Source: Microcaldota archaeon
Lineage (GTDB): Archaea > Micrarchaeota > Micrarchaeia > Micrarchaeales > Micrarchaeaceae
Assembly: GCA_021816895.1 (NCBI GenBank)
Contig: JAKAWW010000001.1
Location: 372,001-436,000 of the forward strand
DNA: 64,000 nucleotides
Reading direction: 5' to 3'
In this document: piece by piece, positions 1 to 64,000 of the stretch
How positions within the stretch are numbered: the first letter of the stretch is position 1
Layout: each line of letters opens with the position of its first letter
Made by a program: the position numbers and the translations under genes
The notes under the pieces: model-generated
Told to the model about the DNA's origin: nothing
The model's database searches: none
What the model saw: only the letters and a program-made list of their open reading frames with translations

Positions 1-1164
1 TTCGTTGGCTTCTGTAATAATTATATCCTGCGTGCTGCCTATAAACCTATTGTTTGCCTCTGCCTGCAGCTTTCTGACGAGCCTGCTCAGCTCAGCGCTT
101 CTCTCGTTTATTGTTTCGGTGCCAAGCTGCTTCATCTTCGATGCTTCGGCATGCGGCATGGCGCCGAACTTTGATATGTTCACAACTTCGGGCTTAACCT
201 TTTTCATGAATGCCAGCGTTTCATTGAAGTCTTCTTCTGTTTCTGTTGGGAATCCAACTATTATATCGGTCTCTATTGTTATGTATGGCACTGCGGCGCG
301 CAATTCATCAATGTGCGCGTAAACGCTCTCCATCGTGTAAAGCCTCATCATTGCTTTCAAAACATTGTTGCTTCCTGATTGCACCGGTATATGGGCAAAC
401 TTGTATATGTGCCTGTCATTAAGGAGCACGGCGAGCGCTTTGGCATACCTATCAAGGAATTGGGGGTTTAGCATGCCCACGCGCATCATAAAGTCCCCTT
501 CAATGCGCCTTGCCTTATCTAAAAGCCCTACGATGCTTGTATTCCTGTCAGCGCCATATGCGCCCGTATCTTGTGCAGTGAGGTCTATCTCCTTTGCACC
601 TCTTGCAACGCTCAGCCTTATCGCTTCAAGTATCATCTCTTCGGGAAAGCTGTTCAGTGGCCCGCGCGCAAACTTCGTTTCGCAAAAGCTGCAGTTGCTC
701 AGGCAGCCGTCGCTAAGAGGTATTTTTGCAATAACGCTATTATTTGGCTTAAAGAATTCAAGCCTGTTGTTCTTGGTGTATGTATCAAAGACTACTTTCT
801 TGCCCGAGCTTACGAGCTGCAAGGCTTTTGGCAGCATGGCAATGTTCGGCGTGGTTACTATGCTCACGTTCGGAGCATACTTTCTTATAAGGCTTTGGTC
901 TGCCGATGCCAGGCAGCCAGTGGCAACAACCTTCGCGCCTGCGTTGCTAAGCTTCTGCAATTCATAGAGTATCTTCTGCTCAGTCGGCTTCTTCACTGCG
1001 CATGTATTTATGATTACAATGTCTTTGCTGTTTTGTGCCACACCAAGCCCATCCAGCTTGTCCTCATATGCAACCTCATAGCCTGCATCTGCCAGCACAT
1101 TGCCCATGAGCATGCTGTCCGCTTGGTTGAGCGTGCAGCCGTATATCTTTATGCTCACTTTCAT
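1..1164 (-). CDS. CDKAL1/MtaB-type tRNA methylthiotransferase (3' end outside window)
   Basis: Radical SAM enzyme expected to convert t6A37 to ms2t6A37 in tRNAs reading ANN codons. Translating the minus strand from the ATG at 1164 gives an open frame of 388 codons that runs off the left edge, so the C-terminal TRAM region is missing. The N-terminal methylthiotransferase domain starts MKVSIKIYGCTLNQAD, with Cys ligands also in INTCAVKKPTEQK and ATGCLAS. The radical SAM domain has the CxxxCxxC cluster motif in SDGCLSNCSFCETKFARG. Further family blocks are LTAQDTGAYG, HIPVQSGSNNVLKAMMR and ETDIIVGFPTETEEDF. The archaeal/eukaryotic e-MtaB subfamily is the best fit. The product class is secure; the subfamily is inferred from motif wording. 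Confidence 0.9.
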   Translation of the reverse strand, partial: MKVSIKIYGCTLNQADSMLMGNVLADAGYEVAYEDKLDGLGVAQNSKDIVIINTCAVKKPTEQKILYELQKLSNAGAKVVATGCLASADQSLIRKYAPNVSIVTTPNIAMLPKALQLVSSGKKVVFDTYTKNNRLEFFKPNNSVIAKIPLSDGCLSNCSFCETKFARGPLNSFPEEMILEAIRLSVARGAKEIDLTAQDTGAYGADRNTSIVGLLDKARRIEGDFMMRVGMLNPQFLDRYAKALAVLLNDRHIYKFAHIPVQSGSNNVLKAMMRLYTMESVYAHIDELRAAVPYITIETDIIVGFPTETEEDFNETLAFMKKVKPEVVNISKFGAMPHAEASKMKQLGTETINERSAELSRLVRKLQAEANNRFIGSTQDIIITEANE

Positions 1165-1209
1165 AAACTCAATATTATTTTGCACAAAACCTATAAAAAT
1201 AAGCCCTGT

Positions 1210-1314
1210 TCACGGTGGCGTGTAGCCAGAATACCAGTTAGAGGCATAATTAACACCTGTTGCTTGGCCATTGTTGCCGTTGCCGCTGTAGTCGTTGGCA
1301 TTGCAGCCCTTATA
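1210..1314 (-). pseudogene. Relic of the C-terminal end of a LamG-domain surface protein
   Basis: A 34-codon open stretch between two in-frame TGA codons reads YKGCNANDYSGNGNNGQATG, then VNYASNWYSGYTPP. It closely resembles the LamG-repeat ends of the surface proteins at 47-55 kb (for example LNGNLNDYSGNGNNGVGSG), but it has no start codon or upstream domain. It lies immediately downstream of the toxin stop at 1334 on the same strand, so it may be the tail of a LamG gene whose 5' part was lost when the AbiE pair arrived. No function is expected. Confidence 0.6.
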
Positions 1315-1333
1315 TCATAACATCAACATTTTC

Positions 1334-2155
1334 TCAGGCATTGGTGCTCTTCCCATTTCTCTCGCCTGTTAGCGCTTCTATCAGTTGCTTCTTTACCTCG
1401 TTCAGTTTGGGCAAACCTTTTACCAGATATTTCAATTCCTCCTTCCACCTGTTCTCTTTCATAGCTCGTATCTTGCTGACCAGCTGCTTCTCATTGTATT
1501 TTTCATTTCTAAGCTTTAGCTTTTTATTGAACAATGCTTTGTCATATTTTATCAGTTTGCGCCGCATCATGAAGTATGCATCGTATATATCACGAGTTTC
1601 GTTTCTCTCCATTATTGCACACAGCTTTTCTGCAAGCAGCTCCTCGACAGGCATCAAATAGATTACCATTGTGCCTATGTCATAGTATTTGGATACGAAG
1701 CTTAAAGATTCCGGCTTCAGGATCAGATCGTGCCTCACGCTTATATCAATTTTTATCTTGTGCCTTTTGCCAGTTTTCGCAAACAACGGCCCCTCAACGA
1801 AGAATTCGCTCCTTATGCTAGTTAGCAACCCGTTTTCATCATTTACAAGAACGTTGCCCTTGTTCTTTGTTATGTTGTAGCTCCTTTCAAAATCTTTTAC
1901 TACAGGCTCTATTAGGCTGTCTATCCTTGCCCCTATTCCTGATGCATCGCCCATGTAGCTGAAGTCAAGGTCTTCCGAGAATCTGTCAAGCCCGTGCAGC
2001 ATGTATAGTGCAGTGCCCCCTTTGAATTCTAAGTAGTTAGATATCCTGTTTATTGAAATAGTCTTGAGCATTAAGTTTAGCAAATAGTCCTTTTCTAGCT
2101 GGCGCTCATCGCTGAACAGGTTCCCGAACTTTAGCAGTGAAGCTTCGTCAATCAT
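1334..2155 (-). CDS. AbiEii/AbiGii-family nucleotidyltransferase toxin
   Basis: About 273 residues. Near the N-terminus the protein shows FKGGTALYMLHGLDRFSEDL followed by DF, the GG-x12-DxD nucleotidyltransferase signature of AbiEii (COG2253) toxins. Later blocks KIKIDISVR and PVEELLAEKLCAIMERNETR, followed by DIYD, match conserved family positions. In the studied AbiE systems the toxin is a DNA-polymerase-beta-like nucleotidyltransferase neutralised by AbiEi. The upstream regulator gene overlaps it by a few bases, the classic bicistronic order. The ATG at 2155 is preferred over a TTG at 2161. The identification rests on motifs and on partner order; its target in this cell is unknown. Confidence 0.85.
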   Translation of the reverse strand: MIDEASLLKFGNLFSDERQLEKDYLLNLMLKTISINRISNYLEFKGGTALYMLHGLDRFSEDLDFSYMGDASGIGARIDSLIEPVVKDFERSYNITKNKGNVLVNDENGLLTSIRSEFFVEGPLFAKTGKRHKIKIDISVRHDLILKPESLSFVSKYYDIGTMVIYLMPVEELLAEKLCAIMERNETRDIYDAYFMMRRKLIKYDKALFNKKLKLRNEKYNEKQLVSKIRAMKENRWKEELKYLVKGLPKLNEVKKQLIEALTGERNGKSTNA

Positions 2156-2825
2156 ATACAATGCGCCATTTTTTGTTTATTTTTTTGCCGTTTGCGTTAG
2201 TGTAAACATAATTCCTGTATATATGATTTTCCAGCTTTTCCGTAGCCAAGCCTGCGCTTTCCATGATAAAGCCTAGCTTGTTCACAAGGGTTTTCCTACC
2301 AGCCCTTATGGCGTATTCTTCGAGTTTTTCTGCACTTACCATGTTTTCCTCATTGGCCATCTTCATCGCGTCAAGCAGCAGCTGCAGCCTTACGTTGAAG
2401 TACAAGCAGTCTACGAAAAGCTTTTCTGGTTCAGCTATGTATGCGCCGCCTTTCTTCACATAGCCAAACATAAGCTGCCTCCTTACCTTTCTGAACTCTA
2501 TCTCGTTCCTGCCCGATACGATGCCCTTGTGCCTTTCCAGCGTTATCACAGAGTAGCGTATTATGTTCTGGTCTATCAGCCCGTAATACTGCATTCCGGC
2601 GAGAAGGCTCACATAGGATGGAAACATTATGTTGGATGCTATCTCATACATGTCAGCACCCTTTATCGCGTAAACGCCCCTCTCTATCCTAATTACATCC
2701 CTGCTTTTCGAGAGCATGAGCGACGCGTACGCTATCGGCTTGCCCATGAATTTCGCGGCATCGTAAGTTGTGAAAACCTTCTTGTTGGCGCGCGAAAGTT
2801 CATCCAAAACATCCATAAAGCGCAT
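2148..2825 (-). CDS. AbiEi-type antitoxin/transcriptional regulator
   Basis: 225 residues. The N-terminus (MRFMDVLDELSRANKKVFTT, then YDAAKFMG...YASLMLSKSRDVIRIERGVYAI) is the winged-helix arrangement of AbiEi antitoxins, which end their DNA-binding wing with a 'G-x-Y-x-l' strand. The middle (SYVSLLAGMQYYGLIDQN) matches the family's C-terminal domain. It is the promoter-proximal gene of the AbiE pair and its stop overlaps the start of the toxin gene, so the two are probably translationally coupled. In known AbiE systems this protein also represses its own operon through inverted repeats. The intergenic region upstream (2826-3090) contains inverted repeats, but they cannot be assigned to it. 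Confidence 0.8.
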   Translation of the reverse strand: MRFMDVLDELSRANKKVFTTYDAAKFMGKPIAYASLMLSKSRDVIRIERGVYAIKGADMYEIASNIMFPSYVSLLAGMQYYGLIDQNIIRYSVITLERHKGIVSGRNEIEFRKVRRQLMFGYVKKGGAYIAEPEKLFVDCLYFNVRLQLLLDAMKMANEENMVSAEKLEEYAIRAGRKTLVNKLGFIMESAGLATEKLENHIYRNYVYTNANGKKINKKWRIVYD

Positions 2826-3150
2826 ATTTTAACATTATGGAGCAAGATATTTATACTTTTCTATAAATAACTATGCACAAAATAGTAATTGGTGGTTCAA
2901 GATGACCAATCAAAAAGCCACCATTGGAAGCCCACAACTTCAATCGTGGTATGATGTCACTATTTTAGATTGAAGATCCGATAAGTACATTGCTTGCTTT
3001 TTCACACTATCACAAATGCTATTAAAAAATAATAAATAGGTTTCTTTGTGTGTGCCATCAGATCCAAAAAAACTGCCCACTCAAAGAAAAGGTTTATAAT
3101 CCATAACTCCTAATAAAATCAGCGATTAATGCATACTGCAAGGTGTAACA
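2826..3150. other. Intergenic region with inverted repeats between the AbiE pair and a zinc-binding protein gene
   Basis: No convincing ORF. Visible structure: CTTCAATC (2938-2945) and its complement GATTGAAG (2968-2975); TGGTGG (2890-2895) and CCACCA (2918-2923). These could be operator sites for the divergent AbiEi regulator or part of a small RNA. No tRNA-like or C/D-box pattern could be confirmed. Confidence 0.45.
3088..3101 (+). promoter_or_regulatory. Archaeal BRE/TATA promoter for the zinc-binding protein gene
   Basis: GAAAAGGTTTATAATCC resembles a BRE followed by a TATA box (TTTATAAT at 3093-3100). It is about 50 bases before the ATG at 3151, leaving a short 5' UTR that carries the SD AAGGTGT at 3140-3146. 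Confidence 0.55.
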
Positions 3151-3375
3151 ATGATACTTTGTGAAAGATGTAAGAGGGAGACATACCGCTACGAAACCTG
3201 CAACTACTGTGGCAGGAAGGTGTGCTACGACTGCATAAAGAGCAGTCGCAGGTACCATAAGACAGTGAGGCTCGTAATCTGCAAGGACTGCTGGGGAGAC
3301 ATGAAAAAGAGGAGAGCCTTCAAGAACAACAGCGCAGAAGTTCTTGAGGCAAAGGCGCAGGCTGCTACTGCATAA
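3151..3375 (+). CDS. Small two-site zinc-binding (treble-clef/FYVE-like) protein
   Basis: 74 residues with four CxxC pairs: CERC (4-7), CNYC (17-20), CYDC (25-28) and CKDC (44-47). This spacing suggests two interleaved zinc sites as in FYVE/RING-like or treble-clef domains. The C-terminal 25 residues are basic, then alanine-rich. SD AAGGTGT lies just upstream of the ATG, and ileS begins 37 bases downstream on the same strand, so co-transcription is likely. Similar short zinc proteins occur in many archaea, usually uncharacterised; RNA or protein binding would be a guess. Confidence 0.75.
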   Translation: MILCERCKRETYRYETCNYCGRKVCYDCIKSSRRYHKTVRLVICKDCWGDMKKRRAFKNNSAEVLEAKAQAATA

Positions 3376-3412
3376 AGCTTGCCGTGCTTGCAATTAGGCT
3401 CGTGGTGCGTCA

Positions 3413-6400
3413 ATGGACATGAAGGCTTTTGAAGACTCGGTGCTCAGGTACTGGCTTGAAAAAAACGTAAACGCGAGCTTAAAGCAGAAGAACAAGGGCA
3501 ATAAAAAGTTCTATTTCCTTGACGGTCCGCCCTATGCTTCTGGCGAGCCAGGGTTCTACCATGCGTGGGTGGTAGTAACAAAAGACCTTGTGCTGCGCTA
3601 CAAGCGCTATCGCGGCTTTGATGTCCATGACAGGGCAGGCTTTGATGTGCATGGGTTGCCTATAGAGGTCAAGGTGGAAAAGCAGCTGAACCTTGCCTCA
3701 AAGAAGGACATACAGGAGCGCATAGGGGTTGCAAACTTCATAGATAAATGCAAGAGCTTTGCCGATGAACAGGTAAAGCTTGCAACGGGCACGTTCCTTA
3801 GGTATGGATCTTCGATGGATTTCAAGGACATGTACGTGCCGCACAGGAAGGAATACATGGAAAGAAGCTGGGCCATATTCAAGAAGATATATGACAAAAA
3901 GCTCGTATATGAAGGCAGGGAGCCTCTTGCCTATTGCCCGCACTGCGAAACCGTGCTTTCGCAAGGCCCTGAAATAGAATACAGCATGGAGAACGATCCC
4001 TCAATATTCATAAAATTCAAGGTAAAGGAAGGAACTTCTAATGTATCACTGCCTGACAATACCTACCTGGTAGTATGGACAACTACACCATGGACCTTGG
4101 TGTCAAATGTCGCTATAGCGGTAAATCCAAAGGAGCTTTATGTAGTCGCAGGCACAGGTAGCGAGAACTTCATAATTGCAAAAAGCAGGCTTGACGAATT
4201 CGCTTCCGCAACTGGCATCAACCTTGTCGTGGCTGGCGAATTTTATGGCAGCGAGCTTGAAGGAACTCAATACTTGGGCTTGTTTGGCAACGATGTGCCT
4301 GCTCAATCAAGAATAAGCAAACATCATATTGTCATAACTAGCGAGAGCTTCGTATCTGCTTCGGAAGGCACAGGCTTGCTGCATGTCGCCCCTGGCCACG
4401 GCCCCGAAGACTTTAAGCTCGGCAGGGAGCACAAGATGCCCGTGTTGTCTCCTGTAGATGAGCATGCGCGCTACAATGCAGAAGCCGGCATCTTCGCAAA
4501 TCTGCAGGTGCCTTCTGAGGCCAATAAGGCAGTGCTTGACTATCTCAAGAAGGGCGGGGCGCTCATACTGCATGGCACAGTGAGCCACAGCTACCCGCAC
4601 TGCTGGCGCTGCGGCAGCAAGCTCATCTATGTGGCCACGAAGCAGTACTACATAAACGTCGGCAAGATCAAGGGCAAGATGCTTGCGCAAAACAAAAAGG
4701 TAAAGTGGTATCCTGGCTATTCGTCAAAATGGTTCGAAGACGCGATAAACAGCTCTCCCGACTGGTGCATCTCAAGGCAGAGGTACTGGGGCATACCTAT
4801 ACCATTGTGGGAGTGCGAAAAGTGCGGCAATGAAAAGGTTGTAGGATCAGCAAATGAGCTTGAAGAACTTTCAGGCCAGGAGCAAGAGCTCAGCGACCTG
4901 CACAGGCAGCACGTTGATGGAATTGAAATTAAATGCGACAAGTGTGGAGGCACTATGCGCAGGATACCAGACATATTTGATGTATGGTACGATTCTGGCG
5001 TAGCCCATACAGCTAGCCTTTCCGATGATGAGTTCGCAAAGCTCTTTCCTGCAGACTGGATATCGGAAAGCCTAGACCAGTTGCGCGGTTGGTTCACTAC
5101 TTTGCTAAGGACTGGCGTAGCGCTATATGGCAAAACACCATTCCTAAGCGTTAGCATTGGCGGCATGGTAAAGGACGAGACGGGCCAGGAAATGCACAGG
5201 CACCTCGGCAATATCATCAGCGCAAACGAGCTGCTCGAGATATCGACTGCAGACGCTTTCAGGCTGTGGAGCCAAAGCCATCCCAGGTGGGAGGAGCTGC
5301 GGCTTAAGAAGGAGGAGCTCATTGAGGCAAACAGCAACATGATTACCATATACAACATAGCGGAACTTGCAAAGGAGCTTTTCCAGCGCGCAGGCATAGA
5401 TGCAAAGAGCATCTTAAGGCCTCCGGCAGGCCTTGAGCTTGAGGAGCAGTGGATCGTGTCGAGGCTCAACAGCCTAATACTCGATTCCACAGTGCACCTT
5501 GACAGGTACGAGATAGACAGCATGGTAAGGAATGTAAGGGAATTCCTTCTCGAAGACGTGAGCAGGTTCTACCTGAAGTTTGCCAAGCAACGCGCCGAGC
5601 AGTATTCTGCGCGTACCGTAAAGAGGGTCGCTACACTGCTTGCATATGTGCTGAGAAATGCGCTTGTAATATCCTCAATAGTGGTGCCATTTGCTGCCGA
5701 GCACATATACCAGGAGCTTTTCAGCAGCGGCGAAAGCATATTCATGAACAAATGGCCCAAGCCAATGAAGAGCAAGATAAGCACAGAGATAGAGGAAAAA
5801 TTCAAGCTGCTCAAGCTTGTCTGCAATGCAGCTCTGTCGGTTAGGGAGCAAAAGGGCGCCAAGCTCAGGTGGCCCATCAGCGAGGTAATAGTCAAGACTA
5901 ACGATGAATCGGTGCTTGAAGCGGTAAGCGAGCTCGCACCGTTCATAGAGATGTATGCAAATGCAAAGATGCTCAAGACTTCAGAAGTCGCAACATCAAA
6001 GAAGCTTATAAAGCCCCTATTCGCGAAATTGGGCCCGTCTTTCAAGGCTGATGCTCCGATGGTCGCGGAAGAGCTGTCAAGGCAGGATGCCGACACAGTA
6101 AACAACGAAATAGCTGCAAATGGATTTTATGAGCTTCATACAGGCAAGGGTGTTTTCAACATCGAAGCCGGACATTTTGCGGTGGTGGAAAATACCGAAG
6201 CTGAAAGCGGGACTTCTGTGCAGTACAACAATTCTTCAATAATAGTTGACATTAACGCCGAGCAGACAGAAGAGCTGCGCAAGGAGCTTGTCAAAAGGGA
6301 ATTCATAAGGCGCATACAGATGATGAGAAAGGAGATGAAGCTCAGCAAGCCCGAAAAGGTTGACCTATATGCAAAAATGCCCGTGAAGTATGCTGAGCTT

Positions 6401-6544
6401 ATTGATACATACATCAACGAAATAAAAAAGAAGGCTAGCATAAGGCATGCAAAGCTCAACGCCGAAATGCCCAGCGGCGCATATGAAAAAGGCTGGAGCA
6501 TATTCGACGAAGAGTTTATAATAGCCCTTGCCAAGACAGCATAA
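3413..6544 (+). CDS. ileS: Isoleucyl-tRNA synthetase with eroded HIGH and KMSKS motifs
   Basis: 1043 residues, the usual length for archaeal IleRS, charging tRNA-Ile with isoleucine. The CP1 editing domain is well conserved (VVWTTTPWTL, EGTGLLHVAPGHGPEDF), as are the tryptophan-rich block SSPDWCISRQRYWGIPIPLW, zinc-type CxxC pairs, and SLDQLRGWFTTLL. The class I signatures are abnormal: the HIGH position (residues 47-50, in PPYASGEPGFYHAW) reads GFYH instead of H-Y-G-H, and the KMSKS position (593-597, in KDETGQEMHRHLGN) reads EMHRH. The rest of the catalytic core and the anticodon-binding domain look intact and no other ileS is visible here. It is probably the working enzyme with altered ATP contacts, but loss of activity cannot be excluded. 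Confidence 0.95.
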   Translation: MDMKAFEDSVLRYWLEKNVNASLKQKNKGNKKFYFLDGPPYASGEPGFYHAWVVVTKDLVLRYKRYRGFDVHDRAGFDVHGLPIEVKVEKQLNLASKKDIQERIGVANFIDKCKSFADEQVKLATGTFLRYGSSMDFKDMYVPHRKEYMERSWAIFKKIYDKKLVYEGREPLAYCPHCETVLSQGPEIEYSMENDPSIFIKFKVKEGTSNVSLPDNTYLVVWTTTPWTLVSNVAIAVNPKELYVVAGTGSENFIIAKSRLDEFASATGINLVVAGEFYGSELEGTQYLGLFGNDVPAQSRISKHHIVITSESFVSASEGTGLLHVAPGHGPEDFKLGREHKMPVLSPVDEHARYNAEAGIFANLQVPSEANKAVLDYLKKGGALILHGTVSHSYPHCWRCGSKLIYVATKQYYINVGKIKGKMLAQNKKVKWYPGYSSKWFEDAINSSPDWCISRQRYWGIPIPLWECEKCGNEKVVGSANELEELSGQEQELSDLHRQHVDGIEIKCDKCGGTMRRIPDIFDVWYDSGVAHTASLSDDEFAKLFPADWISESLDQLRGWFTTLLRTGVALYGKTPFLSVSIGGMVKDETGQEMHRHLGNIISANELLEISTADAFRLWSQSHPRWEELRLKKEELIEANSNMITIYNIAELAKELFQRAGIDAKSILRPPAGLELEEQWIVSRLNSLILDSTVHLDRYEIDSMVRNVREFLLEDVSRFYLKFAKQRAEQYSARTVKRVATLLAYVLRNALVISSIVVPFAAEHIYQELFSSGESIFMNKWPKPMKSKISTEIEEKFKLLKLVCNAALSVREQKGAKLRWPISEVIVKTNDESVLEAVSELAPFIEMYANAKMLKTSEVATSKKLIKPLFAKLGPSFKADAPMVAEELSRQDADTVNNEIAANGFYELHTGKGVFNIEAGHFAVVENTEAESGTSVQYNNSSIIVDINAEQTEELRKELVKREFIRRIQMMRKEMKLSKPEKVDLYAKMPVKYAELIDTYINEIKKKASIRHAKLNAEMPSGAYEKGWSIFDEEFIIALAKTA

Positions 6545-6576
6545 CAAACTAATACTTATAGCCATAAATGTAAATC

Positions 6577-7146
6577 ATGGCCGGCTTGCCTGAGCAATAC
6601 AGCGGCGCAGAATCGTTCAAGCACATAGATAAGCTCATAGCCAGCAATGACCGCGAGCTGCTTATCATATCGCCATACATAAGCGACTACTACACAAGGA
6701 AGCTCCTAAGGCAGAAGAGGAAGAGGATACGCGTAATAACTTCTGAAGGCTCTGTTGCAAAAGGCAAGCTCCTTGCATCATTGCACAAAACCCAATGGCG
6801 AAGCTACGCGCAGGCCATTATATATTTTGCAGTTCTGGCAGGAATATTTGCATACATACGAATAGCTTATGCGGCACTTGCTTCTCTTGCTTTTGTTGCT
6901 GGCATTGCAATTGTATTTGCCCATAATGCAAGAAAAGGCTCAAATTCAAACATAGAAGTCAAGTCTACAGGAAAGCAGTTTATCCATGAGAAGATGTACA
7001 TAGGGGACAATATTGCAATCGTGGGCAGTGCAAACCTTACCTTCAGCGGCATGCATAAAAACATAGAGCACATAGAGATAATAAGCGATGCGGCTTACAT
7101 AGCAAAGCTGAAAAGCCACTTCGAAGTGCTTTGGAAGTCGTATTAG
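6577..7146 (+). CDS. Single-HKD phospholipase D-like membrane protein
   Basis: 189 residues. The C-terminal part contains one HKD motif, FIHEKMYIGDNIAIVGSANLT (H, K, D, then GSxN), typical of the PLD/nuclease superfamily, whose single-motif members dimerise (Nuc, BfiI). Unusually, two membrane-spanning helices (about residues 85-117) interrupt the domain between the N-terminal half (DRELLIISPYISDYYTRKLL) and the HKD motif, which would anchor the enzyme to the membrane. Substrate could be lipid or nucleic acid; the sequence does not decide. It follows ileS by 32 bases on the same strand. Confidence 0.75.
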   Translation: MAGLPEQYSGAESFKHIDKLIASNDRELLIISPYISDYYTRKLLRQKRKRIRVITSEGSVAKGKLLASLHKTQWRSYAQAIIYFAVLAGIFAYIRIAYAALASLAFVAGIAIVFAHNARKGSNSNIEVKSTGKQFIHEKMYIGDNIAIVGSANLTFSGMHKNIEHIEIISDAAYIAKLKSHFEVLWKSY

Positions 7147-7153
7147 CGCCGCG

Positions 7154-8233
7154 TTACATGAATGCCGCGCCTTTTTCTGTCACTATTACATCGTCTTCTA
7201 TCCTTATTCCGCCAAAGCCTTCTATGTATATGCCTGGCTCGTCGCTAAACACCATTCCTGGCCTAAGCTTGAACTTGTAGCCCCTGCTTAAGCCTAGGCC
7301 GTCATGCACGTCTATGCCTATGGAATGGCCCAGGCTGTGGATGAATTTACCGTTGTAAATGCCATTGCTTGCAGTATTTATGTAATGCTCAGCGGCGATG
7401 TGCGGCGCGCTGGCAAGCGCTCCTGGCTTTATCTCTCTGAGCGCTCTTGCCTGCGCCTCCTTTACTGTATTGTACATATCAATGATCCTTGCATATTTTT
7501 CAGAGCTTTTTTCGGGTTTGAATATGAACGTCCTGGTGATATCAGAGCAATAGTTCATGTACTTGGCGCCAGCATCAATTAGTACGATGCTGTTTGGCTT
7601 CAATGCTGTGCTGTCTGGCATGTGGTGCGGCATCGCCGCATTCTTGTCGAACGAGACTATGGTTTGGAATGACTGCCCGTCTGCTCCGTTGAGCATCATA
7701 AGGTAGTCGAATTGTGCAGCAAGCTTCTTCTCCGTGATCCCCTCCTTGAAATATTTTGGAATTTCGGCAAAAGCTTTCTTCGCGATTGCGTTTGCCTTCC
7801 TCATGAGCGCAATTTCACCGGGATCTTTTACGAGCCTTGCTTCTGCAAATGCACCGCTTGCGTCTATTATGCGCTTCGCGCCTAACTCAAGTATGCGCTT
7901 TGCATAGCCGTAAGGCAGAAAGCTTCCGTTTATGCCCACCGTTCTGCCACTTACTTGCTCGCGTATAATGCTGTCTATTGCATCCTTGCTGTTCTCCTTT
8001 ATTACGCGCATGTTGTTTGGCTTCTGCTGCAATGCTGTGTAGTACTCCAATTCCGAAGTAATAAGCGTTGCAGATTTTCTCTTGAGCAATAGCACCGAAT
8101 CCTCGAAGATGCCGCTCGTGAAGCCGCTAATGTACAGGAAGTTGCTGTCTATTATGCCCGTGTTCATTACTATAATTACATCGGCGTTTGTGTGCCCAAA
8201 GATTTTTGACAATCTGCCCACAATACTGCGCAT
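7154..8233 (-). CDS. pepQ: M24-family Xaa-Pro aminopeptidase/dipeptidase
   Basis: 359 residues with the creatinase-like N-terminal domain and the pita-bread catalytic domain of M24 metallopeptidases, which cleave X-Pro bonds. Metal ligands are visible: two Asp in VLIDAGAKYMNYCSDITRTF, His in HSLGHSIGIDVHD, and the two Glu in SDEPGIYIE and GIRIEDD. It lies 26 bases downstream of the beta-CASP nuclease gene on the same strand, probably one operon. Prolidase versus aminopeptidase cannot be separated from sequence alone. Confidence 0.88.
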   Translation of the reverse strand: MRSIVGRLSKIFGHTNADVIIVMNTGIIDSNFLYISGFTSGIFEDSVLLLKRKSATLITSELEYYTALQQKPNNMRVIKENSKDAIDSIIREQVSGRTVGINGSFLPYGYAKRILELGAKRIIDASGAFAEARLVKDPGEIALMRKANAIAKKAFAEIPKYFKEGITEKKLAAQFDYLMMLNGADGQSFQTIVSFDKNAAMPHHMPDSTALKPNSIVLIDAGAKYMNYCSDITRTFIFKPEKSSEKYARIIDMYNTVKEAQARALREIKPGALASAPHIAAEHYINTASNGIYNGKFIHSLGHSIGIDVHDGLGLSRGYKFKLRPGMVFSDEPGIYIEGFGGIRIEDDVIVTEKGAAFM

Positions 8234-8259
8234 AATGCATCACACATCGCTTATATCAA

Positions 8260-9570
8260 TCACACCTCGAAAGTGTCGCCTATTTTCGGCGTGTATGCTT
8301 TGTATTTGCCTGATATGTCGTTCCTGAACTCTTCAGATTTGCTTGGGTCACCATGCACTATGAACACGCTTTTAAGGTTGCTTATGCTCGAAACAAGCGT
8401 ATCTAGCTGCCTCCTGTCTGCATGCGCAGAAAGATGGTAGTTTTCAACAGCCATCTGCACGCTTATCTCCTTGCCGTTGACGTGCACTGTCTTGTTGCCT
8501 TCTAGTAATCTCCTTCCCAATGTGCCTTCGGCCTGGTAACCAACAAGTATCATCTTGTTGGCGGAATTCTTCGCAAGCCTCGATATGTAATACAATACGG
8601 GCCCGCCAGTGAGCATGCCGCTCGTGGTCACTATTATGCTGCTCTGGTCTTCTGTTGCTATCTTGCCGCGCATCTCCTTCTTCTCAACGGGCACGAAGTT
8701 GCTGCTTTTGAACGGGTCGTAGTCGCTCATCAGTATCTTCTTCTGCAGCTCGTCCCTGCAGTATATCACATTGTGTCTGTATATGCGCATTGCCTTGTTT
8801 ATCATTCCGTCTACATAGACAGGCACCTTGCGCATTACTCCGGAATTTATGTAATCGTCAAGGAAAAGCAAGACCTCTTGCGCCCTGCCCACCGCAAAAG
8901 ACGGTATTATGACCTTGCCGCCCATGTCTATTGTCTCGTTTATGCTCTTCAGCATGTCCTTCGCAATCTTGGCCTCGCTTGTGAACACGTCCTGTTTGCT
9001 CGCATATGTGCTTTCCGTTATGAGCACATCGCTGCTTAGCCCTTTGACATCGGCTCCGTCAAGCAGCCTTGTTCGCGCAAGGTGCACATCGCCTGTATAA
9101 AGCACGCTTTTCCTGCCGTCGCTTACGCGTATCATTGCGCTGCCCACGATGTGCCCTGCAGGTATGAATTCAACTTCAAGGTCGTTAAGCCTTATCTTCT
9201 TGTTGTATTCCACTATCTTGTAGCTCTTGTGCAGCCTTTCAATGCCGTTTTTCGTGACGTTGCTCGGATTTGATATGTGCATGTAGTCGCTTATCAGCAC
9301 GTTTATTAGCTCCACAGTGGGCTTTGTCGCATAGACCATGCCTTTATATCCTGCAGTGTATATATGAGGCAGGTATCCGCAATGGTCCAGATGGGCATGC
9401 GTTACCAGCACTGCATCTATTTCGTTCAGCATCCTGTCTCCTATTAGTGGGTATTCTTCTTTTTCCCCAAGCTTTACTCCTGCATCGAGGAGTATCTTTG
9501 TTTTTTCTGTACTTATCATTATGCAGCTGCGGCCTACTTCGCCCGCACCTCCATAGAAAGAGATCTTCAA
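8260..9570 (-). CDS. Archaeal beta-CASP metallo-beta-lactamase ribonuclease (aCPSF2 type)
   Basis: 436 residues starting MKISFYGGAGEVGRSCIMI. Metallo-beta-lactamase motif 2 is VTHAHLDHCGYLPH (around residue 58); later HIVGSAMI, YTGDVH, and the beta-CASP elements STYASKQD, PSFAVGRAQE, TSGMLTGGP and YHLSAHADR are present. With no KH domains and this length, it corresponds to aCPSF2 rather than aCPSF1 (which is at 62.46 kb) or aRNase J. These enzymes cut or trim RNA 3' ends. The start is TTG at 9570, with GGTG six bases upstream and a TATA-like ATATAAATAAAAC around 9605-9617. Confidence 0.88.
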   Translation of the reverse strand: MKISFYGGAGEVGRSCIMISTEKTKILLDAGVKLGEKEEYPLIGDRMLNEIDAVLVTHAHLDHCGYLPHIYTAGYKGMVYATKPTVELINVLISDYMHISNPSNVTKNGIERLHKSYKIVEYNKKIRLNDLEVEFIPAGHIVGSAMIRVSDGRKSVLYTGDVHLARTRLLDGADVKGLSSDVLITESTYASKQDVFTSEAKIAKDMLKSINETIDMGGKVIIPSFAVGRAQEVLLFLDDYINSGVMRKVPVYVDGMINKAMRIYRHNVIYCRDELQKKILMSDYDPFKSSNFVPVEKKEMRGKIATEDQSSIIVTTSGMLTGGPVLYYISRLAKNSANKMILVGYQAEGTLGRRLLEGNKTVHVNGKEISVQMAVENYHLSAHADRRQLDTLVSSISNLKSVFIVHGDPSKSEEFRNDISGKYKAYTPKIGDTFEV

Positions 9571-9693
9571 TCTAACACCTTTATTTTCTATTGTTTTGTT
9601 TTATTTATATTGATTTGTATTTTGCGTTTGCGCCCACTGTAGCATTGCATGCACGGGCTAAAACACGTTTTGTGCAATCTGCACCGCGCTCAT

Positions 9694-10293
9694 TTATTTT
9701 GCAGGCTTCCTTTTTATCACTGCAATGTCCTCCAGATTTATCTCCTGCATGGGCTTCTCCTTGTGTGCCTGCCTCTCTACCTTGCGCTTGTTCTGCCACC
9801 TGCCAAGCTTCAGGACCTTCCTGAGATCAGTATAGAGAGCATCGATCTTCGCATCCTTATCAGCTATGTCAGAGTTGTACTTTGCAAGATCAGCTGTGTA
9901 CCTCTCTATGTCGCTCTTCATGAGCTGCACTTTCCTCTCAAGCCTGACAAGGGCGAAGGCTTCATCAAGCTCTGCATCAAGCTGATTGATTTTCATAACG
10001 AGTTCCTTCTCTTCAGACAATGAGGAAGCCTCGGTAGAGATCTTAAATTCAAGCCTGCGCTTCTGGTGCTTCAAGTAGCCTATCTTCTTTGTATCGAAAC
10101 TGCCACTGCTCTTCTTCATCTCGAGCAGCTTCATTGTGGCTGTGAGTTCCGCTTCTTTATAGCTGATGCGCCTCCTGAGGTCTTTTACCTTAAATATCAT
10201 TGAGCTCCTTTCTTTCTTGAGGCCGTCTATGTTTACCTTTATCGCCTCTGCCTCCTTGTTGTGCGACTCCTTTATTATTTCGTTCAGCGGCAC
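9694..10293 (-). CDS. Coiled-coil protein, uncharacterised (COG1340-like)
   Basis: About 199 residues, almost entirely charged heptad-type helix (EELVMKINQLDAELDEAFALV and similar), with a basic tail ending AVIKRKPAK. It resembles archaeal COG1340-type coiled-coil proteins of unknown function; no catalytic motif is seen. The start is uncertain: GTG at 10293 is used here, but the frame stays open back to 10434 without ATG/GTG/TTG, encoding a polar Q/N/T-rich stretch. A GGAGG sits at 10428-10432, overlapping the end of the glycosyltransferase gene, so an unusual upstream start is possible. It is the last gene of the uL30-uL15-GT4 operon. Confidence 0.6.
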   Translation of the reverse strand: MPLNEIIKESHNKEAEAIKVNIDGLKKERSSMIFKVKDLRRRISYKEAELTATMKLLEMKKSSGSFDTKKIGYLKHQKRRLEFKISTEASSLSEEKELVMKINQLDAELDEAFALVRLERKVQLMKSDIERYTADLAKYNSDIADKDAKIDALYTDLRKVLKLGRWQNKRKVERQAHKEKPMQEINLEDIAVIKRKPAK

Positions 10294-10424
10294 TGTCTTT
10301 GGGCGCTGTGCATCTGTACGGCTCTGTGCAGTAGCCTGCCCCGCATTCTGCCTGCTTTCCTGCGTATTCGTTGCGTCTTTATTGATGCCTGTCTTCTGTT
10401 CGTCTATGCTATTCAGGGAATCGC

Positions 10425-11597
10425 CTATCCTCCATTAAGTGCAGCATTATTGTTTGAAAGCTCCTTGTAAAGGTCGATAAGCCTGTCTGCAACCTTCTTT
10501 ATCGAATACTCTTTTGCAGTGCTTACCGTTTCTTTATATGCATCAACATTATTTATAACCTTTTCTATTTTTCTTGCACAATCCGTTACATTGCCTGGCT
10601 CGAACTTTTCGCCGTTCTTCCCATTCTTTATGATCTCCTGCAGCGCCAGCTTGTTTGCCCCCACTACCGGCGTGCCTGTGGCCATCGATTCGAGCAGCAC
10701 TATGCCTTGTGTTTCAAACGTGGAAGGCAGGCACACAACGTCCGCGGCAGCATAGTAGTTTGGAAGCGTGTCATCGTCTATGAAGCCCACAAACTTGACC
10801 TTGCCGCTAAGGCCCAATCTTGCGCTTAGGTCCATGTACCTGCGCATCAGCGGCCCAGTGCCCCCGACTACCAGCACATAACCGTCATCGAGCTGCTTTA
10901 TGGCCCTGATAAGCACCTCGAGGTGTTTTTCTTTGCTGAGCCTGCCCACATACAGCACCAATTTCTTGTTGCCTTCTACGAGCTTATCGCGCAGCTTCCT
11001 TCCGTCAACATTCTTGTTGAACTTCTCCAGGTCTATGCCGTTTGGGACTATTACGCTGTTGTTTATGCGCCTTTTCTTCAGTATGCTGCTTACCGTTCTG
11101 GTAGGTGCAATCGTGTAGTTGCACCGTTTGTAGAAGTAGCGCGCATACCCCCACGAATACCTTAGGGCGTAGCGCTTCATGAAGCTGCTGTTTGGCATGT
11201 ATTCGTTTATTACCTCCTTTTCAGTGAACATCGTGTGGAAGGAGCCCGCTATCGGCAGCTTGTTGAGCCTGCTCAGCAGCAGGCCGTAGAAGCCCATCGT
11301 GAACGGCGTGTGTGCGTGTATAACATCTATGTCCATGTTCTTGAATTTGAAGTACGTCATGAACGGGAACAGCGCTATGTTGTATTGCGGGTACTTGTTG
11401 AACTTTGCGCTCGGCGCCACGAAAATGCGGCTGTCCTTCTTTGCAGCAGCTCTGGTGTCCTTGCTGCCGCTTACGAACAGGTAAACATTATGGCCCCTGC
11501 GTTCAAGCTCGTTGCGCGTGTTTATTATAGAAGTTACCACTCCGTCAACGGCTGGCAAATAGGTATCGCTATAAAATGCGATATTGAGGGTCTCCAT
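10425..11597 (-). CDS. Family 4 (GT-B) glycosyltransferase
   Basis: 390 residues. The N-terminus (IAFYSDTYLPAVDGVVTSI) with HAHTPFTMGFYGLLLSR is the acceptor domain; the C-terminal donor-binding domain has KLVLYVGRLSKEKHLEVLI, LVVGGTGP and the E-x7-E motif PSTFETQGIVLLESMATGTP. This pattern fits GT4 enzymes related to glycolipid glycosyltransferases (1,2-diacylglycerol 3-glucosyltransferase-like), though substrate cannot be read from sequence. It starts 26 bases after uL15, so it appears to be in a ribosomal-protein operon, a curious but not unique arrangement. Confidence 0.88.
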   Translation of the reverse strand: METLNIAFYSDTYLPAVDGVVTSIINTRNELERRGHNVYLFVSGSKDTRAAAKKDSRIFVAPSAKFNKYPQYNIALFPFMTYFKFKNMDIDVIHAHTPFTMGFYGLLLSRLNKLPIAGSFHTMFTEKEVINEYMPNSSFMKRYALRYSWGYARYFYKRCNYTIAPTRTVSSILKKRRINNSVIVPNGIDLEKFNKNVDGRKLRDKLVEGNKKLVLYVGRLSKEKHLEVLIRAIKQLDDGYVLVVGGTGPLMRRYMDLSARLGLSGKVKFVGFIDDDTLPNYYAAADVVCLPSTFETQGIVLLESMATGTPVVGANKLALQEIIKNGKNGEKFEPGNVTDCARKIEKVINNVDAYKETVSTAKEYSIKKVADRLIDLYKELSNNNAALNGG

Positions 11598-11622
11598 TAT
11601 TATACCTTAAAGCAATGCTGCC

Positions 11623-12024
11623 TTATACTACAATGGCTTCCCCACCGAGCTTCTTTATCTTTTCAGCAGCGCCTTTTGAAAAGGCCGATGCCTTTATTAC
11701 AGCAGGCTTTTCCAATGTGCCGTTGCTAAGCACCTTGTACCCCTTCAGCTCCACAGTGGGTTTTTCTTCCCCTTTTAGCATTGCAAGCCTGTTGACGCCA
11801 TCCAGGCTGATTGAATTCTGCCTCTTTCTCCTCCATGGGGCGAAGCCCTTGCTTTTCTTGAGCCACGGCTCCTTGGCTGTCATGTGGGTGAACTTGTGCT
11901 TTCTCGCGCCTGCCTTGCCGACTCCGCCTCGGTCGCCCGCGCCCCTGGCGTTCTTTATGTTGCCGGCTCCCCACCTGCGCGTTCCAAAATATTTCCTGTT
12001 TCTCTTGCCGTGCCTTACTACCAT
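11623..12024 (-). CDS. rpl15: Large ribosomal subunit protein uL15
   Basis: About 133 residues. The N-terminal glycine/basic tail (KYFGTRRWGAGNIKNARGAG, then DRGGVGKAGARKHKFTH) is the rRNA-threading extension of L15, and the C-terminal half ends in KKLGGEAIVV. ATG at 12024 (MVVRHGKRN) is preferred: GGTGTGA lies just upstream. A GTG at 12030, overlapping the stop of the uL30 gene, would add two residues. Order L30-L15 matches the end of the archaeal spc-like cluster, but secY does not follow, so the cluster is broken here. Confidence 0.92.
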   Translation of the reverse strand: MVVRHGKRNRKYFGTRRWGAGNIKNARGAGDRGGVGKAGARKHKFTHMTAKEPWLKKSKGFAPWRRKRQNSISLDGVNRLAMLKGEEKPTVELKGYKVLSNGTLEKPAVIKASAFSKGAAEKIKKLGGEAIVV

Positions 12025-12026
12025 CT

Positions 12027-12461
12027 TCACACCATGCGTTTTATCAAACCGTTTATCTCTGCGCCCATATATCCCAGCGCGCCCCCCTGCTTGTATCCGC
12101 GCTTTATGCTCCTATAGCCGCGCCTCGGGGGATGCAGCCTTATCGGCACATGGTCATTTATCTTTCCAAGCATTGATTCTATTGGTTGGTCGCCGCTGCC
12201 TACCTCTATGCCTTGCTTCTTTATGAGTATCTTCATCGTCTCTTCGCTTATCTCGCCAAATGCTATGTAATTGTTGCATTTGTCAAGCATTCCCATGTAA
12301 GAGGGCGTTAACTTTATTACTGTGCAGTTGTTCACGCGAGGCACATTGAGCCTGTCGAGCGTCTCGTTGATGTCGCTGCGCACGTGCATCCTGCCTCTAA
12401 CTCTTACCACTGCCACTACTTTATCTAGTAATTTATCATCCATAAAAACACGCTTTGCCAT
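12027..12461 (-). CDS. rpl30: Large ribosomal subunit protein uL30 (archaeal type)
   Basis: 144 residues, archaeal length rather than the 60-residue bacterial form. Family features: VVAVVRVRGRMHVRSDINET, DRLNVPRVNNCTVIKLTPSY, MGMLDKCNNYIAFGEI, then basic RLHPPRRGYRSIKRGYKQGG and the conserved MGAEINGLIKRM end. A TATA-like TAATATATAAC lies around 12509-12519, upstream on this strand. It heads the uL30-uL15-GT4-coiled-coil operon. Confidence 0.93.
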   Translation of the reverse strand: MAKRVFMDDKLLDKVVAVVRVRGRMHVRSDINETLDRLNVPRVNNCTVIKLTPSYMGMLDKCNNYIAFGEISEETMKILIKKQGIEVGSGDQPIESMLGKINDHVPIRLHPPRRGYRSIKRGYKQGGALGYMGAEINGLIKRMV

Positions 12462-12686
12462 GTAAGTGAAAAATGTATGTATAGCTTACCTATAACTATG
12501 CAGGCATTAGTTATATATTACTTGCTGTTTGCCGCTTGCGCGCCATATTGCATGCAAACCGTAAAACTTCCAATAACTTCAGATGCGCACAAAATCTAAA
12601 AAGCTTTTCCCAAGAAAGTTTAAGCGCGGCCAAGTGGTGGTTACCTGTACTACAGCGAGTTTGCGAAGATAAAGACAGTAGAAAAA

Positions 12687-12929
12687 ATGCTGGAAAGGCT
12701 CGCTTATATCTCTGTAGGGTTCGATGTGCTTGCCGCAATAGCTACTTTCTTTGTAGTGCATGAGCAAACAAAGGCTTTCGGCTCGCTGCTAATGGTAAGC
12801 GACTATCTCATATTCATAGAGGTGGTAGTTGCCGGAATAATAGTGGCGCTGCTCATAACAATGAAATACTACAACAAGATAGTTGACAGGGTAAGCGCTG
12901 CAATTTTCAAGATAAAGCACGTGAAATAG
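12687..12929 (+). CDS. Small two-helix membrane protein, unknown
   Basis: 80 residues with two hydrophobic helices (about 10-25 and 35-58) and a basic end (KIKHVK). No family was recognised. There is no clear SD before the ATG; the frame is open upstream for 21 codons to a TAA at 12621 but contains no ATG, GTG or TTG. A BRE/TATA-like GAAAGTTTAAGC is at about 12614-12625. It is convergent with the EndoQ gene. Reality as a gene is likely but not certain. Confidence 0.5.
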   Translation: MLERLAYISVGFDVLAAIATFFVVHEQTKAFGSLLMVSDYLIFIEVVVAGIIVALLITMKYYNKIVDRVSAAIFKIKHVK

Positions 12930-12948
12930 TACAGGGCTTTGCGGCGCT

Positions 12949-14205
12949 TCAGCCTTGCTGGAACAGGCTCCTCTGCCTGTTTTCAAAGGCCCTATGGCTC
13001 TCCCTATTTAGCATGTCCACCTTTCCAAATACCCCGTCATATCCTGCATCTATGCTTATCCTTTCATTCCTTATGTTGCTTATCGCTTCTGCAATGCCCT
13101 TATTTGATGCGCCCTCTATGCTTTCCGTGCTCGCATCAAGCAGTATGCTGAACTCGTTTCCCAATTTGCTTATCATGTCATTGTACATGCTCTTTACTGC
13201 AGCGGAATAGCTGCTCTTCCTAAGCACATATGCTATGATCTCTATCAGCGGCACCGTCTTCTTGTACGGTATTGCGCCTTTCGGCACGAAGCCAGGTGGC
13301 CTGTCTGCCAAGTCATTGACCCTGTGAAGCACGCCTATGACAAGCTTCTTGCCACATACGGGGCATATGTCGCTCTTTTGCGTTTCCGGGTCGGAAGAAT
13401 AGCTGCACTGCCTGTGGCCGTCATAGTGGTACTTGCCCTCTTCCGGGTAGTACTCTATTGTATGCAGGAATCTTTTTGGATCCTTCTTCCTTATCGCATC
13501 CACTATTGCATCGTAAGTGAAATCGCTTATGTCAAATACGTTAGCCTCGCGGCCCATTTTTGGCAGTGAGTGCATGTCGCTGTTCGATACTAGCGCGAAT
13601 CTGTCAAGCTTTGACAGCCTCCAGTTCATCTGCGGATCGCTGCTGAGCCCTGTTTCAAGTGCGTATATGTGATCAACCCTGTCTTCATACGCTTCTTCTA
13701 TGGAGTCGAAGCCTGACATGGATCCAAGAACGCCGAAATACGGTGTCCATGCGTGCGCAGGAAATACAAATGCATTTTTATCCGTGCTTATTGCGGCATC
13801 TACAAGCTCTGCCGAGCTCATCATCAGCGTTGGCCTTCCATCAGAGTCAAGCGAGCCGCGCTTCTTGAGAATGTCTCTCAATTGTTCTGCCTCTTCTATG
13901 CTCTTTACAAATACGCAGTGGTGCACCTTTCTTATTTTGCCTGAATGCTCATAGATTGTGGACACTTCGCCTCCGACCATGAACCTTACGTTAGACTGGC
14001 TTCCTTTTATCCTGTATAAGCCTGCGCCGCTTTCCTCGAGATTGAGCTTGAGCTCTGAAAGCCACGGTGCGTTGACAAAATCCCCAGTAGCAAGGAGCGA
14101 TATGCCTTTTTGCAGTGCCGTAGCCTCCATGCTCCTGATCGTAATGTCGTTGCTGCACGCCCTGGAGAAGCGCGAGTGCGTATGTAAATCTGCTATAATC
14201 TGCAT
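12949..14205 (-). CDS. Endonuclease Q-like PHP-domain DNA repair nuclease
   Basis: 418 residues. The PHP domain begins MQIIADLHTHSRFSRACSND with the DLHTHS metal site, continues LLATGDFVNAPW, VGGEVSTIYEHSGKIRKVHH, PAHAWTPYFG, ALETGLSSDPQMNWR and VSNSDMHS. A zinc-type pair (CPVCGK, with an upstream Cys in HRQCSYSSDPETQKSDIC) and a helical C-terminal region follow. This layout is that of EndoQ, known from Thermococcales and some other archaea, which nicks 5' of deaminated bases (uracil, hypoxanthine) and AP sites. It is encoded 15 bases downstream of an endonuclease III gene, so the two probably form a base-repair operon. Confidence 0.85.
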   Translation of the reverse strand: MQIIADLHTHSRFSRACSNDITIRSMEATALQKGISLLATGDFVNAPWLSELKLNLEESGAGLYRIKGSQSNVRFMVGGEVSTIYEHSGKIRKVHHCVFVKSIEEAEQLRDILKKRGSLDSDGRPTLMMSSAELVDAAISTDKNAFVFPAHAWTPYFGVLGSMSGFDSIEEAYEDRVDHIYALETGLSSDPQMNWRLSKLDRFALVSNSDMHSLPKMGREANVFDISDFTYDAIVDAIRKKDPKRFLHTIEYYPEEGKYHYDGHRQCSYSSDPETQKSDICPVCGKKLVIGVLHRVNDLADRPPGFVPKGAIPYKKTVPLIEIIAYVLRKSSYSAAVKSMYNDMISKLGNEFSILLDASTESIEGASNKGIAEAISNIRNERISIDAGYDGVFGKVDMLNRESHRAFENRQRSLFQQG

Positions 14206-14220
14206 TGAACCACGATGTTC

Positions 14221-14871
14221 TTACACGCCGTTCTTTGGGCAGATGCTGTTTAGCGGGCATTTGCCGCACTGGGGTACTATGTTGCATATCTCCTTTCCGT
14301 GCGCCTTGAGCACATACGCAAAGTTTGCCCAGTACCTCTTTGGCACTTTGGCTTTAAGGTCGTCTTCGACGCCATCAGGATCTGTTTTGTCTGTCAGGCC
14401 AAGCCTATACGAAACGCGCATAGCCCATGTATCTATGGGCATGCCTTCAACGATGCCAAAGCCGTTTATCAATATCGTATTGGCGGTCTTGCGCCCTATG
14501 CCCGGAAGCTCCGTGAGCTCATCAATTGTGGAAGGCACCTTGCCGCCATATCTCTGCTCTATGAGCTTGCAGGCTCCTATTATGCTCTTTGCCTTGTTGC
14601 CTGCGAACGTTGCCTGCCTTATGTACTTTAAAAGCTCTTCTGGCGTAGAGTGTGCATAATCTTTTGCTGTGTGGTATTTTTTAAACAGCTCCGATGTGAC
14701 TTTTATGACAACTTCATCTTTGGTCCGCGCTTCTATTATGGCCCCTGCAAGCAGGTTTACAGTAGTATCGAAATGCAGGAAATATTTTGCATCCCTGTAA
14801 AGCCTTTCGAGCTCGTCTACCACTTTTTGAGCGTCTTGTTCCCCAAGCAGCTTTGCTTTCTGTGCAGCCAT
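14221..14871 (-). CDS. nth: Endonuclease III-family DNA glycosylase/AP lyase (paralogue 1)
   Basis: 216 residues. Helix-hairpin-helix ELPGIGRKTANTILINGFG retains the catalytic Lys, and the catalytic Asp is in MPIDTWAMRVSYRLGL, where the family usually has DTHVxR (His replaced by Trp). The C-terminal iron-sulfur motif is CNIVPQCGKCPLNSIC, with five rather than the usual six residues between the first two Cys. It should remove oxidised pyrimidines or similar lesions; the Trp change may alter specificity. It is divergent from a second Nth paralogue, with a 47-bp shared promoter region, and upstream of endoQ. Confidence 0.88.
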   Translation of the reverse strand: MAAQKAKLLGEQDAQKVVDELERLYRDAKYFLHFDTTVNLLAGAIIEARTKDEVVIKVTSELFKKYHTAKDYAHSTPEELLKYIRQATFAGNKAKSIIGACKLIEQRYGGKVPSTIDELTELPGIGRKTANTILINGFGIVEGMPIDTWAMRVSYRLGLTDKTDPDGVEDDLKAKVPKRYWANFAYVLKAHGKEICNIVPQCGKCPLNSICPKNGV

Positions 14872-14918
14872 ACTATCAATTTTACTGAAAACATTTATAC
14901 ACGTTTTGAGAAAAAGAT

Positions 14919-15584
14919 ATGGTCAAAATGAACGCCTCAGGTAAAAAGCAATACATCGCGGAAATAATACGCAGGCTGAAGCAAAGGTATTCAAGCGAGA
15001 TGAAGACGCGCCTGGACCATTCGACAGGCTGGCAGCTCCTTGTGGCAACCATGCTTTCCGCCCAAGCAATGGACTCCACGGTAAACAAGGCGACGCACAG
15101 CCTTTTCAAGGCATACAAGACGCCAAAGGATTTTTCCAGGCTAAAGCCAACGCAGCTCTACAAGTTCACGCGGAGCATAGGCCTTTACAGGGCAAAAAGC
15201 CGTAACATAATAAAGTCAGCCAGGATGCTGGCAGAGCAATATAACTCGAAAGTGCCAAAAAGCATAAACGAGCTTACTCGACTGCCTGGCGTGGGCAGGA
15301 AAACTGCAAATGTCGTCCTTGCGAATGCCTATGGCATAAACGAGGGCATAGCCATAGACACGCACTGCATAACCGTATCGAACAGGCTTGGCGTTGTGCG
15401 TACAAAGAACCCTGAAAAAATAGAGCAGGCACTGATGGAAATAACTCCCAGGAAAGAGTGGGGCAATATAACACATCTCTTTATAGCCCTGGGCAGGGAC
15501 GTATGCACTGCAAGGGCAAAGCTCTGCGAAAGGTGCGTGCTGAACGACATCTGCCCTTCAAGCACCGTAAAGGTGGTCAAATGA
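14919..15584 (+). CDS. nth: Endonuclease III (paralogue 2, canonical)
   Basis: 221 residues, closer to the standard family pattern than its neighbour: QAMDSTVNKAT, RLPGVGRKTANVVLANAYGI with catalytic Lys, AIDTHCITVSNRLG with catalytic Asp, and the canonical CX6CX2CX5C cluster (CTARAKLCERCVLNDIC). A TATA-like TTTATACAC at 14893-14901 places transcription start close to the ATG, so the mRNA may be leaderless. The gene overlaps dph6 by four bases (ATGA). Confidence 0.92.
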   Translation: MVKMNASGKKQYIAEIIRRLKQRYSSEMKTRLDHSTGWQLLVATMLSAQAMDSTVNKATHSLFKAYKTPKDFSRLKPTQLYKFTRSIGLYRAKSRNIIKSARMLAEQYNSKVPKSINELTRLPGVGRKTANVVLANAYGINEGIAIDTHCITVSNRLGVVRTKNPEKIEQALMEITPRKEWGNITHLFIALGRDVCTARAKLCERCVLNDICPSSTVKVVK

Positions 15585-16246
15585 AGGCCTGCCTGTTCAG
15601 CGGAGGCAAAGATTCAACGCTTGCACTGCACAAGGCAAGCGCGGAAAAGAGCGTCGAGCTGCTGATAACGATGCTGTCGCAGAATGATGACAGCTACATG
15701 TTCCACAAGGCAAACATAGGATACACAAAGCTGCAGGCGGAAGCGATGGGCATAGAGCAGAAGATATTCGAGACCAAGGGCGAAAAGGAGGCAGAGCTGC
15801 TGGATTTGGAAAAGGCGCTTGTTGAAAACAATGTGACTGAGCTTGTCACAGGGGCAACTGCAAGCGAATACCAGAAGAGCAGGATAGACCAGCTCTGCAA
15901 AGCCCACGGCATAACGCACATTGCCCCTCTTTGGCACACAGATCCGTTAGAAGAGCTGCGCGAGCTTTGCGAAAGCTACGATGCGATAGTCACAAAGGTG
16001 GCCGCTGAGGGCTTTGATGATTCATATCTTGGCGCAAGGATAGACGGCAGCATGGTAGAGAGGCTGAAATTGTTAAACCAGAAATACGGTGTCAACATGC
16101 TCTTCGAGGGCGGCGAAGCCGAATCTTTCGTGCTCGATGCGCCAATGTTCAAAAAGCGCATCGAAATCAAGAAAGCGCACAAGGAGTGGGACGGTTTTGT
16201 GGGCCTGTATGTGATAGACGAAGCGGTGCTTTCCGCTAAGCAGTAG
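15581..16246 (+). CDS. dph6: Diphthine-ammonia ligase (Dph6)
   Basis: 221 residues from the ATG at 15581, which overlaps the nth stop codon (ATGA); a longer in-frame reading back to 15458 overlaps nth and is not believed. The N-terminal PP-loop MKACLFSGGKDSTLALHKA binds ATP; the family motifs LVTGATASEYQKSRID, APLWHTDPLEELRELC and EGGEAESFVLDAPMF are characteristic of Dph6/MJ0570-type enzymes. It amidates diphthine on elongation factor 2, the last step of diphthamide synthesis. Coupling to nth is positional and probably not functional. Confidence 0.9.
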   Translation: MKACLFSGGKDSTLALHKASAEKSVELLITMLSQNDDSYMFHKANIGYTKLQAEAMGIEQKIFETKGEKEAELLDLEKALVENNVTELVTGATASEYQKSRIDQLCKAHGITHIAPLWHTDPLEELRELCESYDAIVTKVAAEGFDDSYLGARIDGSMVERLKLLNQKYGVNMLFEGGEAESFVLDAPMFKKRIEIKKAHKEWDGFVGLYVIDEAVLSAKQ

Positions 16247-16275
16247 CTGGTGAAGGCAAAATCAGCAAGCTTTGC

Positions 16276-17205
16276 TCATTGTTCTTTTGGCTGCGCCATC
16301 CTGGCAAAAGCCCTGTCGGGCACCTGTATGTAAAGGCAGTAGCCAAGGCCTCCCTTTAGTGCGCCGTCCAGCGATTCGCCAGGTATCGCTTCAACTTCCT
16401 TTTCCGTATAGTTTGGTATGCGGTGATTGAACCACGGAGCTCCAATGTGCCTGTCGGCAACAAGCTTTTCTGCAGCGCTAACAGTGTTGGAATTAAGCGT
16501 TACTTCCCTGTGCTTGCCATTCGTAACCTGCTCAAGTATGCTTTCTGCCACTACCTTTTTTACATATGCCGCCTTGTCTTCCTTGCTTATATATGCGGCA
16601 TGCCCTGAAGCACCTATATACGCGCTTACTGCAGGCGCGTTCTTAAGCGCATCATATTCTGTATAAACCTTCCTGCCTATCTTCCTCTCGTTAAGGGCAA
16701 CGCGCTCATAAATCTTGTCAACGTCATAGGGCTTTATAAGCAGCAGCCCGTGCATCAGCGCGCTTTTCACGCCCCAGAACATGGCATGGCTTGCTATCAC
16801 CCTGCCATCAACATTTATAGTTGAGGCCCTGTTGTCTACGCTTGTGCTGTCAATGCCAAGCCCCGCAAGCGCATCGCCTATCTTTTCGGCAAAATATTTT
16901 CTCATATCCTCAAAATGCCCAAAGCTTCCGTCGCGCGGCACTGTGAACGTATAGGCAAGCGCATTTTCGTCAAATTCCACATGGGAGCCGCCTGTAATCC
17001 TTCGCGCTACTTCGAACGTATTGTCAAATTTTTTAATCGCGGAAGTCGCTTCGCTGTAGCCCAGCACAATGGCATCTTTTTCCACGTTCCAGAACCTCAC
17101 CGTTGCAAGCTTTGAATCCTCAGACCTTTGCAGCATGTATTCTTCCATTGCCATGTTCGCTCCTATGCTAAGTGTATTATTGCCCCAGTACTCGTAATCG
17201 AACAT
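16276..17205 (-). CDS. Lipoate-protein ligase-like protein lacking the catalytic lysine
   Basis: 309 residues of the LplA/LipB/BirA fold: MAMEEYMLQ, VRFWNVEKDAIVLGYSEATS, and the lipoyl-AMP loop VARRITGGSHVEFDENALAY. The next signature, normally DGRKIAG with the essential Lys, reads NVDGRVIASHAMFWG (Val136 at the Lys position, Ser for the second Gly). The C-terminal half is about the length of the LplA accessory domain. The protein may bind or transfer another acyl group or be a non-catalytic relative. No lipoyl-dependent dehydrogenase gene is in the window to give context. Confidence 0.72.
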   Translation of the reverse strand: MFDYEYWGNNTLSIGANMAMEEYMLQRSEDSKLATVRFWNVEKDAIVLGYSEATSAIKKFDNTFEVARRITGGSHVEFDENALAYTFTVPRDGSFGHFEDMRKYFAEKIGDALAGLGIDSTSVDNRASTINVDGRVIASHAMFWGVKSALMHGLLLIKPYDVDKIYERVALNERKIGRKVYTEYDALKNAPAVSAYIGASGHAAYISKEDKAAYVKKVVAESILEQVTNGKHREVTLNSNTVSAAEKLVADRHIGAPWFNHRIPNYTEKEVEAIPGESLDGALKGGLGYCLYIQVPDRAFARMAQPKEQ

Positions 17206-17283
17206 ATTTGCCTATGCGCAGGCAACCAATAAAATTGTTTGGCTTTCAAATAGGCATGGCGGGTCAAAAAGATAGTTATTCTT

Positions 17284-18198
17284 CTATAAGGTGCCAACTT
17301 CGCCAATAGCCCTTTCAAGTAGCTCCCTCTGCGTGTGCATGCCTATTGCAGTATTGAGAAACCGCTTGAATGGCAACTCTTTTTTGTAAATAATGTAGAA
17401 GAGCACAGCGCCCACGGCATAATAATTGTCCACGAAGCCCATCCTGCGTATGCCATTGAAATGCCCGTTGTAAGCATCTCTTGCATAGCCTACACTGTTT
17501 ATGTCATGGAATTGCCTGCCCCTAATTTTGAGTTCTACCTCGCCCAGCTCATTATTTACATAATCCAAGAATTCACGCGCTTTCGCATCATTTGACGCAT
17601 ACTGTTCAACAATGCTGTAAAGCTCCCTGTTGTTTTGATAGGTATAACCTTCGATTCCGATCTTCTTTGCCACTTCCTTTTCAAAAAGCATTGAAAGCAC
17701 AGGAGGCAAGCCTTCGACAAGCAAAAGGTTTTTAGCTACAAATTCAGCAGTAAGGGGAATTACTGCGTCTTGGGCCATGTGCACATATTCGTGGAAAAGG
17801 CTCAAAAAATTTATCGTATACAGCTCAATGGCCGAAGGCATCCTGGCGCTTATCGCGTTTGGCACATAATGGCTAAATAGCAATGCGCCTTTCCCGCTGC
17901 TCAAGAAGGAGCGCGGTATGTACATGCTAGGATAATTTCCTTTGTGATTGGTCATCTGCGCATAGCGATCCGGTGTTACTAGTGTATAATCAGGCATGCC
18001 CTTCCAGTTTTCAACGCAACTTTTGAACATGCCATCTACAATAAGCCTTGTTTGATCGGCAAATCTCTCATTTATGTTATTGAGCACGGAAGAAAGCTTG
18101 AAATCCTTGGAATCTTCACCAGAGGCAAGTTGCCTAAGAAAATCAGCGGCGTTGCTCGCATAAGGGATTTCTCCTGGTTTCTCCTTATACCCGAACAT
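17284..18198 (-). CDS. HExxH metallopeptidase-like protein, unknown family
   Basis: About 304 residues from the ATG at 18198 (MFGYKEKPGEIPYAS). A TATA-like TCTATAAATA at 18221-18230 lies 23-32 bases upstream, so this start is probably leaderless; an ATG/TTG further upstream at 18240 is within the promoter. The centre carries LFHEYVHMAQDAV, an HExxH zinc motif, followed by LLVEGLPPVLSMLFEKEVAKK, where a glutamate could be the third ligand (gluzincin-like). No signal peptide or membrane segment. I do not recognise the family; a zinc peptidase is the best guess. Confidence 0.6.
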   Translation of the reverse strand: MFGYKEKPGEIPYASNAADFLRQLASGEDSKDFKLSSVLNNINERFADQTRLIVDGMFKSCVENWKGMPDYTLVTPDRYAQMTNHKGNYPSMYIPRSFLSSGKGALLFSHYVPNAISARMPSAIELYTINFLSLFHEYVHMAQDAVIPLTAEFVAKNLLLVEGLPPVLSMLFEKEVAKKIGIEGYTYQNNRELYSIVEQYASNDAKAREFLDYVNNELGEVELKIRGRQFHDINSVGYARDAYNGHFNGIRRMGFVDNYYAVGAVLFYIIYKKELPFKRFLNTAIGMHTQRELLERAIGEVGTL

Positions 18199-18358
18199 AA
18201 TAATGTAGGCGCCTTGGAGATATTTATAGATTTGCGTCAATCTGACAGAATGGCAGATATTTTAAGGATCTTATGAGGAAAGATAATCATAATTTCTTTA
18301 CTGCTTATTTGTTTTTGGCAATAGCCCCTGATGGAAGTATGCCATATAACTGGTAGGT
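18199..18358. other. Intergenic DNA left of the element
   Basis: Contains the TATA box of the HExxH protein gene (18221-18230, minus strand). Nothing else supportable is seen up to the left att core. Confidence 0.4.
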
Positions 18359-18369
18359 AGCCCCAGGAG
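18359..18369. repeat. Left attachment core (att) of the integrated element
   Basis: AGCCCCAGGAG, identical to the last bases of tRNA-Thr at 27888-27898. It lies outside any gene, just left of the AT-rich element. The length of 11 bp is short for a tRNA att, so exact boundaries need an empty-site comparison. Confidence 0.65.
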
Positions 18370-18421
18370 AGCGCCCTTTTCTCGATAAGGAACCCGCCGT
18401 TATGATAATATAAAAAGAAAG

Positions 18422-18442
18422 GCTCCTTAAATTCTAAGGAGC
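18422..18442 (-). terminator. Hairpin terminator downstream of the first element gene
   Basis: GCTCCTTA-AATTC-TAAGGAGC forms a perfect 8-bp stem with a 5-base loop. Read on the minus strand it is followed by CTTTCTTTTTAT, a T-rich tract typical of termination. It lies 32 bases past the stop of the gene ending at 18474. Confidence 0.65.
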
Positions 18443-18473
18443 AAAATCAAGCCAAATACTATAAGTTTTTATG

Positions 18474-19052
18474 CTATTGTGCTTTTCTTGCTTCTACAAT
18501 TTCTAGGTGTTCGTGTGTAATGTTTATGTTTCTTATTTTAATTATTCCTATATATTCTTCAAAAAATTTGTCTTCTTCTGGAGGAAATTTTGTTGGATTG
18601 TCGATGATAATTGCATCATCACTAATATTGCTCTTTAATATTTCTTTAAATTCATACAGGCTAGCATAATTACCATCAACATATACTATAACATAATTTT
18701 TGTTTTTGATGGCATCGTTGATTTCCTGTATAATCTCGCCATATCCGAATAGAGCTTCATTATTAATTGAAGGCTTCATTATTAGTGACCAACCACCAAT
18801 ATCTATCCTGTGAACTAGGGGAATATCTTCAGATGTTTTTCCTGCTTCTAATGAGTAGAGGAGTGTTGGGTTCTCTTTTACTAATTGTAGGGATTTCCAA
18901 AAATTGAGAAGATTTTCTTTAATAAGATAGTTGTCTTCCTCTGTGATACTTGTGTCTGTGACTTTTTGCAAGGCAGATTCATCTACCTCTTCGTCTTTTC
19001 CATTTCGTTTTTCATTCTTCATTTTCTCACTTCGTCCTTCTAATGAGGACAT
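18474..19052 (-). CDS. Element protein of unknown function
   Basis: 192 residues, acidic, no membrane segment. The first 40 residues are highly charged (KMKNEKRNGKDEEVDESALQ); the remainder looks like a small alpha/beta domain (NKNYVIVYVDGNYASLYEF, SDDAIIIDNPTKFPPEEDKF). No family recognised. A minus-strand TATA AAATATAAAAAG (about 19068-19079) sits at the right distance for a leaderless ATG at 19052. It is divergent from the membrane-protein pair starting near 19219. Confidence 0.6.
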   Translation of the reverse strand: MSSLEGRSEKMKNEKRNGKDEEVDESALQKVTDTSITEEDNYLIKENLLNFWKSLQLVKENPTLLYSLEAGKTSEDIPLVHRIDIGGWSLIMKPSINNEALFGYGEIIQEINDAIKNKNYVIVYVDGNYASLYEFKEILKSNISDDAIIIDNPTKFPPEEDKFFEEYIGIIKIRNINITHEHLEIVEARKAQ

Positions 19053-19122
19053 TATAGAGGTTACTTGCGGCTTTTTATATTTTTTGGTTAGAACACAAAA
19101 TAATTTTGAGAAAGCAGTTTAA

Positions 19123-19145
19123 CCAAAAGTTTTTTATATATATAG
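19123..19145 (+). promoter_or_regulatory. TATA promoter for the element membrane-protein pair
   Basis: AAGTTTTTTATATATATAGC is a strong AT-rich TATA region in the divergent spacer. It would start transcription near 19160, ahead of the gene beginning about 19219. Confidence 0.45.
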
Positions 19146-19218
19146 CACGAAAAAATCGCACAATAATTAGTGCATTGTTCCAAATAACGAATGCATTTTT
19201 TAGTCAGCTATCTTCTAC

Positions 19219-19551
19219 TTGCTCATTAAACAAGCAGAACATATAAAAAGTTACTTTGAGAAGGTTAAAATTGGTATCAACACAAACAGTGGCTTGATGG
19301 TTGGACTTAAACAGATTATAGGCCTTGTTCTCATTATCGTAGCGATAGTTATCCTTGCTTTATCGTATAATGCCTACATAACTAGCTACCATAAAACGAT
19401 AAGCACCTCTAACTTCACCTTCTTATTCTCTGGCATATTCTGGGATTTAGTGGGCATACTTATAGGTGCAGTATTGATTGCCATAGGGTTGATTTTAGCA
19501 TATCCCAAAGGTGCTAGATGGATTGCTAACAGAAATAGGAGTATAAAATGA
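19219..19551 (+). CDS. Two-helix membrane protein of the element
   Basis: 110 residues with two strong membrane helices (about 33-55 and 70-95) and a basic end (RWIANRNRSIK). The start is uncertain: TTG at 19219 is used; the next ATG would leave residues from MVGLKQ onward and still keep both helices. The last codons overlap the next gene by four bases (ATGA), so they are probably translated together. No family recognised. Confidence 0.6.
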   Translation: MLIKQAEHIKSYFEKVKIGINTNSGLMVGLKQIIGLVLIIVAIVILALSYNAYITSYHKTISTSNFTFLFSGIFWDLVGILIGAVLIAIGLILAYPKGARWIANRNRSIK

Positions 19552-20405
19552 AAAAGAAAGGAAGGTATAGTATATCTGATTTTTATACCATATTCGCCAT
19601 AGTTGTTGTAATAATTCTGATTTCAATTTTCTTATATATAAGTTTAGATATTGCACCAAAGATTCTTGATATTGAAATAGGTAAAATGCCGATAAATTAT
19701 AACAACACTTACCCATCTCTATTACAAGGCATAATAATAGCAGCCGGTATTATAGCAGGTTTATTTGGTGGGTTAGTTATTGGGTTAGCAAAACGGCTTA
19801 CTGCTTTTATAAAAAAATATAGAATAAAAAATTCGCCGCAATGGCTAGCCTATTTTTTAATTATAATAGCTGCATTATTATTATTCATTTTTACAATTTT
19901 ATCAATATTTTATTCAATAAATGGTATGATTAATTTTAGTGTAGTAAACTCGTATTTTACCACTCAAATAAATGCCAACACATTGCATTTAGTTGCACAA
20001 AATGGAAGTGTAATACTAATTAATAGTTCATATTTCATTAATAGCAGAATACACTACATTCCTGTTTATATAAATTCAACATACAACAACTTAGTTAGTA
20101 GTACAAAAGATTCCATAAATTATTTGTATTATGCTTTTATACTATTAGCCATTTTTCTAATTTTTAATATACTAGTTATATATTGTTTCTTTGATTTGGT
20201 AGAGCATTTTTATACTAGGACGTTTATCAATAAACTTATTGTAAACTTTTCTATCCTATGTATAGTATCTCTAACTTTTGGAGTTATTTTTATTAATAAA
20301 GTAGCTTATATAATTTCGGCTATTTCATTTATTATTATTTTTATTATTATTGGTATAAAGCTTTTTTCCAAGAAAAGAAAAAAGAAGAAGAGCACAGTTG
20401 ACTGA
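19548..20405 (+). CDS. Polytopic membrane protein of the element
   Basis: 285 residues, very AT-rich, with about six hydrophobic segments. A stretch between the third and fourth (roughly residues 125-180, NTLHLVAQNGSVILINSSYF) has many Asn/Ser/Tyr and N-x-S/T sites and is probably outside the cell. It ends in a lysine-rich tail (KKRKKKKSTVD). Together with the overlapping upstream gene it forms the only rightward gene pair of the element's left half. Role unknown; entry exclusion, egress or a channel are all possible. Confidence 0.65.
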   Translation: MKKKGRYSISDFYTIFAIVVVIILISIFLYISLDIAPKILDIEIGKMPINYNNTYPSLLQGIIIAAGIIAGLFGGLVIGLAKRLTAFIKKYRIKNSPQWLAYFLIIIAALLLFIFTILSIFYSINGMINFSVVNSYFTTQINANTLHLVAQNGSVILINSSYFINSRIHYIPVYINSTYNNLVSSTKDSINYLYYAFILLAIFLIFNILVIYCFFDLVEHFYTRTFINKLIVNFSILCIVSLTFGVIFINKVAYIISAISFIIIFIIIGIKLFSKKRKKKKSTVD

Positions 20406-20442
20406 CCAAAATATCAAAGAATAAAATAAAATATAATAAAAA

Positions 20443-20580
20443 CTATTCCTCCACCTCCTCCATCAAGTCCTGTATAAACTCATATAATAGCGGATCCTTT
20501 TCTTTAAGTGCTATGTTGTCTTTGTATTTAAGTATTATATCGCATTTTGTTTTATACCATCTATTGCTGAACTTCTTCAT
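20443..20580 (-). CDS. 45-residue element protein overlapping its upstream neighbour
   Basis: The frame reads MKKFSNRWYKTKCDIILKYK and ends DLMEEVEE: basic start, acidic end. Its ATG lies inside the last codons of the preceding gene (20561-20791), overlapping by 20 bases in another frame. No family recognised. Short, but coding is plausible from the tight packing and strand consistency of this gene train. Confidence 0.45.
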   Translation of the reverse strand: MKKFSNRWYKTKCDIILKYKDNIALKEKDPLLYEFIQDLMEEVEE

Positions 20581-20791
20581 TAGAAGCACCACTGTCACCA
20601 TTGTCGCCATTGCTGTTGTCCTTTCTCGTATTATACCTTTCTATTATCTTTTCAAACTTTTCGTGATATTTATCCTCTACTTCTATATCACCAAGCATAT
20701 GCAACTTTATGGCATCTCTTGGTATTCCGGATTTTAGAGCCTCCTTCACGACTCTTCCACTTATATTTTCATCTAGCTTATATTTGGGCAT
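20561..20791 (-). CDS. Small soluble element protein, possible DNA-binding
   Basis: 76 residues. The first 50 are a charged helical domain (MPKYKLDENISGRVVKEALK, then SGIPRDAIKLHML); the tail is low-complexity (DNSNGDNGDSGASNEE). SD GAGGTGT is six bases before the ATG. The start resembles ribbon-helix-helix or small HTH regulators only loosely. No confident family. Confidence 0.6.
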   Translation of the reverse strand: MPKYKLDENISGRVVKEALKSGIPRDAIKLHMLGDIEVEDKYHEKFEKIIERYNTRKDNSNGDNGDSGASNEEVQQ

Positions 20792-20879
20792 GTTTACACC
20801 TCAATTAGGGACTGCATAATATCACTACTATGCAATTTTCCCTTATCCGTCCTAATATGGTGAACTTTGGGAGATAACT

Positions 20880-20901
20880 CCCACGGAGAATTGACTCTCC
20901 G
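20880..20901. terminator. Inverted repeats, candidate terminator or RNA hairpins
   Basis: ACGGAGA-ATTGAC-TCTCCGT is a perfect 7-bp stem, directly preceded by GGGAG-ATAA-CTCCC, a 5-bp stem at about 20868-20881. Two adjacent hairpins downstream of the micro-gene on the minus strand suggest a processing or termination signal. Confidence 0.45.
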
Positions 20902-20943
20902 TCCTACCAACAAAATGGCGGATTGGTAAGTATGCCTTACAAT

Positions 20944-21024
20944 TCAAAATAAAGATTGTAACAGCTGTTGAAAAGCTGCCATAATCCCTTTAATGAATCC
21001 CACTATTGTATTCAAGTCTATCAT
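20944..21024 (-). CDS. 26-residue micro-protein with strong SD
   Basis: The frame reads MIDLNTIVGFIKGIMAAFQQ followed by LLQSLF and a TGA. It is hydrophobic/amphipathic and could insert in a membrane. TTTAGGTGA lies six bases upstream of the ATG, the same SD type as its neighbours, which is the main support. No family can be assigned at this length. Confidence 0.5.
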   Translation of the reverse strand: MIDLNTIVGFIKGIMAAFQQLLQSLF

Positions 21025-21052
21025 AGTTTTCACCTAAACGCTCAAATTTAAC

Positions 21053-21066
21053 CTACATTAAACGAT
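21053..21066. repeat. 14-bp dispersed repeat, copy 1
   Basis: CTACATTAAACGAT, identical to 26484-26497. The sequence after it in both copies also shows a TTA-ATAAG block, so the similarity extends imperfectly beyond the core. Confidence 0.6.
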
Positions 21067-21159
21067 TCCATGACCCTTATAATAAGCCGTTAAGGGTCGC
21101 GATAACGCTCTACACGTTAAATGCAGAGGCTTTTTTCAGGTTAATAACCCTATAACCCA

Positions 21160-21414
21160 TCAAAGCCCGCTTAAAACGTTGATTCCAAAGAAGGCCAAGC
21201 CTGCTATAACTATCAAGGCAACACCTATCAATATCATTAAGTTCTTAGCCGCTCCACTAAAAGCTATCAGCAATATGCCTATTATCATCAATAGGAGTGG
21301 AGACATTGTGAATAATTGAGATGCCCAGCTACTTGCTGCTGCTGTGGCTGTTGTTGTAGCAGAGTGAAAAAGATAGCTTCCTATTGCGTTGCCTATATAA
21401 GAGGTTATACTCAT
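21160..21414 (-). CDS. Small two-helix membrane protein (coat-protein-like size)
   Basis: 84 residues: alanine/threonine-rich start (SYLFHSATTTATAAASSWAS), then two long hydrophobic helices separated by a short turn with a basic residue (GAAKNLMILIGVALIVIAG). Small double-helix proteins of this kind occur as coat proteins in some archaeal viruses and as pore-forming peptides, but no homology can be shown here. Its ATG overlaps the upstream gene's stop (ATGA). Confidence 0.6.
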   Translation of the reverse strand: MSITSYIGNAIGSYLFHSATTTATAAASSWASQLFTMSPLLLMIIGILLIAFSGAAKNLMILIGVALIVIAGLAFFGINVLSGL

Positions 21415-21824
21415 TTATACACCTTTGTTTCCTTTTGAACATGGGGAGTAAAAGTCCCGTGCTTCTTGACGACTTTTAAGACAAAGCTCGGTCTATTGTT
21501 AATTATGCCTAAACCTATTGTAAAAATATCGCCTTCCTCTATGGGTGGGTTTAATATTGTTTTTATACCAGCGAATATAACAGCAGGCTTGTTATCATAC
21601 CTTAGAGGATGTATTTTGTTATACGGGATTCCTTCTACAAGCTCTTCTGTATAATTACTTACCCAAATGGCATAGTATTCTTTTTTTCTTTCCTCAATAT
21701 GTTCAACATAAAAGAATATCTTGTTCTGTCCGAACCTTTGTATAATGTCATAGTTTTTAATGACACCAATCGCACCTGCTCTAAACTCATATACCTTGCT
21801 CACGCTCACTTGTTTTTCTTCCAA
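21411..21824 (-). CDS. Element protein of unknown function, beta-rich
   Basis: 137 residues, probably TTG start at 21824 with GGCGGTTGA upstream. Strand-rich with motifs such as NKIFFYVEHIEERKKEYYAI and GDIFTIGLGIINNRPSFVLK; no membrane helix. No family recognised. It is translationally coupled to the two-helix membrane protein downstream, so the two products may act together. Confidence 0.6.
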   Translation of the reverse strand: MEEKQVSVSKVYEFRAGAIGVIKNYDIIQRFGQNKIFFYVEHIEERKKEYYAIWVSNYTEELVEGIPYNKIHPLRYDNKPAVIFAGIKTILNPPIEEGDIFTIGLGIINNRPSFVLKVVKKHGTFTPHVQKETKVYK

Positions 21825-21910
21825 TCAACCGCCCCACTCTTTTGTCTTCAAACTTATGCCTTAACCTTTAATCCGTAGTTTTTATGCACGCATTTATGCA
21901 CTAATTAAAT

Positions 21911-22177
21911 CTATGCATTATGTTTTATTTGATTTGCAATATCTTCGTATATGGCAAGTTCATTGCTCATAGCAGTTAAGTTGATTACTTCTCCGGCAAA
22001 TTCTTCTAAATCTCCTTCCTCTGGGACGAAAAATTCCATGTAGTCGCTATCTTCCTCGCTACTGTTCTGAGAAACTGCTATCCACTTGCCTCTGTATTCT
22101 TTCAATGTCTCTGCATTTACGTCCATTACGTCCATACAAACAGCAATTTTATGCTCTTTATTCTCTTCTTTGCTCAT
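21911..22177 (-). CDS. Small acidic element protein (paralogue of the upstream gene)
   Basis: 88 residues from the ATG at 22177 (MSKEENKEH), which overlaps the upstream stop (ATGA) and follows GGTGACAAA. The sequence VNAETLKEYRGKWIAVSQNS resembles VDSEIVKEFEGKYIYMRK of the neighbouring product, and both contain an 'IYED/LYEDI' block, so they look like diverged duplicates. Function unknown. Confidence 0.6.
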   Translation of the reverse strand: MSKEENKEHKIAVCMDVMDVNAETLKEYRGKWIAVSQNSSEEDSDYMEFFVPEEGDLEEFAGEVINLTAMSNELAIYEDIANQIKHNA

Positions 22178-22476
22178 TTTGTCACCACACACTCATTTTT
22201 TATTATACCATTAACGACATCCACTTTGCCTTCTGGCAGGTTTACCATCCCGTTATGGACAGATATCATGCTTATGTCTTCGTATAATACTACAAATGTA
22301 ATCTGCTTTGTTGGAGACACAAATAATGCCGACCTATCCCCTGCTTTCTTTAAGTAGGCTATGATAACTCTGTCACCTCCATATTTTCGCATATATATGT
22401 ATTTCCCTTCAAACTCCTTTACAATCTCAGAATCCACTCCCATGCCATAGCCATCTACCATCTTATCACTTACCAT
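22174..22476 (-). CDS. Small element protein (paralogue of the downstream gene)
   Basis: 100 residues from ATG 22476; ATG 22461 is an alternative. Beta-rich domain with GGDRVIIAYLKK and FVSPTKQITFVVLYEDISM. Shares an E-x-K/G-K-aromatic pattern with its neighbour. It overlaps the small coiled-coil gene upstream by seven bases. No known family recognised. Confidence 0.55.
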   Translation of the reverse strand: MVSDKMVDGYGMGVDSEIVKEFEGKYIYMRKYGGDRVIIAYLKKAGDRSALFVSPTKQITFVVLYEDISMISVHNGMVNLPEGKVDVVNGIIKNECVVTK

Positions 22477-22616
22477 ATTTTTTCTAACAACCTCTTTAGC
22501 TCCTGTTCTTTTTCTTGTTCTTTTACTTGCTCTTCTATTACTTCATGCATAAAAATCTCATCAAGCATCTTAGCTTCCATATCCTCGATTCGTTCCACTA
22601 ACAACTCAATATTCAT
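22470..22616 (-). CDS. 48-residue coiled-coil element protein
   Basis: MNIELLVERIEDMEAKMLDE begins the frame, which ends QELKRLLEKIW. It is a continuous charged helix with heptad leucines, suggesting a dimeric coiled coil. The stop overlaps the next start. SD support is weak. Small, but its codon pattern fits a genuine gene. Confidence 0.5.
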   Translation of the reverse strand: MNIELLVERIEDMEAKMLDEIFMHEVIEEQVKEQEKEQELKRLLEKIW

Positions 22617-22645
22617 TTATGCACCAGGTAGCTAATCAGAATAAA

Positions 22646-22810
22646 TCAAATTCTGTCCAGGACCCACTTCAAGGCCTCGATTTGTCCCTTTACATTATCA
22701 AGGTATTCTTTTGTTATTCTCTTGCCGTACTTGTTGAATCCACCCACTCCCTCAGATAGAATATATTGCCCATCAGCTATCCTATTCAAAATGTCTAGTT
22801 CTGTTCTCAT
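22646..22810 (-). CDS. 54-residue element protein
   Basis: From ATG 22810 (MRTELDILNRIADGQYILSE), preceded by AGGTGTAAAA, the element's usual SD form; an upstream start at 22849 is less likely. Helical, ends IEALKWVLDRI. No family recognised. It lies just beyond the iteron-like array on the same strand as the ATPase gene. Confidence 0.55.
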   Translation of the reverse strand: MRTELDILNRIADGQYILSEGVGGFNKYGKRITKEYLDNVKGQIEALKWVLDRI

Positions 22811-22887
22811 TTTTACACCTATTTTTACCAACATTGTCACTATTAACATTTCGTAATTATTCGAAAAGTCCCCAGTAAAACCGCTAA

Positions 22888-23138
22888 GGTTAAAAGGTCT
22901 GAAATGATTAACCCTACTTTTTCATTACCTAAAAACACTGATTTTGACAAAAACCTGAAACACGTTTAACCTTAATTTTCTGACCAATAAGGTTAAAGGG
23001 TTAAAAAGGTTTAACCTTAACTTTCACGTCGGTGAGGGTTAAAGGGTTAATTGAGTTTAACCCTAAAAGGGACAGGGGTAGGGTTAATGGTTAAAGGTTA
23101 TATAAATAACCTTAACCTTAACCCGTCCACGCTTAACC
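22888..23138. repeat. Iteron-like array of GGTTAA/TTAACC units, candidate replication origin
   Basis: About 14 copies of GGTTAA or its complement occur within 250 bp, partly as composite units such as GGTTAAAGGGTTAA (twice) and TTTAACCTTAA or TTTAACCCTAA in inverted arrangement. The array directly follows the 3' end of the RepA-like ATPase gene and has no ORF. Such arrays next to replication genes typically bind initiator protein; here that is inferred from position and pattern. Confidence 0.65.
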
Positions 23139-23145
23139 CTCAACC

Positions 23146-24291
23146 TTATTCCTCTTTGACCACCTCATAATCACCTTTTTTATTTTTCATTATTTTACCA
23201 ACCTCTAATAGGTTATTCAACGCAGTTTTACAGGTTCCCTCACTAACTCCAGCACTTCCTTTGGTACTTGCTATTAGCACATTATAAGCGATAGGACCAT
23301 TCTCGAGTTCTAGCAACTCAAGTATCTTGTTCTTTGCCTTCTCTGTTTTACTAGTCCCTTCGTATGCAGCACCAACAAAATGGAACCCTAATCTTTCTTT
23401 TCCGTCGTTCTCTTTGTAGTCATAAACTGATATATCGATCCCTTCTGCATAACCTAATCCTCTTTTTAGTTTTATACGCCCATAATCTGTCCTAAGAGTA
23501 AGAAGTTCTCTCCCAACAGCACTGCTTTTTCTTTGAGGAGTGAGCGTATACAGGTTGTCTATACTTGCTAATATATCACCAGAGCCACGAACTGCTTTCA
23601 TCGGGTTTGATTCTCTGGGCGATTGACTGGATTCTTTTGTAGAATGATGAATAATGAGCACAGTTAAGTTCCCATAATATGCTTTTATGCCGTTTATGGC
23701 ATCAAAGTATGATGACACCTCATCACTACTATTTTCTGATGCTGTTGTTGAACGCCTAAACGAATCAATAATCAGCAAGCCGAGGTTTGGGACTTCCTTC
23801 TTAAATTGGATAATTCCCTTATATGCTTCGTCGTTTATTTTATTGTTTCTTATACCTGAAATCCACTCATCTCCAGTATTTCTACTGATTTTATTTGTCG
23901 ATATCATAAATCTGAATGGATTCATAAAGTTATTGTGAGCTATATATAAATCTCCGGAGTAGTCGTATCCCAATGTTTTATTAACCATCTCCATAAAGTA
24001 AGCTGGAGCTATCTCAAGATTTAGGTACAAAACTGGAACTCGCTTTGTTGGGAATACATCTAGCCAAGGCTTCCCACTTGCTATTGCTCCTGCCATACTT
24101 ATAGCCAAAAACGACTTCTTTGCTTTCGGTTCTGCAGCAAGCATATCTACCGTATTAGATGGCAAAACCTGGTCGACCAAAAAGTCGGGCTTAAACTTCT
24201 CCATCTTCTCACGAAAGACATCTACCTTTGATATGTAGTTACCTACATTGAACTTCTTTGGTTCTTCTATTTTCTCGTTATTTTCTTCCAT
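23146..24291 (-). CDS. RepA/RadA-like AAA ATPase, probable plasmid helicase
   Basis: 381 residues from ATG 24291, six bases after AGGTGA. RecA-fold (AAA_25/RepA type): the P-loop is DMLAAEPKAKKSFLAISMAG, which keeps Lys-Ser but has lost the usual Gly before Lys; then VLYLNLEIAP, Walker B LLIIDSFRR, sensor block VLIIHHSTKES, and VRGSGDILASIDNLYTL. A C-terminal winged-helix-like segment (NKILELLELENGPIAYNVLI...KTALNNLLEVGKI) may bind DNA. Hexameric helicases of this type replicate broad-host-range plasmids. Position beside the repeat array supports a replication role. Confidence 0.75.
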   Translation of the reverse strand: MEENNEKIEEPKKFNVGNYISKVDVFREKMEKFKPDFLVDQVLPSNTVDMLAAEPKAKKSFLAISMAGAIASGKPWLDVFPTKRVPVLYLNLEIAPAYFMEMVNKTLGYDYSGDLYIAHNNFMNPFRFMISTNKISRNTGDEWISGIRNNKINDEAYKGIIQFKKEVPNLGLLIIDSFRRSTTASENSSDEVSSYFDAINGIKAYYGNLTVLIIHHSTKESSQSPRESNPMKAVRGSGDILASIDNLYTLTPQRKSSAVGRELLTLRTDYGRIKLKRGLGYAEGIDISVYDYKENDGKERLGFHFVGAAYEGTSKTEKAKNKILELLELENGPIAYNVLIASTKGSAGVSEGTCKTALNNLLEVGKIMKNKKGDYEVVKEE

Positions 24292-24463
24292 TCTTCTCAC
24301 CTATCCTAATTGATGCAATTGCATCAAAAAATATCTCCTCCCTAATACCACTGTTATAAATCAAAGTCACAGACTTTTCTCCAATCTCCTCTATTGTTCC
24401 TGTTTTCACAAAGGAATCCTTCATAACAACCCTTGCGAACTTTCCTACATCTAGCCTATTCAT
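24278..24463 (-). CDS. Small beta-barrel element protein
   Basis: 61 residues from ATG 24463 (MNRLDVGKFARVVMKDSF), with AAAGGTGA just upstream. The pattern of short strands (KTGTIEEIGEKSVTLIYN) suggests an SH3- or Sm-like barrel. Overlaps the ATPase gene start by 14 bases, so it is probably co-expressed and could be a partner. No confident family. Confidence 0.55.
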   Translation of the reverse strand: MNRLDVGKFARVVMKDSFVKTGTIEEIGEKSVTLIYNSGIREEIFFDAIASIRIGEKNGRK

Positions 24464-24485
24464 TTTATTCACCTTTTACACACAA

Positions 24486-24830
24486 TCACAAATTAGTTGT
24501 ATTTCCTAAATCTTTGAGTTGCTCTTCAATTTGCTTATTCAGACGCTTCAATATCCTCTTATACTGCAACAATGTTACTCTCTTTTCTAAAATTGGGATA
24601 GCTTTCTGAACTTCTAAGGGTAGCTTGTTGTTATCAATAATCCCAATAACCTCATACTTGAACTCAGGATCCTTAGTCCTCTTGACTGCAATTGTTTTTT
24701 TCGTATCCTTGTTCTTGTCAAAGGGGAAATAGTACACATCGTTGTAGAGAACATAGCTTTTTACAGGACCTTCCCTAGCTAATTCTTCCATTTTATTGAA
24801 TATCTTTTCTTCACAATTGCTATTACTCAT
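24486..24830 (-). CDS. Element protein of unknown function
   Basis: 114 residues; N-terminal mixed domain (KSYVLYNDVYYFPFDKNKDT) and a basic helical C-terminus (RVTLLQYKRILKRLNKQIEE). SD GAGGTGA upstream of the ATG; the start overlaps the preceding small gene (ATGA). No family recognised. Confidence 0.6.
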   Translation of the reverse strand: MSNSNCEEKIFNKMEELAREGPVKSYVLYNDVYYFPFDKNKDTKKTIAVKRTKDPEFKYEVIGIIDNNKLPLEVQKAIPILEKRVTLLQYKRILKRLNKQIEEQLKDLGNTTNL

Positions 24831-24979
24831 TTACTCACCTCATCAATAGGTATTTTTTTGACAGGAGGTAGCAATACTCTCTTGCCATCAACAAAAGTGC
24901 ATACAAGATAATTCCCAGACTTGTTTGGCTTCTTTGCGTAAAAAACGCCATCTCTCTCTATCCATAGTTCTTTATTCAT
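24827..24979 (-). CDS. 50-residue element protein, first gene of the leftward operon
   Basis: Reads MNKELWIERDGVFYAKKPNK and ends KKIPIDEVSK. AGGTGAAGTC precedes the ATG, and the stop overlaps the next ATG by four bases. A short beta-rich protein of unknown function. It appears to open the operon that includes the RepA-like ATPase. Confidence 0.6.
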   Translation of the reverse strand: MNKELWIERDGVFYAKKPNKSGNYLVCTFVDGKRVLLPPVKKIPIDEVSK

Positions 24980-25016
24980 GACTTCACCTAGTTTACACTA
25001 AACATCAACACTAAAC

Positions 25017-25146
25017 CCTCCGAGACCATAGCAATAGCTGAAGATTGTTATAGTCGCTAAAAATTAGTCAAAAAGTGAGATACCTACTCTCCCCTATAGG
25101 TAATAACACTGTTCAAGGTATCATAGACGCCTGTCGCCCTCGGAGG
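25017..25146. ncRNA. Candidate structured RNA bounded by an 8-bp perfect stem
   Basis: CCTCCGAG (25017-25024) and CTCGGAGG (25139-25146) are perfect complements enclosing about 114 bases. Nested inside are GATACCT (25079-25085) with AGGTATC (25116-25122), and ACCTA with TAGGT (25097-25101). No coding frame spans it. It could be an antisense/copy-control RNA or leader. The strand is undetermined. Confidence 0.4.
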
Positions 25147-25335
25147 CCTACTTTTTATGGGTCATAAACCTATTCGTTTATAAATTTATAATCAATATTA
25201 TTAAAAAGATAAAATATAAATATTTATCTTTTAGGGTTAAAATTTAAGGCGTCATAAGGTTTTTATATGATATATAAGATATATAATATATGATTTTATG
25301 AGCTTTTGTCGACGGTAAACTTAATTCTATAACAT

Positions 25336-25369
25336 TATACTCAAGTATAAGAACTTATACTTAAGTATA
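25336..25369. promoter_or_regulatory. Tandem palindromic operators overlapping a TATA box
   Basis: TATACTCAAGTATA (25336-25349, one mismatch from symmetric) and TATACTTAAGTATA (25356-25369, perfect palindrome), centres 20 bp apart. The second runs into AAGTATATAAAGG, a TATA box appropriate for the small ORF at 25420. Two helical turns between centres suggests cooperative binding of a dimeric repressor. Confidence 0.6.
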
Positions 25370-25419
25370 TAAAGGTCAAATTAATAAGTCTTTTTGGGCT
25401 TTATTTTTGGTGGTAAAAA

Positions 25420-25608
25420 ATGGTCAAAAATATGGTCCAAAAACATGTCAAAAATGTGAAAATTTGCGTTTCTCTTAACCTTATCTGTTTAAAGAATATA
25501 AGGTTTTGTCGCCCTTTACTTATCCCTGTGGGACGGTCAAGAAGGCCTGTTCATAAGAAAACCTTATATCCTAATTTAAGAAATAAGGTTGCATATTTTA
25601 TGAGGTAA
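25420..25608 (+). CDS. Possible 62-residue basic protein under the palindromic operator
   Basis: ATG preceded by TTTGGTGGTAAAAA (element-type SD) and by a TATA box at 25366-25375. The product is basic (MVKNMVQKHVKNVKICVSLN at the start, RSRRPVHKKTLYPNLRNK near the end). The DNA at its start is a set of near-repeats (ATGGTCAAAA, ATGGTCCAAAA, ATGTCAAAA), so this may instead be an iteron-like control site. No homology recognised. Confidence 0.35.
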   Translation: MVKNMVQKHVKNVKICVSLNLICLKNIRFCRPLLIPVGRSRRPVHKKTLYPNLRNKVAYFMR

Positions 25609-25774
25609 ACTTGTGGATAGGGACTACAAAAGATTAACAAGAAGATTTGCCATTTTACCTATGTATTAATGACTCTTTGCATAAAAATATCAATATATTT
25701 CGTACCAAAAAGCAATAGGCATCACATTAGATAACTTTTTAATAGTTATAGTCTAATTATTGTATGGTTGTGTT
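25609..25774. promoter_or_regulatory. Upstream region of the exported element protein
   Basis: AT-rich spacer. ACTTTTTAATAGTTATAG (about 25734-25751) is the likely promoter for the gene starting at 25775; no SD is evident, consistent with a short or absent leader. Confidence 0.4.
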
Positions 25775-26287
25775 ATGGGGAAGCATTCAAGTAAGAATTC
25801 AAGTAAAGGTGGTTGGGCAGCAGTCATAGTCGTTGTGATTATAGTTATTGCGATATTTTTATTCATGGGCAATAAATCATCAATTTCAACAACAAGCCCT
25901 GGTGGTGGCTATGCATCTTCTACCGTGCCTCAAGTACAAAATATTGCACTTATTTCCCAAGGAACAGTATTTTCTATAAATCCAAGTAGCTACAATATTG
26001 TTAACTTTACTGTTCCGACTGGTGCATACTCAATTAGTGTTACAGGTTCTTACACGTCACAAGGCAAAATAGAGGTAGCCATACTTACACCAACACAATA
26101 TGGCATGTTTACCCAAAACCCTAGCTCTATATCTTCTTCACAATATTTTTATGGAGATACTCAAGGTTCAACAATAAATGCAGCACTTTCTCCAGGCCAA
26201 TACACTTTAGTGTTTTACGATCCTGGCATAATTACCCAAGATACCGTAACTATAGTTAACCCTATAACCTTGACATACACACAATAA
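25775..26287 (+). CDS. Membrane-anchored extracellular protein of the element
   Basis: 170 residues from ATG 25775. After a short basic start (MGKHSSKNSSKGGW) comes one membrane helix (AAVIVVVIIVIAIFLFMG), a Gly/Ser/Thr linker, then a beta-rich domain (NIVNFTVPTGAYSISVTGSY...LSPGQYTLVFYDPG) resembling the pre-peptidase C-terminal or jelly-roll type domains seen in archaeal surface proteins. Probably displayed outside the cell. It could be a cargo adhesin or a virion surface protein. Confidence 0.6.
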   Translation: MGKHSSKNSSKGGWAAVIVVVIIVIAIFLFMGNKSSISTTSPGGGYASSTVPQVQNIALISQGTVFSINPSSYNIVNFTVPTGAYSISVTGSYTSQGKIEVAILTPTQYGMFTQNPSSISSSQYFYGDTQGSTINAALSPGQYTLVFYDPGIITQDTVTIVNPITLTYTQ

Positions 26288-26589
26288 AATTTACATTTTA
26301 TTTATTTGTAGTTTTGGAATTAAAAGAAAATGCTCAAAATAAACCTACACACGCTTCTCTTGTGGGGCTTAACCTTAACCTCTTAACAACCCGATTTAAC
26401 GCCACAGAGCGTCCTAAAGCGGTTTTTGAGGGCTATCAAAGGGCTATAGTGGTTGATGATAAGAAAAAATCTCTACATTTAAGCTACATTAAACGATGTC
26501 AAGCCGCCTTAATAAGTTATAAGCCCAACACCAATCTCTTAATGTAAGCCTTGTTTGAGGGCTTAGAATTAAAAAACGACTGTAAGGTG
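26288..26589. other. Non-coding segment with the dispersed repeat
   Basis: Lies between the exported protein and the integrase stop codon. Contains TTAACCTTAACC units like the iteron array, and the 14-bp repeat at 26484-26497. A 77-codon TTG-initiated frame crosses it but has no SD or family resemblance and overlaps the repeat, so it is not called as a gene. Confidence 0.45.
26484..26497. repeat. 14-bp dispersed repeat, copy 2
   Basis: CTACATTAAACGAT, identical to 21053-21066. On the opposite strand of copy 1's neighbourhood there is also ATTTAACG-AGAGCGT, which recurs near 26393-26412 here, so parts of the two regions correspond. Confidence 0.6.
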
Positions 26590-27786
26590 TTATTTATGCA
26601 CAAGTTGCTTCTTCAATAGTTTAACTAGTTCATTTTTTATATCCGGATTTCTCAAGATTTCTATGATTAACTCATCGAGTTCTCTTTTATCCTCATTATC
26701 GGATAATACATCAGACAAGTTCAATGGCGATCCACATCTGGTACAATAAAGGCTTGTAGCAGGGTTCTCTTTTCCACACCTTGGGCATATAGCAACAGTC
26801 AATTTAGCTACCTGCCTTTCCATAGGCTTCTGGTCATTCACTTCCAAGAAAGCATTATCTAAGTCCCTACCACTAAGATGCACATATACGCTTGTCATAT
26901 TGCTTCCCTTAGACCATCCGAAGAACTGTCTCATTTGTGGCTCAGTGAGTTTATTTGCCAAGAAAGAAGCCCTACTATGCCTAAATAAGTGGGGATAAAT
27001 ATGCTTCTTTATGCCTGCTTTTTCTGCAGTAACCCACAACATTTTTGCTATGCCATCTCTTGTTGAAGGCTTTTTTAGGCTTGTCCAACTACCCTCTGAA
27101 ACAAAGAGGCTATCATCGTTTTTAGAGTTCTTGCGTTCCTCTAAGTATTGGGCGATATAAGGCACGGAAAAGAACAACGGTATTCTTCTTGCTCCAGTCT
27201 TGCCAAATACCTGTACATGCCCAATCTTGCCATTTAGGTCCACATCCTTTATTTTTATATTGGTTAGCTCCCCTATCCTCATTCCAGTATCCCACAATAA
27301 GGCTATTATGCACTTACCCCTAAAGGTATCCGCATTATCAATCATTAGCCTGATTTCATCTTCGGACAATAGCTCTTCTGGCAGCTTTTCCTTATCCTGC
27401 GAATAATTAGTCGTCACCCAAGCAACAGAGGGAGGATAAGTGACATTATTCCCAAAAAGATATTTGAAGGCCTTCTTCACGGATAATAACAACCTTCTCC
27501 TTTTATGCAAGCTAACACTCTTATCTACCATCAGTTTTGCTATAACCTTCTGCACATCTTCTTTTGTTATGTCCTCAATGTTTTTTGTCGGCAAATCGAG
27601 CACTTCAAAAAAGTAGGATATATTGCCCAGATGCCTCATTATTGAGAACTCCTCTATGCCTAAAGAAATCAAATAATAGGCAAAGTCCTGCATTCTTTTT
27701 TTACCTGCTTCAGTCGTTTTGTAGTTATTTATGCACCCGATAGCCTCCGCTAGGATTTCATTTTTCTCCTCCATAATGTCGGTCAT
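26590..27786 (-). CDS. int: Tyrosine recombinase (integrase) with C-terminal zinc ribbon
   Basis: 398 residues. N-terminal SAM-like core-binding domain, then the catalytic domain: Arg in LLWDTGMRIGELTNIKIKDV, HLFRHSRASFLANKL (H-x-x-R), the G-W motif FFGWSKGSNMTSVYVHL with the nucleophilic Tyr. A zinc ribbon follows (CPRCGKENPATSLYCTRCG), as in several archaeal integrases. It is intact and not split by integration, and its 5' end faces tRNA-Thr 100 bases away. It presumably integrates and excises this element. Confidence 0.9.
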   Translation of the reverse strand: MTDIMEEKNEILAEAIGCINNYKTTEAGKKRMQDFAYYLISLGIEEFSIMRHLGNISYFFEVLDLPTKNIEDITKEDVQKVIAKLMVDKSVSLHKRRRLLLSVKKAFKYLFGNNVTYPPSVAWVTTNYSQDKEKLPEELLSEDEIRLMIDNADTFRGKCIIALLWDTGMRIGELTNIKIKDVDLNGKIGHVQVFGKTGARRIPLFFSVPYIAQYLEERKNSKNDDSLFVSEGSWTSLKKPSTRDGIAKMLWVTAEKAGIKKHIYPHLFRHSRASFLANKLTEPQMRQFFGWSKGSNMTSVYVHLSGRDLDNAFLEVNDQKPMERQVAKLTVAICPRCGKENPATSLYCTRCGSPLNLSDVLSDNEDKRELDELIIEILRNPDIKNELVKLLKKQLVHK

Positions 27787-27887
27787 CTCATATACTTAAC
27801 TACACAGATGTGTATTAAAGTATATAATAATATATAAACCGATAAATATTTAAATCTTTTTATAAGGGTTCCTTACTATGGGTTAAG

Positions 27888-27898
27888 AGCCCCAGGAG
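27888..27898. repeat. Right attachment core within tRNA-Thr 3' end
   Basis: AGCCCCAGGAG, the discriminator base, acceptor strand and first T-stem bases of tRNA-Thr, matching 18359-18369. Confidence 0.65.
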
Positions 27899-28003
27899 GG
27901 AATTGGACCCTCGACCTTCTGCTTTATGGTTTGCTACCATGCAGACGCTCTCTAGTGCTTCTGCTCCATCAGCAGAGCAAAAGTGCCACTGAGCTACTGG
28001 GGC
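27888..28003 (-). tRNA. tRNA-Thr(GGU) with two predicted introns
   Basis: On the minus strand the acceptor GCCCCAG pairs with CTGGGGC followed by U73. T-stem GAGGG/CCCTC, D-stem GCTC/GAGC and anticodon stem TCTGC/GCAGA all form. Two insertions disturb the loops: about 31 bases in the D-loop (itself a strong hairpin around CTGCTGATGGAGCAG) and about 11 bases in the anticodon loop (containing ATGGT...ACCAT). Removing them gives a 74-base cloverleaf with anticodon GGU. U73, G1-C72 and C2-G71 agree with archaeal tRNA-Thr identity. The T-loop reads TCCAATT, so position 55 is C, which is odd. Exact splice sites are not determined. Confidence 0.8.
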
Positions 28004-28010
28004 AAAATAA

Positions 28011-28265
28011 TCATAGTTCCTTGTACACTTCGCTGCCTTCATCTACCGGAGCATCTACCTTTATGCCCACTGAGTCGCCCTTGAAGCCTTTTTCCACGTT
28101 TATGTGGTTTATCTGCATGCTGAGCACTTTCTGCTCGTTTTCCTTGTCGCCCTGCTTGAATACCAGTGTATCCCCAACTGCTATCTCGCCTTCAAGCTCA
28201 ACTGCAGCGACCCCTATCTTTTCATAGTAGTGCTCTACCATGCCCACTTTTACTTTTTCAGGCAT
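28011..28265 (-). CDS. EF-Tu domain 2-like small protein
   Basis: 84 residues from ATG 28265. The whole protein is one translation-factor-type beta-barrel: GMVEHYYEKIGVAAVELEGE, AVGDTLVFKQG, then MQINHINVEKGFKGDSVGIK. This matches the short archaeal 'elongation factor-like' family, often found near peptidase U32 genes; its role is unknown. Its stop codon lies only seven bases before tRNA-Thr on the same strand, and no separate tRNA promoter fits in between, so mRNA and tRNA are probably co-transcribed. Confidence 0.75.
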   Translation of the reverse strand: MPEKVKVGMVEHYYEKIGVAAVELEGEIAVGDTLVFKQGDKENEQKVLSMQINHINVEKGFKGDSVGIKVDAPVDEGSEVYKEL

Positions 28266-28321
28266 TTGTATCAATAGTATTGCTCGAATAAGGTTTAAAG
28301 AGATTTGTATTGCAGCAACGC

Positions 28322-29797
28322 CTAACTAGCTGTTATGCTGCCGAAGCTTGTGCCTGGCATCATGCCATTTGGCGGGTATTCGCGCACGCGAAGCCAGTCA
28401 TATGTTATAGTGTCGCCGCCGCTGCAGCAATAAACCCCTGCAGATACGTATATGCTGCCTGGAAAGCTTAAATCAGTAGATGAAGCCGTAGATGCTAAAT
28501 AGCCTTTGTAATATGTCTGTGAATTTTGTGCTGTCCACGTTTGGCCATTTTCGCCTGGCACTGCAATCTGCAAGTTTATATTCTGCGTGCCAGACATGCC
28601 CCCAGAAAGGCTTCCTTCACCTATGCTGCCGCTCCAGCCATTGAAATCATAGCCAGGAGAGCTTGGTAACGGCCCTGTTTGTTGCGCTATGCCACCGGAC
28701 AGCGCGCCGCCGCTCTGTAATGCCACATAAGCCTCTGATATCACTGGGGTCGTATAGTTTAATGTTGATACAATGCCCCCCCAGCTGCCAGAGCCCGTGC
28801 TTACGGTCAAGCCATCATTTACTGTTACTGTTGCCCCGCTTGAGGCATACTGCGTCAATGATTGCGGTAGCGACTTGCCTTCAAATCCCCAGTATGCCAA
28901 AAACACATTCGCGCCGTTATCGTATTCGCCGTAAACAGGGCTAAGTTGCGGCGCTTCGCCTGCATAAACGCCATCATAGTCAACGCTGTATGGCAGGAAA
29001 TACATGTCTATCACCCTGTTCTGGTTGGGCGGGATTGCCACTGGCAGCTTTACCCAGAATATCGCGTTGCTTGCAGATGAGCTCATGCAGTTTGCTTCGC
29101 ACCAGCTGTAGAGCTCCTTGTCGCCATAATAGAAGCGTATGTTTCCAAGGTCAGGCCTTTCATATGTTGCATAAGTTGAAGGCGCGAATTGTATCATTTG
29201 CTGGAAGTGTGCAGGTACAGCCCCATGTTGGCTGTTTGTTATGTTGATAGGGACATAATATGTGTTGCTGACCGAGCTGGTTGGAAGTACCGATGCACTT
29301 ACCGTGAGGTAGCCTGAATAGGTGAAATTGCTGCTCGCAGGGCAGCTTGCATTGTATATGCTTGCTGCTCCAGCAGCGCAGTAGTTTGCCTTTATGTGGA
29401 ACGTACCGCCATAAGACCTGCCCAGAACGGCCTTTGAATTGAAATAAGCAATGCAGTACATCTCTTGCCCTGCGATGGCAAAACTGGGAGCGCAGTAGCC
29501 ACTGGTGCTATTTATGTAGCCGAGATACGCACCGAACGAGCTGGTGTTTACTATGCCGGGCATCATATCAGTTGCTACTATGAGCAGCTCGGAGCCTGTG
29601 CTTGTATTGGCATACACAGCATCGGCGCAGTTGAAGCCGCTGTAGAAGTTGCATGCGCTCGGAAGTATGTTCTTCGGAAGCGAAAAGTACATGAAGAGCA
29701 GAAGCACCGCTACAGCTATAATCAGGAACATGAAGGCGTACGTGCTCAGGAACTCAATGGCGCTCTGCCCTTTCAAGCCTGCTGTTAGCATACTCAT
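28322..29797 (-). CDS. Pilin-like protein with DUF2341 domain
   Basis: 491 residues. The N-terminus MSMLTAGLKGQSAIEFLSTY followed by a hydrophobic helix is an archaeal class III (prepilin) signal with the conserved Gln-Ser-x-x-Glu. The mid-region (YVPINITNSQ...FQQMIQFAPSTY, IRFYYGDKELYSW, FWVKLPVAIPPNQNRVIDMYF) is a DUF2341 domain, and the last third (AYWGFEGKSLP..., GYDFNGWSGSIGEGSLSGG) is a lectin-like fold. A TATA ACTTTATATTG at about 29811-29821 implies a leaderless ATG. It is probably a surface filament or adhesin exported by the pilus machinery at 43-47 kb. Confidence 0.7.
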   Translation of the reverse strand: MSMLTAGLKGQSAIEFLSTYAFMFLIIAVAVLLLFMYFSLPKNILPSACNFYSGFNCADAVYANTSTGSELLIVATDMMPGIVNTSSFGAYLGYINSTSGYCAPSFAIAGQEMYCIAYFNSKAVLGRSYGGTFHIKANYCAAGAASIYNASCPASSNFTYSGYLTVSASVLPTSSVSNTYYVPINITNSQHGAVPAHFQQMIQFAPSTYATYERPDLGNIRFYYGDKELYSWCEANCMSSSASNAIFWVKLPVAIPPNQNRVIDMYFLPYSVDYDGVYAGEAPQLSPVYGEYDNGANVFLAYWGFEGKSLPQSLTQYASSGATVTVNDGLTVSTGSGSWGGIVSTLNYTTPVISEAYVALQSGGALSGGIAQQTGPLPSSPGYDFNGWSGSIGEGSLSGGMSGTQNINLQIAVPGENGQTWTAQNSQTYYKGYLASTASSTDLSFPGSIYVSAGVYCCSGGDTITYDWLRVREYPPNGMMPGTSFGSITAS

Positions 29798-29848
29798 ATA
29801 TGCAATGCAATCAATATAAAGTTTTGTTGCAAATAATAGTTGAGCAAG

Positions 29849-30646
29849 ATGACCAGCGACTATGTGCAGCTCATAAGGAGCATAAGGCCGAAGAAAAGCC
29901 TTGGCCAGAGCTTCTTGATAAACAGCGAGATAGCAAAGGCAGAGGCAGACTATGGCATAGGGAAGAACGTGCTAGAGATGGGCCCTGGCCTCGGAATACT
30001 CACGAGCGAGCTTTGCAAAGTGGCCAAAAATGTCGTTGCAATAGAAAAAGATAGCACGCTTTTTTCAATACTAGAAGCGCGCCTCAAATGTGGCAACGCC
30101 AAGCTCGTCAATGGCGACTTTTTTGAAATGGGCGACGCTTACGCAAAAAGTTGCGACATAATGGTTTCCAACATACCGTACAACCTGTCAAGCAAGGTCA
30201 TATCGTGGCTTGCCGGTCACAAGATGCCTGCCCTGCTGTGCATGCAGAAGGAATTCGTTGAGCATATGCTTGCAAAGCAAAATACAAGGAAATATTCGAA
30301 GCTGAGCGTTATGGCTGGGCTTACCTTTGAAATATACCAGATAATGGATGTAAAGGCAGGCAACTTCTACCCCAGGCCAAAGGTCGATTCAACAATAGTG
30401 TTCATGAAGCCAAAGTCCGCTGAAATATCAAGCAATGTCAGCATGGTTGTGGCAGCGCTGATGATGCACAAGAAGAAAACGCTGCGCAACGCAGTAATAG
30501 ATTCAAGGCACGCATTCGGCATAACCGACAGTGCTGCCCGCAAATTGGCAGATGCGCTGCCCGAAGCCGAAGAGCGTGTCTTCAAGCTGCCTCCAGATGC
30601 CCTGAAAGCGGTCGCCGCAAAGATAAGCAGCATGCTCAAGCGTTGA
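29849..30646 (+). CDS. rsmA: 16S rRNA dimethyladenosine transferase (RsmA/KsgA/Dim1)
   Basis: About 265 residues. Start region RPKKSLGQSFLINSEIA, SAM-binding VLEMGPGLGILTSELCK, acidic VVAIEKDSTLF, NGDFFEM, catalytic NIPYNLSSKVI, and MQKEFVEHMLAKQNTRKYSK followed by NFYPRPKVDSTIVFM. It dimethylates two adenines near the 3' end of 16S rRNA. ATG 29849 is chosen; TTG at 29840 is possible. Convergent with the MBL hydrolase. Confidence 0.93.
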   Translation: MTSDYVQLIRSIRPKKSLGQSFLINSEIAKAEADYGIGKNVLEMGPGLGILTSELCKVAKNVVAIEKDSTLFSILEARLKCGNAKLVNGDFFEMGDAYAKSCDIMVSNIPYNLSSKVISWLAGHKMPALLCMQKEFVEHMLAKQNTRKYSKLSVMAGLTFEIYQIMDVKAGNFYPRPKVDSTIVFMKPKSAEISSNVSMVVAALMMHKKKTLRNAVIDSRHAFGITDSAARKLADALPEAEERVFKLPPDALKAVAAKISSMLKR

Positions 30647-30652
30647 GTGCAA

Positions 30653-31315
30653 TTACTTGAATGCATACGTGGGCTCCTGCACCTCATTGAGCAAAAGCGC
30701 ATTCTTCACATTTTTACTGAATTTCTGCTCTGCAAGCGCGGAGCCGTCCTTGCCTAGAAGGTTCTTGTAGTGCATGGGTGCCACTTTCTTTGCGTCTATG
30801 GCGTTTGCCGCCTCGATTGCCTCGTCAGTATTCATTGTATATGTGCCGCCCATCGGCAATAGCGCTAGGTCTATGCCTTTGAGCTTTTTCATTTCTGGCA
30901 CAAAATCAGTATCGCCCGCATGGTATATTGTGCCATCGTCAACATCGAGCACATAGCCTACCCATTCGTTTGCCTTTGGATGGAATCCTAGCCTTTCCTT
31001 TACTGTGTTGTAAGCGGGCACCGCCTCTATGCTTATGCCGTTGAAGTTGTGCTTGAAGCCTGGCTTTGCAATCTTTACGTTCTTGCCTTCATTCATTGTC
31101 TGCGTGGATGTTATTATGAGCGTGTCTTCCTTTTTTATCTTCTCTATGTCCGGCTTGCTGAAGTGGTCGAAGTGCGCGTGCGTAACTAATATTAGATCGG
31201 CTTTGTTGCTGCTTGCAATGCGCTCCGAAACATTGAAAGGGTCTATGTATATGATAAAGCCGCCGCTCTTTATGTAGAAGCTCGCGTGTCCTATCCAATT
31301 GAGGTTTTCAAACAT
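30653..31315 (-). CDS. Metallo-beta-lactamase fold hydrolase (UPF0173 type)
   Basis: 220 residues from ATG 31315 (MFENLNWIGHASFYI), preceded by GGTGACAAA. Motifs: IYIDPF, ILVTHAHFDHFSKPDIEKI, NEWVGYVLDVDDGTIYHAGDTDF, PMGGTYTMN, PMHYK. This is the short UPF0173 metal-dependent hydrolase family common in archaea and bacteria, substrate unknown. Confidence 0.85.
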   Translation of the reverse strand: MFENLNWIGHASFYIKSGGFIIYIDPFNVSERIASSNKADLILVTHAHFDHFSKPDIEKIKKEDTLIITSTQTMNEGKNVKIAKPGFKHNFNGISIEAVPAYNTVKERLGFHPKANEWVGYVLDVDDGTIYHAGDTDFVPEMKKLKGIDLALLPMGGTYTMNTDEAIEAANAIDAKKVAPMHYKNLLGKDGSALAEQKFSKNVKNALLLNEVQEPTYAFK

Positions 31316-31451
31316 TTTGTCACCTACGCGCATATGTGTTAAACAGTGCTCGCATAAAACGTATTTATGCCTTTATGCTCTTTTTGTATACGGTGCTTCT
31401 TGTGCAAGCAAGCAATATGAATAAATATGTGTTTATGGTAAATAACAGCTG

Positions 31452-34400
31452 ATGACGATGCGCAGCAATCTGGTACTTGCTGCATTGGTTATGCTGTTTG
31501 CATTTGCTCAGCTCGGCTTTGCTAGCCCGCAGCAAAACAATGGCGCGCATACCTTAATACCAATGGTGGCATCATATTACTGCGCCGCAGACACGAGCAC
31601 ATACGGCGAGTGCCATAACATTGATTCGTATATGGCAACCACATATTATAACAACTATGCAGGTTCTGGGAGCTTTTCTGCAGTAACTTCAAAGCAAAGC
31701 GCTCTCCCCATTACTTCTAGGATATTGCAATCCAATGCAGGTTCTGGTCAATGGCTCGTAACATGTCCTTTAGCGCCAAACATGGTGAATACAACAGAAT
31801 ACTTTTCTTCAAGCTATAATTCGTTCATAGTGGGCAATAGGTGCCTTGCGAGTTCGCAGTCATTGCCTACCATTACCGCACTCTCAACTTCCACATATTG
31901 GTCTCTGCACTCTCTTGCCTCTACTTCTATAAATTTCAACATTTACAATATTGCGCAGGCTTTTGCAACTGCATTGGCATATTCTGGCCAAGCAGGAGTT
32001 CAGCAATCTAATTACAACATATCTAACGGCTATGATTCAAATTCATACATATATGATGGCGTGCCATCAAGCAACCAGTCAATGCTATGGACATGGAATG
32101 CAAGGTATGCAAACTTGTCTAAATTTGGTTCTGCAATAAAAGGCGGCGATTTCTACAACAGCAAATCATATAGCGGCCTGGAATACGAGGACGGACCGTT
32201 CAGTGCTGTAACAGATAACACTCTGTGGACGTGGTATTGCAAATATACATACAATTACCAATATAAATCTGATCTTACCCTACTGAACAACACCAATATA
32301 ACGATACCTGTATCAAATGTATACGTGCCATCTGGAAGTTACCTGCTCTATGATGGACAGTATAACTACCCTGTCCATTACTATAATACATATGTTTTGG
32401 GATTGGGTTTCCCTCCGGAAAACTGGAACTATCAAGGTACTGGGTACCTCCATTACACAGGATACTACAACGGCGGAGTAAGCGTATATACAGATACAAA
32501 TGAACCAAATACATATTTTGCTTCTTATTCCTGTAGTGTAAATATCTGTGTTGTTGAAGCAAACGCCACACAGCTTAATTATTCATATGTGCCGGCACTG
32601 CCATACTTACTTGATAATATTACCATGCCTGCCCTTTACAGTACAGTAAGCAGCAGCATGGAATACCTGAATCTCTCCTTTGACATGTATAGCACGCACA
32701 ACTACCTAGCACCGGCAAACTACCTTGATCCATTGCCGCTTTATACCGATTCCGCGTTCTTCGCGAACTATAGCGGCACGCTTACAAGCTTCAATTCAAG
32801 CGCAGCATCATTGAGCCCAAGCATCAAGAGCTTTGAGCCGTTGGGTAACCTGTTCCTCAGCTCACTTACAACAGAAACACTGTTAAGCATAAGCAGCATA
32901 TTCAATAACATACTCGATAGAGTAAAGCCTGCAGGCAATTATGCTTACCTAAATGTGCCCAGCCCCCAGTTCATCGCCGCATCGCCAAACGACTACATAT
33001 ATGTGATAAACTACACAAACACATGCGGATTCGCATGCTTTACTAGCAGCTCAAATGCATACCTATACACATTCAGGTTCATACCTACTGGCTATTACAA
33101 CCTTTCAAACGACCAACCAAATATCGTGCTGACATCGAACCCTCCAACATGGAGCACATGGAATGCCATTTGGGCCAGCTACTGGCAGAACGCTCTCAAG
33201 GAGCAATCAAGCAATCTCTACCTTGTAAATGTAACTGATCTTACCACTTCAAGTTCCACATGGTGGGGCTTTTATAACTATGGCGTAATACCGACAAGCG
33301 TGACTTCTGATTACTCTGACGATGTATTCTATGTAGGGGATTATGCATGGACCAATAGCAAGTTCTTCATAGGTGCGCTGTTCTCTAACGGTACAAAATC
33401 TGGAACAGGTGAAACCCAGCCAAGCGGTTTTACCCCATCTCAGGAATTTGCCGTTTCTCCGGGTGGCCAGGAGCTCTACCTCGCGAACGAGTACTATCCT
33501 GGCAGCATACTGCTCTATCAAAGCCCATCGTTTAGCTATCAGGGCGCAATCAACATGTCATATTCTAATTCAACATACAACATGAACATCACATCATATC
33601 TTGCACATGGCGGTCCTTTCGACAACAGTGCAGTAGCAAGCGCATATGCCAGTGCTCCTCCTGTGAATGATATGGCAGCATACCACCATCCGATAGACAT
33701 AATAGACCAGAAAGGGCTGCTTTACGTATTCGATCTGTGGAACTTTACTATAAATGGAATGCCTTCATCATTCCTAACCATGCGCGTCTTCTCTGCCAAT
33801 AATACCGAGCTGCCCATCAACGGGAAAAACTATACCACCATGTTTCCTGCAAACAGCGAAGCGATTAATACCGCCCAGGGCATACCCCCTTCAGCAGAAT
33901 GGCCGCCATACGGATGGGTTCTTTCGGCAAACATAAGCACAGGTAATGGTTATGTGTCATACTGTGCTGCAGGGTGCACATATACTCCGAATTCCAGATC
34001 CCTAGAAGGCACGCCTTATCCGCCAATAGGTCCATGGATCAGCGCAGGCGGCTCGTTCACTGTTAACCCAGAGGACCTAAGCCTATCTGCAAGCTTCAAT
34101 GGCACTTTCAACATGGTTGCACATATGAACAGCTGGAGCACCTCGAAAGTGTACGAGTGCATAGACCATAGCACAGGCCCGCGCCCCATTTGCCTGAAAT
34201 TCGGTTATGTGACACAGGTTACAGAGGGTCCACCACTCTATACAGAATTCCTGACCTTCCAGCCCAAAATAGAAAACTATACCCAATTATCAATGGGCGC
34301 ATATACCCCGTATTCGTGCTATATAAGCTCTAGCCAATATGCAAATGGCGCATGTGCATACAACTCAATTGTAGCGAAGACAATAAACAACATATGGCCG

Positions 34401-36368
34401 CCATTCCTTTCTGTGCCTAGCTCATTCAGGTATGTCGCTAGCGAGGGCTCGCCTGAAGCGTACCTCACGCTTACCAACACTCTTTCTGCTCTCTTCCCGC
34501 AGCAGACTTCAAGCTCATCCTCTGCAGCAAGCGCCAACCAGGAGGCAAGCAGCGGTTTGGGCTCAAACAGCGTTTCACCGGGCAGCATCGCAAGCGGAAG
34601 CTACAACCTTGGCAGCAATTTCTTCAAACAGCCAAACACATACATAAACAGCAACATCGGCGGCTATATACTAATCCCGTACAACTACAGCTATTATCTC
34701 TACCAAAACATACAGCAGACAAGCGCTGAATGGTTCGACGTAACAAACCAATCTATAGGCACGCCAAGCGACACAAATGACAATCCAGCTTCATGCAGGA
34801 GCATAGATTCTACATCAAATGTCCCATATTCGGGCTATACCGCAGCGCAGGTGCCTATACATGCCATAGCGCTTAACGAGACAATACAGGGCGGCCCAAC
34901 ATATCTTCAATATGTGGCTCAAAATCTCTATTATATACCAAATGAATCTGATGCCGGCGCCATAATGCTGCCTTACATAGATTACCACATGTCCACTAAC
35001 AGGAATTACGGCGAGGTATTCATAAACCAAACCGTAAACGTCTCATCTGGCGTGCTTTCGCCGCAGCTTGTCATAAATGCGAGCAGAAGCTACATCTATG
35101 AAGCCGTTTCACACAGGCAGTCCGCATTTGGTGGTAAAATATTCCCTGGCTACATGACTGAAACTGCGCTCAGCTCGCCTGCTCTTGGAGCAGACTGCGG
35201 CTCATCGTGCCCTTCGCCATACTATTATGCCCAAAACATTTTCAACGGCGGCAGCCGCTTCTCTTACGGCTCGTCAAGCTCTGCGAACTTTGCACAGCTT
35301 TTTGATGTGTACCAAAAGGCGGCATTCCTGAGCAGCATGATACTCAACATGTCCCATGATACAGGCATACTGGGCTACAACCGCTTGCTTTTCACATATG
35401 TAGACATGTTCAACAATACCATATACATGCCTCTCGATGTTGACTTTTCAAACATCACCACACTTTCAATGAACGTGACACCTATAGTAAGCACGTCTAA
35501 TTCAAACCAGACCCAAATTGATATAAACGGCACCCTTCTCTCCACTACACCATTCGGCATAGAGCCGGTGCAAAATGCCAAGGTATACATATACTATGAT
35601 GCAAACATAAACTACTACAACTCCACCACGCCGCAGTCTTTATTCAGCAGCGAAAATCTCAATGGCTATTTTACCCACGACCTGCAATGCGCCTTTGGTG
35701 TAGCAAACAATTGCACCTTGGCAAATCCGCTTGCCACGATAACGCAGCCTGGTAATGCAAACACGGGTGGCGCGAGCGGCCCATATGAAGCAGGTTACAT
35801 AGGCTATTCACCGCAGTTTAACTCTAGCGGGTCATGCCCTCCTGAACCAAAAAGTCTCCTTGCTACAGGCAGCGTTGCTTTCCAGTGCAACATCTACGGC
35901 TACAACGGCCTTCAAGCGGCAAGGTACAATACCACTTTGGGCTACTACCAATATTGCCTTCCTTATTTCGCCAACGGAACAGGAATGTTTACCTCGCAAC
36001 TCGGGCTCGCCAAAGTAGTAAGCACCAATTCCATAGGGGAATTTAATTCAATAATAACCGCTTGCGGCACAGAGGACACAAGGCTCATTGCGCAATATTA
36101 CGGCAACCCGCCGCCTGAGCCAATATATGTAAATCAGCCAAGTCTAAGCTTCTCAACGCCAGGAAGCGGCGGCACGAAGGGTAACGCCCTTGAATACAAC
36201 TATACAACCTCTCCGTCAATGCTCGTGGCAAACACGCAGATAGGCAATTTCATGCTTAGCATCGGCGACATAAACATAATCATTTTGCTTGCGCTTGAAG
36301 CAAGCATCGTCATGGCAGTTTTATATACAATGTTGCACAGGAAAGGAGCAAGGCCGCTCCGGTGGTAG
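31452..36368 (+). CDS. Giant secreted surface protein with C-terminal membrane anchor
   Basis: 1638 residues. Signal peptide at the start (SNLVLAALVMLFAFAQLGFA, then SPQQ); the body is rich in Ser, Tyr, Asn, Thr and Pro with dozens of N-x-S/T sequons and scattered Cys; no known domain was recognised. Near the C-terminus a membrane helix (INIIILLALEASIVMAVLYT) is followed by the short basic tail MLHRKGARPLRW. This suggests a cell-wall or adhesin protein anchored in the membrane. The TATA GAATAAATATGTG (about 31418-31430) is close to the ATG. A basic membrane protein is encoded 120 bases downstream on the same strand. Confidence 0.75.
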   Translation: MTMRSNLVLAALVMLFAFAQLGFASPQQNNGAHTLIPMVASYYCAADTSTYGECHNIDSYMATTYYNNYAGSGSFSAVTSKQSALPITSRILQSNAGSGQWLVTCPLAPNMVNTTEYFSSSYNSFIVGNRCLASSQSLPTITALSTSTYWSLHSLASTSINFNIYNIAQAFATALAYSGQAGVQQSNYNISNGYDSNSYIYDGVPSSNQSMLWTWNARYANLSKFGSAIKGGDFYNSKSYSGLEYEDGPFSAVTDNTLWTWYCKYTYNYQYKSDLTLLNNTNITIPVSNVYVPSGSYLLYDGQYNYPVHYYNTYVLGLGFPPENWNYQGTGYLHYTGYYNGGVSVYTDTNEPNTYFASYSCSVNICVVEANATQLNYSYVPALPYLLDNITMPALYSTVSSSMEYLNLSFDMYSTHNYLAPANYLDPLPLYTDSAFFANYSGTLTSFNSSAASLSPSIKSFEPLGNLFLSSLTTETLLSISSIFNNILDRVKPAGNYAYLNVPSPQFIAASPNDYIYVINYTNTCGFACFTSSSNAYLYTFRFIPTGYYNLSNDQPNIVLTSNPPTWSTWNAIWASYWQNALKEQSSNLYLVNVTDLTTSSSTWWGFYNYGVIPTSVTSDYSDDVFYVGDYAWTNSKFFIGALFSNGTKSGTGETQPSGFTPSQEFAVSPGGQELYLANEYYPGSILLYQSPSFSYQGAINMSYSNSTYNMNITSYLAHGGPFDNSAVASAYASAPPVNDMAAYHHPIDIIDQKGLLYVFDLWNFTINGMPSSFLTMRVFSANNTELPINGKNYTTMFPANSEAINTAQGIPPSAEWPPYGWVLSANISTGNGYVSYCAAGCTYTPNSRSLEGTPYPPIGPWISAGGSFTVNPEDLSLSASFNGTFNMVAHMNSWSTSKVYECIDHSTGPRPICLKFGYVTQVTEGPPLYTEFLTFQPKIENYTQLSMGAYTPYSCYISSSQYANGACAYNSIVAKTINNIWPPFLSVPSSFRYVASEGSPEAYLTLTNTLSALFPQQTSSSSSAASANQEASSGLGSNSVSPGSIASGSYNLGSNFFKQPNTYINSNIGGYILIPYNYSYYLYQNIQQTSAEWFDVTNQSIGTPSDTNDNPASCRSIDSTSNVPYSGYTAAQVPIHAIALNETIQGGPTYLQYVAQNLYYIPNESDAGAIMLPYIDYHMSTNRNYGEVFINQTVNVSSGVLSPQLVINASRSYIYEAVSHRQSAFGGKIFPGYMTETALSSPALGADCGSSCPSPYYYAQNIFNGGSRFSYGSSSSANFAQLFDVYQKAAFLSSMILNMSHDTGILGYNRLLFTYVDMFNNTIYMPLDVDFSNITTLSMNVTPIVSTSNSNQTQIDINGTLLSTTPFGIEPVQNAKVYIYYDANINYYNSTTPQSLFSSENLNGYFTHDLQCAFGVANNCTLANPLATITQPGNANTGGASGPYEAGYIGYSPQFNSSGSCPPEPKSLLATGSVAFQCNIYGYNGLQAARYNTTLGYYQYCLPYFANGTGMFTSQLGLAKVVSTNSIGEFNSIITACGTEDTRLIAQYYGNPPPEPIYVNQPSLSFSTPGSGGTKGNALEYNYTTSPSMLVANTQIGNFMLSIGDINIIILLALEASIVMAVLYTMLHRKGARPLRW

Positions 36369-36445
36369 CCCTACGTGTGTGTTAATGTCATGTGCGCTAA
36401 AAGCCGTTTGCCAGTGCGCAGCCTATTGTCGATAAGCGCTACCAA

Positions 36446-36461
36446 AAGCAATATATATTAA
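36446..36461 (+). promoter_or_regulatory. TATA promoter of the basic membrane protein gene
   Basis: AAAAGCAATATATATTAAA contains a clear TATA box 25-40 bases before the ATG at 36488. Confidence 0.5.
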
Positions 36462-36487
36462 AAAATGCATAGTTATACTGTGGGTCC

Positions 36488-37576
36488 ATGCTGGTAATAG
36501 TGCCTATAGTATTAAGCATAGGCGCGATATACGCATTCATACCAATAATAATCATAATCATACTTATCGCCGCTGCTGCAGGCCTAATGCGCGGTACTGA
36601 TATTTTCGCACTACTTGGCATAGGCACAATAATGGGCATGGCCAGCGGAGCAGGCAGAGGCGCGGGCAAAGGCCTTTCAGCAGGTAACAAATACAGAAGC
36701 ACACCTGGAAAAGCAATGTCTGGCACGTTATTTGGCACTTCCGGCAAGAGTGCCAAGGCAAAGGTTACTGATGAAAGGAGAGAGAGGGCAAAGCAGATGA
36801 TTCCTGATCTCGATGCAAAAATCAACAATCCGATGATGCCTCTCAATTCGCCATCAAACGGCAGCGTAAGGCTTTCAGTTTTCAACGGCAAAGGGGGCGC
36901 GCGCAAGCTCCGACAATACAACAAAGCAAAAAAAGTAATATCCACCGGGAAAGGCAACGTTGCAAAAGCCACTCGCCAGATAAAAAGGCTTTCAAAAGGG
37001 CAGGCAAAGCTCGACTCCAAAAATTGGAGAAACGAATGGAAAAATATCAAGCATAATGCAAGGGAAGAATCCAAGAAAAACTTTAAGGACCAATTTAAAA
37101 GCAGAAGTACAAAGACGCCATTTTTTGGCGATATATTCGCCCTTATGGCGGCTCCGGGCGCAATAAAGAAAGCAACCACCGAAGCCGCAAAGCAAAATGT
37201 CAATTTTGCCAATGCAAAAAAAGGGGGCTACAAAAAAGAGGAATGGCTTGAATTTAGGATGGAGAGGATGGAAGACAAGAAAACCAAAGCAATGAATGAC
37301 AAATCATATAAGTATTTCAACAAGAAGTTCAACCCGCGGGTATTTAGCTCAAACACCCCGTCTGGTGTGCGCCAGCTCAATGTGGAATTAAGGGCAGAAG
37401 CGCTTAGCCGCGGCGGCAGCAACCCTATGTCTGCGAGGGCCGACGAATTGGCAGAAAGGCTTTACAACAGGATGGGCGATGCAGCAAATATCGCCCGTCA
37501 GAAAAAAGACATCCAAAAGGAGATTTACTGGAGCAACTGGTCATCAATAGTGAAGAGACCAGTCAAGCACCCGTAG
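36488..37576 (+). CDS. Membrane protein with very basic cytoplasmic domain, unknown
   Basis: 362 residues. Two N-terminal helices (LVIVPIVLSIGAIYAFIPII... and DIFALLGIGTIMGMASGAG), a Gly/Lys-rich linker (GRGAGKGLSAGNKYRS), then about 290 residues dense in Lys and Arg without recognisable motif (KKVISTGKGNVAKATRQIKR, NWRNEWKNIKHNAREESKKN). The basic domain could bind nucleic acid or the acidic face of a partner. Its position after the giant surface protein suggests a joint complex; that is inference. Confidence 0.6.
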   Translation: MLVIVPIVLSIGAIYAFIPIIIIIILIAAAAGLMRGTDIFALLGIGTIMGMASGAGRGAGKGLSAGNKYRSTPGKAMSGTLFGTSGKSAKAKVTDERRERAKQMIPDLDAKINNPMMPLNSPSNGSVRLSVFNGKGGARKLRQYNKAKKVISTGKGNVAKATRQIKRLSKGQAKLDSKNWRNEWKNIKHNAREESKKNFKDQFKSRSTKTPFFGDIFALMAAPGAIKKATTEAAKQNVNFANAKKGGYKKEEWLEFRMERMEDKKTKAMNDKSYKYFNKKFNPRVFSSNTPSGVRQLNVELRAEALSRGGSNPMSARADELAERLYNRMGDAANIARQKKDIQKEIYWSNWSSIVKRPVKHP

Positions 37577-37591
37577 CCTTCTAGCCAATCC

Positions 37592-37618
37592 AATGCATGC
37601 ATTGATGCATGCATTTTT
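37592..37618. terminator. Bidirectional hairpin terminator
   Basis: AATGCATGCAT-TG-ATGCATGCATT is a perfect 11-bp inverted repeat followed by a T run, in the 41-bp gap between convergent genes (37576 and 37618). Confidence 0.7.
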
Positions 37619-38349
37619 CATTCGAACGCCATCTTGACCAGCTTGTTGCCTACTTCCTCTCCCGCTGTTATCTCCGGCATTATCATCCTGTGCGCTCCTG
37701 CCATTCCTAACTTGGGTATGCTGCCCTCGCTGCTTACCCTAGATACAATCTTTATCCTGGAATTGGCCGTCTTTGCAGTCATAGTTATAAGCGTGTTGCT
37801 TATGTCATTCTCATCGCATACTATTACGTTATCTGCGCTGTCTATGTTGGCGGCCTTGAATAGCTCCACGCTTCTTTCATCTCCTATTATTGGTATCATG
37901 CCTTTGCGATAGACATGTTCAAAATCGTGCTTTGACCTGCAAACTACGACCACCTGCTTGCCCCTACCTTTTAGTTCAGTGGCAGTTTCCATCGCAAAGC
38001 CATTGAATGGCACCACTATGGAATGGTGCTGCAGCTTCTTTATCCTTATGAGCATCCTGCGCTCCCTTATGTTGATCTTTGTTATGGCGCTGAAGAACGC
38101 GCTTGCAAAAACAACAGTAATAAGCGCAAATACTATCGTATCGAAAAATGCAGATGCGAGCACAAAGATGTTCTCGGCCACATTGAAGCTTACGATTGCA
38201 TAGCCTATCTCCAATGAGCCGAATATGTTCTCTATCAGTGCGGTCTGCAGTCTGACGCCTGCAAGCAGCGTGAGTATTATAGATAGTAAAAATAGCAGTG
38301 CCGCAATACCTAGCAGCTCATACCTGCTCCTGCGTGATGAAGCCATCAA
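37618..38349 (-). CDS. TrkA-N (RCK) domain membrane protein A
   Basis: 243 residues: two or three membrane helices (LLGIAALLFLLSIILTLLAG and FDTIVFALITVVFASAFFSA), then a Rossmann-type RCK_N domain. The first nucleotide-binding loop is eroded (IVVPFNGFAMETATEL for GxGxxG), while the rest (GDERSVELFKAANIDSADNV, KLGMAGAHRMIMPEITAGEE) is conserved. There is no TVGYG-type potassium selectivity filter. It overlaps protein B by four bases. Likely a regulatory or transport subunit in a three-gene RCK operon. Confidence 0.75.
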   Translation of the reverse strand: MMASSRRSRYELLGIAALLFLLSIILTLLAGVRLQTALIENIFGSLEIGYAIVSFNVAENIFVLASAFFDTIVFALITVVFASAFFSAITKINIRERRMLIRIKKLQHHSIVVPFNGFAMETATELKGRGKQVVVVCRSKHDFEHVYRKGMIPIIGDERSVELFKAANIDSADNVIVCDENDISNTLITMTAKTANSRIKIVSRVSSEGSIPKLGMAGAHRMIMPEITAGEEVGNKLVKMAFE

Positions 38350-39113
38350 GACACCTTTGCTAAAATAAAGTCGCCCATATCAAGTCCTGCTAGTACCTCA
38401 GGAACTATACACAGTTCTGCGCCAGCCCTATGCATCTTCGGTATGGTGGATTCTTCCTTTGCCTTGGCAGCAATGCGCAACTCTGGATAGAGATGATGGG
38501 CAGTCACTATGCCCAAAAGGTTTGTGTATTCATCGTCAGAAACGAAGACAGCGGCACGTGCAGTTTCCAGTTTTGCCTTTTTCAGCACTTCATCGCTTGT
38601 GAAGTCACCGGCTATGACCTTATATCCTATGTCAGAAAGCAGATCGACCTTATCCTGCGATTTCTCTATTATTATGAATTTGGCGCCTCGCTTTTGCATG
38701 TCTACGCATAGCCTTTCGGCAAGCTGCGAATATCCACAGAGCACAATATGCCCTCTTATGCTCCTCGCAGCTATGCTGCCCATCTTGGTGCGTATGTCTA
38801 TTGACATTAGTGCATTTATAAATGCGGCTATGACGAAACCCACAAGAACCGCTTTTGCGAGCCCGTCCATCACAAACACCGCTAAAGTGGAGTCAAACTG
38901 CGGTGCCGAAAGCGAGGAGAGATTCAAGCTGCTAGCGCCAGTTATCGTGCTGTAATCGAAAAGCGTGGAGAGCGTGAAGTACGCTGCTATGTACGTGTTT
39001 CCTGTAATTGTATAAAGGTAGTACACCGAAGCTGAAAGCACGATCATTACCGCTGCCACAACGAGTACAATGAGCCTCGTAGTGACCTCTTCTGATGGGC
39101 TGAGCATGGCCAT
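38346..39113 (-). CDS. TrkA-N (RCK) domain channel-like protein B without selectivity filter
   Basis: 255 residues: two helices flank a pore-like loop YFTLSTLFDYSTITGASS where a potassium channel would have TTVGYGD; then the RCK_N domain begins GHIVLCGYSQLAERLC with a modified glycine loop, FIIIEKSQDK, VIAGDFTSDEVLKKAKLETA. The fold suggests a two-helix channel whose filter has changed. Only four bases separate it from the soluble RCK gene upstream. Confidence 0.75.
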   Translation of the reverse strand: MAMLSPSEEVTTRLIVLVVAAVMIVLSASVYYLYTITGNTYIAAYFTLSTLFDYSTITGASSLNLSSLSAPQFDSTLAVFVMDGLAKAVLVGFVIAAFINALMSIDIRTKMGSIAARSIRGHIVLCGYSQLAERLCVDMQKRGAKFIIIEKSQDKVDLLSDIGYKVIAGDFTSDEVLKKAKLETARAAVFVSDDEYTNLLGIVTAHHLYPELRIAAKAKEESTIPKMHRAGAELCIVPEVLAGLDMGDFILAKVS

Positions 39114-39117
39114 GCTA

Positions 39118-39543
39118 TCATTTCAACAATTCATCTGCAATCTCCTTGCTTGCGGCTTTCTGCGGCATTACTACATAGTCTGCGCCGGCTTCTATGAGCT
39201 TGTTCCTTACAAATTCATCATTAGCCCTGGCAGCTATGAATATGTTCTTGTTGAGGTCCCTTGCGGTTAGCACCGTAAAGAGGTTTTTCGCGTCGTCGTC
39301 CAGCGCTATTGCTATCGCCTTTGCCTTTTCTATGCCTGCAAGCCTTAGGGTTCTAGAGCGCGTGGCGTCACCCTCTATGCAGTCATGGCCGTATTCTTTC
39401 ACCAATGTCGCAACCTTAGCATCGCTGTCTATCACTATAAATTTTACGTTGTGCTCTGCAAGCACATCGACAATCTTCTGGCCAAGGATGCCGAAGCCGC
39501 ATACAATCACATGGCCGCTCATGCCTTTCTCCTTCTCTTGCAT
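39118..39543 (-). CDS. Soluble TrkA-N (RCK) protein C
   Basis: 141 residues, one canonical RCK_N domain: GHVIVCGFGILGQKIVDVLA, FIVIDSDAKVA, CIEGDATRSRTLRLAGIEKA, ADYVVMPQKAASKEIADEL. The first residues MQEKEKG are identical to those of HemA at 40927 because both starts lie in the 158-bp duplicated segment. AAGGTG SD is in the 14-base gap after tRNA-Gln, so RNase Z cleavage of the tRNA would create the mRNA 5' end. It is first in the three-gene RCK operon. Confidence 0.85.
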   Translation of the reverse strand: MQEKEKGMSGHVIVCGFGILGQKIVDVLAEHNVKFIVIDSDAKVATLVKEYGHDCIEGDATRSRTLRLAGIEKAKAIAIALDDDAKNLFTVLTARDLNKNIFIAARANDEFVRNKLIEAGADYVVMPQKAASKEIADELLK

Positions 39544-39684
39544 AAAAGCACCTTAGATAGCTCCAGCCAGATTCGAACTGATGTCAACAGGTCCAGAGCC
39601 TGCTATCCTTGACCACTAGACGATGGAGCTATTGCATAATACTATTTGTGTGAAGGTTTTTTATATGCTTGTTAAGAACAATCC
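39527..39684. repeat. 158-bp direct repeat, left copy
   Basis: Differs from 40911-41068 at only three positions (two in the tRNA T-stem, one upstream of the promoter). It contains a tRNA promoter, tRNA-Gln, SD and the first codons of a gene. The two copies bracket hemA. Confidence 0.9.
39558..39630 (-). tRNA. tRNA-Gln(CUG), copy with damaged T-stem
   Basis: 73 bases, identical to the right copy except positions 49-50: the T-stem is ATCAG against CTGGC, giving an A-C mismatch and a U-G pair where the other copy has GCCAG/CTGGC. Anticodon loop CTCTGGA gives anticodon CUG. The promoter is intact, so it is transcribed but may fold or process less well. It could be a decaying duplicate. Confidence 0.75.
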
Positions 39685-39694
39685 ATCCCTTGCC

Positions 39695-40927
39695 TCAAGT
39701 GACTTTCTTAACTTTCTTAGCTTCATGTCTAGAAAAGTTCTCGTTCAATATCGTCTCCATATTAGTCACTGTTTCCGAAGACCTGATATCCTTCGCATTC
39801 TTTATGCCATTGATAACGAATCCAAGGAGTTTGTTCCTGGTGGATTCAAGCCCCTTCCTTATTGTTTCAGAGTCAGCTCTTTCATTTGACTTACTTTCGA
39901 AGAACTTCATCTCTTCATCAATTATCTTGTTAGAGTACTCGAATATCTTCTTCAAGAGTTCATTCTTTTCAACACTCACCAGTTTTTTAGAAAATTTCTC
40001 AAACTCTGTATTCACAATTTTTAGGCTCTTTATGGCATAATCGCTCGCCTTGTCATTAATTGGGACAATTGATTCAGCTAGTGATTCCATGTTGACTATC
40101 TTTACACCCCTTGGAACATCACTTGACACATTTGGGGGAACCCCCAGGTCCAATACCGCCTTGATTTTTGACCTGGCAATATCGCTGCGTTTGAGCAAGA
40201 CTTCCCCAGATTTGGTTGCAGTGATAATAACTTCGTAAGACCTCCACTTCTTCCTGTCGAAATCCTCTATGGAAGCTCCGAAGGCCTTTGATATTTCCCT
40301 GGCCTTCTCAGGACTCCTGTTGCATATTGAAAACCTTGTACCATTTCTTGAAAGGAAGCTAGATATCTGGGTTCCGAGATCACCAGCACCTATTACCAGT
40401 ACCTTCTGCCCCGGCAGTATCTTTATCATGCTAAGTGCTTCACTTGCTATGCTCCTTGCACGTCTGCTGTTGCCATTTTCCCTCCTTGCCTTCCTTCCTA
40501 CTTCGAGGGACTTCTTCAGCACCTCATTGAGATTTGGACCAGATAAGTCCTTCTTCCTTGAGATCTCCCACGCCTTTTTTATCTGGGCTAGTATTTCATT
40601 TTCCCCAATAACCATTGAATCAAGGCCCGCCGATACGAGAAAGAGGTGCTTAATTGCATCAAGGCCGTGGACTACTGTGTATTTCAGTGATTTGTCATTT
40701 ATGTAGTCTTCAAGGAACTCTAACGTTTCCCTGTCTCCTGGAAAGAAATATATCTCAAACCTGTTGCATGTCCAGAGCACTAAGGCTTCCTTGATTCTTT
40801 CATTCTTCTTTATGTAATCATACACTTCATCAAGCTGGAATTCCTTGATTGTCGAGAAATATAACGAGCCTAGATCTCCGTAACTGACCTTTATAAGGAA
40901 GATATCCCCCTTCTCCTTCTCTTGCAT
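39695..40927 (-). CDS. hemA: Glutamyl-tRNA reductase, leader fused to duplicated segment
   Basis: 410 residues. Reduces glutamyl-tRNA-Glu to glutamate-1-semialdehyde, the first step of C5 tetrapyrrole synthesis. Catalytic Cys is in ALVLWTCNRFEIYF; then LFLVSAGLDSMVIGENEILA, AWEISRKKDLSGPNL, the NADPH domain VLVIGAGDLGTQISSFLSRN and NRSPEKAREISKAFG, and the C-terminal dimerisation helices. The N-terminus MQEKEKG is encoded in the 158-bp repeat and is the same as the TrkA protein's; native sequence seems to begin DIFLIKVSYGD. It is transcribed after tRNA-Gln with a 14-base gap carrying AAGGTG. No other heme gene is in the window. Confidence 0.9.
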   Translation of the reverse strand: MQEKEKGDIFLIKVSYGDLGSLYFSTIKEFQLDEVYDYIKKNERIKEALVLWTCNRFEIYFFPGDRETLEFLEDYINDKSLKYTVVHGLDAIKHLFLVSAGLDSMVIGENEILAQIKKAWEISRKKDLSGPNLNEVLKKSLEVGRKARRENGNSRRARSIASEALSMIKILPGQKVLVIGAGDLGTQISSFLSRNGTRFSICNRSPEKAREISKAFGASIEDFDRKKWRSYEVIITATKSGEVLLKRSDIARSKIKAVLDLGVPPNVSSDVPRGVKIVNMESLAESIVPINDKASDYAIKSLKIVNTEFEKFSKKLVSVEKNELLKKIFEYSNKIIDEEMKFFESKSNERADSETIRKGLESTRNKLLGFVINGIKNAKDIRSSETVTNMETILNENFSRHEAKKVKKVT

Positions 40928-41068
40928 AAAAGCACCTTAGATAGCTCCAGCCAGATTCGAACTGGCGTCAACAGGTCCAGAGCCTGCTATCCTTGACCAC
41001 TAGACGATGGAGCTATTGCATAATACTATTTGTGTGAAGGTTTTTTATATGCTTGTTAAGAATAATCC
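40911..41068. repeat. 158-bp direct repeat, right copy
   Basis: Same content and orientation as 39527-39684, offset by 1384 bp. The perfect T-stem of its tRNA suggests this copy is the functional one. Confidence 0.9.
40942..41014 (-). tRNA. tRNA-Gln(CUG)
   Basis: 73 bases: acceptor AGCTCCA/TGGAGCT with A73, anticodon stem GCAGG/CCTGT, loop CTCTGGA (anticodon CUG), T-arm GCCAG-TTCGAAT-CTGGC. The minus-strand TATA CATATAAAAAACC (about 41039-41051) lies upstream. No intron. Confidence 0.9.
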
Positions 41069-41071
41069 CTT

Positions 41072-41767
41072 ATGTTAAGGGATAATATCTCCAGAAGGGA
41101 GGAGATAAAAGATATTGTAATAGCGGATGCCGTGCTCATACTTGCATTCTCGCTTACCCTAGATGGGGGCATAGAGCACGCCGCGCCGTTTGCTGCTTTC
41201 GCCCAGCGCTTCGTATATCTGCTGCCCATTGTGGCTATGGGCGTAAGCCTCAGCTTTGTGCTGCATGAGCTTATGCACAAGTTCGTTGCAGAGCGCTATG
41301 GCGCCATAGCAGCGTTTCGCACCTCCCACATGGGCCTTTTGATAACGCTTGCCACTGGATTCTTCGGATTCCTGCTTGGCATACCTGGCGCCACAATGAT
41401 ATACACGAGCAAATTCACGCGCAAAGAAGAGGGTTTGGTGTCAATTGCAGGCCCGCTTACAAATTTTGTGGTTTTTGCTGCATTCCTTGTAGCGTTCTTG
41501 CTCATCAGGCCGCCGTTAGGCAGCTATCTCTACGAGATGTTCGCATTTACCATATTCATAAGCATCCTGCTCGCGTTTTTCAACATGCTTCCTGTGCCGC
41601 CACTGGATGGCAGCAAAGTGCTGCATTGGAATTCGCGCATATACCTGTTGACAATGGGCATAATATTTGTGCTGATGTTCGTGTTTACTGGCATACCTTT
41701 GGACAGCATAGTGCTGATGGTGTTCATCGCACTGATGTTTTCGCTGTTCTACAGAAACGTGCTGTGA
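41072..41767 (+). CDS. Site-2 protease-like M50 membrane metallopeptidase
   Basis: 231 residues with about five membrane helices. Zinc motif VLHELMHKFVAERYG (HELMH at 65-69) and the second site FNMLPVPPLDGSKVL (N-P-x-x-D-G). This arrangement is typical of the M50 family, which cuts substrates within the membrane and often releases anchored regulators. It begins just after the right 158-bp repeat. No obvious substrate gene next to it. Confidence 0.88.
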   Translation: MLRDNISRREEIKDIVIADAVLILAFSLTLDGGIEHAAPFAAFAQRFVYLLPIVAMGVSLSFVLHELMHKFVAERYGAIAAFRTSHMGLLITLATGFFGFLLGIPGATMIYTSKFTRKEEGLVSIAGPLTNFVVFAAFLVAFLLIRPPLGSYLYEMFAFTIFISILLAFFNMLPVPPLDGSKVLHWNSRIYLLTMGIIFVLMFVFTGIPLDSIVLMVFIALMFSLFYRNVL

Positions 41768-41827
41768 TGAATTGGCAAACAAGGCAATAGTTAAAAACAT
41801 TTCCAGGTAAATATTGATGTGACCACA

Positions 41828-43084
41828 ATGGCGGAAAACAAAGCAAATGGCGAAGCAAGGACCACGATAGATTCGCTTGTTGATCTTTTGAAATCAAAGG
41901 GAAAACTTGATTTGAATAGCACTGCCCTGTCGCTCGGAGTAGCTCCGAATATAGTTGAAACATGGGCAAAGGTCCTGGAAAGCGGCGGCATAGTGAAAAT
42001 AAGCTATGAAATGGGCAAGATGTACATAGAGATCTTGCAAATGGGCAAGGAAGAGCTTGGAGCTGCAGAAAGAAAGCTTGAAAACGAGAAAAGCGCGGCA
42101 GAAGCAGAGCTAGAATCGCAAAAAATTACTCTTGACAGATTTTCCGAGGCCATAAACAACGTAAATGTTAACATAGAGGCGCTAGAGAAGCAATACAAAA
42201 GCGCATTGCCCGATATAGAGAACCTGCTTACCCAGATAAACAGGTTTGAGGAAGCCTCAAGCAGCAGCACAAAGAAAACAGAAGATATGGCAAAAAAGGC
42301 AGAAGATACCTATGATGCTATAAACAAGCGCTTTGAAGAGCTAAGCAAGCGCCTTGATACGCTGGGCTACACCACATTCGACAGGGCCATAGAGGATAGC
42401 AATGCGAAGGTTGCAGCAGCACTTAAGAGCGCAAACGAGGCGAGGGAAGCCATAAGGCTCATAGAATCAAGCAATAACGAAGCATTCAAAGCAATACTCA
42501 AGAATATAGGCATTCAGGCAGAAGAGCTTAGGAAACAGGCGCTCCAGAAGAACGAAGCAATAATAGGGCAGCTCAAGGATAGCAGCGCAACACTGGAAGC
42601 AGCAATCAAGTCATTGCAGGAGCACAGTAACGAGGTAAGAGCTGCAAATTCGGACCTTTCAGACTTCAAAATGCACCGCAACAAGGCGCTGCGCGATCTG
42701 AACTTGGAGAAGTCGGAATTTAACGATGTGTATGCAAAGATGCACACTTTCATAATGGACAACCAGAACAAGATAAGCAGCGCAGCAAAAGCGCTTTCCG
42801 ACAAGGTTAACACGCTTAAAAGCTCTTTCGGAGATGCGGCAGCGCTGTACGACAAGCTCACCGAGCTCAAGAAAGAAGCAGGCGATTTGGCGAAGCAGGT
42901 TGAAGGGACCAAGGCCGAGATAAGCGATCTGTCCAATCAGCTAAAGGCGCTAGATACACTCACGAAGATGCCCCTTGTGGAGAAGGTGAAAAAGGTAAAT
43001 GATACAATAGACAAAAGCAAAAAGATGAAGCGCAAGGTAAGCGGCATAAAGAAAGATATTGATAATCTGTCCAAAAAGCTTTAG
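41828..43084 (+). CDS. Winged-helix plus long coiled-coil protein, first gene of the pilus operon
   Basis: About 418 residues. The N-terminal 70 form a winged-helix-like domain (LVDLLKSKGKLDLNSTALSL, GVAPNIVETWAKVLESGGIV), followed by about 330 residues of charged coiled coil (RFEELSKRLDTLGY, LKDSSATLEAAIKSLQEHSN). It may correspond to scaffold proteins encoded ahead of secretion ATPases in archaeal pilus or archaellum clusters, such as FlaC-like proteins, but no homology is claimed. It runs into the ATPase gene with a 19-base gap. Confidence 0.6.
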   Translation: MAENKANGEARTTIDSLVDLLKSKGKLDLNSTALSLGVAPNIVETWAKVLESGGIVKISYEMGKMYIEILQMGKEELGAAERKLENEKSAAEAELESQKITLDRFSEAINNVNVNIEALEKQYKSALPDIENLLTQINRFEEASSSSTKKTEDMAKKAEDTYDAINKRFEELSKRLDTLGYTTFDRAIEDSNAKVAAALKSANEAREAIRLIESSNNEAFKAILKNIGIQAEELRKQALQKNEAIIGQLKDSSATLEAAIKSLQEHSNEVRAANSDLSDFKMHRNKALRDLNLEKSEFNDVYAKMHTFIMDNQNKISSAAKALSDKVNTLKSSFGDAAALYDKLTELKKEAGDLAKQVEGTKAEISDLSNQLKALDTLTKMPLVEKVKKVNDTIDKSKKMKRKVSGIKKDIDNLSKKL

Positions 43085-43103
43085 CGTTTGAGGTATTGGT
43101 ATA

Positions 43104-44627
43104 ATGGCCGAGCAACATGATGATAGTAGCAAAAAAGAGCAAGAAGAGTTGCTTGCAGAATACGATCTTGATGCACATGGCATGACAGTGCATGTCAGGC
43201 TTACGCGCGGGGAGGACTTCATGCCGCAATACGCTCTTACCTATCCTGGCATAGGCGAGGCTACAAAGTTGCTGCTTATGTCATTCAGGAGGGAACTCAT
43301 GTCCATGGTGCCTGTTGATCCCATGCGAATAGACAACAAGGAGTATGTGCAGGAGCTCAACAACAAGTATATCGCAGCAAGCAATCTACTTATAGATAAG
43401 AACCTGCCCGGCACCAGTGGCGAGACAAAGAAAGTGCTTATTTCATACATACTCAACATGATGCTGGGCTTGGGCGATCTTGAAGGCCCGCTTGCAGATG
43501 AGAACCTTGAAGAAATAACTGTCAACGGCTCAAAGAGCTTCATCTTCGTTTTCCACAAAATATACGGCTGGTGCAAGACCAATATAAGGCCGCTTAATGA
43601 AGATATCATATACGAGCAGGCAGAGCAGATAGGCAGGCGTGTAGGAAGGGAGATAAACAACCTAGCCCCGCTCATGGATGCAGAGCTTGCCGACGGATCA
43701 AGAGTAAATGCGACGCTGTTTCCAGTATCGCAGGGCGGCAATACCATAACAATAAGAAAATTCGCAAAGAATCCCTGGACAATGCCCGCTATGATACAGA
43801 ACCACACAATAAGCTCAGAGCTCGCTGCGCTGGTATGGCTATCCATACAGAACGAGATAAGCCTGTTGTTTTCGGGAGGCACTGCCAGCGGAAAGACCAG
43901 CTTCCTCAACGCGTCTAGCATATTCTTCCCTGCAAACAGGCGAGTCATATCAATAGAGGAAACAAGGGAGCTTACGCTGCCTTCTTTCCTGCAGTGGGTG
44001 CCTATGCTGAGCAGGCAGCCCAATCCCGAAGGCAAGGGCGAAGTGTCATTGTACGATCTCATGATAAATGCGCTGAGGCAGAGGCCTGATATAGTTGTAG
44101 TGGGTGAAATAAGGACAGGAAAAGATGCCGAGACGCTTTTCGAGGCTATACATACAGGCCACGCCGTGTATGGCACTGTGCACGCAGACAACGCGCAGGA
44201 CACGATAGAAAGGATGACAAACCCCCCAATAAACGTGCCTAAGATAATGCTTAACGCCATAGGAAGCATTGTTGTACTATTCAGACACAGAAGCAAGGGA
44301 ATAAGGCGCGTCCTCGAGGTCGGGGAAGTGCTGCGTGACGGCGATGTAAATGTATTGTATAAGTGGAACATGAGGGATGACACATTCTCACATGTAAACG
44401 ACATGAGCAGGCTTGTTGAAACGTTGGGCCTTTATGGAGGGCTCACGAGAAGCGAGATACTCCAAGAGATAGCCGAGAAAAGCAAAGTGCTGGAATGGAT
44501 GGTAAAGAATAACGTGCTTGATGTCAACGAATCGGGCCTTGTAGTAGCCCACTACTACAAGCACAAGGAGAAGGTACTCGATTTGGTAAACAACGATGTC
44601 AAGTATGACAAGAACATGTTCAAATAG
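43104..44627 (+). CDS. Type II/IV secretion (pilus/archaellum) ATPase
   Basis: 507 residues of the TadA/FlaI/GspE superfamily: ENLEEITVNGSKSFIFVFHK, ADGSRVNATLFPVSQGGNTI, Walker A LLFSGGTASGKTSFLNASS (about residue 257), Asp box VISIEETRELTLP, Walker B PDIVVVGEIRTGKDAETLF, His box TGHAVYGTVHADNAQDT. It powers filament assembly from prepilins, located at the inner face of the membrane. Two TadC/FlaJ-like proteins follow. Absence of other fla genes argues for a type IV pilus rather than an archaellum. Confidence 0.92.
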   Translation: MAEQHDDSSKKEQEELLAEYDLDAHGMTVHVRLTRGEDFMPQYALTYPGIGEATKLLLMSFRRELMSMVPVDPMRIDNKEYVQELNNKYIAASNLLIDKNLPGTSGETKKVLISYILNMMLGLGDLEGPLADENLEEITVNGSKSFIFVFHKIYGWCKTNIRPLNEDIIYEQAEQIGRRVGREINNLAPLMDAELADGSRVNATLFPVSQGGNTITIRKFAKNPWTMPAMIQNHTISSELAALVWLSIQNEISLLFSGGTASGKTSFLNASSIFFPANRRVISIEETRELTLPSFLQWVPMLSRQPNPEGKGEVSLYDLMINALRQRPDIVVVGEIRTGKDAETLFEAIHTGHAVYGTVHADNAQDTIERMTNPPINVPKIMLNAIGSIVVLFRHRSKGIRRVLEVGEVLRDGDVNVLYKWNMRDDTFSHVNDMSRLVETLGLYGGLTRSEILQEIAEKSKVLEWMVKNNVLDVNESGLVVAHYYKHKEKVLDLVNNDVKYDKNMFK

Positions 44628-44636
44628 CTGTAATAG

Positions 44637-45338
44637 ATGGTGCATCAAGCTATGGAATACAAAGACGTGCTAAGCATCGTGGAAGAGATAGAAAAGAGCG
44701 CAGTTAAGAGCACTGTAAGCTTTGTAGACCTATCAAAAGTAGAGACAGGCGATCATGGTGCAATTTCGTATGAGGAGCTTTTGAGTAAAATAGCAAGCGT
44801 TTATGGAGGAAAGATAAGGGAAGAGCGCGTGCAGAGGGAAGCGCCCAAGCCATCGCACATCGTGACCGCAGGACTTGCACAAGCAGCATACTCCCAGCCA
44901 CAAGTCTACAGGCAGGCCCAGCCGCAGCCGCAGGGCGAGACAAATCAGCAAGAGCAATTGCCTAGCTCTGCAATCAAAAGAGAGAAAAAGGGTGCAAAAT
45001 CAGATCTCGAATCAATAGTTAAGAAGCTTGGTTCTGTCGCAAGGGCGCCATCAATGAAAGTCAGGCGCGTCAATGTCAGCGAGCTTGTCCTTCCTAATCT
45101 TACCTTGGCAGACCAGATATCAGAGCTGGAGCGCATAATAGAGGGGCTGAGGGAAAACGTCTTTGACAGCGAGCACCTTGAAATAGTAAAGGAGGAGCTA
45201 TGCGGGCTCAGCCAGGTAGTAAACGCCAGCAACAAACAGGGCAGGCCAGCACCGAAGAGCGAGCTCGAGGAATCGCTCTTCGAGCTAAGGGATCAGCACC
45301 TTAACGAGGCATTGGCGCTGCTTGCCAAGGTGTCCTGA
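44637..45338 (+). CDS. Pilus-operon accessory protein, unknown
   Basis: 233 residues, soluble. Two helical ends joined by a Gln/Pro-rich linker (SQPQVYRQAQPQPQGETNQQ). Conserved-looking segments: SYEELLSKIASVYGGKIREE and ADQISELERIIEGLRENVFD. Either ATG 44637 or 44652 may start it. The gene sits between the ATPase and the first TadC-like gene, so an adaptor role is possible. No family recognised. Confidence 0.6.
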   Translation: MVHQAMEYKDVLSIVEEIEKSAVKSTVSFVDLSKVETGDHGAISYEELLSKIASVYGGKIREERVQREAPKPSHIVTAGLAQAAYSQPQVYRQAQPQPQGETNQQEQLPSSAIKREKKGAKSDLESIVKKLGSVARAPSMKVRRVNVSELVLPNLTLADQISELERIIEGLRENVFDSEHLEIVKEELCGLSQVVNASNKQGRPAPKSELEESLFELRDQHLNEALALLAKVS

Positions 45339-46387
45339 TGTTCAACAAGAAGCGGGTAATAAAAGTCGGTAATGAAACGATAGAGCTTGAGCCTAAACCC
45401 GGTCTTTTCTCTTTCGGCAGGTCAAGGAACCAGCAGCGAAGAGCTCCTGCGGGCACTGCGGCAGAGCAGCAGCAAGTCAGCAACATGCAAAGCGAGCAAC
45501 CTTCAATTCAGCCTGTACCAAAGCCTGTATCAAGGGCAGGCCCTGGAAAACCGAGCAGGATCAGGCTTTACATAGAGGGTGTAGGCGCGAAGCACAAGGG
45601 CCTGGAGCTTGCCCTCAGGGAGCGCGGCATAAAGGGCACGGTCTACGACTTCATAAAAAGAATGCTAATAGCTTCTGCAATGCTTGGCGTAATATTGGCA
45701 TTCACTGCTTTCCTGCTCTTTGGAAAGCTGCATCTTCCCGTTGCGTACAATGCCATATTTTCAGTGCTTTTAGGTGTAGTAATATTCAGGATAGCATTCA
45801 TAAATTTCCTCAACTTCCCTGCGCGCAAGAGCGTTTCAGATTCGAAGGGCGTTGAGCGTGATATACTCTTTGCTGCGAGGGACATGATAATATCGCTGCG
45901 TTCAGGCATGCCCCTTTTCAACGCGATAGTGCTTATAAGCACCGGCTACGGCGCGGCAAGCAAGGAGTTCGCAAAGATCGTGGAGCTTGTCCAGCTGGGC
46001 ATGCCCCTAGAGGATGCGATAGACAATGTCGTGGAAGGCACAAAAAGCCAATCGTTCAGGAGAATAATGCTCCAGGCTTCTGTAAGCATAAGGGCCGGCG
46101 CTGACGTTGTGTCTGCCTTGCAGAGTGTGATAGACCAGGTGTCGCAGGAGCGCATAATAGAGCTCCGCAGATACGGGCAGAGGCTCAATGCTATAGCAAT
46201 GTTCTACATGCTGTTCGGTGTGATACTGCCGAGCATGGGAATAGCTGTTGTCACTATACTTACTACATTCATAGCCCTGTTCACAGTCACGACTACCCTG
46301 CTAATGTTTGTGCTCGTGGGGCTTTTGTTCCTGCAGATAATATTCCTTATGCTGATAAGAAGCTCAAGGCCTGTATTTAGCATGTGA
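45338..46387 (+). CDS. TadC/FlaJ-like (T2SSF) pilus assembly membrane protein 1
   Basis: 349 residues; ATG overlaps the previous stop (TGATG). After an 80-residue Q/P-rich cytoplasmic start come membrane helices and the T2SSF domain (RDILFAARDMIISLRSGMPL, then FNAIVLISTGYGAASKEFAK; IELVQLGMPLEDAIDNVVEG-type repeats; two C-terminal helices GVILPSMGIAVVTILTTFIA and LMFVLVGLLFLQIIF). It should form the platform on which the ATPase acts. Confidence 0.88.
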   Translation: MFNKKRVIKVGNETIELEPKPGLFSFGRSRNQQRRAPAGTAAEQQQVSNMQSEQPSIQPVPKPVSRAGPGKPSRIRLYIEGVGAKHKGLELALRERGIKGTVYDFIKRMLIASAMLGVILAFTAFLLFGKLHLPVAYNAIFSVLLGVVIFRIAFINFLNFPARKSVSDSKGVERDILFAARDMIISLRSGMPLFNAIVLISTGYGAASKEFAKIVELVQLGMPLEDAIDNVVEGTKSQSFRRIMLQASVSIRAGADVVSALQSVIDQVSQERIIELRRYGQRLNAIAMFYMLFGVILPSMGIAVVTILTTFIALFTVTTTLLMFVLVGLLFLQIIFLMLIRSSRPVFSM

Positions 46388-46388
46388 T

Positions 46389-47393
46389 ATGATGAATGTT
46401 AAAAATATATCTTTCGAAAGGCTTGTCTCAAGAAGGATGGCGCTATTCGTATCAAACGAGCTGGACCTTTCGGGGCTGAAGACCAGCGTTGAGAAGTTCC
46501 TGAGAATAGCGATAATAGGCGCGATAATAATACTCATAGTGGCAGCGTTAGCTGTATATGCGATGAAGCTCGGCGCTTTAATAGCATTCTTCGCCGGAGT
46601 AGCTTCTGCAGCAGTATACCTTGTAATCTTATACATGATCATGGAATACATGATAGACAAGAGAAAGACAAGGATGGAGCTGGTTCTGCCCGACCTGCTT
46701 CAGATTGCTTCCGCAAACCTGAGGAGCGGAATAGCGCTGGACAGGGCTCTGCTGCTGGCAGCGAGGCCTGAATATGAACCGCTTAGCAGCGACATAAAGG
46801 TGATGAGCAGGGGCATCTTCGGCGGCGAGAACCTCGAGGACGCGCTGAAGAAGCTCGCTGGCAGGTACAGGTCATTCCAGCTTACGCATGCAGTGCGCAT
46901 GATGGTAGAAGCGCTGCGCTACGGAGGCGCAATGGCAGACCTGATAGAGCAGATATCAAAGGACATGCGAAACCAGCAGCTTGTCCAAAAGGAGGTTGCA
47001 GGGCAGCTGTTCATGTACAGCATATTCATAGCTTTTGCGGGGCTCATAGCGGCGCCGGTGCTTTACGGCCTCACCAGCCAGATGATAATAGTCACGGATA
47101 CTGTGTGGAAAGGCATCCTTGCAAGCAACCCTGGCGGGCTGCCTACTACTGGGCTGTCATTCTTGAGGCCCAGCCCACCAAAGATAGGACCTGTTGTGTA
47201 CCATGATTTCTCTCTTGCCGCGATAATAATCATAACGGGCTTTGCGGCACTTATAATGAGTGCCATTTCGTCAGGATCAGTGGTAAAAGGCTTGAAGTAC
47301 CTGCCTGTGTTCATTGTTGTGGGATTGGTAGTCTTTCTAGTGATGCATTATGCGATAGGCACGCTGTTCTCCAGCATAGGCACTGGCGTCTGA
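46389..47393 (+). CDS. TadC/FlaJ-like (T2SSF) pilus assembly membrane protein 2
   Basis: 334 residues, paralogous to the preceding product: LPDLLQIASANLRSGIALDR, FGGENLEDALKKLAGRYRSF, AVRMMVEALRYGGAMADLIE, then C-terminal helices. Paired T2SSF proteins are usual in archaeal Tad-like and Ups/Aap pilus systems. It is one base beyond the previous stop, so the operon is tightly coupled. Confidence 0.88.
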   Translation: MMNVKNISFERLVSRRMALFVSNELDLSGLKTSVEKFLRIAIIGAIIILIVAALAVYAMKLGALIAFFAGVASAAVYLVILYMIMEYMIDKRKTRMELVLPDLLQIASANLRSGIALDRALLLAARPEYEPLSSDIKVMSRGIFGGENLEDALKKLAGRYRSFQLTHAVRMMVEALRYGGAMADLIEQISKDMRNQQLVQKEVAGQLFMYSIFIAFAGLIAAPVLYGLTSQMIIVTDTVWKGILASNPGGLPTTGLSFLRPSPPKIGPVVYHDFSLAAIIIITGFAALIMSAISSGSVVKGLKYLPVFIVVGLVVFLVMHYAIGTLFSSIGTGV

Positions 47394-47475
47394 TATCGCG
47401 TATCGAATAATCAAGTGCTGCGCAAATGGTGCTATCAAATTGCAGCGGCATCGCGCATTATGGCTAAAGAAGCTT

Positions 47476-49443
47476 TTATCTTATCGCGTTCTGCAGGCCA
47501 AGCGCTGTGCTTTCGTTCTTGACGCTTGTCATGTTCGACCAAAGCGTGATGTTTCCAAGGTAGAGGCTCTGCTCAGGGAGGTTTCCGCATTGCGTCGCGT
47601 TCATGCAGTTTATGCCCTCTACCTGTTTCGGCAATGAATAGTAGGTGCCCCAAAGCAGAGAGTCGCCGCTGTAGTTGTATGGTCCAACATAGCTGATGGA
47701 GCCGCCTGTGGCAACTGTCTGGTTATAATTATTGCCGCTATAATCCCTTAAATTACCGTTTAGGGGCCACCATCCCAGTAGGTGGGGTGTGTTTAGCGGA
47801 ATGCCATTTATGCCTTCTAAATATATCGTATGTATATTGGTTGCAGATAATGCTGTACTGTACAGCTGCACATCAGCAAGCTTAGTCCCTGCTTCCGCCT
47901 CCTCTAGTCCGCCTGGCGGATTAGTGTAGAAAGATATAGCCGGTTTCGTAAAAGTTGCCTGCGCCTGGGCAACCGCTGAGCTCGACATTGACCCAGATGA
48001 AACAGCGCTGCCATTAACGTACAGCGTTTCATCGGTCCAGTTGCCCGATATTGCAACAAAGTACCAAGTGTTGGGCACTACTGTATAAGGGCTGCACACA
48101 TTCAATTGCACGGAATTTGGCCAGTTTTCCATAAGGAGGCATATCTTTCCTCCATTTACCCACAGGCCGCCATAATCATAATTTTGGTTGCCTCCATTGC
48201 CTCCATTTGCCGATGCATTATATATATCTGTAAGCGGATACCAGGTTGAAGTTGAGTAAGGTGGAATAAAGAACCATAATGTTTCAGTGTAATTAAAGGT
48301 AGGATTTGCAATATACCCATAACTGCCTGCCCCACTATTTGTTTGTGATACTAGCCTATTTAATATGTTGAACGAAAGTATGCCGTTCTGCGACCTCTTG
48401 AAGGTGCTGTTCGCCCAGTCAAGATACGAAGGCGCATATGGCGATGGGTAATAATATCCATTTTGCATCGCTGTTTTTATAGGTGTTATATTGAGAAGCG
48501 ATTTGCCAGGTCCGGAAAGCAGCAATTTTGTGCCGTTGTTTAAATAATTGAATATGCTTGAAGAGTATACAAGATACGGCTTGGACGGCGGCGTTGTGTT
48601 CAGCGTAGAAGTGACAAGTCCGCCCATGTTGCACAGGTTGCTGTTTATATCAGCCGCATCAGGCATTGCAAGTATGAAGTAAGGGTTTTGGAACTGCGAT
48701 GGTATGCTGCTGCATGATGGTCCATTATTGATAATTATGGTGCCATAGTCAAAAGCGCTGCTCAATGTATTGGCGCTTGTCGCGTACATATTGCCTACCA
48801 GCGTTGCTTCTGGCAGTGCGCTTGCTTCCTGTATAATTTGCGGATTGGCTGCTTCCACGCTGTATAGATCGGGCTTGCCGTTGAGGGATATACTGGCAGT
48901 GCTGTTTATTGGGTATGTAAATGTGCCATAGCTTGAGTTTATGCTCGCCATGGCTGTATAAAGCGCGCTCAATGTGAAAGGACCGCTTTGGAACACCTTA
49001 ATACTGGCATTGCTTATAGTGAGATTGAAATACTTGCTTGATGCTTCGTGCTCCATTGCCGTGGCAAAGCTCTGCATTGTGCCGTTCATCGTGCTGCTCA
49101 TGTTTGTGCCGTATATGATGCCGTTGTACATGAGCGATTCGATTGCTTGAGCCGTGTTGTTCACGAAATGGTAGTGCCTCAGTGAAGGCGTGCCTTCATA
49201 TGCAATAAGTGCATTGAGCGCACTTGAGAGGCTGCTCTGAACAAATGCGGCAGAGCCTGCCCTCAGCGTTCTTATAAAGCTGCTCATACCGCCAAGCGAC
49301 TGGGACTGTGAAGCTAGCGTATTGTAGTTTATATTTAGCGTCACATACATAATAAGCTCACTAATCATGAGCACAAGGAGCACTATCGTTACAAGCGTGA
49401 GCAATATACCCTTCCTTGTTTTTGCCGGTTTTTTTAGTGCCAT
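47476..49443 (-). CDS. Surface protein with N-terminal helix and LamG domain
   Basis: 655 residues. The start MALKKPAKTRKGILLTLVTI continues into a long hydrophobic helix, pilin-like or simply an anchor. The middle is S/T/N-rich; residues roughly 380-590 form a LamG/concanavalin-type domain (TLWFFIPPYSTSTWYPLTDI, WYFVAISGNWTDETLYVNG, ADVQLYSTALSATNIHTIYL, LLGWWPLNGNLRDYSGNNYN). LamG domains bind sugars or proteins. Last gene of the four-gene leftward operon; overlaps the upstream gene by 10 bases. Confidence 0.72.
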   Translation of the reverse strand: MALKKPAKTRKGILLTLVTIVLLVLMISELIMYVTLNINYNTLASQSQSLGGMSSFIRTLRAGSAAFVQSSLSSALNALIAYEGTPSLRHYHFVNNTAQAIESLMYNGIIYGTNMSSTMNGTMQSFATAMEHEASSKYFNLTISNASIKVFQSGPFTLSALYTAMASINSSYGTFTYPINSTASISLNGKPDLYSVEAANPQIIQEASALPEATLVGNMYATSANTLSSAFDYGTIIINNGPSCSSIPSQFQNPYFILAMPDAADINSNLCNMGGLVTSTLNTTPPSKPYLVYSSSIFNYLNNGTKLLLSGPGKSLLNITPIKTAMQNGYYYPSPYAPSYLDWANSTFKRSQNGILSFNILNRLVSQTNSGAGSYGYIANPTFNYTETLWFFIPPYSTSTWYPLTDIYNASANGGNGGNQNYDYGGLWVNGGKICLLMENWPNSVQLNVCSPYTVVPNTWYFVAISGNWTDETLYVNGSAVSSGSMSSSAVAQAQATFTKPAISFYTNPPGGLEEAEAGTKLADVQLYSTALSATNIHTIYLEGINGIPLNTPHLLGWWPLNGNLRDYSGNNYNQTVATGGSISYVGPYNYSGDSLLWGTYYSLPKQVEGINCMNATQCGNLPEQSLYLGNITLWSNMTSVKNESTALGLQNAIR

Positions 49444-51620
49444 AGCACCACGCTTACGTTGTAAATGCGATTAGTGCCATTTACATTTATGCTCAGTGGA
49501 GTGGAAGCCTTGCTTACTATATACGCGCTATGTAATGAAAGCGGAACAGGGCCTTCGGTATAATTTACATTGTTTTGCACTGAAACACCGTACTCGCCAC
49601 TGTAATCATTCGCGTTGCCTATCATAGGCCACCATCCGCTGAGATTCGCATACGATATAGGCGCGCCGTAAATTCCCTCTTGCCTTATAAGAGCGATTTG
49701 TTTTGGAGTAAGTGTGCTGTTATAAAGCTGCACGTTAGCTATCTGGCCATTAAACTGGTTGCCATCGCACTGCATGTATTGGGCTCCTATTGAAATATGG
49801 CTGTTGCTATTGAAGTTGTTCGTGTTGGTGTCGTTTGTGCTATTGCCATCAAATTGCCAGTAATAATTCGGATAAGCCACCGATACGGCTACAAAATGCC
49901 ATTGATTGTTGAAAACGCTAGATGGCGTCATTCCCTTTACATAGCCTTCTGTATCAGCTGAGCTGCATCTGTGCAGTACCAATCCTGTTCCGCTGCTCAA
50001 GAAGCCGAAAGCCTGATAACTCTGCATTGAAAAGAAAGGTATTGTCCAGCTGTCCGCAGTGTTCGGATTCGGCTGCGGCTTTACCCACATTGTTATGGTA
50101 AAATTGTAATTCGTGCCGCCTATGTTGTGGCTGGTGCCATAAACGTAGCTTGTTGAAGAGAAGGAGCTCGAGGAGTATGCTCCATTGAAAGCTGATACCC
50201 TGAGCGCAGGTGCGTAGGTATCATTTATAAACAAGCCTACATTAGTGGAATGGTAAATATTGCCCAGCACAGTGCTTGCAATCTCGCCCTGACCATTTAG
50301 GTACATTGTTGCAAGAGCACTAAGAATGCTCGTATAAGGCTTAATCTCGTAGCTGCCAAAGGCATACACTATGGTGCCGCTCGCTATATAAGCATTGCCA
50401 TATGCAAGCGCTATGTTCGCAAATTGGTCCTGGCTGGATGAGGGCAGCGTAGCATTCCAAAGCATCTTGTCGCCTGATATGTTATAGGCTTGGAAAGCAT
50501 CGCCGTCTATAAGCGTGTATAAGTTGCCGTCCGATACAGAAGGCTCAGTGTCCTGGCTTTGCAATGCTGTAGGATATGAAAATATCTGTCTGCCGCTAAC
50601 ATTATAGGCATATATATTGCTGTCTGTTTCCGCATAAACATTCGACCCGTCAAATGCAATCCCTCTAACAGGAGCGCTCAAAGATGCTGATGCAATTATG
50701 CTGCCGCCTGTGCTAAGTGTATATAAGCTTGTGCCGCTGCCAATTACTATTTTGTTCCCTACTGCTATTGGCATTGTTATGGGGCCAGCAGATAACGGCG
50801 TACTCCATACCTTTACGAGCTGTTTTCCAGCCAGCGCGAAAGAGTATAAGTAGTTTTGTGTCGAAGAGTTTACAGCCACCATGAATTCGCCATCAGCGTA
50901 GATTGGCGGCATCGCTGAAAATGGGGCGCTGACAGAGCTGCTTGCAATAATGCTTCCATTGGTTGGGCTTATGACATAAAAAGTTATGCCGCTAGTCAAG
51001 ATGGCATAGCCATCCTCTATCAGTATTGGATAAGATGACTCGGGCGCTACCCCTATATCAGAAGACCAAAGCTTCGAGCCGTTATAGATGTTTGCAGCTA
51101 TAATATACCCTGTACTGTTTGCTAGCAGCACTTCATTCTCATATGTGACAGGTACTGCCCCTATTTGGGATTCTGCATTTACAGAATATTCCAATTTGCC
51201 ACTGGTTGCGTTTAGTGCATAGAGGTAGTCCCCTGAAGCTGCAAACACCATGCCTTTGGCGGCAACAACAGTGTTTATAACCGAACTGCCTGTGTTAAAG
51301 GCAAAGAGCGTGTACGCGTTTTTCGGTCCGTACTGCGCATTGGAACTCATGTTGGCATAGTGGCCTGCCTGCGGCCATGTATATGCTTCTGTGCCATTTA
51401 CCGTAATGCTCTGTATTTCTTGAGAGTAATAAAGTGACGATGGCGTAGAGTATAAGAGATTGTTCAATATGCTTGATGCTTCTGATGCGGGTATTGATGC
51501 AGCGTTGTTCGTAATGGAATGGACGTAAAGCAGGATTGAAATGCCTGCAACAGTGACAATCAGCGCAAACACTGCATCAAGCGTGAATATGAACCCTTTC
51601 ATGTTTTGTAGTTTCATCAT
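49434..51620 (-). CDS. Surface protein with pilin-like helix, PQQ-type propeller and LamG domain
   Basis: 728 residues. Prepilin-like start MMKLQNMKGFIFTLDAVFAL plus helix; then repeated PQQ/quinoprotein-type blades (GDYLYALNATSGKLEYSVNA, GYIIAANIYNGSKLWSSDIG, GNLYTLIDGDAFQAYNISGD, each 'YAxN..G' pattern) forming a beta-propeller; then a LamG domain (TITMWVKPQPNPNTADSWTI, WHFVAVSVAYPNYYWQFDG, IANVQLYNSTLTPKQIALIR) and a short tail. Probably an adhesin carried on a filament or the cell surface. Overlaps its upstream neighbour by four bases. Confidence 0.75.
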   Translation of the reverse strand: MMKLQNMKGFIFTLDAVFALIVTVAGISILLYVHSITNNAASIPASEASSILNNLLYSTPSSLYYSQEIQSITVNGTEAYTWPQAGHYANMSSNAQYGPKNAYTLFAFNTGSSVINTVVAAKGMVFAASGDYLYALNATSGKLEYSVNAESQIGAVPVTYENEVLLANSTGYIIAANIYNGSKLWSSDIGVAPESSYPILIEDGYAILTSGITFYVISPTNGSIIASSSVSAPFSAMPPIYADGEFMVAVNSSTQNYLYSFALAGKQLVKVWSTPLSAGPITMPIAVGNKIVIGSGTSLYTLSTGGSIIASASLSAPVRGIAFDGSNVYAETDSNIYAYNVSGRQIFSYPTALQSQDTEPSVSDGNLYTLIDGDAFQAYNISGDKMLWNATLPSSSQDQFANIALAYGNAYIASGTIVYAFGSYEIKPYTSILSALATMYLNGQGEIASTVLGNIYHSTNVGLFINDTYAPALRVSAFNGAYSSSSFSSTSYVYGTSHNIGGTNYNFTITMWVKPQPNPNTADSWTIPFFSMQSYQAFGFLSSGTGLVLHRCSSADTEGYVKGMTPSSVFNNQWHFVAVSVAYPNYYWQFDGNSTNDTNTNNFNSNSHISIGAQYMQCDGNQFNGQIANVQLYNSTLTPKQIALIRQEGIYGAPISYANLSGWWPMIGNANDYSGEYGVSVQNNVNYTEGPVPLSLHSAYIVSKASTPLSINVNGTNRIYNVSVVLWH

Positions 51621-52162
51621 TCAACACCAAACGGCGTATTGGTCCAAAGCTCTATCGTTACCTGCACTGGCGTTCCATCTATATAGCTGCTTCTTTTTTC
51701 CACATATACAGTAAGCGCATTGTGCGTTCCAGGGTTTTCGCCTATTGAAATATTCAATGCGCCGCCGCTGCTAGTCTGGCTCGTTATTGTTATATAATAG
51801 TCAAATCCTATGCCAAGGGCCTGCTTTGTGGCTTGGTAGTTGTAGTTTGACATGGACATCAGTGTGTAGAGCTTGTTTGAATCTATGCTGCTTGTATTTG
51901 AGCCTATTCCAATACCTATATCGCTCCATGTGCTCTGGTTTGTAGTATTGACATAGCTGTTCCAGTTGCTTGGCGAGCCTGGCGAAAGCAGCGTTGAGGC
52001 AAGTGAGCTTGCCTGAAGCTGCATAACGGTAGCGCCATTGCCATAAGCGATGGAAAGCTGGGAATTTATCTGGTACCACGTGAACGCCAATATTGTTATC
52101 GCGATGCTGAATATCACTATCGCGAATATGACATCAAAGCTCCAAAACTGCGCTTTCATCAT
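51617..52162 (-). CDS. Pilin-like protein, short
   Basis: 181 residues from ATG 52162 (MMKAQFWSFDVIFAIVIFSI); a longer frame to 52249 overlaps the upstream gene and is rejected. Start pattern (basic, then F-D-x-I-F-A helix) matches the neighbouring protein's FTLDAVFALIV, as in archaeal prepilins. The mature part is S/T/N-rich with a beta region (ALGIGFDYYITITSQTSSGG). No LamG domain; it is a candidate minor or major pilin. Confidence 0.68.
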   Translation of the reverse strand: MMKAQFWSFDVIFAIVIFSIAITILAFTWYQINSQLSIAYGNGATVMQLQASSLASTLLSPGSPSNWNSYVNTTNQSTWSDIGIGIGSNTSSIDSNKLYTLMSMSNYNYQATKQALGIGFDYYITITSQTSSGGALNISIGENPGTHNALTVYVEKRSSYIDGTPVQVTIELWTNTPFGVE

Positions 52163-52163
52163 T

Positions 52164-54839
52164 CTATCCCAGCGAAACATTAAACTTTTCAACCAGCGGC
52201 AAGCCTTGCTGGTATAACATTTGTACCTCTCTTGGCGTAAGTGCAGCATTAAAAACTTGCACGTCTGCTATTGAGCCGTTAAAAGAAGGCCTACCAAAGT
52301 CAACACCTTCAGTCCCTATATCAAAAGCATTTGGCGTTATCTGATATGCTCCTGATAAGGTAAAGGATTGATTATTATTATTTTCATACATGACCAAATT
52401 AGTTTCAGAAAGTGTGTAAGCAACAAACACCCACGTATTTTTTGGTACTGGAAATGAACCAAAATTACCCCCATCATTTCCACAGTCATCCAAGTACAGT
52501 TGATTATTTAATACTGCAAGATGCTCAAAAGGACAGTTCCAATTTACGCCAAATATCCCCTCCCAATTGCCGGTATTGCCTTTATAGTATATCCATGCGG
52601 TTACAGTTACTGGATTTGTATTTGGTATGTTAAGTGGCATATCCCCCGCAATGTACTGGCCAGTTTGTCCGTTAAATTGTGTTGCGTATCTGCTATTCGT
52701 GTTGTTCCATGTAATACCTTTTTGTCCAATGTTACTTGATATCCCATTATTGCCATTTGAAGAATAATCATTCGCGTTGCCGTTCAACGGCCACCAGCCT
52801 ATAAGCCCTGCATTGCTTATTGGCAGGCTACCAATGCCATTTTTATACTGCTGCATCACCTGTTGCGGCGAGAGGGCAGTGTTGTACAGTTGTACATTGC
52901 TTATGGTGCCGTTAAATATATTCATACCTGGATATGAGCCACCTATATTAAAGCCATTCACAAACGTGCCTATAGTGCCATTGCCTACTCCTGTTGCAAC
53001 AAGATTGCCGTTGATATAAACGCTCAAAGTATTCTTGTTGCCGTTCCATACACCTGTTACAAGGTACCATCTGCCTGGGGATATTGTCCCTCCGGCCGGC
53101 TGATTCTGGAATGTATTTGCTTGGTTGCTCCATCTTATCACCGCATTGCCGCCTGCACCTGTTACTCCTATATCGAGCGTTTCGTGAGTGTTTTGGTTCC
53201 CATAGATTTCAGCTATGTTCTGCCAGTATGCACCCTTGCCTGTGTTGTTTATCCACGCTGATATTGTCAGGTTTGTGGTGCCAAAAAGCAGGTTTCCGGT
53301 TATCGAGCTGCTCTGCCCGTTGAAGTATGCTGTAGTAAGGCTTGAAGGCATTGGCATGCGCGTCCATTGCACGTTCTGCATCGTGCCAGTGTTCCCGTAT
53401 CCGCTCAGGTCATATGCGTTGCTTCCGTAGCCAAGATCCAGTGGCCACCATCCTATAAGGTTTGCGGCTATCGTTGCATTGCCGTTGAACGGTGTTATAG
53501 TCACATTAGCAGTTCCTATTGTTGCTGCGTTTGCTGTTAAGTATTCGCTCAATACTCCTGAACTGTTTGTATCGTTTGCTATGAAGCTGCTTATTGTGCC
53601 AATGGCTCCTTTGCTTGTTACAAAGCCTATTGGTATGCCTGTTGCATTAGTGCCCGCCTTGTTTATGGCTTTTGCATCAAATTGCATCACACTTCCATAC
53701 TGCATTCCGCTTCCAACGCCGTTGTTGCCGTTGCCGCTGTAATCATTCAAGTTGCCGTTCAACGGCCACCATGAAATTAATTTTGCTGGCATGATTGGCG
53801 CGCCGTTTATGCCTTCTCTGTATAGAGCAATGATCTGCGAAGATGTAAGATTTACCGAATAAGCCTGGACATTTGCTATGAGGCTGTTGTAGCTGTTAAC
53901 CATCCCTAATGGTTTAGCGCCGCTTATGTATGTAGTCCAATAGTCTGTTGCGCTTGACGGCGAATACTGCCCATAGGCTGTGCCTACTGCCGCTCCATCA
54001 ACATAGAATGTCTCGGTGCCAGAACCTGAGGGATTGTAAGTCATAGCAAGCATATACCAGCCTGGATGAGGCACTCCGTAGCTTATTGGGTTATTAGAAT
54101 TTACCCCCCAAATCCATCCGAACACGACAAGTCCTTCTTCGCTTAGGAATGGCATATTCCAGCAACTTCCTGGCGGACAAGAGGTAACCCCAAAGATCGG
54201 CCCGTTTGCGCTTGGTGTTATATACGCCCATGCCACTGCTGTGAGCGGGTTATTGCCGCCGAAATATGAGGTGACACTGCCATATGCATAGTTCGCACCG
54301 TTGAAGATGCCAGCCTTCTCATTTGTAGGCACATTGACATACACATTTTCGAAGAGGCTCAACTGGCTTGGCGGTTTTTGATCTATATATACATAATCGT
54401 TTTCGTTTGCTAAGGTTATATAGCCCTTGTATATTGGTATCTGGTAAACGTATGTGCCACTGCTGTTTTGCTGGGGCGTTCCATTTACTATAAGATCTCT
54501 TGCAGTGCTGAAGCTGTATGCATTCACTATTTGTGTTCCAACCTTCATCTGGCCTATCACAGCTCCGGTATTTGATATGGAAATATTGTATGGAATTGTG
54601 CCAATGGAGCCAACAACAGGTATTGTTGCATAGTAACCGCTTCCAGATGTTTCTGCTTGGTCTATATACACTGCAATGTTTTGCACTTGCAGCTGGAGCT
54701 GCGAATATTCCTGCTGGTTAAGGGTTATTGCTCTCTGCGCTGCTACGAGGGCGAAAAGTATTACGAACACAATGAGCACAAACGAGTAGACTATAAGGAA
54801 TTCTAGTGCTATCTGCGCCTTGTCGCTGTCAAATACCAT
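52164..54839 (-). CDS. Large pilin-like protein with three LamG domains
   Basis: About 891 residues from ATG 54839. Prepilin-like signal SDKAQIALEFLIVYSFVLIV (Gln-x-Ala-x-Glu-Phe). After a beta-region come three LamG repeats, each ending in a copy of the motif ISWWPLNGNLNDYSGNGNNG or variants (LIGWWPLDLGYGSNAYDLSG, LIGWWPLNGNANDYSSNGNN), and containing WYLVTGVWNGNKNTLSVYIN- and IANVQAYSVNLTSSQIIALY-type strands. First gene of the operon. A TATA-like region with ATGCGATATAGTGG precedes it. Confidence 0.78.
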   Translation of the reverse strand: MVFDSDKAQIALEFLIVYSFVLIVFVILFALVAAQRAITLNQQEYSQLQLQVQNIAVYIDQAETSGSGYYATIPVVGSIGTIPYNISISNTGAVIGQMKVGTQIVNAYSFSTARDLIVNGTPQQNSSGTYVYQIPIYKGYITLANENDYVYIDQKPPSQLSLFENVYVNVPTNEKAGIFNGANYAYGSVTSYFGGNNPLTAVAWAYITPSANGPIFGVTSCPPGSCWNMPFLSEEGLVVFGWIWGVNSNNPISYGVPHPGWYMLAMTYNPSGSGTETFYVDGAAVGTAYGQYSPSSATDYWTTYISGAKPLGMVNSYNSLIANVQAYSVNLTSSQIIALYREGINGAPIMPAKLISWWPLNGNLNDYSGNGNNGVGSGMQYGSVMQFDAKAINKAGTNATGIPIGFVTSKGAIGTISSFIANDTNSSGVLSEYLTANAATIGTANVTITPFNGNATIAANLIGWWPLDLGYGSNAYDLSGYGNTGTMQNVQWTRMPMPSSLTTAYFNGQSSSITGNLLFGTTNLTISAWINNTGKGAYWQNIAEIYGNQNTHETLDIGVTGAGGNAVIRWSNQANTFQNQPAGGTISPGRWYLVTGVWNGNKNTLSVYINGNLVATGVGNGTIGTFVNGFNIGGSYPGMNIFNGTISNVQLYNTALSPQQVMQQYKNGIGSLPISNAGLIGWWPLNGNANDYSSNGNNGISSNIGQKGITWNNTNSRYATQFNGQTGQYIAGDMPLNIPNTNPVTVTAWIYYKGNTGNWEGIFGVNWNCPFEHLAVLNNQLYLDDCGNDGGNFGSFPVPKNTWVFVAYTLSETNLVMYENNNNQSFTLSGAYQITPNAFDIGTEGVDFGRPSFNGSIADVQVFNAALTPREVQMLYQQGLPLVEKFNVSLG

Positions 54840-55116
54840 GAAATCTACCACTATATCGCATAAAAGTAATTAAAATATATCGCAATTTGCAGCCATGCGG
54901 CATGTATATGCGATGCATGGCGTATTGAAAGCGACATGCCAAATGACTAAATGCCCTAAGCATGGACAAATATAGGTAGTAGATGGAATGTTTTATTAGA
55001 GTAAAAAGCACATTGATATAAGTGTCAACTTACTATAATGCCAGATTTTAGAAAGATATAAATATCTTACCGTAAAAATATCCTGACCGTTCTTTTTTGG
55101 GGGTCAAGAGGGTTAC
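54840..55116. other. Divergent promoter region with an inverted repeat
   Basis: Holds the leftward promoter of the LamG operon (AT-rich 54863-54885), an inverted repeat GCCATGC (54892-54898)/GCATGGC (54915-54921) with a further GCAT/ATGC pair inside, and the rightward promoter at 55051-55066. The hairpin could be an operator shared by both directions. Confidence 0.5.
55045..55067 (+). promoter_or_regulatory. BRE/TATA promoter of the PH-domain protein gene
   Basis: ATTTTAGAAAGATATAAATA has a BRE-like GAAAG and a TATA box. It is nearly the same as the tfb promoter at 59606-59626. It leaves about a 25-base 5' UTR with GAGGG before the ATG at 55117. Confidence 0.6.
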
Positions 55117-56076
55117 ATGCATAAAGGCTTTCATAACGAAGAAGACCTAGAGATATTGCTGCTTCCTGGCGAACACGTCTTATACAAGGCTAGGCGCGGC
55201 CTTCCTGCCTTGCCGCTTGCAAACTGGGTTATTATCACTAACAAGAGGATTCTGCTTGTACACAGGCGCGGCTTCCTTACCGGTTATAAATCAATATTGT
55301 ACAATGGCATAACGCAGGTATCGGTCCACAAAGGTGCAATCGGATCAAAAGTTGTGATTTCATTAGAGGGCAAAAGGTTAAAGTCAATTATGAACTTCGC
55401 CATGAATAGGCAGGCACTGGCTGTATTTAGCATACTGAGCAACCAGGTGAGTATGAAAAGCGAGCTGAACATGATATACAACAGCATTTCACAGGGCAGT
55501 GCAGGCGCGCCGCCCGCAATCTTAGATAAGAATGCCAATTCTTTCAGCCAAGTTGTAGAAGAGCTCGAGGCCAACAGCATGATATATGCTGCGATGATAA
55601 ATCGCACCGAGCGCAACAACCAAAGCTCAAAGGCTGGATTTGCCAGAATGATGAGGCGCGACCAGCCAATGGCTATAGCAAAGCATAGCATGGCCGTGGG
55701 TGTAGATGCCGATGAACGCAGTGCTGAAAGTGTAGTGAAGCAAGCAAGCGGGTATGTCAGCATGTCTTCTTTAGGCAGCGTCAACGGCGATCCTGGCAAT
55801 GTGCGCGAAAATGCACACCTTTTCACAAAGCAGCTTGCCATTTCGGCGCAGTTAAGTACCATCCAAGTGCCAATAAGTATTGAACGCAAGGTCGGGCAGT
55901 TTGGCGCGCGCAATAGCTACATAAACGCAATTGCGACAAGCGAAGAGCGTGCGGAGAGCAAAGAAAGCAACGAAGCATATGGTAATGTTATACCTTATGC
56001 AGAGAGGGCGCGCCTCAACCCAGAAAGAGACATGCTCATATTCAAGAACCGCCGCCTTAAAGCAAAACTTCAATAA
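55117..56076 (+). CDS. Bacterial/archaeal PH-domain-like protein
   Basis: 319 residues. The first 110 match the bPH/YdjO-type PH fold: LLLPGEHVLYKARRGLPALP, WVIITNKRILLVHRRGFLTG, YNGITQVSVHKGAIGSKVVI. The remaining 200 are low-complexity, polar and partly helical without a known domain (ADERSAESVVKQASGYVSMS, NEAYGNVIPYAERARLNPER). PH-like domains of this group often bind membranes or partner proteins; the function here is unknown. Confidence 0.65.
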   Translation: MHKGFHNEEDLEILLLPGEHVLYKARRGLPALPLANWVIITNKRILLVHRRGFLTGYKSILYNGITQVSVHKGAIGSKVVISLEGKRLKSIMNFAMNRQALAVFSILSNQVSMKSELNMIYNSISQGSAGAPPAILDKNANSFSQVVEELEANSMIYAAMINRTERNNQSSKAGFARMMRRDQPMAIAKHSMAVGVDADERSAESVVKQASGYVSMSSLGSVNGDPGNVRENAHLFTKQLAISAQLSTIQVPISIERKVGQFGARNSYINAIATSEERAESKESNEAYGNVIPYAERARLNPERDMLIFKNRRLKAKLQ

Positions 56077-56130
56077 CGCGAAATCACTGCAAACAAAAAT
56101 GTCTAATAAATCTCTTTTGCAATAACTATT

Positions 56131-58248
56131 ATGCAGATTCGCGCGCTGCAGGGAAAGCTGCCTAACGAAGTGGTAGAATCGCTGCAAGACAGGGGCATAG
56201 TTTCGCTTACCCCTCCACAGGAGCTTGCGATACAAAATGGCGTGCTTTCAGGCAAGAGCATGCTTATTGCAAGCCCTACGGCAAGCGGCAAGACCTTGGT
56301 CGCTGAACTGGCGTGCATGAATGCCATACTGGGGAAAGGAATGAAAGCAGTATACATAGCCCCGATGCGCGCCCTTGCAACAGAGAAGTTCGAGGAATTC
56401 AAGCACAACTATCCGTACATAAAGGCAGCCATCTCGATCGGCGACCTTGATGCCGATGACCCGTGGCTTTCCGAGTACGAAATGATGTTCTTTTCAACAG
56501 AGAAGTTCGACAGCCTTATGCGCCACGGCATAAACTGGCTGCACAGCCTGGGTTGCGTTGTATTCGACGAGGTGCATATGCTTGGTGACACTTCGCGCGG
56601 CCCTACCTTGGAGCTGCTGATAACCAAGCTGAAAGAGACTACAAGGGCGCAGGTAATAGCACTCAGCGCCACAGTGGGGAACGCGGAAGAAATCGCAAAG
56701 TGGCTCGATGCAAGGCTTGTCACAAGCGATTACAGGCCGGTTCCATTGCTAAAGGGCGTAATGTACAATGGTGAGGCATATTATGTAGAGGACAACGACT
56801 ACAGGCGCGAAAGTATTGACGGCGACAGTGGAATACCAGAAATAAAGATAGTTCAGGATACGCTCAAGAGGGGCAAGCAGGCGCTGCTTTTCTACTCTAC
56901 AAAGAGAAATGCCGAGGCAGGAGCAGCCAAGCTTGCGGATCATGTATCCAGCATGTTAAGCGAAAGCGAAGCAGGCGCTTTAAAAGGGATAAGCAACAAG
57001 GTGCTAAACACCCTTTCAAGGCCCACCGAGCAGTGCAAGAAGCTCTCCATGCTGGTAAGGAGCGGCGTCGCATTCCATCATGCAGGTTTGCTAAACCAGC
57101 AGCGCGCAGAGGTGGAGCATGCGTTCAAAAGCGATCTCATAAAGGTTATATGCGCGACTCCAACCCTGTCGCTAGGGATAAACATGCCGGCGCATACTGT
57201 GGTAGTGAGGGACATAACGAGGTATGAAAACGGCATGAGCGAAAGGCTCGGCGTAAACGAGGTGATGCAGCTTTTCGGCAGGGCTGGCAGGCCCTCTTAC
57301 GACAAGGAAGGCAGGGCCCTGCTCCTCGCAAGCACCAAGGAGCGCATGGAAGAGCTAACGGCGCAATACATACTTGCAAAGCCAGAGCCCATAGAGTCGG
57401 CGCTCGGCATAGCTCCTGTGCTTAGGTCTCACGTGCTTTCGTTCATAGCCGAAGGTTTCCTTACTTCAAGGAAGAGCATTCTAGACTTCATGTTCAAGAC
57501 GTTCTACAGCTACCAGTTCGGCAACAAGCTGCACATAGAGAATATGATTGACGATGTGCTTGAAGACCTGCAAGCGTGGAGCTTCATATTGAAAAACGGC
57601 GTGTCCTATACGGCAACAAGGCTTGGCAAGCGTATAAGCGAGCTCTACATAGACCCGCTTTCTGCTAAGCTCATCATTGAGGCTCTCGAAGGCGAGCTTG
57701 ACAGCATAGGCACGCTATTCATGGTCGCCAATACATTGGAAATGAGGCCTTATGCAAGGGTAACTCAAGAAGCCGAGGAAGAATATGCAATATACATGCA
57801 CAGGCACAAGCGCCTTTTCAGAGCGTACGATTATGAAAGTATGGATCCTGTCGGTGCGTTCAGCACTGCGCTGATGCTAAATGAATGGGCCAGCGAAACG
57901 AAGGAGCAGGACATAGTAAAGAAATACTCTGTGACTCCTGGGGCCCTCTATTCAAAGATAACCAATGCGGACTGGCTCATATACGCTGCAATAGAGATAG
58001 CAAAGATACTGCGCAAGAGGGTCAATGCCATGATAGACATGCGCGTCAGGCTCAGATACGGCATAAAGGAAGAGCTTATGGACCTGGTGCGCCTTGCACA
58101 AGTAGGCAGGGTGAGGGCGCGCCTCCTCTTCGACAATGGTATAACGAGCGTTAGCGACGTTCGCAATAGCACTGAAAAGGTAAAGCTCATACTAGGCAAG
58201 GAAACCGCTGAAATGATATTCAGGGAGAATGGCATAGAATTCCATTAA
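56131..58248 (+). CDS. hel308: Ski2-like DNA helicase Hel308
   Basis: 705 residues. Superfamily 2 motifs: Q-motif LTPPQELAIQNG, motif I IASPTASGKTLVAEL (47-61), Ia IAPMRALATEK, II VVFDEVHMLGDTSRGP, III ALSATVGNAEEIAKW, IV ALLFYSTKRNAEAGA, V TPTLSLGINMPAHTVVVRD, VI MQLFGRAGRPSYDKEG. The C-terminal part includes the ratchet helices and a helix-hairpin-helix-like segment (LMDLVRLAQVGRVRARLLFD). It unwinds lagging strands at stalled forks in archaea. A TATA-like TCTAATAAATC (56101-56111) implies a leaderless ATG. Confidence 0.93.
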   Translation: MQIRALQGKLPNEVVESLQDRGIVSLTPPQELAIQNGVLSGKSMLIASPTASGKTLVAELACMNAILGKGMKAVYIAPMRALATEKFEEFKHNYPYIKAAISIGDLDADDPWLSEYEMMFFSTEKFDSLMRHGINWLHSLGCVVFDEVHMLGDTSRGPTLELLITKLKETTRAQVIALSATVGNAEEIAKWLDARLVTSDYRPVPLLKGVMYNGEAYYVEDNDYRRESIDGDSGIPEIKIVQDTLKRGKQALLFYSTKRNAEAGAAKLADHVSSMLSESEAGALKGISNKVLNTLSRPTEQCKKLSMLVRSGVAFHHAGLLNQQRAEVEHAFKSDLIKVICATPTLSLGINMPAHTVVVRDITRYENGMSERLGVNEVMQLFGRAGRPSYDKEGRALLLASTKERMEELTAQYILAKPEPIESALGIAPVLRSHVLSFIAEGFLTSRKSILDFMFKTFYSYQFGNKLHIENMIDDVLEDLQAWSFILKNGVSYTATRLGKRISELYIDPLSAKLIIEALEGELDSIGTLFMVANTLEMRPYARVTQEAEEEYAIYMHRHKRLFRAYDYESMDPVGAFSTALMLNEWASETKEQDIVKKYSVTPGALYSKITNADWLIYAAIEIAKILRKRVNAMIDMRVRLRYGIKEELMDLVRLAQVGRVRARLLFDNGITSVSDVRNSTEKVKLILGKETAEMIFRENGIEFH

Positions 58249-58321
58249 TGCAAACTTTGAAGGCATCTTTTTATGCCTTTCCAATGAATAAGCTTATCGC
58301 TTTTCATTCAGGGGTGAATTT

Positions 58322-58519
58322 GTGTACATATCAGGCTCTACAATAAGGAAAATACTAAAAGAGGCAGGAGCTTCAAGGACAAGCAGCGAGGCGGTCGAGA
58401 CAATGCAGGAATACGTAAACAATGTTGCTTATGGCGTAGCGCAAAAGGCCGTAAGGCTTTCAAGGCACGCGAAAAGGAAGACAGTAGACACTTCTGATAT
58501 AAAACTGGCCATAAGCTAG
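58322..58519 (+). CDS. Archaeal histone-fold protein
   Basis: 65 residues, a complete single histone fold: helix 1 GSTIRKILKEAGASR, long helix 2 SSEAVETMQEYVNNVAYGVA followed by QKAVRLSRHAKRKTV, and DTSDIKLAIS as loop plus helix 3. It matches HMf-type archaeal histones, which wrap DNA. The start is GTG, after GGGGTGAA (SD). Confidence 0.9.
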   Translation: MYISGSTIRKILKEAGASRTSSEAVETMQEYVNNVAYGVAQKAVRLSRHAKRKTVDTSDIKLAIS

Positions 58520-58660
58520 CAATTTGGCGCTTCATGCTGCTGTGCCTTTCAAATATCCTATAATGACTGAAAATGCAAGGTTTTTAAAAAATTCAAACAT
58601 TGTTGAATAAAATTAAAGAAAAAACAAGGTATTTATATGGGTTCTGCAGCATACTATATT

Positions 58661-58700
58661 GACGGAAGCAGACGATTGCCCACCCAACAATGCTTCTGTC
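58661..58700 (+). promoter_or_regulatory. Hairpin leader of a small gene
   Basis: GACGGAAGC (58661-58669) pairs with GCTTCTGTC (58692-58700) with one G-U pair; inside, ATTG (58675-58678) can pair with CAAT (58688-58691). It lies between a TATA box (GTATTTATATGG, 58629-58640) and the SD GGTGA at 58707-58711, so it occupies the whole 5' UTR. It might control translation. Confidence 0.45.
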
Positions 58701-58717
58701 TCTTTTGGTGAAATTGC

Positions 58718-58876
58718 ATGAACATAAAAATGTTGTTTGCGAGGAAACGCCCAGTTACATATGAAGATGAAAATAGACCAATAAAGAGTGTAGAGATAGG
58801 GCCCAACATGTGGCAGCTTGTATATGCTGACGAGCCTGTTTCTGACACGCTTAAATACAACGATTATAAGGGCTGA
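58718..58876 (+). CDS. 52-residue small protein behind a hairpin leader
   Basis: Reads MNIKMLFARKRPVTYEDENR, then PIKSVEIGPNMWQLVYADEP and VSDTLKYNDYKG. TTGGTGAAATTGC (SD six to eight bases upstream) supports the ATG. The composition is that of a real soluble protein. It has no recognised family; it was found by reading the 400-base gap between the histone and BofA-like genes. Confidence 0.6.
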   Translation: MNIKMLFARKRPVTYEDENRPIKSVEIGPNMWQLVYADEPVSDTLKYNDYKG

Positions 58877-58919
58877 AGAGAATAAGCCCCTTAAAAAGCC
58901 TCCTGTTTCTAAACATTTT

Positions 58920-59198
58920 TCATATTGGTATACCAAACAGCCTTAGTATAACCATGGTACCGACTGCAGGCAGACCGAATATGGCAGTAGATGCTATCTC
59001 TGGTATCCCTGTGGGTATGCCGATTCCAAAGAAATAGTCAAGGGCAAATATAGCTATAATTCCAAGTATGCTGTTTGCTATGATGCCGAATATGATCTTA
59101 AGCAGCAGCTTGCCTACCTTGAATATTATGAAGATTACCAGTGCTATGGCAAGCACAAGTATGATCTCGCTGGCGATAGCCCCTCCGAAAATGCTCAT
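58920..59198 (-). CDS. BofA-like small membrane protein
   Basis: 92 residues with three hydrophobic segments. The block KVGKLLLKIIFGIIANSILG, then IIAIFALDYFFGIGIPTG, and the end TAIFGLPAVGTMVILRLFGI resemble the pro-sigmaK-processing inhibitor BofA family (PF07441), widely present in archaea where its partner is unknown. In Bacillus BofA restrains a site-2 protease; an M50 protease exists here at 41.1 kb, but far away. Confidence 0.7.
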   Translation of the reverse strand: MSIFGGAIASEIILVLAIALVIFIIFKVGKLLLKIIFGIIANSILGIIAIFALDYFFGIGIPTGIPEIASTAIFGLPAVGTMVILRLFGIPI

Positions 59199-59225
59199 TT
59201 GAACCTATCAATTTTGCAAGGCAAT

Positions 59226-59236
59226 CAATAAAAAGA
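59226..59236 (+). promoter_or_regulatory. Likely TATA box for RNase P RNA
   Basis: AATAAAAAGA sits 20-30 bases upstream of the P1 helix, the expected distance. Confidence 0.4.
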
Positions 59237-59255
59237 TGAGCTGCTTATCCATATA

Positions 59256-59483
59256 TGTGGCAGGCGGGCAGCTTACCGAAAGGAGGAAGCTCCCCTCATG
59301 CAGAGTGCATATGGCCCAAGGCCTAATCCGGAATAGAAACGATACCATTGCAATGCAAAGGCGATGACTCTACGAGCGCATTGGTATGGGTGAAACGCGC
59401 CGGTGCGTGCACGATGAGCATGCAAGGCTAAGCCGCTTAGACTAATGCTGCCTAAAACAAAAAGGGGGCTACGGCCTGCCACA
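59256..59483 (+). ncRNA. rnpB: RNase P RNA, compact
   Basis: P1 is TGTGGCAGGC (59256-59265) with GCCTGCCACA (59474-59483). P2 is GGCAGC (59267-59272) with GCTGCC (59447-59452). P4 is AGC-U-CCCC (59288-59295) with GGGGGCT (59464-59470), leaving the universal bulged U. Conserved sequences are present: GGAGGAAGCTCC, ATAGAAACGATACC, GGTATGGGTGAAACG, TTAGACTAATGCTGCC, and AAACAAAAAGGGGGCTACGG. At about 228 bases it is shorter than most archaeal P RNAs (around 300). It processes tRNA 5' ends with protein partners. Confidence 0.88.
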
Positions 59484-59681
59484 TTGAGCTTTATATGCCA
59501 TACAACACAAAGGCGCGCCGCTAATCGCGACATTTTACACGGTTTACAGGCGTAAGTCAGACCGAAAGATTTAAATATCTAATTGTGCGTAATATATCTG
59601 TCTTATTTTAGAAAGATTTAAAAATGTTTTGCACTTTAAGCGCGTCTCTTAACAAGCGCACTTAACCCAGAAGTGGTAGAA
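59484..59681. promoter_or_regulatory. Spacer with two BRE/TATA motifs ahead of tfb
   Basis: GAAAGATTTAAATAT (59564-59578) and GAAAGATTTAAAAATG (59611-59626) are near-repeats and both look like BRE+TATA, so tfb may have two promoters, or one may be an autoregulatory binding site. Other parts show no clear feature apart from a GC-rich AAGGCGCGCCGCTAATCGCG near 59510. Confidence 0.55.
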
Positions 59682-60848
59682 ATGGCAAAAAAAACATCTC
59701 ACAAGCAAAGACATGCAGCTGCAAGCAGCAAGGCCTCAGGGGCCAAAAGGCAGCGCTCCAAGAGCGCCGTGTCAAAGCAAAGCGCACCAGCGCAAGAGCA
59801 GGGCGATGATGTAAAGCGCATAGTGGTTACCGACAACAAGCTTAACGTCGAAGAACTTGATTCGAAGAGGGGCAGGGGCAGACCCAAGCATTCATACGGG
59901 GAAGAGCCGGGAGCACCTGCCAACACACCGAGCCTGAGCGAGCCGATAAAGAAATGCCCGAGCTGTGGCAGCACAGACCTTGTATATGATAATGAGCGCG
60001 GCGAGCTCATCTGCAACAACTGCGGCCTTGTTATAGAAGAGAATATGACAGATTCAGGCCCGGAGTGGCGCGCCTTCGATTCTGACCAGCGCAATTCAAG
60101 GGCCAGAACAGGAGCACCGATAAAGTATACAAAATCCAACAGGGGGCTTGTCACGGAGATAGACCTTTATAACAAGGATATCCGCGGGGTAAGGATACCA
60201 TCGAAAAGGCAGGCTCAGCTTTACAGGATGCGCAAGTGGCACAAGCGCGCGAGCATCGCAAGCTCAAGCGAAAGGAACTACCTGATAGCGCTTCCGGAGC
60301 TCAACCGCGTTTCTAGCTATCTGGGCTTGCCGGAAAACATACGCGAGAGCGCAGCGCTTCTCTACAGAAAGTGCGTGCAGAACAACCTTATACGCGGAAG
60401 GCCCATAGAAACGGTGGTGCAGGCCGTGATATACGCTGCATGCCGCGCCGCAGGGATGCCCAGAACCCTTGACGAGATAGCCAGCATAGCAGGCTTGCCC
60501 AAGAAAGAGATAGGCAGGGCCTACAGGGTGATATCGCACGAGCTTGACCTAAAGATACCGCTTACAGATCCAATAGCATATGTTCCCAGGTATGTCAACG
60601 CCCTTAAGCTGAGCAGCGAAGCCCAGGAAAAGGCCATAGTGCTGCTCAAAGACGCGATGAAGCGCGGGCTTATCTCAGGAAGAAGCCCTACGGGTGTGAG
60701 TGCAGCGGCTGTATACATAGCCGGAGCACTTGCTGGCGAGCGCAGAACGCAGAAAGAGGTGGCTGACGTAGCCGGTGTGACAGAGGTCACAATAAGGAAC
60801 AGGTACAGGGAGCTAAAGGAGCAGCTGAACATAGACGTAAACCTGTGA
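59682..60848 (+). CDS. tfb: Transcription initiation factor TFB with AT-hook-bearing N-terminal extension
   Basis: About 388 residues from ATG 59682 (GTG 59673 is possible); typical TFB is near 300. The extra N-terminal 90 residues are basic and low-complexity (SSKASGAKRQRSKSAVSKQS) and contain an AT-hook core, KRGRGRPKHS. Next the zinc ribbon KKCPSCGSTDLVYDNERGEL with ICNNCGLVIEE, the B-reader/linker SGPEWRAFDSDQRNSRARTG, and two cyclin repeats (AVIYAACRAAGMPRTLDEIA; AAVYIAGALAGERRTQKEVA). It recruits RNA polymerase to TBP-TATA complexes. The extension may give additional minor-groove contacts. Confidence 0.93.
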   Translation: MAKKTSHKQRHAAASSKASGAKRQRSKSAVSKQSAPAQEQGDDVKRIVVTDNKLNVEELDSKRGRGRPKHSYGEEPGAPANTPSLSEPIKKCPSCGSTDLVYDNERGELICNNCGLVIEENMTDSGPEWRAFDSDQRNSRARTGAPIKYTKSNRGLVTEIDLYNKDIRGVRIPSKRQAQLYRMRKWHKRASIASSSERNYLIALPELNRVSSYLGLPENIRESAALLYRKCVQNNLIRGRPIETVVQAVIYAACRAAGMPRTLDEIASIAGLPKKEIGRAYRVISHELDLKIPLTDPIAYVPRYVNALKLSSEAQEKAIVLLKDAMKRGLISGRSPTGVSAAAVYIAGALAGERRTQKEVADVAGVTEVTIRNRYRELKEQLNIDVNL

Positions 60849-60861
60849 GCCGAGTGGTCCA

Positions 60862-61269
60862 ATGAGGATGCACCTGCTTGTATTTGCGTTCGTGGCACTC
60901 GTTGCAGTATCTATGGCATTCCCATACGCACATTCAGCTAATGCAAGCGCAAGCTTTAGCACAGAGCTCAATGCCACCATGGGCTACATAAGCATGGTGA
61001 ACAAGAGTGCCTACATAATATTCTACCCGAACCTTACCGCTGCATACAATTATGTGAGCGAGGCGAAGAAGGCTGCGAGCACCGATCCGCAGCGTGCAAG
61101 CGCGCTATTGGCGGATGCAAAGGCTAGCGCCTCGGTGCAGCTTTCAAGCATCTACAGGTACAGGACAGAATCTGTGGTGGCGCTTGCTGCTTTTTCAGTA
61201 GCGCTTGCAATATTGATATACCTGTATATGCGGCCCAGCAGACAGGCGCGCAATAATTACAGGCGTTAA
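60862..61269 (+). CDS. Small exported protein with C-terminal membrane anchor
   Basis: 135 residues: signal peptide (MHLLVFAFVALVAVSMAFPY, then AHSANAS), an external helical part (LNATMGYISMVNKSAYIIFY; YNYVSEAKKAASTDPQRASA), and a C-terminal membrane helix (VVALAAFSVALAILIYLYM) with basic tail RPSRQARNNYRR. The gene starts 13 bases after tfb. No family recognised. Confidence 0.65.
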   Translation: MRMHLLVFAFVALVAVSMAFPYAHSANASASFSTELNATMGYISMVNKSAYIIFYPNLTAAYNYVSEAKKAASTDPQRASALLADAKASASVQLSSIYRYRTESVVALAAFSVALAILIYLYMRPSRQARNNYRR

Positions 61270-61389
61270 TGCGGCTTTTTGAGCAAAAAGTTTCGGTCGC
61301 GTTAGCCAAATGCCTAAAATCCGAGATTCTGCAGAATAGGCTTAAAAAGCTTTTTTAAGAAGCATATATTGACCAGAGGTGGTTTTGTG

Positions 61390-61638
61390 ATGGGAGAACA
61401 GGTAATGGAAGGATTAGTATACGAACTGAAAATCGTGGCAAAGGGGGCCCGTGGTGAAGGAATAGGCAGGATAGGCGACTTTGTGGTGTTTGTAAAGAAC
61501 GCCAAGACAAGGGTTGGCAACACCTACAAAATAAAGCTTACAAAAGCATATCGTACCTTTGGTTACGGCGAGCTTGATAGCAGCGAAGGGCAGTTCGTCG
61601 GAAGCGGAAGCCTTGTAGACCTTAGCGCTCCAGCATAA
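61390..61638 (+). CDS. Stand-alone TRAM-domain protein
   Basis: 82 residues from ATG 61390, following GAGGTGGT. One TRAM domain: VYELKIVAKGARGEGIGRIG, DFVVFVKNAKTRVGNTYKIK. Archaeal TRAM proteins act as RNA-binding chaperones, abundant in cold-adapted methanogens. The C-terminal part (SSEGQFVGSGSLVDL) is unusual in length. Confidence 0.85.
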   Translation: MGEQVMEGLVYELKIVAKGARGEGIGRIGDFVVFVKNAKTRVGNTYKIKLTKAYRTFGYGELDSSEGQFVGSGSLVDLSAPA

Positions 61639-61669
61639 ATGCGAACCACAGTGCAGAAATAAAGAGAAA

Positions 61670-61686
61670 ACCTTATATAATTATTG
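61670..61686 (+). promoter_or_regulatory. TATA promoter of psmB
   Basis: AAAACCTTATATAATTATTGG contains TATA box CTTATATAA, about 80 bases before the ATG at 61765. Confidence 0.5.
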
Positions 61687-61764
61687 GTAGGATAGTATAT
61701 GAATTCCTTTTGTTTTGGTGGCGACTATTTTGTCTTCTGCTTTGCATTTGTCAGAGGTGTATGA

Positions 61765-62403
61765 ATGGATAATATAAGCTATTCCAAGATAATGAAAGGT
61801 ACTACTACCGTAGGCATGATTTGCAGCGATGGGATTGTAATAGGTGCTGATACGAGGGCTACTATGGACACGTTTATATCGACGTCTGAAGCCAAAAAGG
61901 TGTGGAAGATATCAGATAACCTTGGCATGACTATAGCTGGCGCAGTTGGCGATGCTCAGGAGCTAATACGCATAATCAAGGCACAGAGCGACCTGTACAA
62001 GATGAACGAGGGCAGGCCGATGTCTCCAAAGGCAGCTGCATCGCTGCTGTCTATAATACTCCAGGAAAACAAGATGATGCCGTTCTACGTGCAGCTCATC
62101 GTGGCCGGCATGGATGGCGATGTGCCTCAATTGTACGACATGGATCCGCTCGGCGGTTATACAGAAAACACGAAGTTCACAGCGACTGGCTCAGGGTCGC
62201 TTACCGCGTTGGGCTACATAGAAGACATGTACAAAAAGGGCCTTACGACAAAAGAAGCCGTCAAAGGCATAGCAAGAGCCCTAAGCATTGCGATGCGCAG
62301 GGATTCCGCTACGGGCGACAATATGATAATCGCAGCCATAACGAAGGAAGGCTATGCGGAATACGCAGGCAAAGACCTTGAAAAGGCCCTGGCCGGCAAA
62401 TGA
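61765..62403 (+). CDS. psmB: Proteasome beta subunit
   Basis: 212 residues. A 12-residue propeptide ends MKG before TTTVGMICSDGIVIGADTRA; the catalytic nucleophile Thr is residue 13 after autocleavage. Other family sites: SEAKKVWKISDNLGMTIAGA, VAGMDGDVPQLYDMDPLGGY, TATGSGSLTALGYIEDMY, MRRDSATGDNMIIAAI. Together with an alpha ring it forms the 20S core; the alpha gene is not in this window. It sits directly before aCPSF1, with a separate start. Confidence 0.94.
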   Translation: MDNISYSKIMKGTTTVGMICSDGIVIGADTRATMDTFISTSEAKKVWKISDNLGMTIAGAVGDAQELIRIIKAQSDLYKMNEGRPMSPKAAASLLSIILQENKMMPFYVQLIVAGMDGDVPQLYDMDPLGGYTENTKFTATGSGSLTALGYIEDMYKKGLTTKEAVKGIARALSIAMRRDSATGDNMIIAAITKEGYAEYAGKDLEKALAGK

Positions 62404-62463
62404 ATGCCCATTAAAGATTGTTACATCATTTCATTTTTAAATTTCTAGTCTCTCAGTGATCTA

Positions 62464-64000
62464 TTGGAGTCAAAGAACTCAGAAGAAAACGGCAAGGCCC
62501 GTGCAGAAGAGCTTTTTAGCAAGATACAGTCAATGCTGCCAGACGAGATCGGCTTTGTCAAGGCCGAATTCGAGGGCCCTGACATTGTAGTGTACATGAA
62601 GAACCCAAGACCGCTCTACGAAAACGATTCGATAATAAGGAATGTAGCTTCAGCAATAAAGAAAAAGCTCATAATACGGAGCGACAGCTCGGTGCTCATG
62701 CCTCCTGAAAAGGCAGCCGAAATAATAGGCACTCTCATACCAAAAGAGGCGGTTGTGGCAAACGTTAAATTTGTCCCGGAGTTCTCCGAAGTATACATAG
62801 AGGCGCTCAAGCCCGGCCTTGTGATCGGCAAGGGTGGCTCTACCCTAAAGAACATAGCTACGCAGACCAACTGGACCCCAAAGGTGCTTAGAACTCCAAC
62901 AATGAACAGCGAAACTATAAAAGGCGTGAGGCAGCTCCTCTTCAACGAAGCAGATTTCAGGAAGAAGTTCCTTGTAAGCGTAGGCAAGAACATAAACAAG
63001 ACCATAATGAAGAGCGAATGGCTTAAGGCTACCGCTTTGGGCGGCTTCCGCGAGGTTGGCAGGAGCACGCTGCTGCTCGAAACGCCAAATTCAAAGGTGC
63101 TAGTCGATTGCGGCCTTAGCCCAGAGCCCTCGATAAAAGGCCTTGACGCCAATGGCGATTCAGAGATCAACAAGGCATTTCCGTACCTTGAAAATGCGAA
63201 CATATCGATAAACGAGCTCGATGCCGTGGTGCTCACGCATGCGCATATGGACCACATAGGCTTTGTGCCATACTTATTCAAGTTCGGCTATGACGGGCCA
63301 GTGTACTGCACTCCCCCTACAAGGGACCTCGCCGCGCTGCTGCTCAACGATTATATAAGGCTTGTCGCAAAAAGCGGCGGCACTCCGCTTTACGACGAGA
63401 AGGACATAAGGAAGATGCTTACCCACATGATAACAAGGGATTATGAGGAGGTCACCAACATAACCGATGAGCTGAAGCTCACATACCATAATGCGGGGCA
63501 CATCCTCGGCAGCGCGACCGTGCACCTGCATGCAGGCGAAGGCGTATACAACATAGTGCACACTGGTGACATGAAGTACGGCTTTACAAGGCTTTTCGAC
63601 CCTGCAAATACAAGATACCCGAGAATAGACGCGCTGTTCATAGAGAGCACGTATGGCGGCGCAAATGACATTACGAAGAACAGGAACGACGCCGAAATAG
63701 AGCTCATGGACATAGTGAAGCGCACCATAGACAACGGCGGCAAGGTGCTCATACCACTGTTTGCGGTGGGCAGGAGCCAGGAGCTGCAGCTTGTTCTGGA
63801 AAACTACATAGCCAACAACCTGAAATACAAGATGGACGTGCCCGTCTACCTTGACGGCATGATCCTCGAAGCAAGCGCTATCCATACAGCATACCCGGAA
63901 TACCTTAAGGAAAGCCTTAGGAACCGCATACTGAACAACAGGTCGCCTTTCGAGAGCGAAATCTTCGAGGTGATCAAAGGAGAGAGATCCGAGATTAATG
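62464..64000 (+). CDS. KH-domain beta-CASP ribonuclease aCPSF1 (3' end outside window)
   Basis: The open frame runs 512 codons to the edge; the family is about 630 residues. The start is TTG at 62464, preceded by CAGTGAT (SD) and by an in-frame TAG at 62446. The N-terminal KH-like pair includes FEGPDIVVYMKNPRPLYEND and PGLVIGKGGSTLKNIATQT. The MBL domain has GGFREVGRSTLLLETPNSKV, LTHAHMDHIGFVPYLFKFG, NAGHILGSATVHLH and HTGDMKYGFTRLF; the beta-CASP part begins IESTYGGANDITKNRNDAEI and PLFAVGRSQELQLVL. In archaea it ends transcripts by endonucleolytic cleavage (general termination factor). Confidence 0.93.
   Translation, partial: MESKNSEENGKARAEELFSKIQSMLPDEIGFVKAEFEGPDIVVYMKNPRPLYENDSIIRNVASAIKKKLIIRSDSSVLMPPEKAAEIIGTLIPKEAVVANVKFVPEFSEVYIEALKPGLVIGKGGSTLKNIATQTNWTPKVLRTPTMNSETIKGVRQLLFNEADFRKKFLVSVGKNINKTIMKSEWLKATALGGFREVGRSTLLLETPNSKVLVDCGLSPEPSIKGLDANGDSEINKAFPYLENANISINELDAVVLTHAHMDHIGFVPYLFKFGYDGPVYCTPPTRDLAALLLNDYIRLVAKSGGTPLYDEKDIRKMLTHMITRDYEEVTNITDELKLTYHNAGHILGSATVHLHAGEGVYNIVHTGDMKYGFTRLFDPANTRYPRIDALFIESTYGGANDITKNRNDAEIELMDIVKRTIDNGGKVLIPLFAVGRSQELQLVLENYIANNLKYKMDVPVYLDGMILEASAIHTAYPEYLKESLRNRILNNRSPFESEIFEVIKGERSEIN

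Follow-up and report, generated by a model that had tools for sequence, protein, structure and literature searches.

Archaeal elements that target tRNA genes with an intact (nonpartitioned) tyrosine integrase include a class with short att sites, such as SNJ2 with 13 bp, and the pNOB8 type, with att sites of about 40 to 50 bp (PMC8371274). Neither "DPANN" nor "zinc" occurs in the main text of that review. In "Ca. Mancarchaeum acidiphilum" Mia14, an island beside the 23S rRNA gene has an XerD-family integrase and small membrane proteins (PMC5498576). Here, we compared these systems with a locus in a window of 64,000 nt from Microcaldota archaeon (GCA_021816895.1, contig JAKAWW010000001.1, positions 372,001 to 436,000 of the forward strand), whose complete genome is 928,770 bp. 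Element coordinates follow the numbering of the window, G labels stand for phylum genomes (G000 being the archaeon's own), and L labels stand for compared loci or contigs.

A preliminary description of this DNA proposed a 9.5-kb AT-rich element integrated in a tRNA-Thr gene and bounded by an 11-bp direct repeat, and each of these points held. The Rfam tRNA model (RF00005, 45.9 bits) detected tRNA-Thr(GGT) at 28003 to 27888 on the minus strand, with the anticodon read from the sequence. ARAGORN missed this gene because it has two introns, one in the D-loop and one after position 37. The final 11 nt of the tRNA (27888 to 27898) are identical to the 11-bp repeat AGCCCCAGGAG, the other exact copy of which forms the left end of the element (18359 to 18369). 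The element between these core copies measures 9,518 bp and has a GC content of 0.349, versus 0.47 outside. By a rough estimate, the chance of such an 11-nt copy within 10 kb is about 0.002. When the whole genome was surveyed (35 ARAGORN tRNAs plus tRNA-Thr(GGT)), only tRNA-Thr(GGT) and tRNA-Thr(TGT) had an 11-nt copy fitting such an element, and both sites bear the terminal repeats of the element family. Near-end repeats also occur at a few other tRNAs of this genome, one of which is accounted for by a tandem tRNA-Gln.

The gene beside the tRNA (26590 to 27786, minus strand) encodes a 398-aa tyrosine integrase (PF00589, 4.8e-24) with a C-terminal zinc ribbon (PF13240, 1.1e-7). It is intact, as first described: the catalytic set R170, K196, H266-x-x-R269, W291, and Y301 is complete and invariant in a 13-row alignment, and the four ribbon cysteines are present. 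The gene is unbroken and the core lies outside it, so this is not the SSV-type arrangement, in which the att site is inside the integrase gene and splits it.

Directly inside the two cores, we identified perfect 10-bp inverted repeats, TAAGGAACCC at 18386 to 18395 (16 nt inside the distal core) and GGGTTCCTTA at 27866 to 27875 (12 nt inside the tRNA-side core). Each is unique in the window, and genome-wide they form pairs at just two places, the 9.5-kb element and a second, smaller element. The latter is one of a set of integrase-less elements of 1.3 to 2.9 kb, here termed minis, which occur in several Micrarchaeota genera with the same repeats, near-identical spacing, and tRNA-matched cores. 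In five minis (L131, L132, L136, L142, and L143) and in a relict copy (L032), the distance of the repeats is 11 to 12 nt to the tRNA end and about 16 nt to the distal core. Three elements with relatives of the integrase (L026, L038, and L092) have the core placed alike and different arm repeats. A 15-nt arm test was weak on single elements, and a dyad-offset test was clearer, being strong only for the elements as a group. Searching IMG/VR for the terminal repeat pattern returned two matches, both of which look like chance occurrences inside genes. The inverted repeats beside the cores are likely the binding arms of the integrase.

The relict L032 belongs to another genus and sits in tRNA-Thr(CGT). 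It is a decayed copy with 79 to 95% nucleotide identity to the 9.5-kb element, it has its own 11-bp core, CTCTTGGGGCT, and its homology to the element ends at the core. For comparison, KsgA of the two hosts is 49% identical and the DNA ligase of the L032 contig is 63% identical. We found no empty tRNA-Thr(CGT) adjoining the ligase in the archaeon's own genome. Occupied and empty sites were seen for sibling minis at two orthologous tRNA genes, tRNA-Thr(CGT) and tRNA-Arg(GCG). Within a single genus, G005 carries a mini in tRNA-Thr(CGT), and G046 has an empty site there; at tRNA-Arg(GCG), G046 carries a mini and the site in G000 is empty. The second copy with the same ends in another genus's tRNA and these paired sites support the initial view of a mobile element. 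The finding that would speak against it, the same genes as syntenic core genes in relatives without att repeats, was not made; of 300 other genomes of the phylum, just 3 contain a relative of RepA, and these relatives are distant. Gene gain is common at tRNA flanks, which would speak for a host genomic island of the ordinary kind, built up one gene at a time next to the tRNA, with the repeat arising by chance. That account is already contradicted by the comparative data and is hardly credible, as the exact boundaries recur in a second genus, the cores and inverted repeats are paired at near-fixed spacing, and most of the phylum lacks these genes.

The RepA-like ATPase noted earlier (23146 to 24300, minus strand) was borne out by matches to Pfam AAA_25 (2.4e-23) and RSF1010 RepA (1g8y, 7e-6). 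This 384-aa protein is of the hexameric helicase type and is about 24% identical to the RSF1010/IncQ helicase over 59% of its length. Next to it lies an iteron-like array of 14 GGTTAA/TTAACC hexamers arranged as direct repeats (22887 to 23139; 0.22 expected in shuffles), a putative replication origin. One further RepA match, in G130, was dropped, as the open reading frame (ORF) aligns poorly and resembles a GHMP-type kinase. RepA matches in the phage collection were limited to distant helicases of bacteriophages. No RepC-like initiator or RepB primase was recognized, and the small proteins had no family match in Pfam or NCBIfam.

The gene set is mostly orphan, as claimed from the outset: apart from the integrase and the ATPase, no product exceeded the curated Pfam or NCBIfam cutoffs, and PHROGs gave no convincing match for the larger ORFs. 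At the left end, a 192-aa orphan without a family (18474 to 19052, minus strand) is variable cargo, with other genes at its place in relatives. It is followed on the plus strand by an 84-aa core membrane protein with two transmembrane (TM) helices (19297 to 19551); homologs of this protein occur in 12 other genomes of the phylum, and the archaeon's own genome has a second copy. The ORF has a TTG start at 19219, but the ATG at 19297 is the likelier start, giving 84 rather than 110 aa. Overlapping it by ATGA is a 285-aa multi-TM protein (19548 to 20405, plus strand) with homologs in minis L136 (35%) and L137 (41%). An 80-nt segment (20444 to 20524), which read on the minus strand is the end of a 55-aa ORF (PLLYEFIQDLMEEVEE), has 83 to 97% nucleotide identity in six minis, where its counterpart adjoins the tRNA-side end; the peptide is also kept in distant minis.

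The next genes lie on the minus strand. A 76-aa soluble protein (20561 to 20791) is 76 to 81% identical in relict L032; it also shows a weak TraC match, far under the cutoff. Another 84-aa two-TM protein (21160 to 21414), without a family and with no PDB or phage match, has a counterpart in L032 with 82% identity across the part they share. It overlaps a 137-aa orphan (21411 to 21824; AlphaFold model pLDDT 34), for which 294 other genomes of the phylum yielded no relative. Four small ORFs in the same direction (93, 100, 48, and 67 aa; 21911 to 22849) and three upstream of RepA (64, 114, and 50 aa; 24278 to 24979) have no family. On the plus strand, a 175-aa protein (25760 to 26287) is a predicted surface protein with an N-terminal TM helix and a GOLD/PPC-like beta-sandwich (predicted structure, pLDDT 71). 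Its model scored best against SEC14L-type (Z 9.6) and p24 (Z 9.2) GOLD domains, and homologs 65 to 68% identical occur in two other integrase-bearing contigs. A PADLOC defense scan of ten proteins from the element and the minis gave no match.

The preliminary description left the choice between an undescribed plasmid and a virus lineage. RepA, the iterons, and the integrase favor the plasmid side, and the virus label is unsupported: Pfam, NCBIfam, and PHROGs brought up no gene for a capsid, packaging, or conjugation and no relaxase or conjugation ATPase domain. As a provirus, the element would build a small virion (spindle-like, pleomorphic, or of vesicle type), with one of its 84-aa two-helix proteins (21160 to 21414 or 19297 to 19551) serving as capsid or membrane protein and the 175-aa GOLD-like protein as a surface spike. 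A pair of small two-TM proteins, together with RepA, an integrase, and a beta-sandwich anchored in the membrane, does recall small archaeal membrane viruses in style and size, and phage phiH of haloarchaea has a transmembrane protein that the 175-aa protein weakly matches in structure (E 1.2e-4, TM 0.36). However, PHROGs gave no packaging or structural gene, and profile comparison with SSV1 VP3 (hhalign, single reference sequence) reached a probability of only 1.6 to 2.5%. IMG/VR contained no relatives of RepA or of the 285-, 137-, 175-, and 84/110-aa proteins and did match the integrase. These integrase matches include L044, a contig that resembles a tailed virus and has an integrase of the same type, so the integrase alone cannot decide the virus question. 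L131, L134, and L137 encode the two-TM protein in fusion with zinc-finger or peptidase-like parts, an odd arrangement for a capsid protein. We consider a provirus quite unlikely.

The lineage is broader than first described, since the same ends also bound the minis. The archaeon's own genome has one integrase-bearing element and one mini, the latter in tRNA-Thr(TGT) (genome positions 298232 to 301155). Minis lack both the integrase and RepA and keep both ends, as expected of a CIME- or MITE-like element. They retain one gene of the large element, that for the approximately 84-aa two-helix membrane protein (19297 to 19551), while the surrounding genes are swapped. This protein is under purifying selection (median dN/dS, 0.135). 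Several relatives are metagenome contigs, and contig ends truncate L134, L135, and L137. In L133 no proximal terminal repeat was found, and in L138 to L140 no core pair or repeats were confirmed.

Minis could instead be independent decay products that lost integrase and RepA after insertion and kept their ends by descent, with no mobilization in trans. L032 is plainly a decaying intermediate, and the complete G046 genome holds a mini with no integrase relative found. The G005, G017, and G037 assemblies likewise yielded none, implying that no helper is resident in these four genomes now. Independent decay should leave varied remnants, whereas the minis have nearly the same internal junction (20524|27857). 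Moreover, they lie in different tRNA genes and genera, fall into close (about 79 to 94% aa identity) and distant (about 50%) groups, none with an integrase inside, and share a gene under purifying selection. Independent decay is possible but clearly the less probable account.

We favor, at a probability of roughly 0.78, an integrated, probably functional plasmid-like element. It would represent the integrase-bearing side of a family that also includes the minis, which are most likely mobilized in trans by such an integrase. This reading builds on features observed directly: where the element ends, its repeats and genes, further copies in different tRNA genes and genera, tRNA sites occupied in one genome and empty in another, and purifying selection on the membrane protein. 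Excision, replication, trans-mobilization, a transfer route, and a role for the shared membrane protein are what we infer. Recombination by the zinc-ribbon integrase would take place between the 11-bp core and its identical counterpart at the 3' end of tRNA-Thr, leaving the tRNA whole. Excision would yield a circle with 27887 joined to 18370 across CTCCTGGGGCT, which may replicate from the iteron array using the RepA-like helicase. The excised element could then spread between Micrarchaeota, and minis would be moved in trans by an integrase such as this one. A further, rather doubtful idea is that the minis are old, diversified satellites, integrase-less DPANN tRNA cassettes spreading with helpers, whose two-TM protein with swappable partner domains enables cell-to-cell spread, e.g., as a membrane-vesicle, particle, or uptake component.

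Micrarchaeota live attached to hosts of another lineage and are a group without genetics, and to our knowledge their mobile elements have hardly been described. No description of this element turned up in the open literature, which does not prove that there is none. Together, the integrase, core, and arm repeats define an integration system precise enough to be tested, and one that might serve as a site-specific tool for Micrarchaeota. The minis offer a marker of DNA recently exchanged between genera. They also prompt the question of why one small membrane protein persists when all else is lost.

Compared with known systems, the element resembles the SNJ2 class in its intact integrase beside a tRNA and in a short core formed by the tRNA's 3' terminus. 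It differs in its C-terminal zinc ribbon, its 11- to 13-nt cores for Thr and Arg tRNAs, the arms it has in common with minis, and its Micrarchaeota hosts. By att length, its core of only 11 bp sets it apart from the pNOB8 type. The Mia14 island, as described, is alike in being micrarchaeal and having an integrase and small membrane proteins; the passages found on it describe no tRNA att core or terminal repeats (PMC5498576). Fuselloviridae (SSV1) and other small archaeal membrane viruses share small two-helix hydrophobic proteins, an integrase, and a tRNA target, but SSV1 has its att site within the integrase gene, and its VP3, the one reference sequence compared, was not matched. With RSF1010/IncQ plasmids it shares a RepA-type hexameric helicase and an iteron array, but its RepA is only distantly related, no RepB or RepC was recognized, and it has an integrase. 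Finally, the minis parallel bacterial CIMEs (cis-mobilizable elements) and MITEs in sharing recombination ends with an integrase-bearing element while lacking a recombinase, yet they have tyrosine-integrase ends at DPANN tRNA genes and a conserved membrane-protein gene under purifying selection.

The genome carrying the window is assembled as a single contig of 928,770 bp, a length that we confirmed. The element at 18359-27898 occupies a tRNA gene (28003 to 27888, minus strand) that ARAGORN did not call but the Rfam tRNA model recovered at 45.9 bits. This gene contains two introns and has the anticodon GGT. An exact second copy of the final 11 nt of this tRNA-Thr(GGT) lies at 18359-18369, and the 9,518 bp between the two core copies have a GC content of 34.9% versus 47% in the flanks. 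Thus, the direct repeat and the AT-rich composition claimed in the preliminary description both hold. Elsewhere in the window, ARAGORN placed two tRNA-Gln(CTG) genes on the same strand, 1.4 kb apart (39556-39631 and 40940-41015).

Roughly 100 bp separate the start of the integrase gene from the tRNA. As had been proposed, the integrase is intact, being full length with a complete set of catalytic residues and a four-cysteine ribbon. The RepA-like ATPase (23146-24300, minus strand) was also borne out as an AAA_25 protein related to RSF1010 RepA, and it adjoins 14 GGTTAA-type hexamers within 286 bp (0.22 expected). Apart from these two, no product reached a curated family cut-off, consistent with the claim of a gene set largely without known families. 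A 175-aa protein is predicted to combine a TM helix with a downstream GOLD/PPC-like sandwich, a modeled likeness that is no proof of function. The segment 20840-20950 has strong fold stability on both strands (z of −3.5 and −3.75) with no Rfam match and is possibly a structured RNA or DNA feature.

The element had been proposed as a possible undescribed plasmid or virus lineage. No structural, packaging, or conjugation genes were recognized in it, and comparison of its two-helix proteins with SSV1 VP3 gave no match. A virus is thus the less favored reading, even though small archaeal virus proteins frequently escape searches of this kind, and we prefer the plasmid-like one.

The claim of mobility is supported by a second, broken copy in another genus (contig L032 of genome G023). 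This copy shares blocks of 79%, 91%, 95%, and 85% nucleotide identity with the window element, lacks RepA, and carries a deletion fusing the integrase (at about codon 133) to the counterpart of the 84-aa gene at 21160. It occupies a tRNA-Thr(CGT) (7433-7528, Rfam); an 11-bp core of its own, CTCTTGGGGCT, bounds it on both sides, and the left-end homology stops at the core. Because host genes of the two genomes are far less alike than the element DNA (KsgA, 49%; DNA ligase on contig L032, 63%), the element must have moved between genera.

The integrase is present in 10 of 40 relatives, mostly with a zinc ribbon and mostly adjoining a tRNA. Among those on sufficiently long contigs, several elements (L026, L038, and L092) have a repeat of 11 to 13 nt that ends at the tRNA end or one base beyond. 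Similar repeats occur in L036 and L022, the latter with the integrase outside the second copy. Each of three more distant RepA relatives (L037 to L039) has such an integrase within a few kilobases. The 175-aa protein has homologs of 65 to 68% identity on contigs L091 and L092, despite integrases only about 37% identical to that of the window. AT-rich genes adjoining zinc-ribbon integrases in L023 (10700-18900) and L039 (10900-16400) look like restriction or other defense islands. In the IMG/VR contig L044, a related integrase adjoins a tape-measure-like gene, so this integrase type looks to occur in a tailed virus as well.

The gene at 19297-19551 (plus strand), encoding an 84-aa two-TM protein, has relatives in 12 other genomes of the phylum and a second copy in its own genome. 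Purifying selection acts on its 77-aa core (dN/dS of 0.09 to 0.23 for the close group compared with the window copy). Pfam assigns nothing above cut-off, and there is a weak link to the uncharacterized phrog_6166 (best, 2.6e-4). Its neighbors differ between elements. In L131 and L134, a zinc-finger-like part precedes the protein in a fusion, and in L137 SprT- and AN1-like parts do so. In L032 and beside the second copy in the window's own genome, the gene upstream encodes a protein whose C-terminal region has two TM helices (homolog in L092), and the genes that follow encode membrane proteins varying by element. Taken together, the membrane module is conserved and its partners are exchangeable.

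DNA comparison around these relatives recovered the same pieces of the window element in the same order: 18359-18402 at the left end, the membrane gene, 20444-20524, and 27857-27925 at the tRNA side. In these mini-elements, segment 20444-20524 directly abuts the tRNA-side end and the 7.3-kb integrase/RepA block is missing. Their 10-bp inverted repeats, TAAGGAACCC/GGGTTCCTTA, are perfect or nearly so; they start 11 to 12 nt from the tRNA end and stop some 16 nt short of the distal core. Minis lie in Thr-CGT (L131; 1,285 bp between cores), Arg-GCG (L132, 2,124 bp; L143, 1,429 bp), Thr-GGT (L142; 1,773 bp), and, in the window's own genome, Thr-TGT (2,902 bp). In L133 (Thr-CGT; 5,013 bp) the proximal repeat is missing, L134, L135, and L137 reach contig ends, and L138 to L140 have the gene without a confirmed end pair. 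L141 has both repeats in a coding gene with no recognized tRNA; this mini (about 9427-10760) lies within a LamG-like gene at a tRNA-end-like sequence, and the host reading frame runs on into the peptide of the element. The peptide of segment 20444-20524, PLLYEFIQDLMEEVEE, is conserved in amino acids even in the distant L141 to L143, and its start codon is not consistent across minis. In the own genome, the window element and the mini are the only places where exact repeats form a pair. A third core copy, CTCTCAGGGCT, lies at 289901, 8.3 kb past that mini, and points to an older tandem element; the intervening stretch is AT-rich with a toxin-antitoxin-like pair.

Sites were found both occupied and empty. 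The tRNA-Thr(CGT) is vacant in genome G046, and its ortholog in G005 of the same genus is occupied; for tRNA-Arg(GCG), the site is filled in G046 and vacant in the window's genome.

Integration of an attP core at the tRNA end restores the tRNA, as is evident in the sequence, and the circle would replicate through RepA at the iterons. In several integrase lineages the core is flanked by inverted arms that differ in sequence from lineage to lineage and lie at a similar offset; they are likely recombinase binding sites, for which such an offset is expected. Since the arms of the minis are those of the window element and differ from the arms of L026, L038, or L092, an integrase like that of the window element is the best candidate for mobilizing them. 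However, no integrase relative was found in the complete G046 genome, which has a mini. This counts against the simple picture; mobilization there would therefore be past or reliant on incoming helpers.

In the open papers searched, we found no description of this zinc-ribbon integrase family, its elements, or the minis. Bacterial CIMEs are nonautonomous elements sharing att ends, and the minis are like them in both respects. The term CIME is used in PMC5704250. The island mentioned in the Mia14 genome paper is a different one (PMC5498576). Archaeal elements whose short att core lies at the tRNA end are already known (PMC8371274), and the window element shares such a core with them.

Follow-up and report, generated by a model that had tools for sequence, protein, structure and literature searches.

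Our analysis of a 64,000-base window from the genome of a Microcaldota archaeon (Micrarchaeota), taken from one contig of 928,770 bases (bases 372,001-436,000), revealed a foreign gene for glutamyl-tRNA reductase, hemA, which very probably was transferred by itself and inserted through microhomology, a resident tRNA leader being duplicated in the process. The arrangement is best read, on sequence evidence, as a natural promoter and start-codon capture accomplished without an integrase: the foreign gene is joined to a resident promoter and the breakpoints lie at the control region, transcription itself being predicted.

On the minus strand, the locus runs from the divergent M50 peptidase gene (41072..41767, plus strand; Pfam PF02163, synteny in 15 relatives) through tRNA-Gln, hemA (39695..40927), a second tRNA-Gln and trkA, coding for a TrkA-N domain protein (39118..39543; Pfam TrkA_N 9.9e-31, synteny), to two further TrkA_N genes identified with Pfam downstream on the same strand (37618..39113). 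The M50 gene and trkA are the ancestral divergent and downstream neighbours of tRNA-Gln, respectively. An earlier note on this DNA had reported 158-bp direct repeats at 39527 and 40911, offset by 1384 bp and with three differences, and our repeat comparison confirmed them. The full pair covers 161 bp in each copy (39524-39684 and 40908-41068, spacing 1384 bp), and the core of 158 bp (39527-39684 and 40911-41068), which leaves off the differing edge base 39526, contains three mismatches, at 39581 (A/G), 39582 (T/C) and 39679 (C/T). The content ascribed to the repeats was likewise recovered with ARAGORN, Rfam and translation: each copy holds an AT-rich upstream region with TATAAAA, a tRNA-Gln(CUG), an AGGTG SD and the start codon of the next gene, and the start MQEKEKG is encoded in both. 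As also claimed, hemA is the sole gene between the copies, its stop codon standing 10 bp from the left repeat. Since transcription proceeds from right to left, the right copy (40911..41068, minus strand), situated at the ancestral M50 junction and carrying the start MQEKEK, now supplies the leader of hemA, as the left copy (39527..39684, minus strand) does for trkA.

Among spaced direct repeats of at least 60 bp within 8 kb in 464 kb of the genome (the window and 20 stretches), this pair is the most nearly identical and is therefore not a product of chance; the other spaced repeats were 75-92% alike and lay mostly inside repetitive or coding sequence. A 105-bp direct repeat (90%; 2657-2761 and 3331-3435 of stretch L085, 674 bp apart), which takes in the 3' end of a DUF488-like gene, represents a second, older local duplication. 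A 192-bp near-tandem duplication was observed within a small gene adjoining a tRNA-Gly (5796-6290 of L088), and a very long run of diverged repeats with a period of 99 bp (33 aa) in L100 and L101 (G000:C1, ~689,500-723,800) probably encodes one or more giant repeat proteins.

The 410-aa product of hemA contains the domains GlutR_N (PF05201, 8.2e-30), NAD-binding (PF01488, 8.6e-17) and GlutR_dimer (PF00745, 3.6e-6), all above cut-offs, and keeps the motifs TCNRFE (catalytic-cysteine motif TCNR.E), GLDSMVIGENEI (GLDSM..GE motif) and GAGDLG. Its best-scoring family was the NCBIfam equivalog TIGR01035, with 204.7 bits against a cut-off of 209.55. The nearest proteins in the genome collection belong to two Thermoplasmata, I-plasma (L031, 88% identity) and YP5.bin4 (L032, 87%), with DNA identities of 86 and 87%, respectively, and HemA of eight other genomes in the I-plasma genus was 72-74% identical. 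In the tree, the window HemA groups with I-plasma and YP5.bin4 with support of 100/100. The DNA alignment to these donor genomes spans hemA only and stops at both repeat edges. On the recipient side, any HemA match was present in 8 of 99 near-relative genomes and in 20 of the 301 genomes of the phylum (the window's own included), many of these matches comprising the NAD-binding domain only. The reductases of the recipient's relatives were at best 28-34% identical to the window HemA, on which ground an ancestral hemA in Micrarchaeota was rejected, and of the 301 genomes none besides the recipient's own carries a gene of the I-plasma type, no further match surpassing 34% over more than 100 residues. 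These comparisons identify hemA as foreign, acquired horizontally from a Thermoplasmatales lineage near I-plasma. The enzyme of that genus is 88% identical and has the same motifs; its gene, however, starts at TTG and in I-plasma and YP5.bin4 sits within a hemL-hemC-hemD-hemA-hemB run, whereas the window hemA is an orphan provided with the start of trkA.

The search for an empty site in relatives, proposed in the earlier note, revealed 15 loci, from relatives in the same family or order, in which M50 / tRNA-Gln / trkA follow one another and hemA is missing. The tRNA-Gln of the donor genomes is located on another contig than hemA and is just 81-83% identical to the window copies, for which reason co-import of the tRNA with hemA was rejected; the two window copies are 98% alike. 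Both tRNA-Gln repeats are native to the recipient and not imported. The 15 loci free of hemA, along with the position and the divergence of the donor tRNA-Gln, show that hemA arrived alone and that the repeat was duplicated within the lineage of the recipient. A one-gene insertion at a tRNA gene, the insert carrying no integrase, is supported, and the proposal that the arriving unit consisted of the tRNA-Gln leader plus hemA is not, the gene alone being foreign.

The same proposal had envisaged a circular or tandemly duplicated unit. Its placement of the insertion at the tRNA gene stands; a circular intermediate is conceivable though not required. The duplication is most plausibly a side effect of joining the insert at short shared sequences. 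Directly oriented 158-bp repeats are indeed the product expected of a single crossover, by which a circular or tandem unit of native tRNA-Gln leader and hemA would have been integrated through homologous recombination, for example from a sister strain already carrying the fusion. We consider this quite unlikely, as it only implies that the fusion arose in a different genome, and none carrying it was found among the 301 genomes of the phylum. Viral contigs, phage and plasmid records were rejected as carriers since they held no close relative: no viral contig carried hemA, and the phage and plasmid matches were all below 60% identity.

At the 5' junction (40911..40927, minus strand), the trkA-derived start ATGCAAGAGAAGGAGAA is fused in frame to hemA, and GGAGAAAGGC is common to the recipient and both donors. 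The sequence here is ATGCAAGAGAAGGAGAAAGGC-ATG in trkA, TTGGAGAAAGGC-GGTATC in the two donors and ATGCAAGAGAAGGAGAAGGGG-GATATC in hemA of the window, the register being kept so that hemA begins with MQEKEKG of trkA. At the 3' junction (39679..39694, minus strand), AAGGGAT is followed by GGATTGTTC, with a 4-bp tandem of GGAT at the join. The sequence ATAAGGGATT is common to the I-plasma 3' junction and the native flank of the recipient that adjoins the right repeat on its right side; the sequences are TGAAATAAGGGATTTT in I-plasma, ACATAAGGGATTATTC in the native flank and TGAGGCAAGGGATGGATTGTTC in the window. Sequence common to I-plasma and the recipient amounts to 10 bp at each junction (chance ~1e-5 each at random positions), the 5' overlap being 6 bp if the donor already carried the window's variant and the 3' overlap being less certain, since YP5.bin4 has no common sequence there and the window join carries the extra 4 bp (GGAT).

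Under microhomology-mediated insertion, a DNA piece of ~1.23 kb with hemA alone would have passed into the small archaeon from a member of the Thermoplasmatales related to I-plasma but not itself sequenced, of a lineage found together with Micrarchaeota in acid habitats. Joining would have occurred at short shared sequences, one at the trkA start and the other at a distance of ~160 bp, immediately upstream of the resident tRNA-Gln, with the donor ends meeting both sites in an order that copies the interval between them twice, either by template switching or by ends-in gap repair, which yield the same product with the same sequence. The promoter region, tRNA-Gln, SD and start codon would hence have been duplicated, hemA gaining the tRNA-Gln promoter and the trkA start codon in frame and trkA retaining its own set.

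Three other explanations fit this structure less well. Short local duplications do occur elsewhere in the genome, and the tRNA leader might have been duplicated in tandem before hemA was inserted between the copies; such a sequence of events is very unlikely, as it requires two events whose breakpoints coincided by luck with both ends of hemA, and no tandem tRNA-Gln at the M50/trkA site was seen in the relatives compared. Donor-type organisms live in the same habitats (PMC5864196), and co-occurring Thermoplasmatales DNA could have been assembled with that of the Micrarchaeon into a chimera, which we regard as highly improbable given that two separate joins, one of them in frame, plus three differences between the copies would be needed inside a single contig of this length. 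An SSV/pNOB8-type integrative element that has shrunk to a single gene would share with the insert the tRNA gene target and the flanking direct repeats but is barely credible, because the insert has no integrase gene, the repeat extends beyond the tRNA, taking in the whole of it along with the promoter and the neighbour's start codon, and the foreign DNA ends at hemA itself. Elements of this type are known to duplicate part of the tRNA only.

The gap between tRNA-Gln and trkA in relatives ranges from 14 to about 1036 bp and holds varied cargo, which suggests a possible hot spot for insertions. In G007 (506-1390 of L043) it contains an HTH regulator resembling TrmB, and in G027 (503-1187 of L046) a PIN-domain-like gene preceded by a small partner in a VapBC-like pair; the names come from sequence reading, and the coordinates apply with trkA turned to the plus strand. 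A tRNA-Gln(CUG) split by ~20 bp in the D-arm region was observed just upstream of trkA in G023 (L065), and split matches were also present in G004, G011, G017, G021, G026, G029 and G038; the interruption resembles a non-canonical intron.

Two of the three differences between the copies fall in the T-stem of the trkA-side tRNA-Gln (39556..39631, minus strand; ARAGORN; Rfam 50.1 bits, one broken pair; MFE -22.2), where the two changes give ATCAG/CTGGC, with one mismatch and one wobble. The hemA-side tRNA-Gln (40940..41015, minus strand; ARAGORN; Rfam 60.1 bits; MFE -28.7) has an intact T-stem, GCCAG/CTGGC. As T-stem pairing is damaged in the trkA-side copy and kept in relatives, the hemA-side copy is probably the working tRNA, and the trkA-side copy is perhaps starting to decay.

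The suggestion that the event was recent is supported to the extent of fairly recent, since the copies differ by just 1.9%, a figure that presumes no gene conversion between them, as conversion would make the event look younger. Set against the 13% divergence of hemA from its known relatives, the insertion appears recent, and most of the hemA divergence probably arose in an unsampled donor lineage. The dN/dS on the window hemA branch was 0.12. Non-synonymous changes were in excess on this branch in comparison with the donor branches (36:56 vs 10:46 codons, Fisher p = 0.01), which would fit some relaxation, although the branch mixes time before and after the transfer. The intact reading frame is weak evidence, as we estimate that, at the divergence of the repeats, only ~12-15 changes would be expected in hemA since the insertion and that these would leave the frame free of stops about half the time.

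HemB was not found in the genome, with positives in relatives, and neither HemC nor CydA was found, with positive controls for both. HemL was not found either, the sole aminotransferase match in the genome being of the acetylornithine type. The failure to find HemB, HemC and HemL leaves HemA an orphan. Its active-site motifs are intact, and it most likely is, or was until recently, a functional glutamyl-tRNA reductase that lacks the steps downstream. A recent passenger that is being lost seems to us slightly more probable than a useful enzyme making GSA/ALA. It is unlikely, though conceivable, that the captured HemA acts alone, with Glu-tRNA(Glu) converted to glutamate-1-semialdehyde and further to 5-aminolevulinate without HemL and feeding host or local use, and that the insertion was locked in by selection, the tRNA behind the captured promoter now being the better copy. 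Heme synthesis is also absent from Mia14, another Micrarchaeon, though it was described with cytochrome bd (PMC5498576). HemC-family genes with frames of ~550-590 aa, twice the normal length, were observed in G001, G007, G012, G038, G052 and other relatives that yielded neither HemB nor HemA; their length suggests a fusion protein or another use.

Evolution experiments with bacteria have shown that promoter capture can activate transferred genes (Li and Bock 2019, described in PMC11111574); a promoterless transferred gene reportedly gains expression on being joined to a resident promoter, at times with duplication and microhomology at the join. The hemA case differs in being natural and archaeal, in using the promoter of a tRNA gene and a resident start codon in frame, and in a leader duplication that spares the resident gene. 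Transfer from Thermoplasmatales to Micrarchaeota is likewise already known, from Mia14 and Cuniculiplasma (PMC5498576) and from M. harzensis (PMC8975820), with the same donor group, recipient group and ecological link; those cases, however, are an integrase-bearing island or inferences from protein trees, whereas hemA is a one-gene insertion whose junctions can be read. The combination of a duplicated tRNA leader with a resident start codon taken in frame was not found described in the open-access literature.

The known hosts of such tiny archaea belong to the donor's group. The hemA locus would represent a gene passing to a DPANN archaeon from a lineage of the host type, caught with both junctions still readable. 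It suggests how one gene can come in with no mobile element to carry it and stand behind a promoter from the start, through duplication of a tRNA leader and a borrowed start codon, and it offers a concrete test case for the role of an orphan first enzyme of heme synthesis in a reduced genome.
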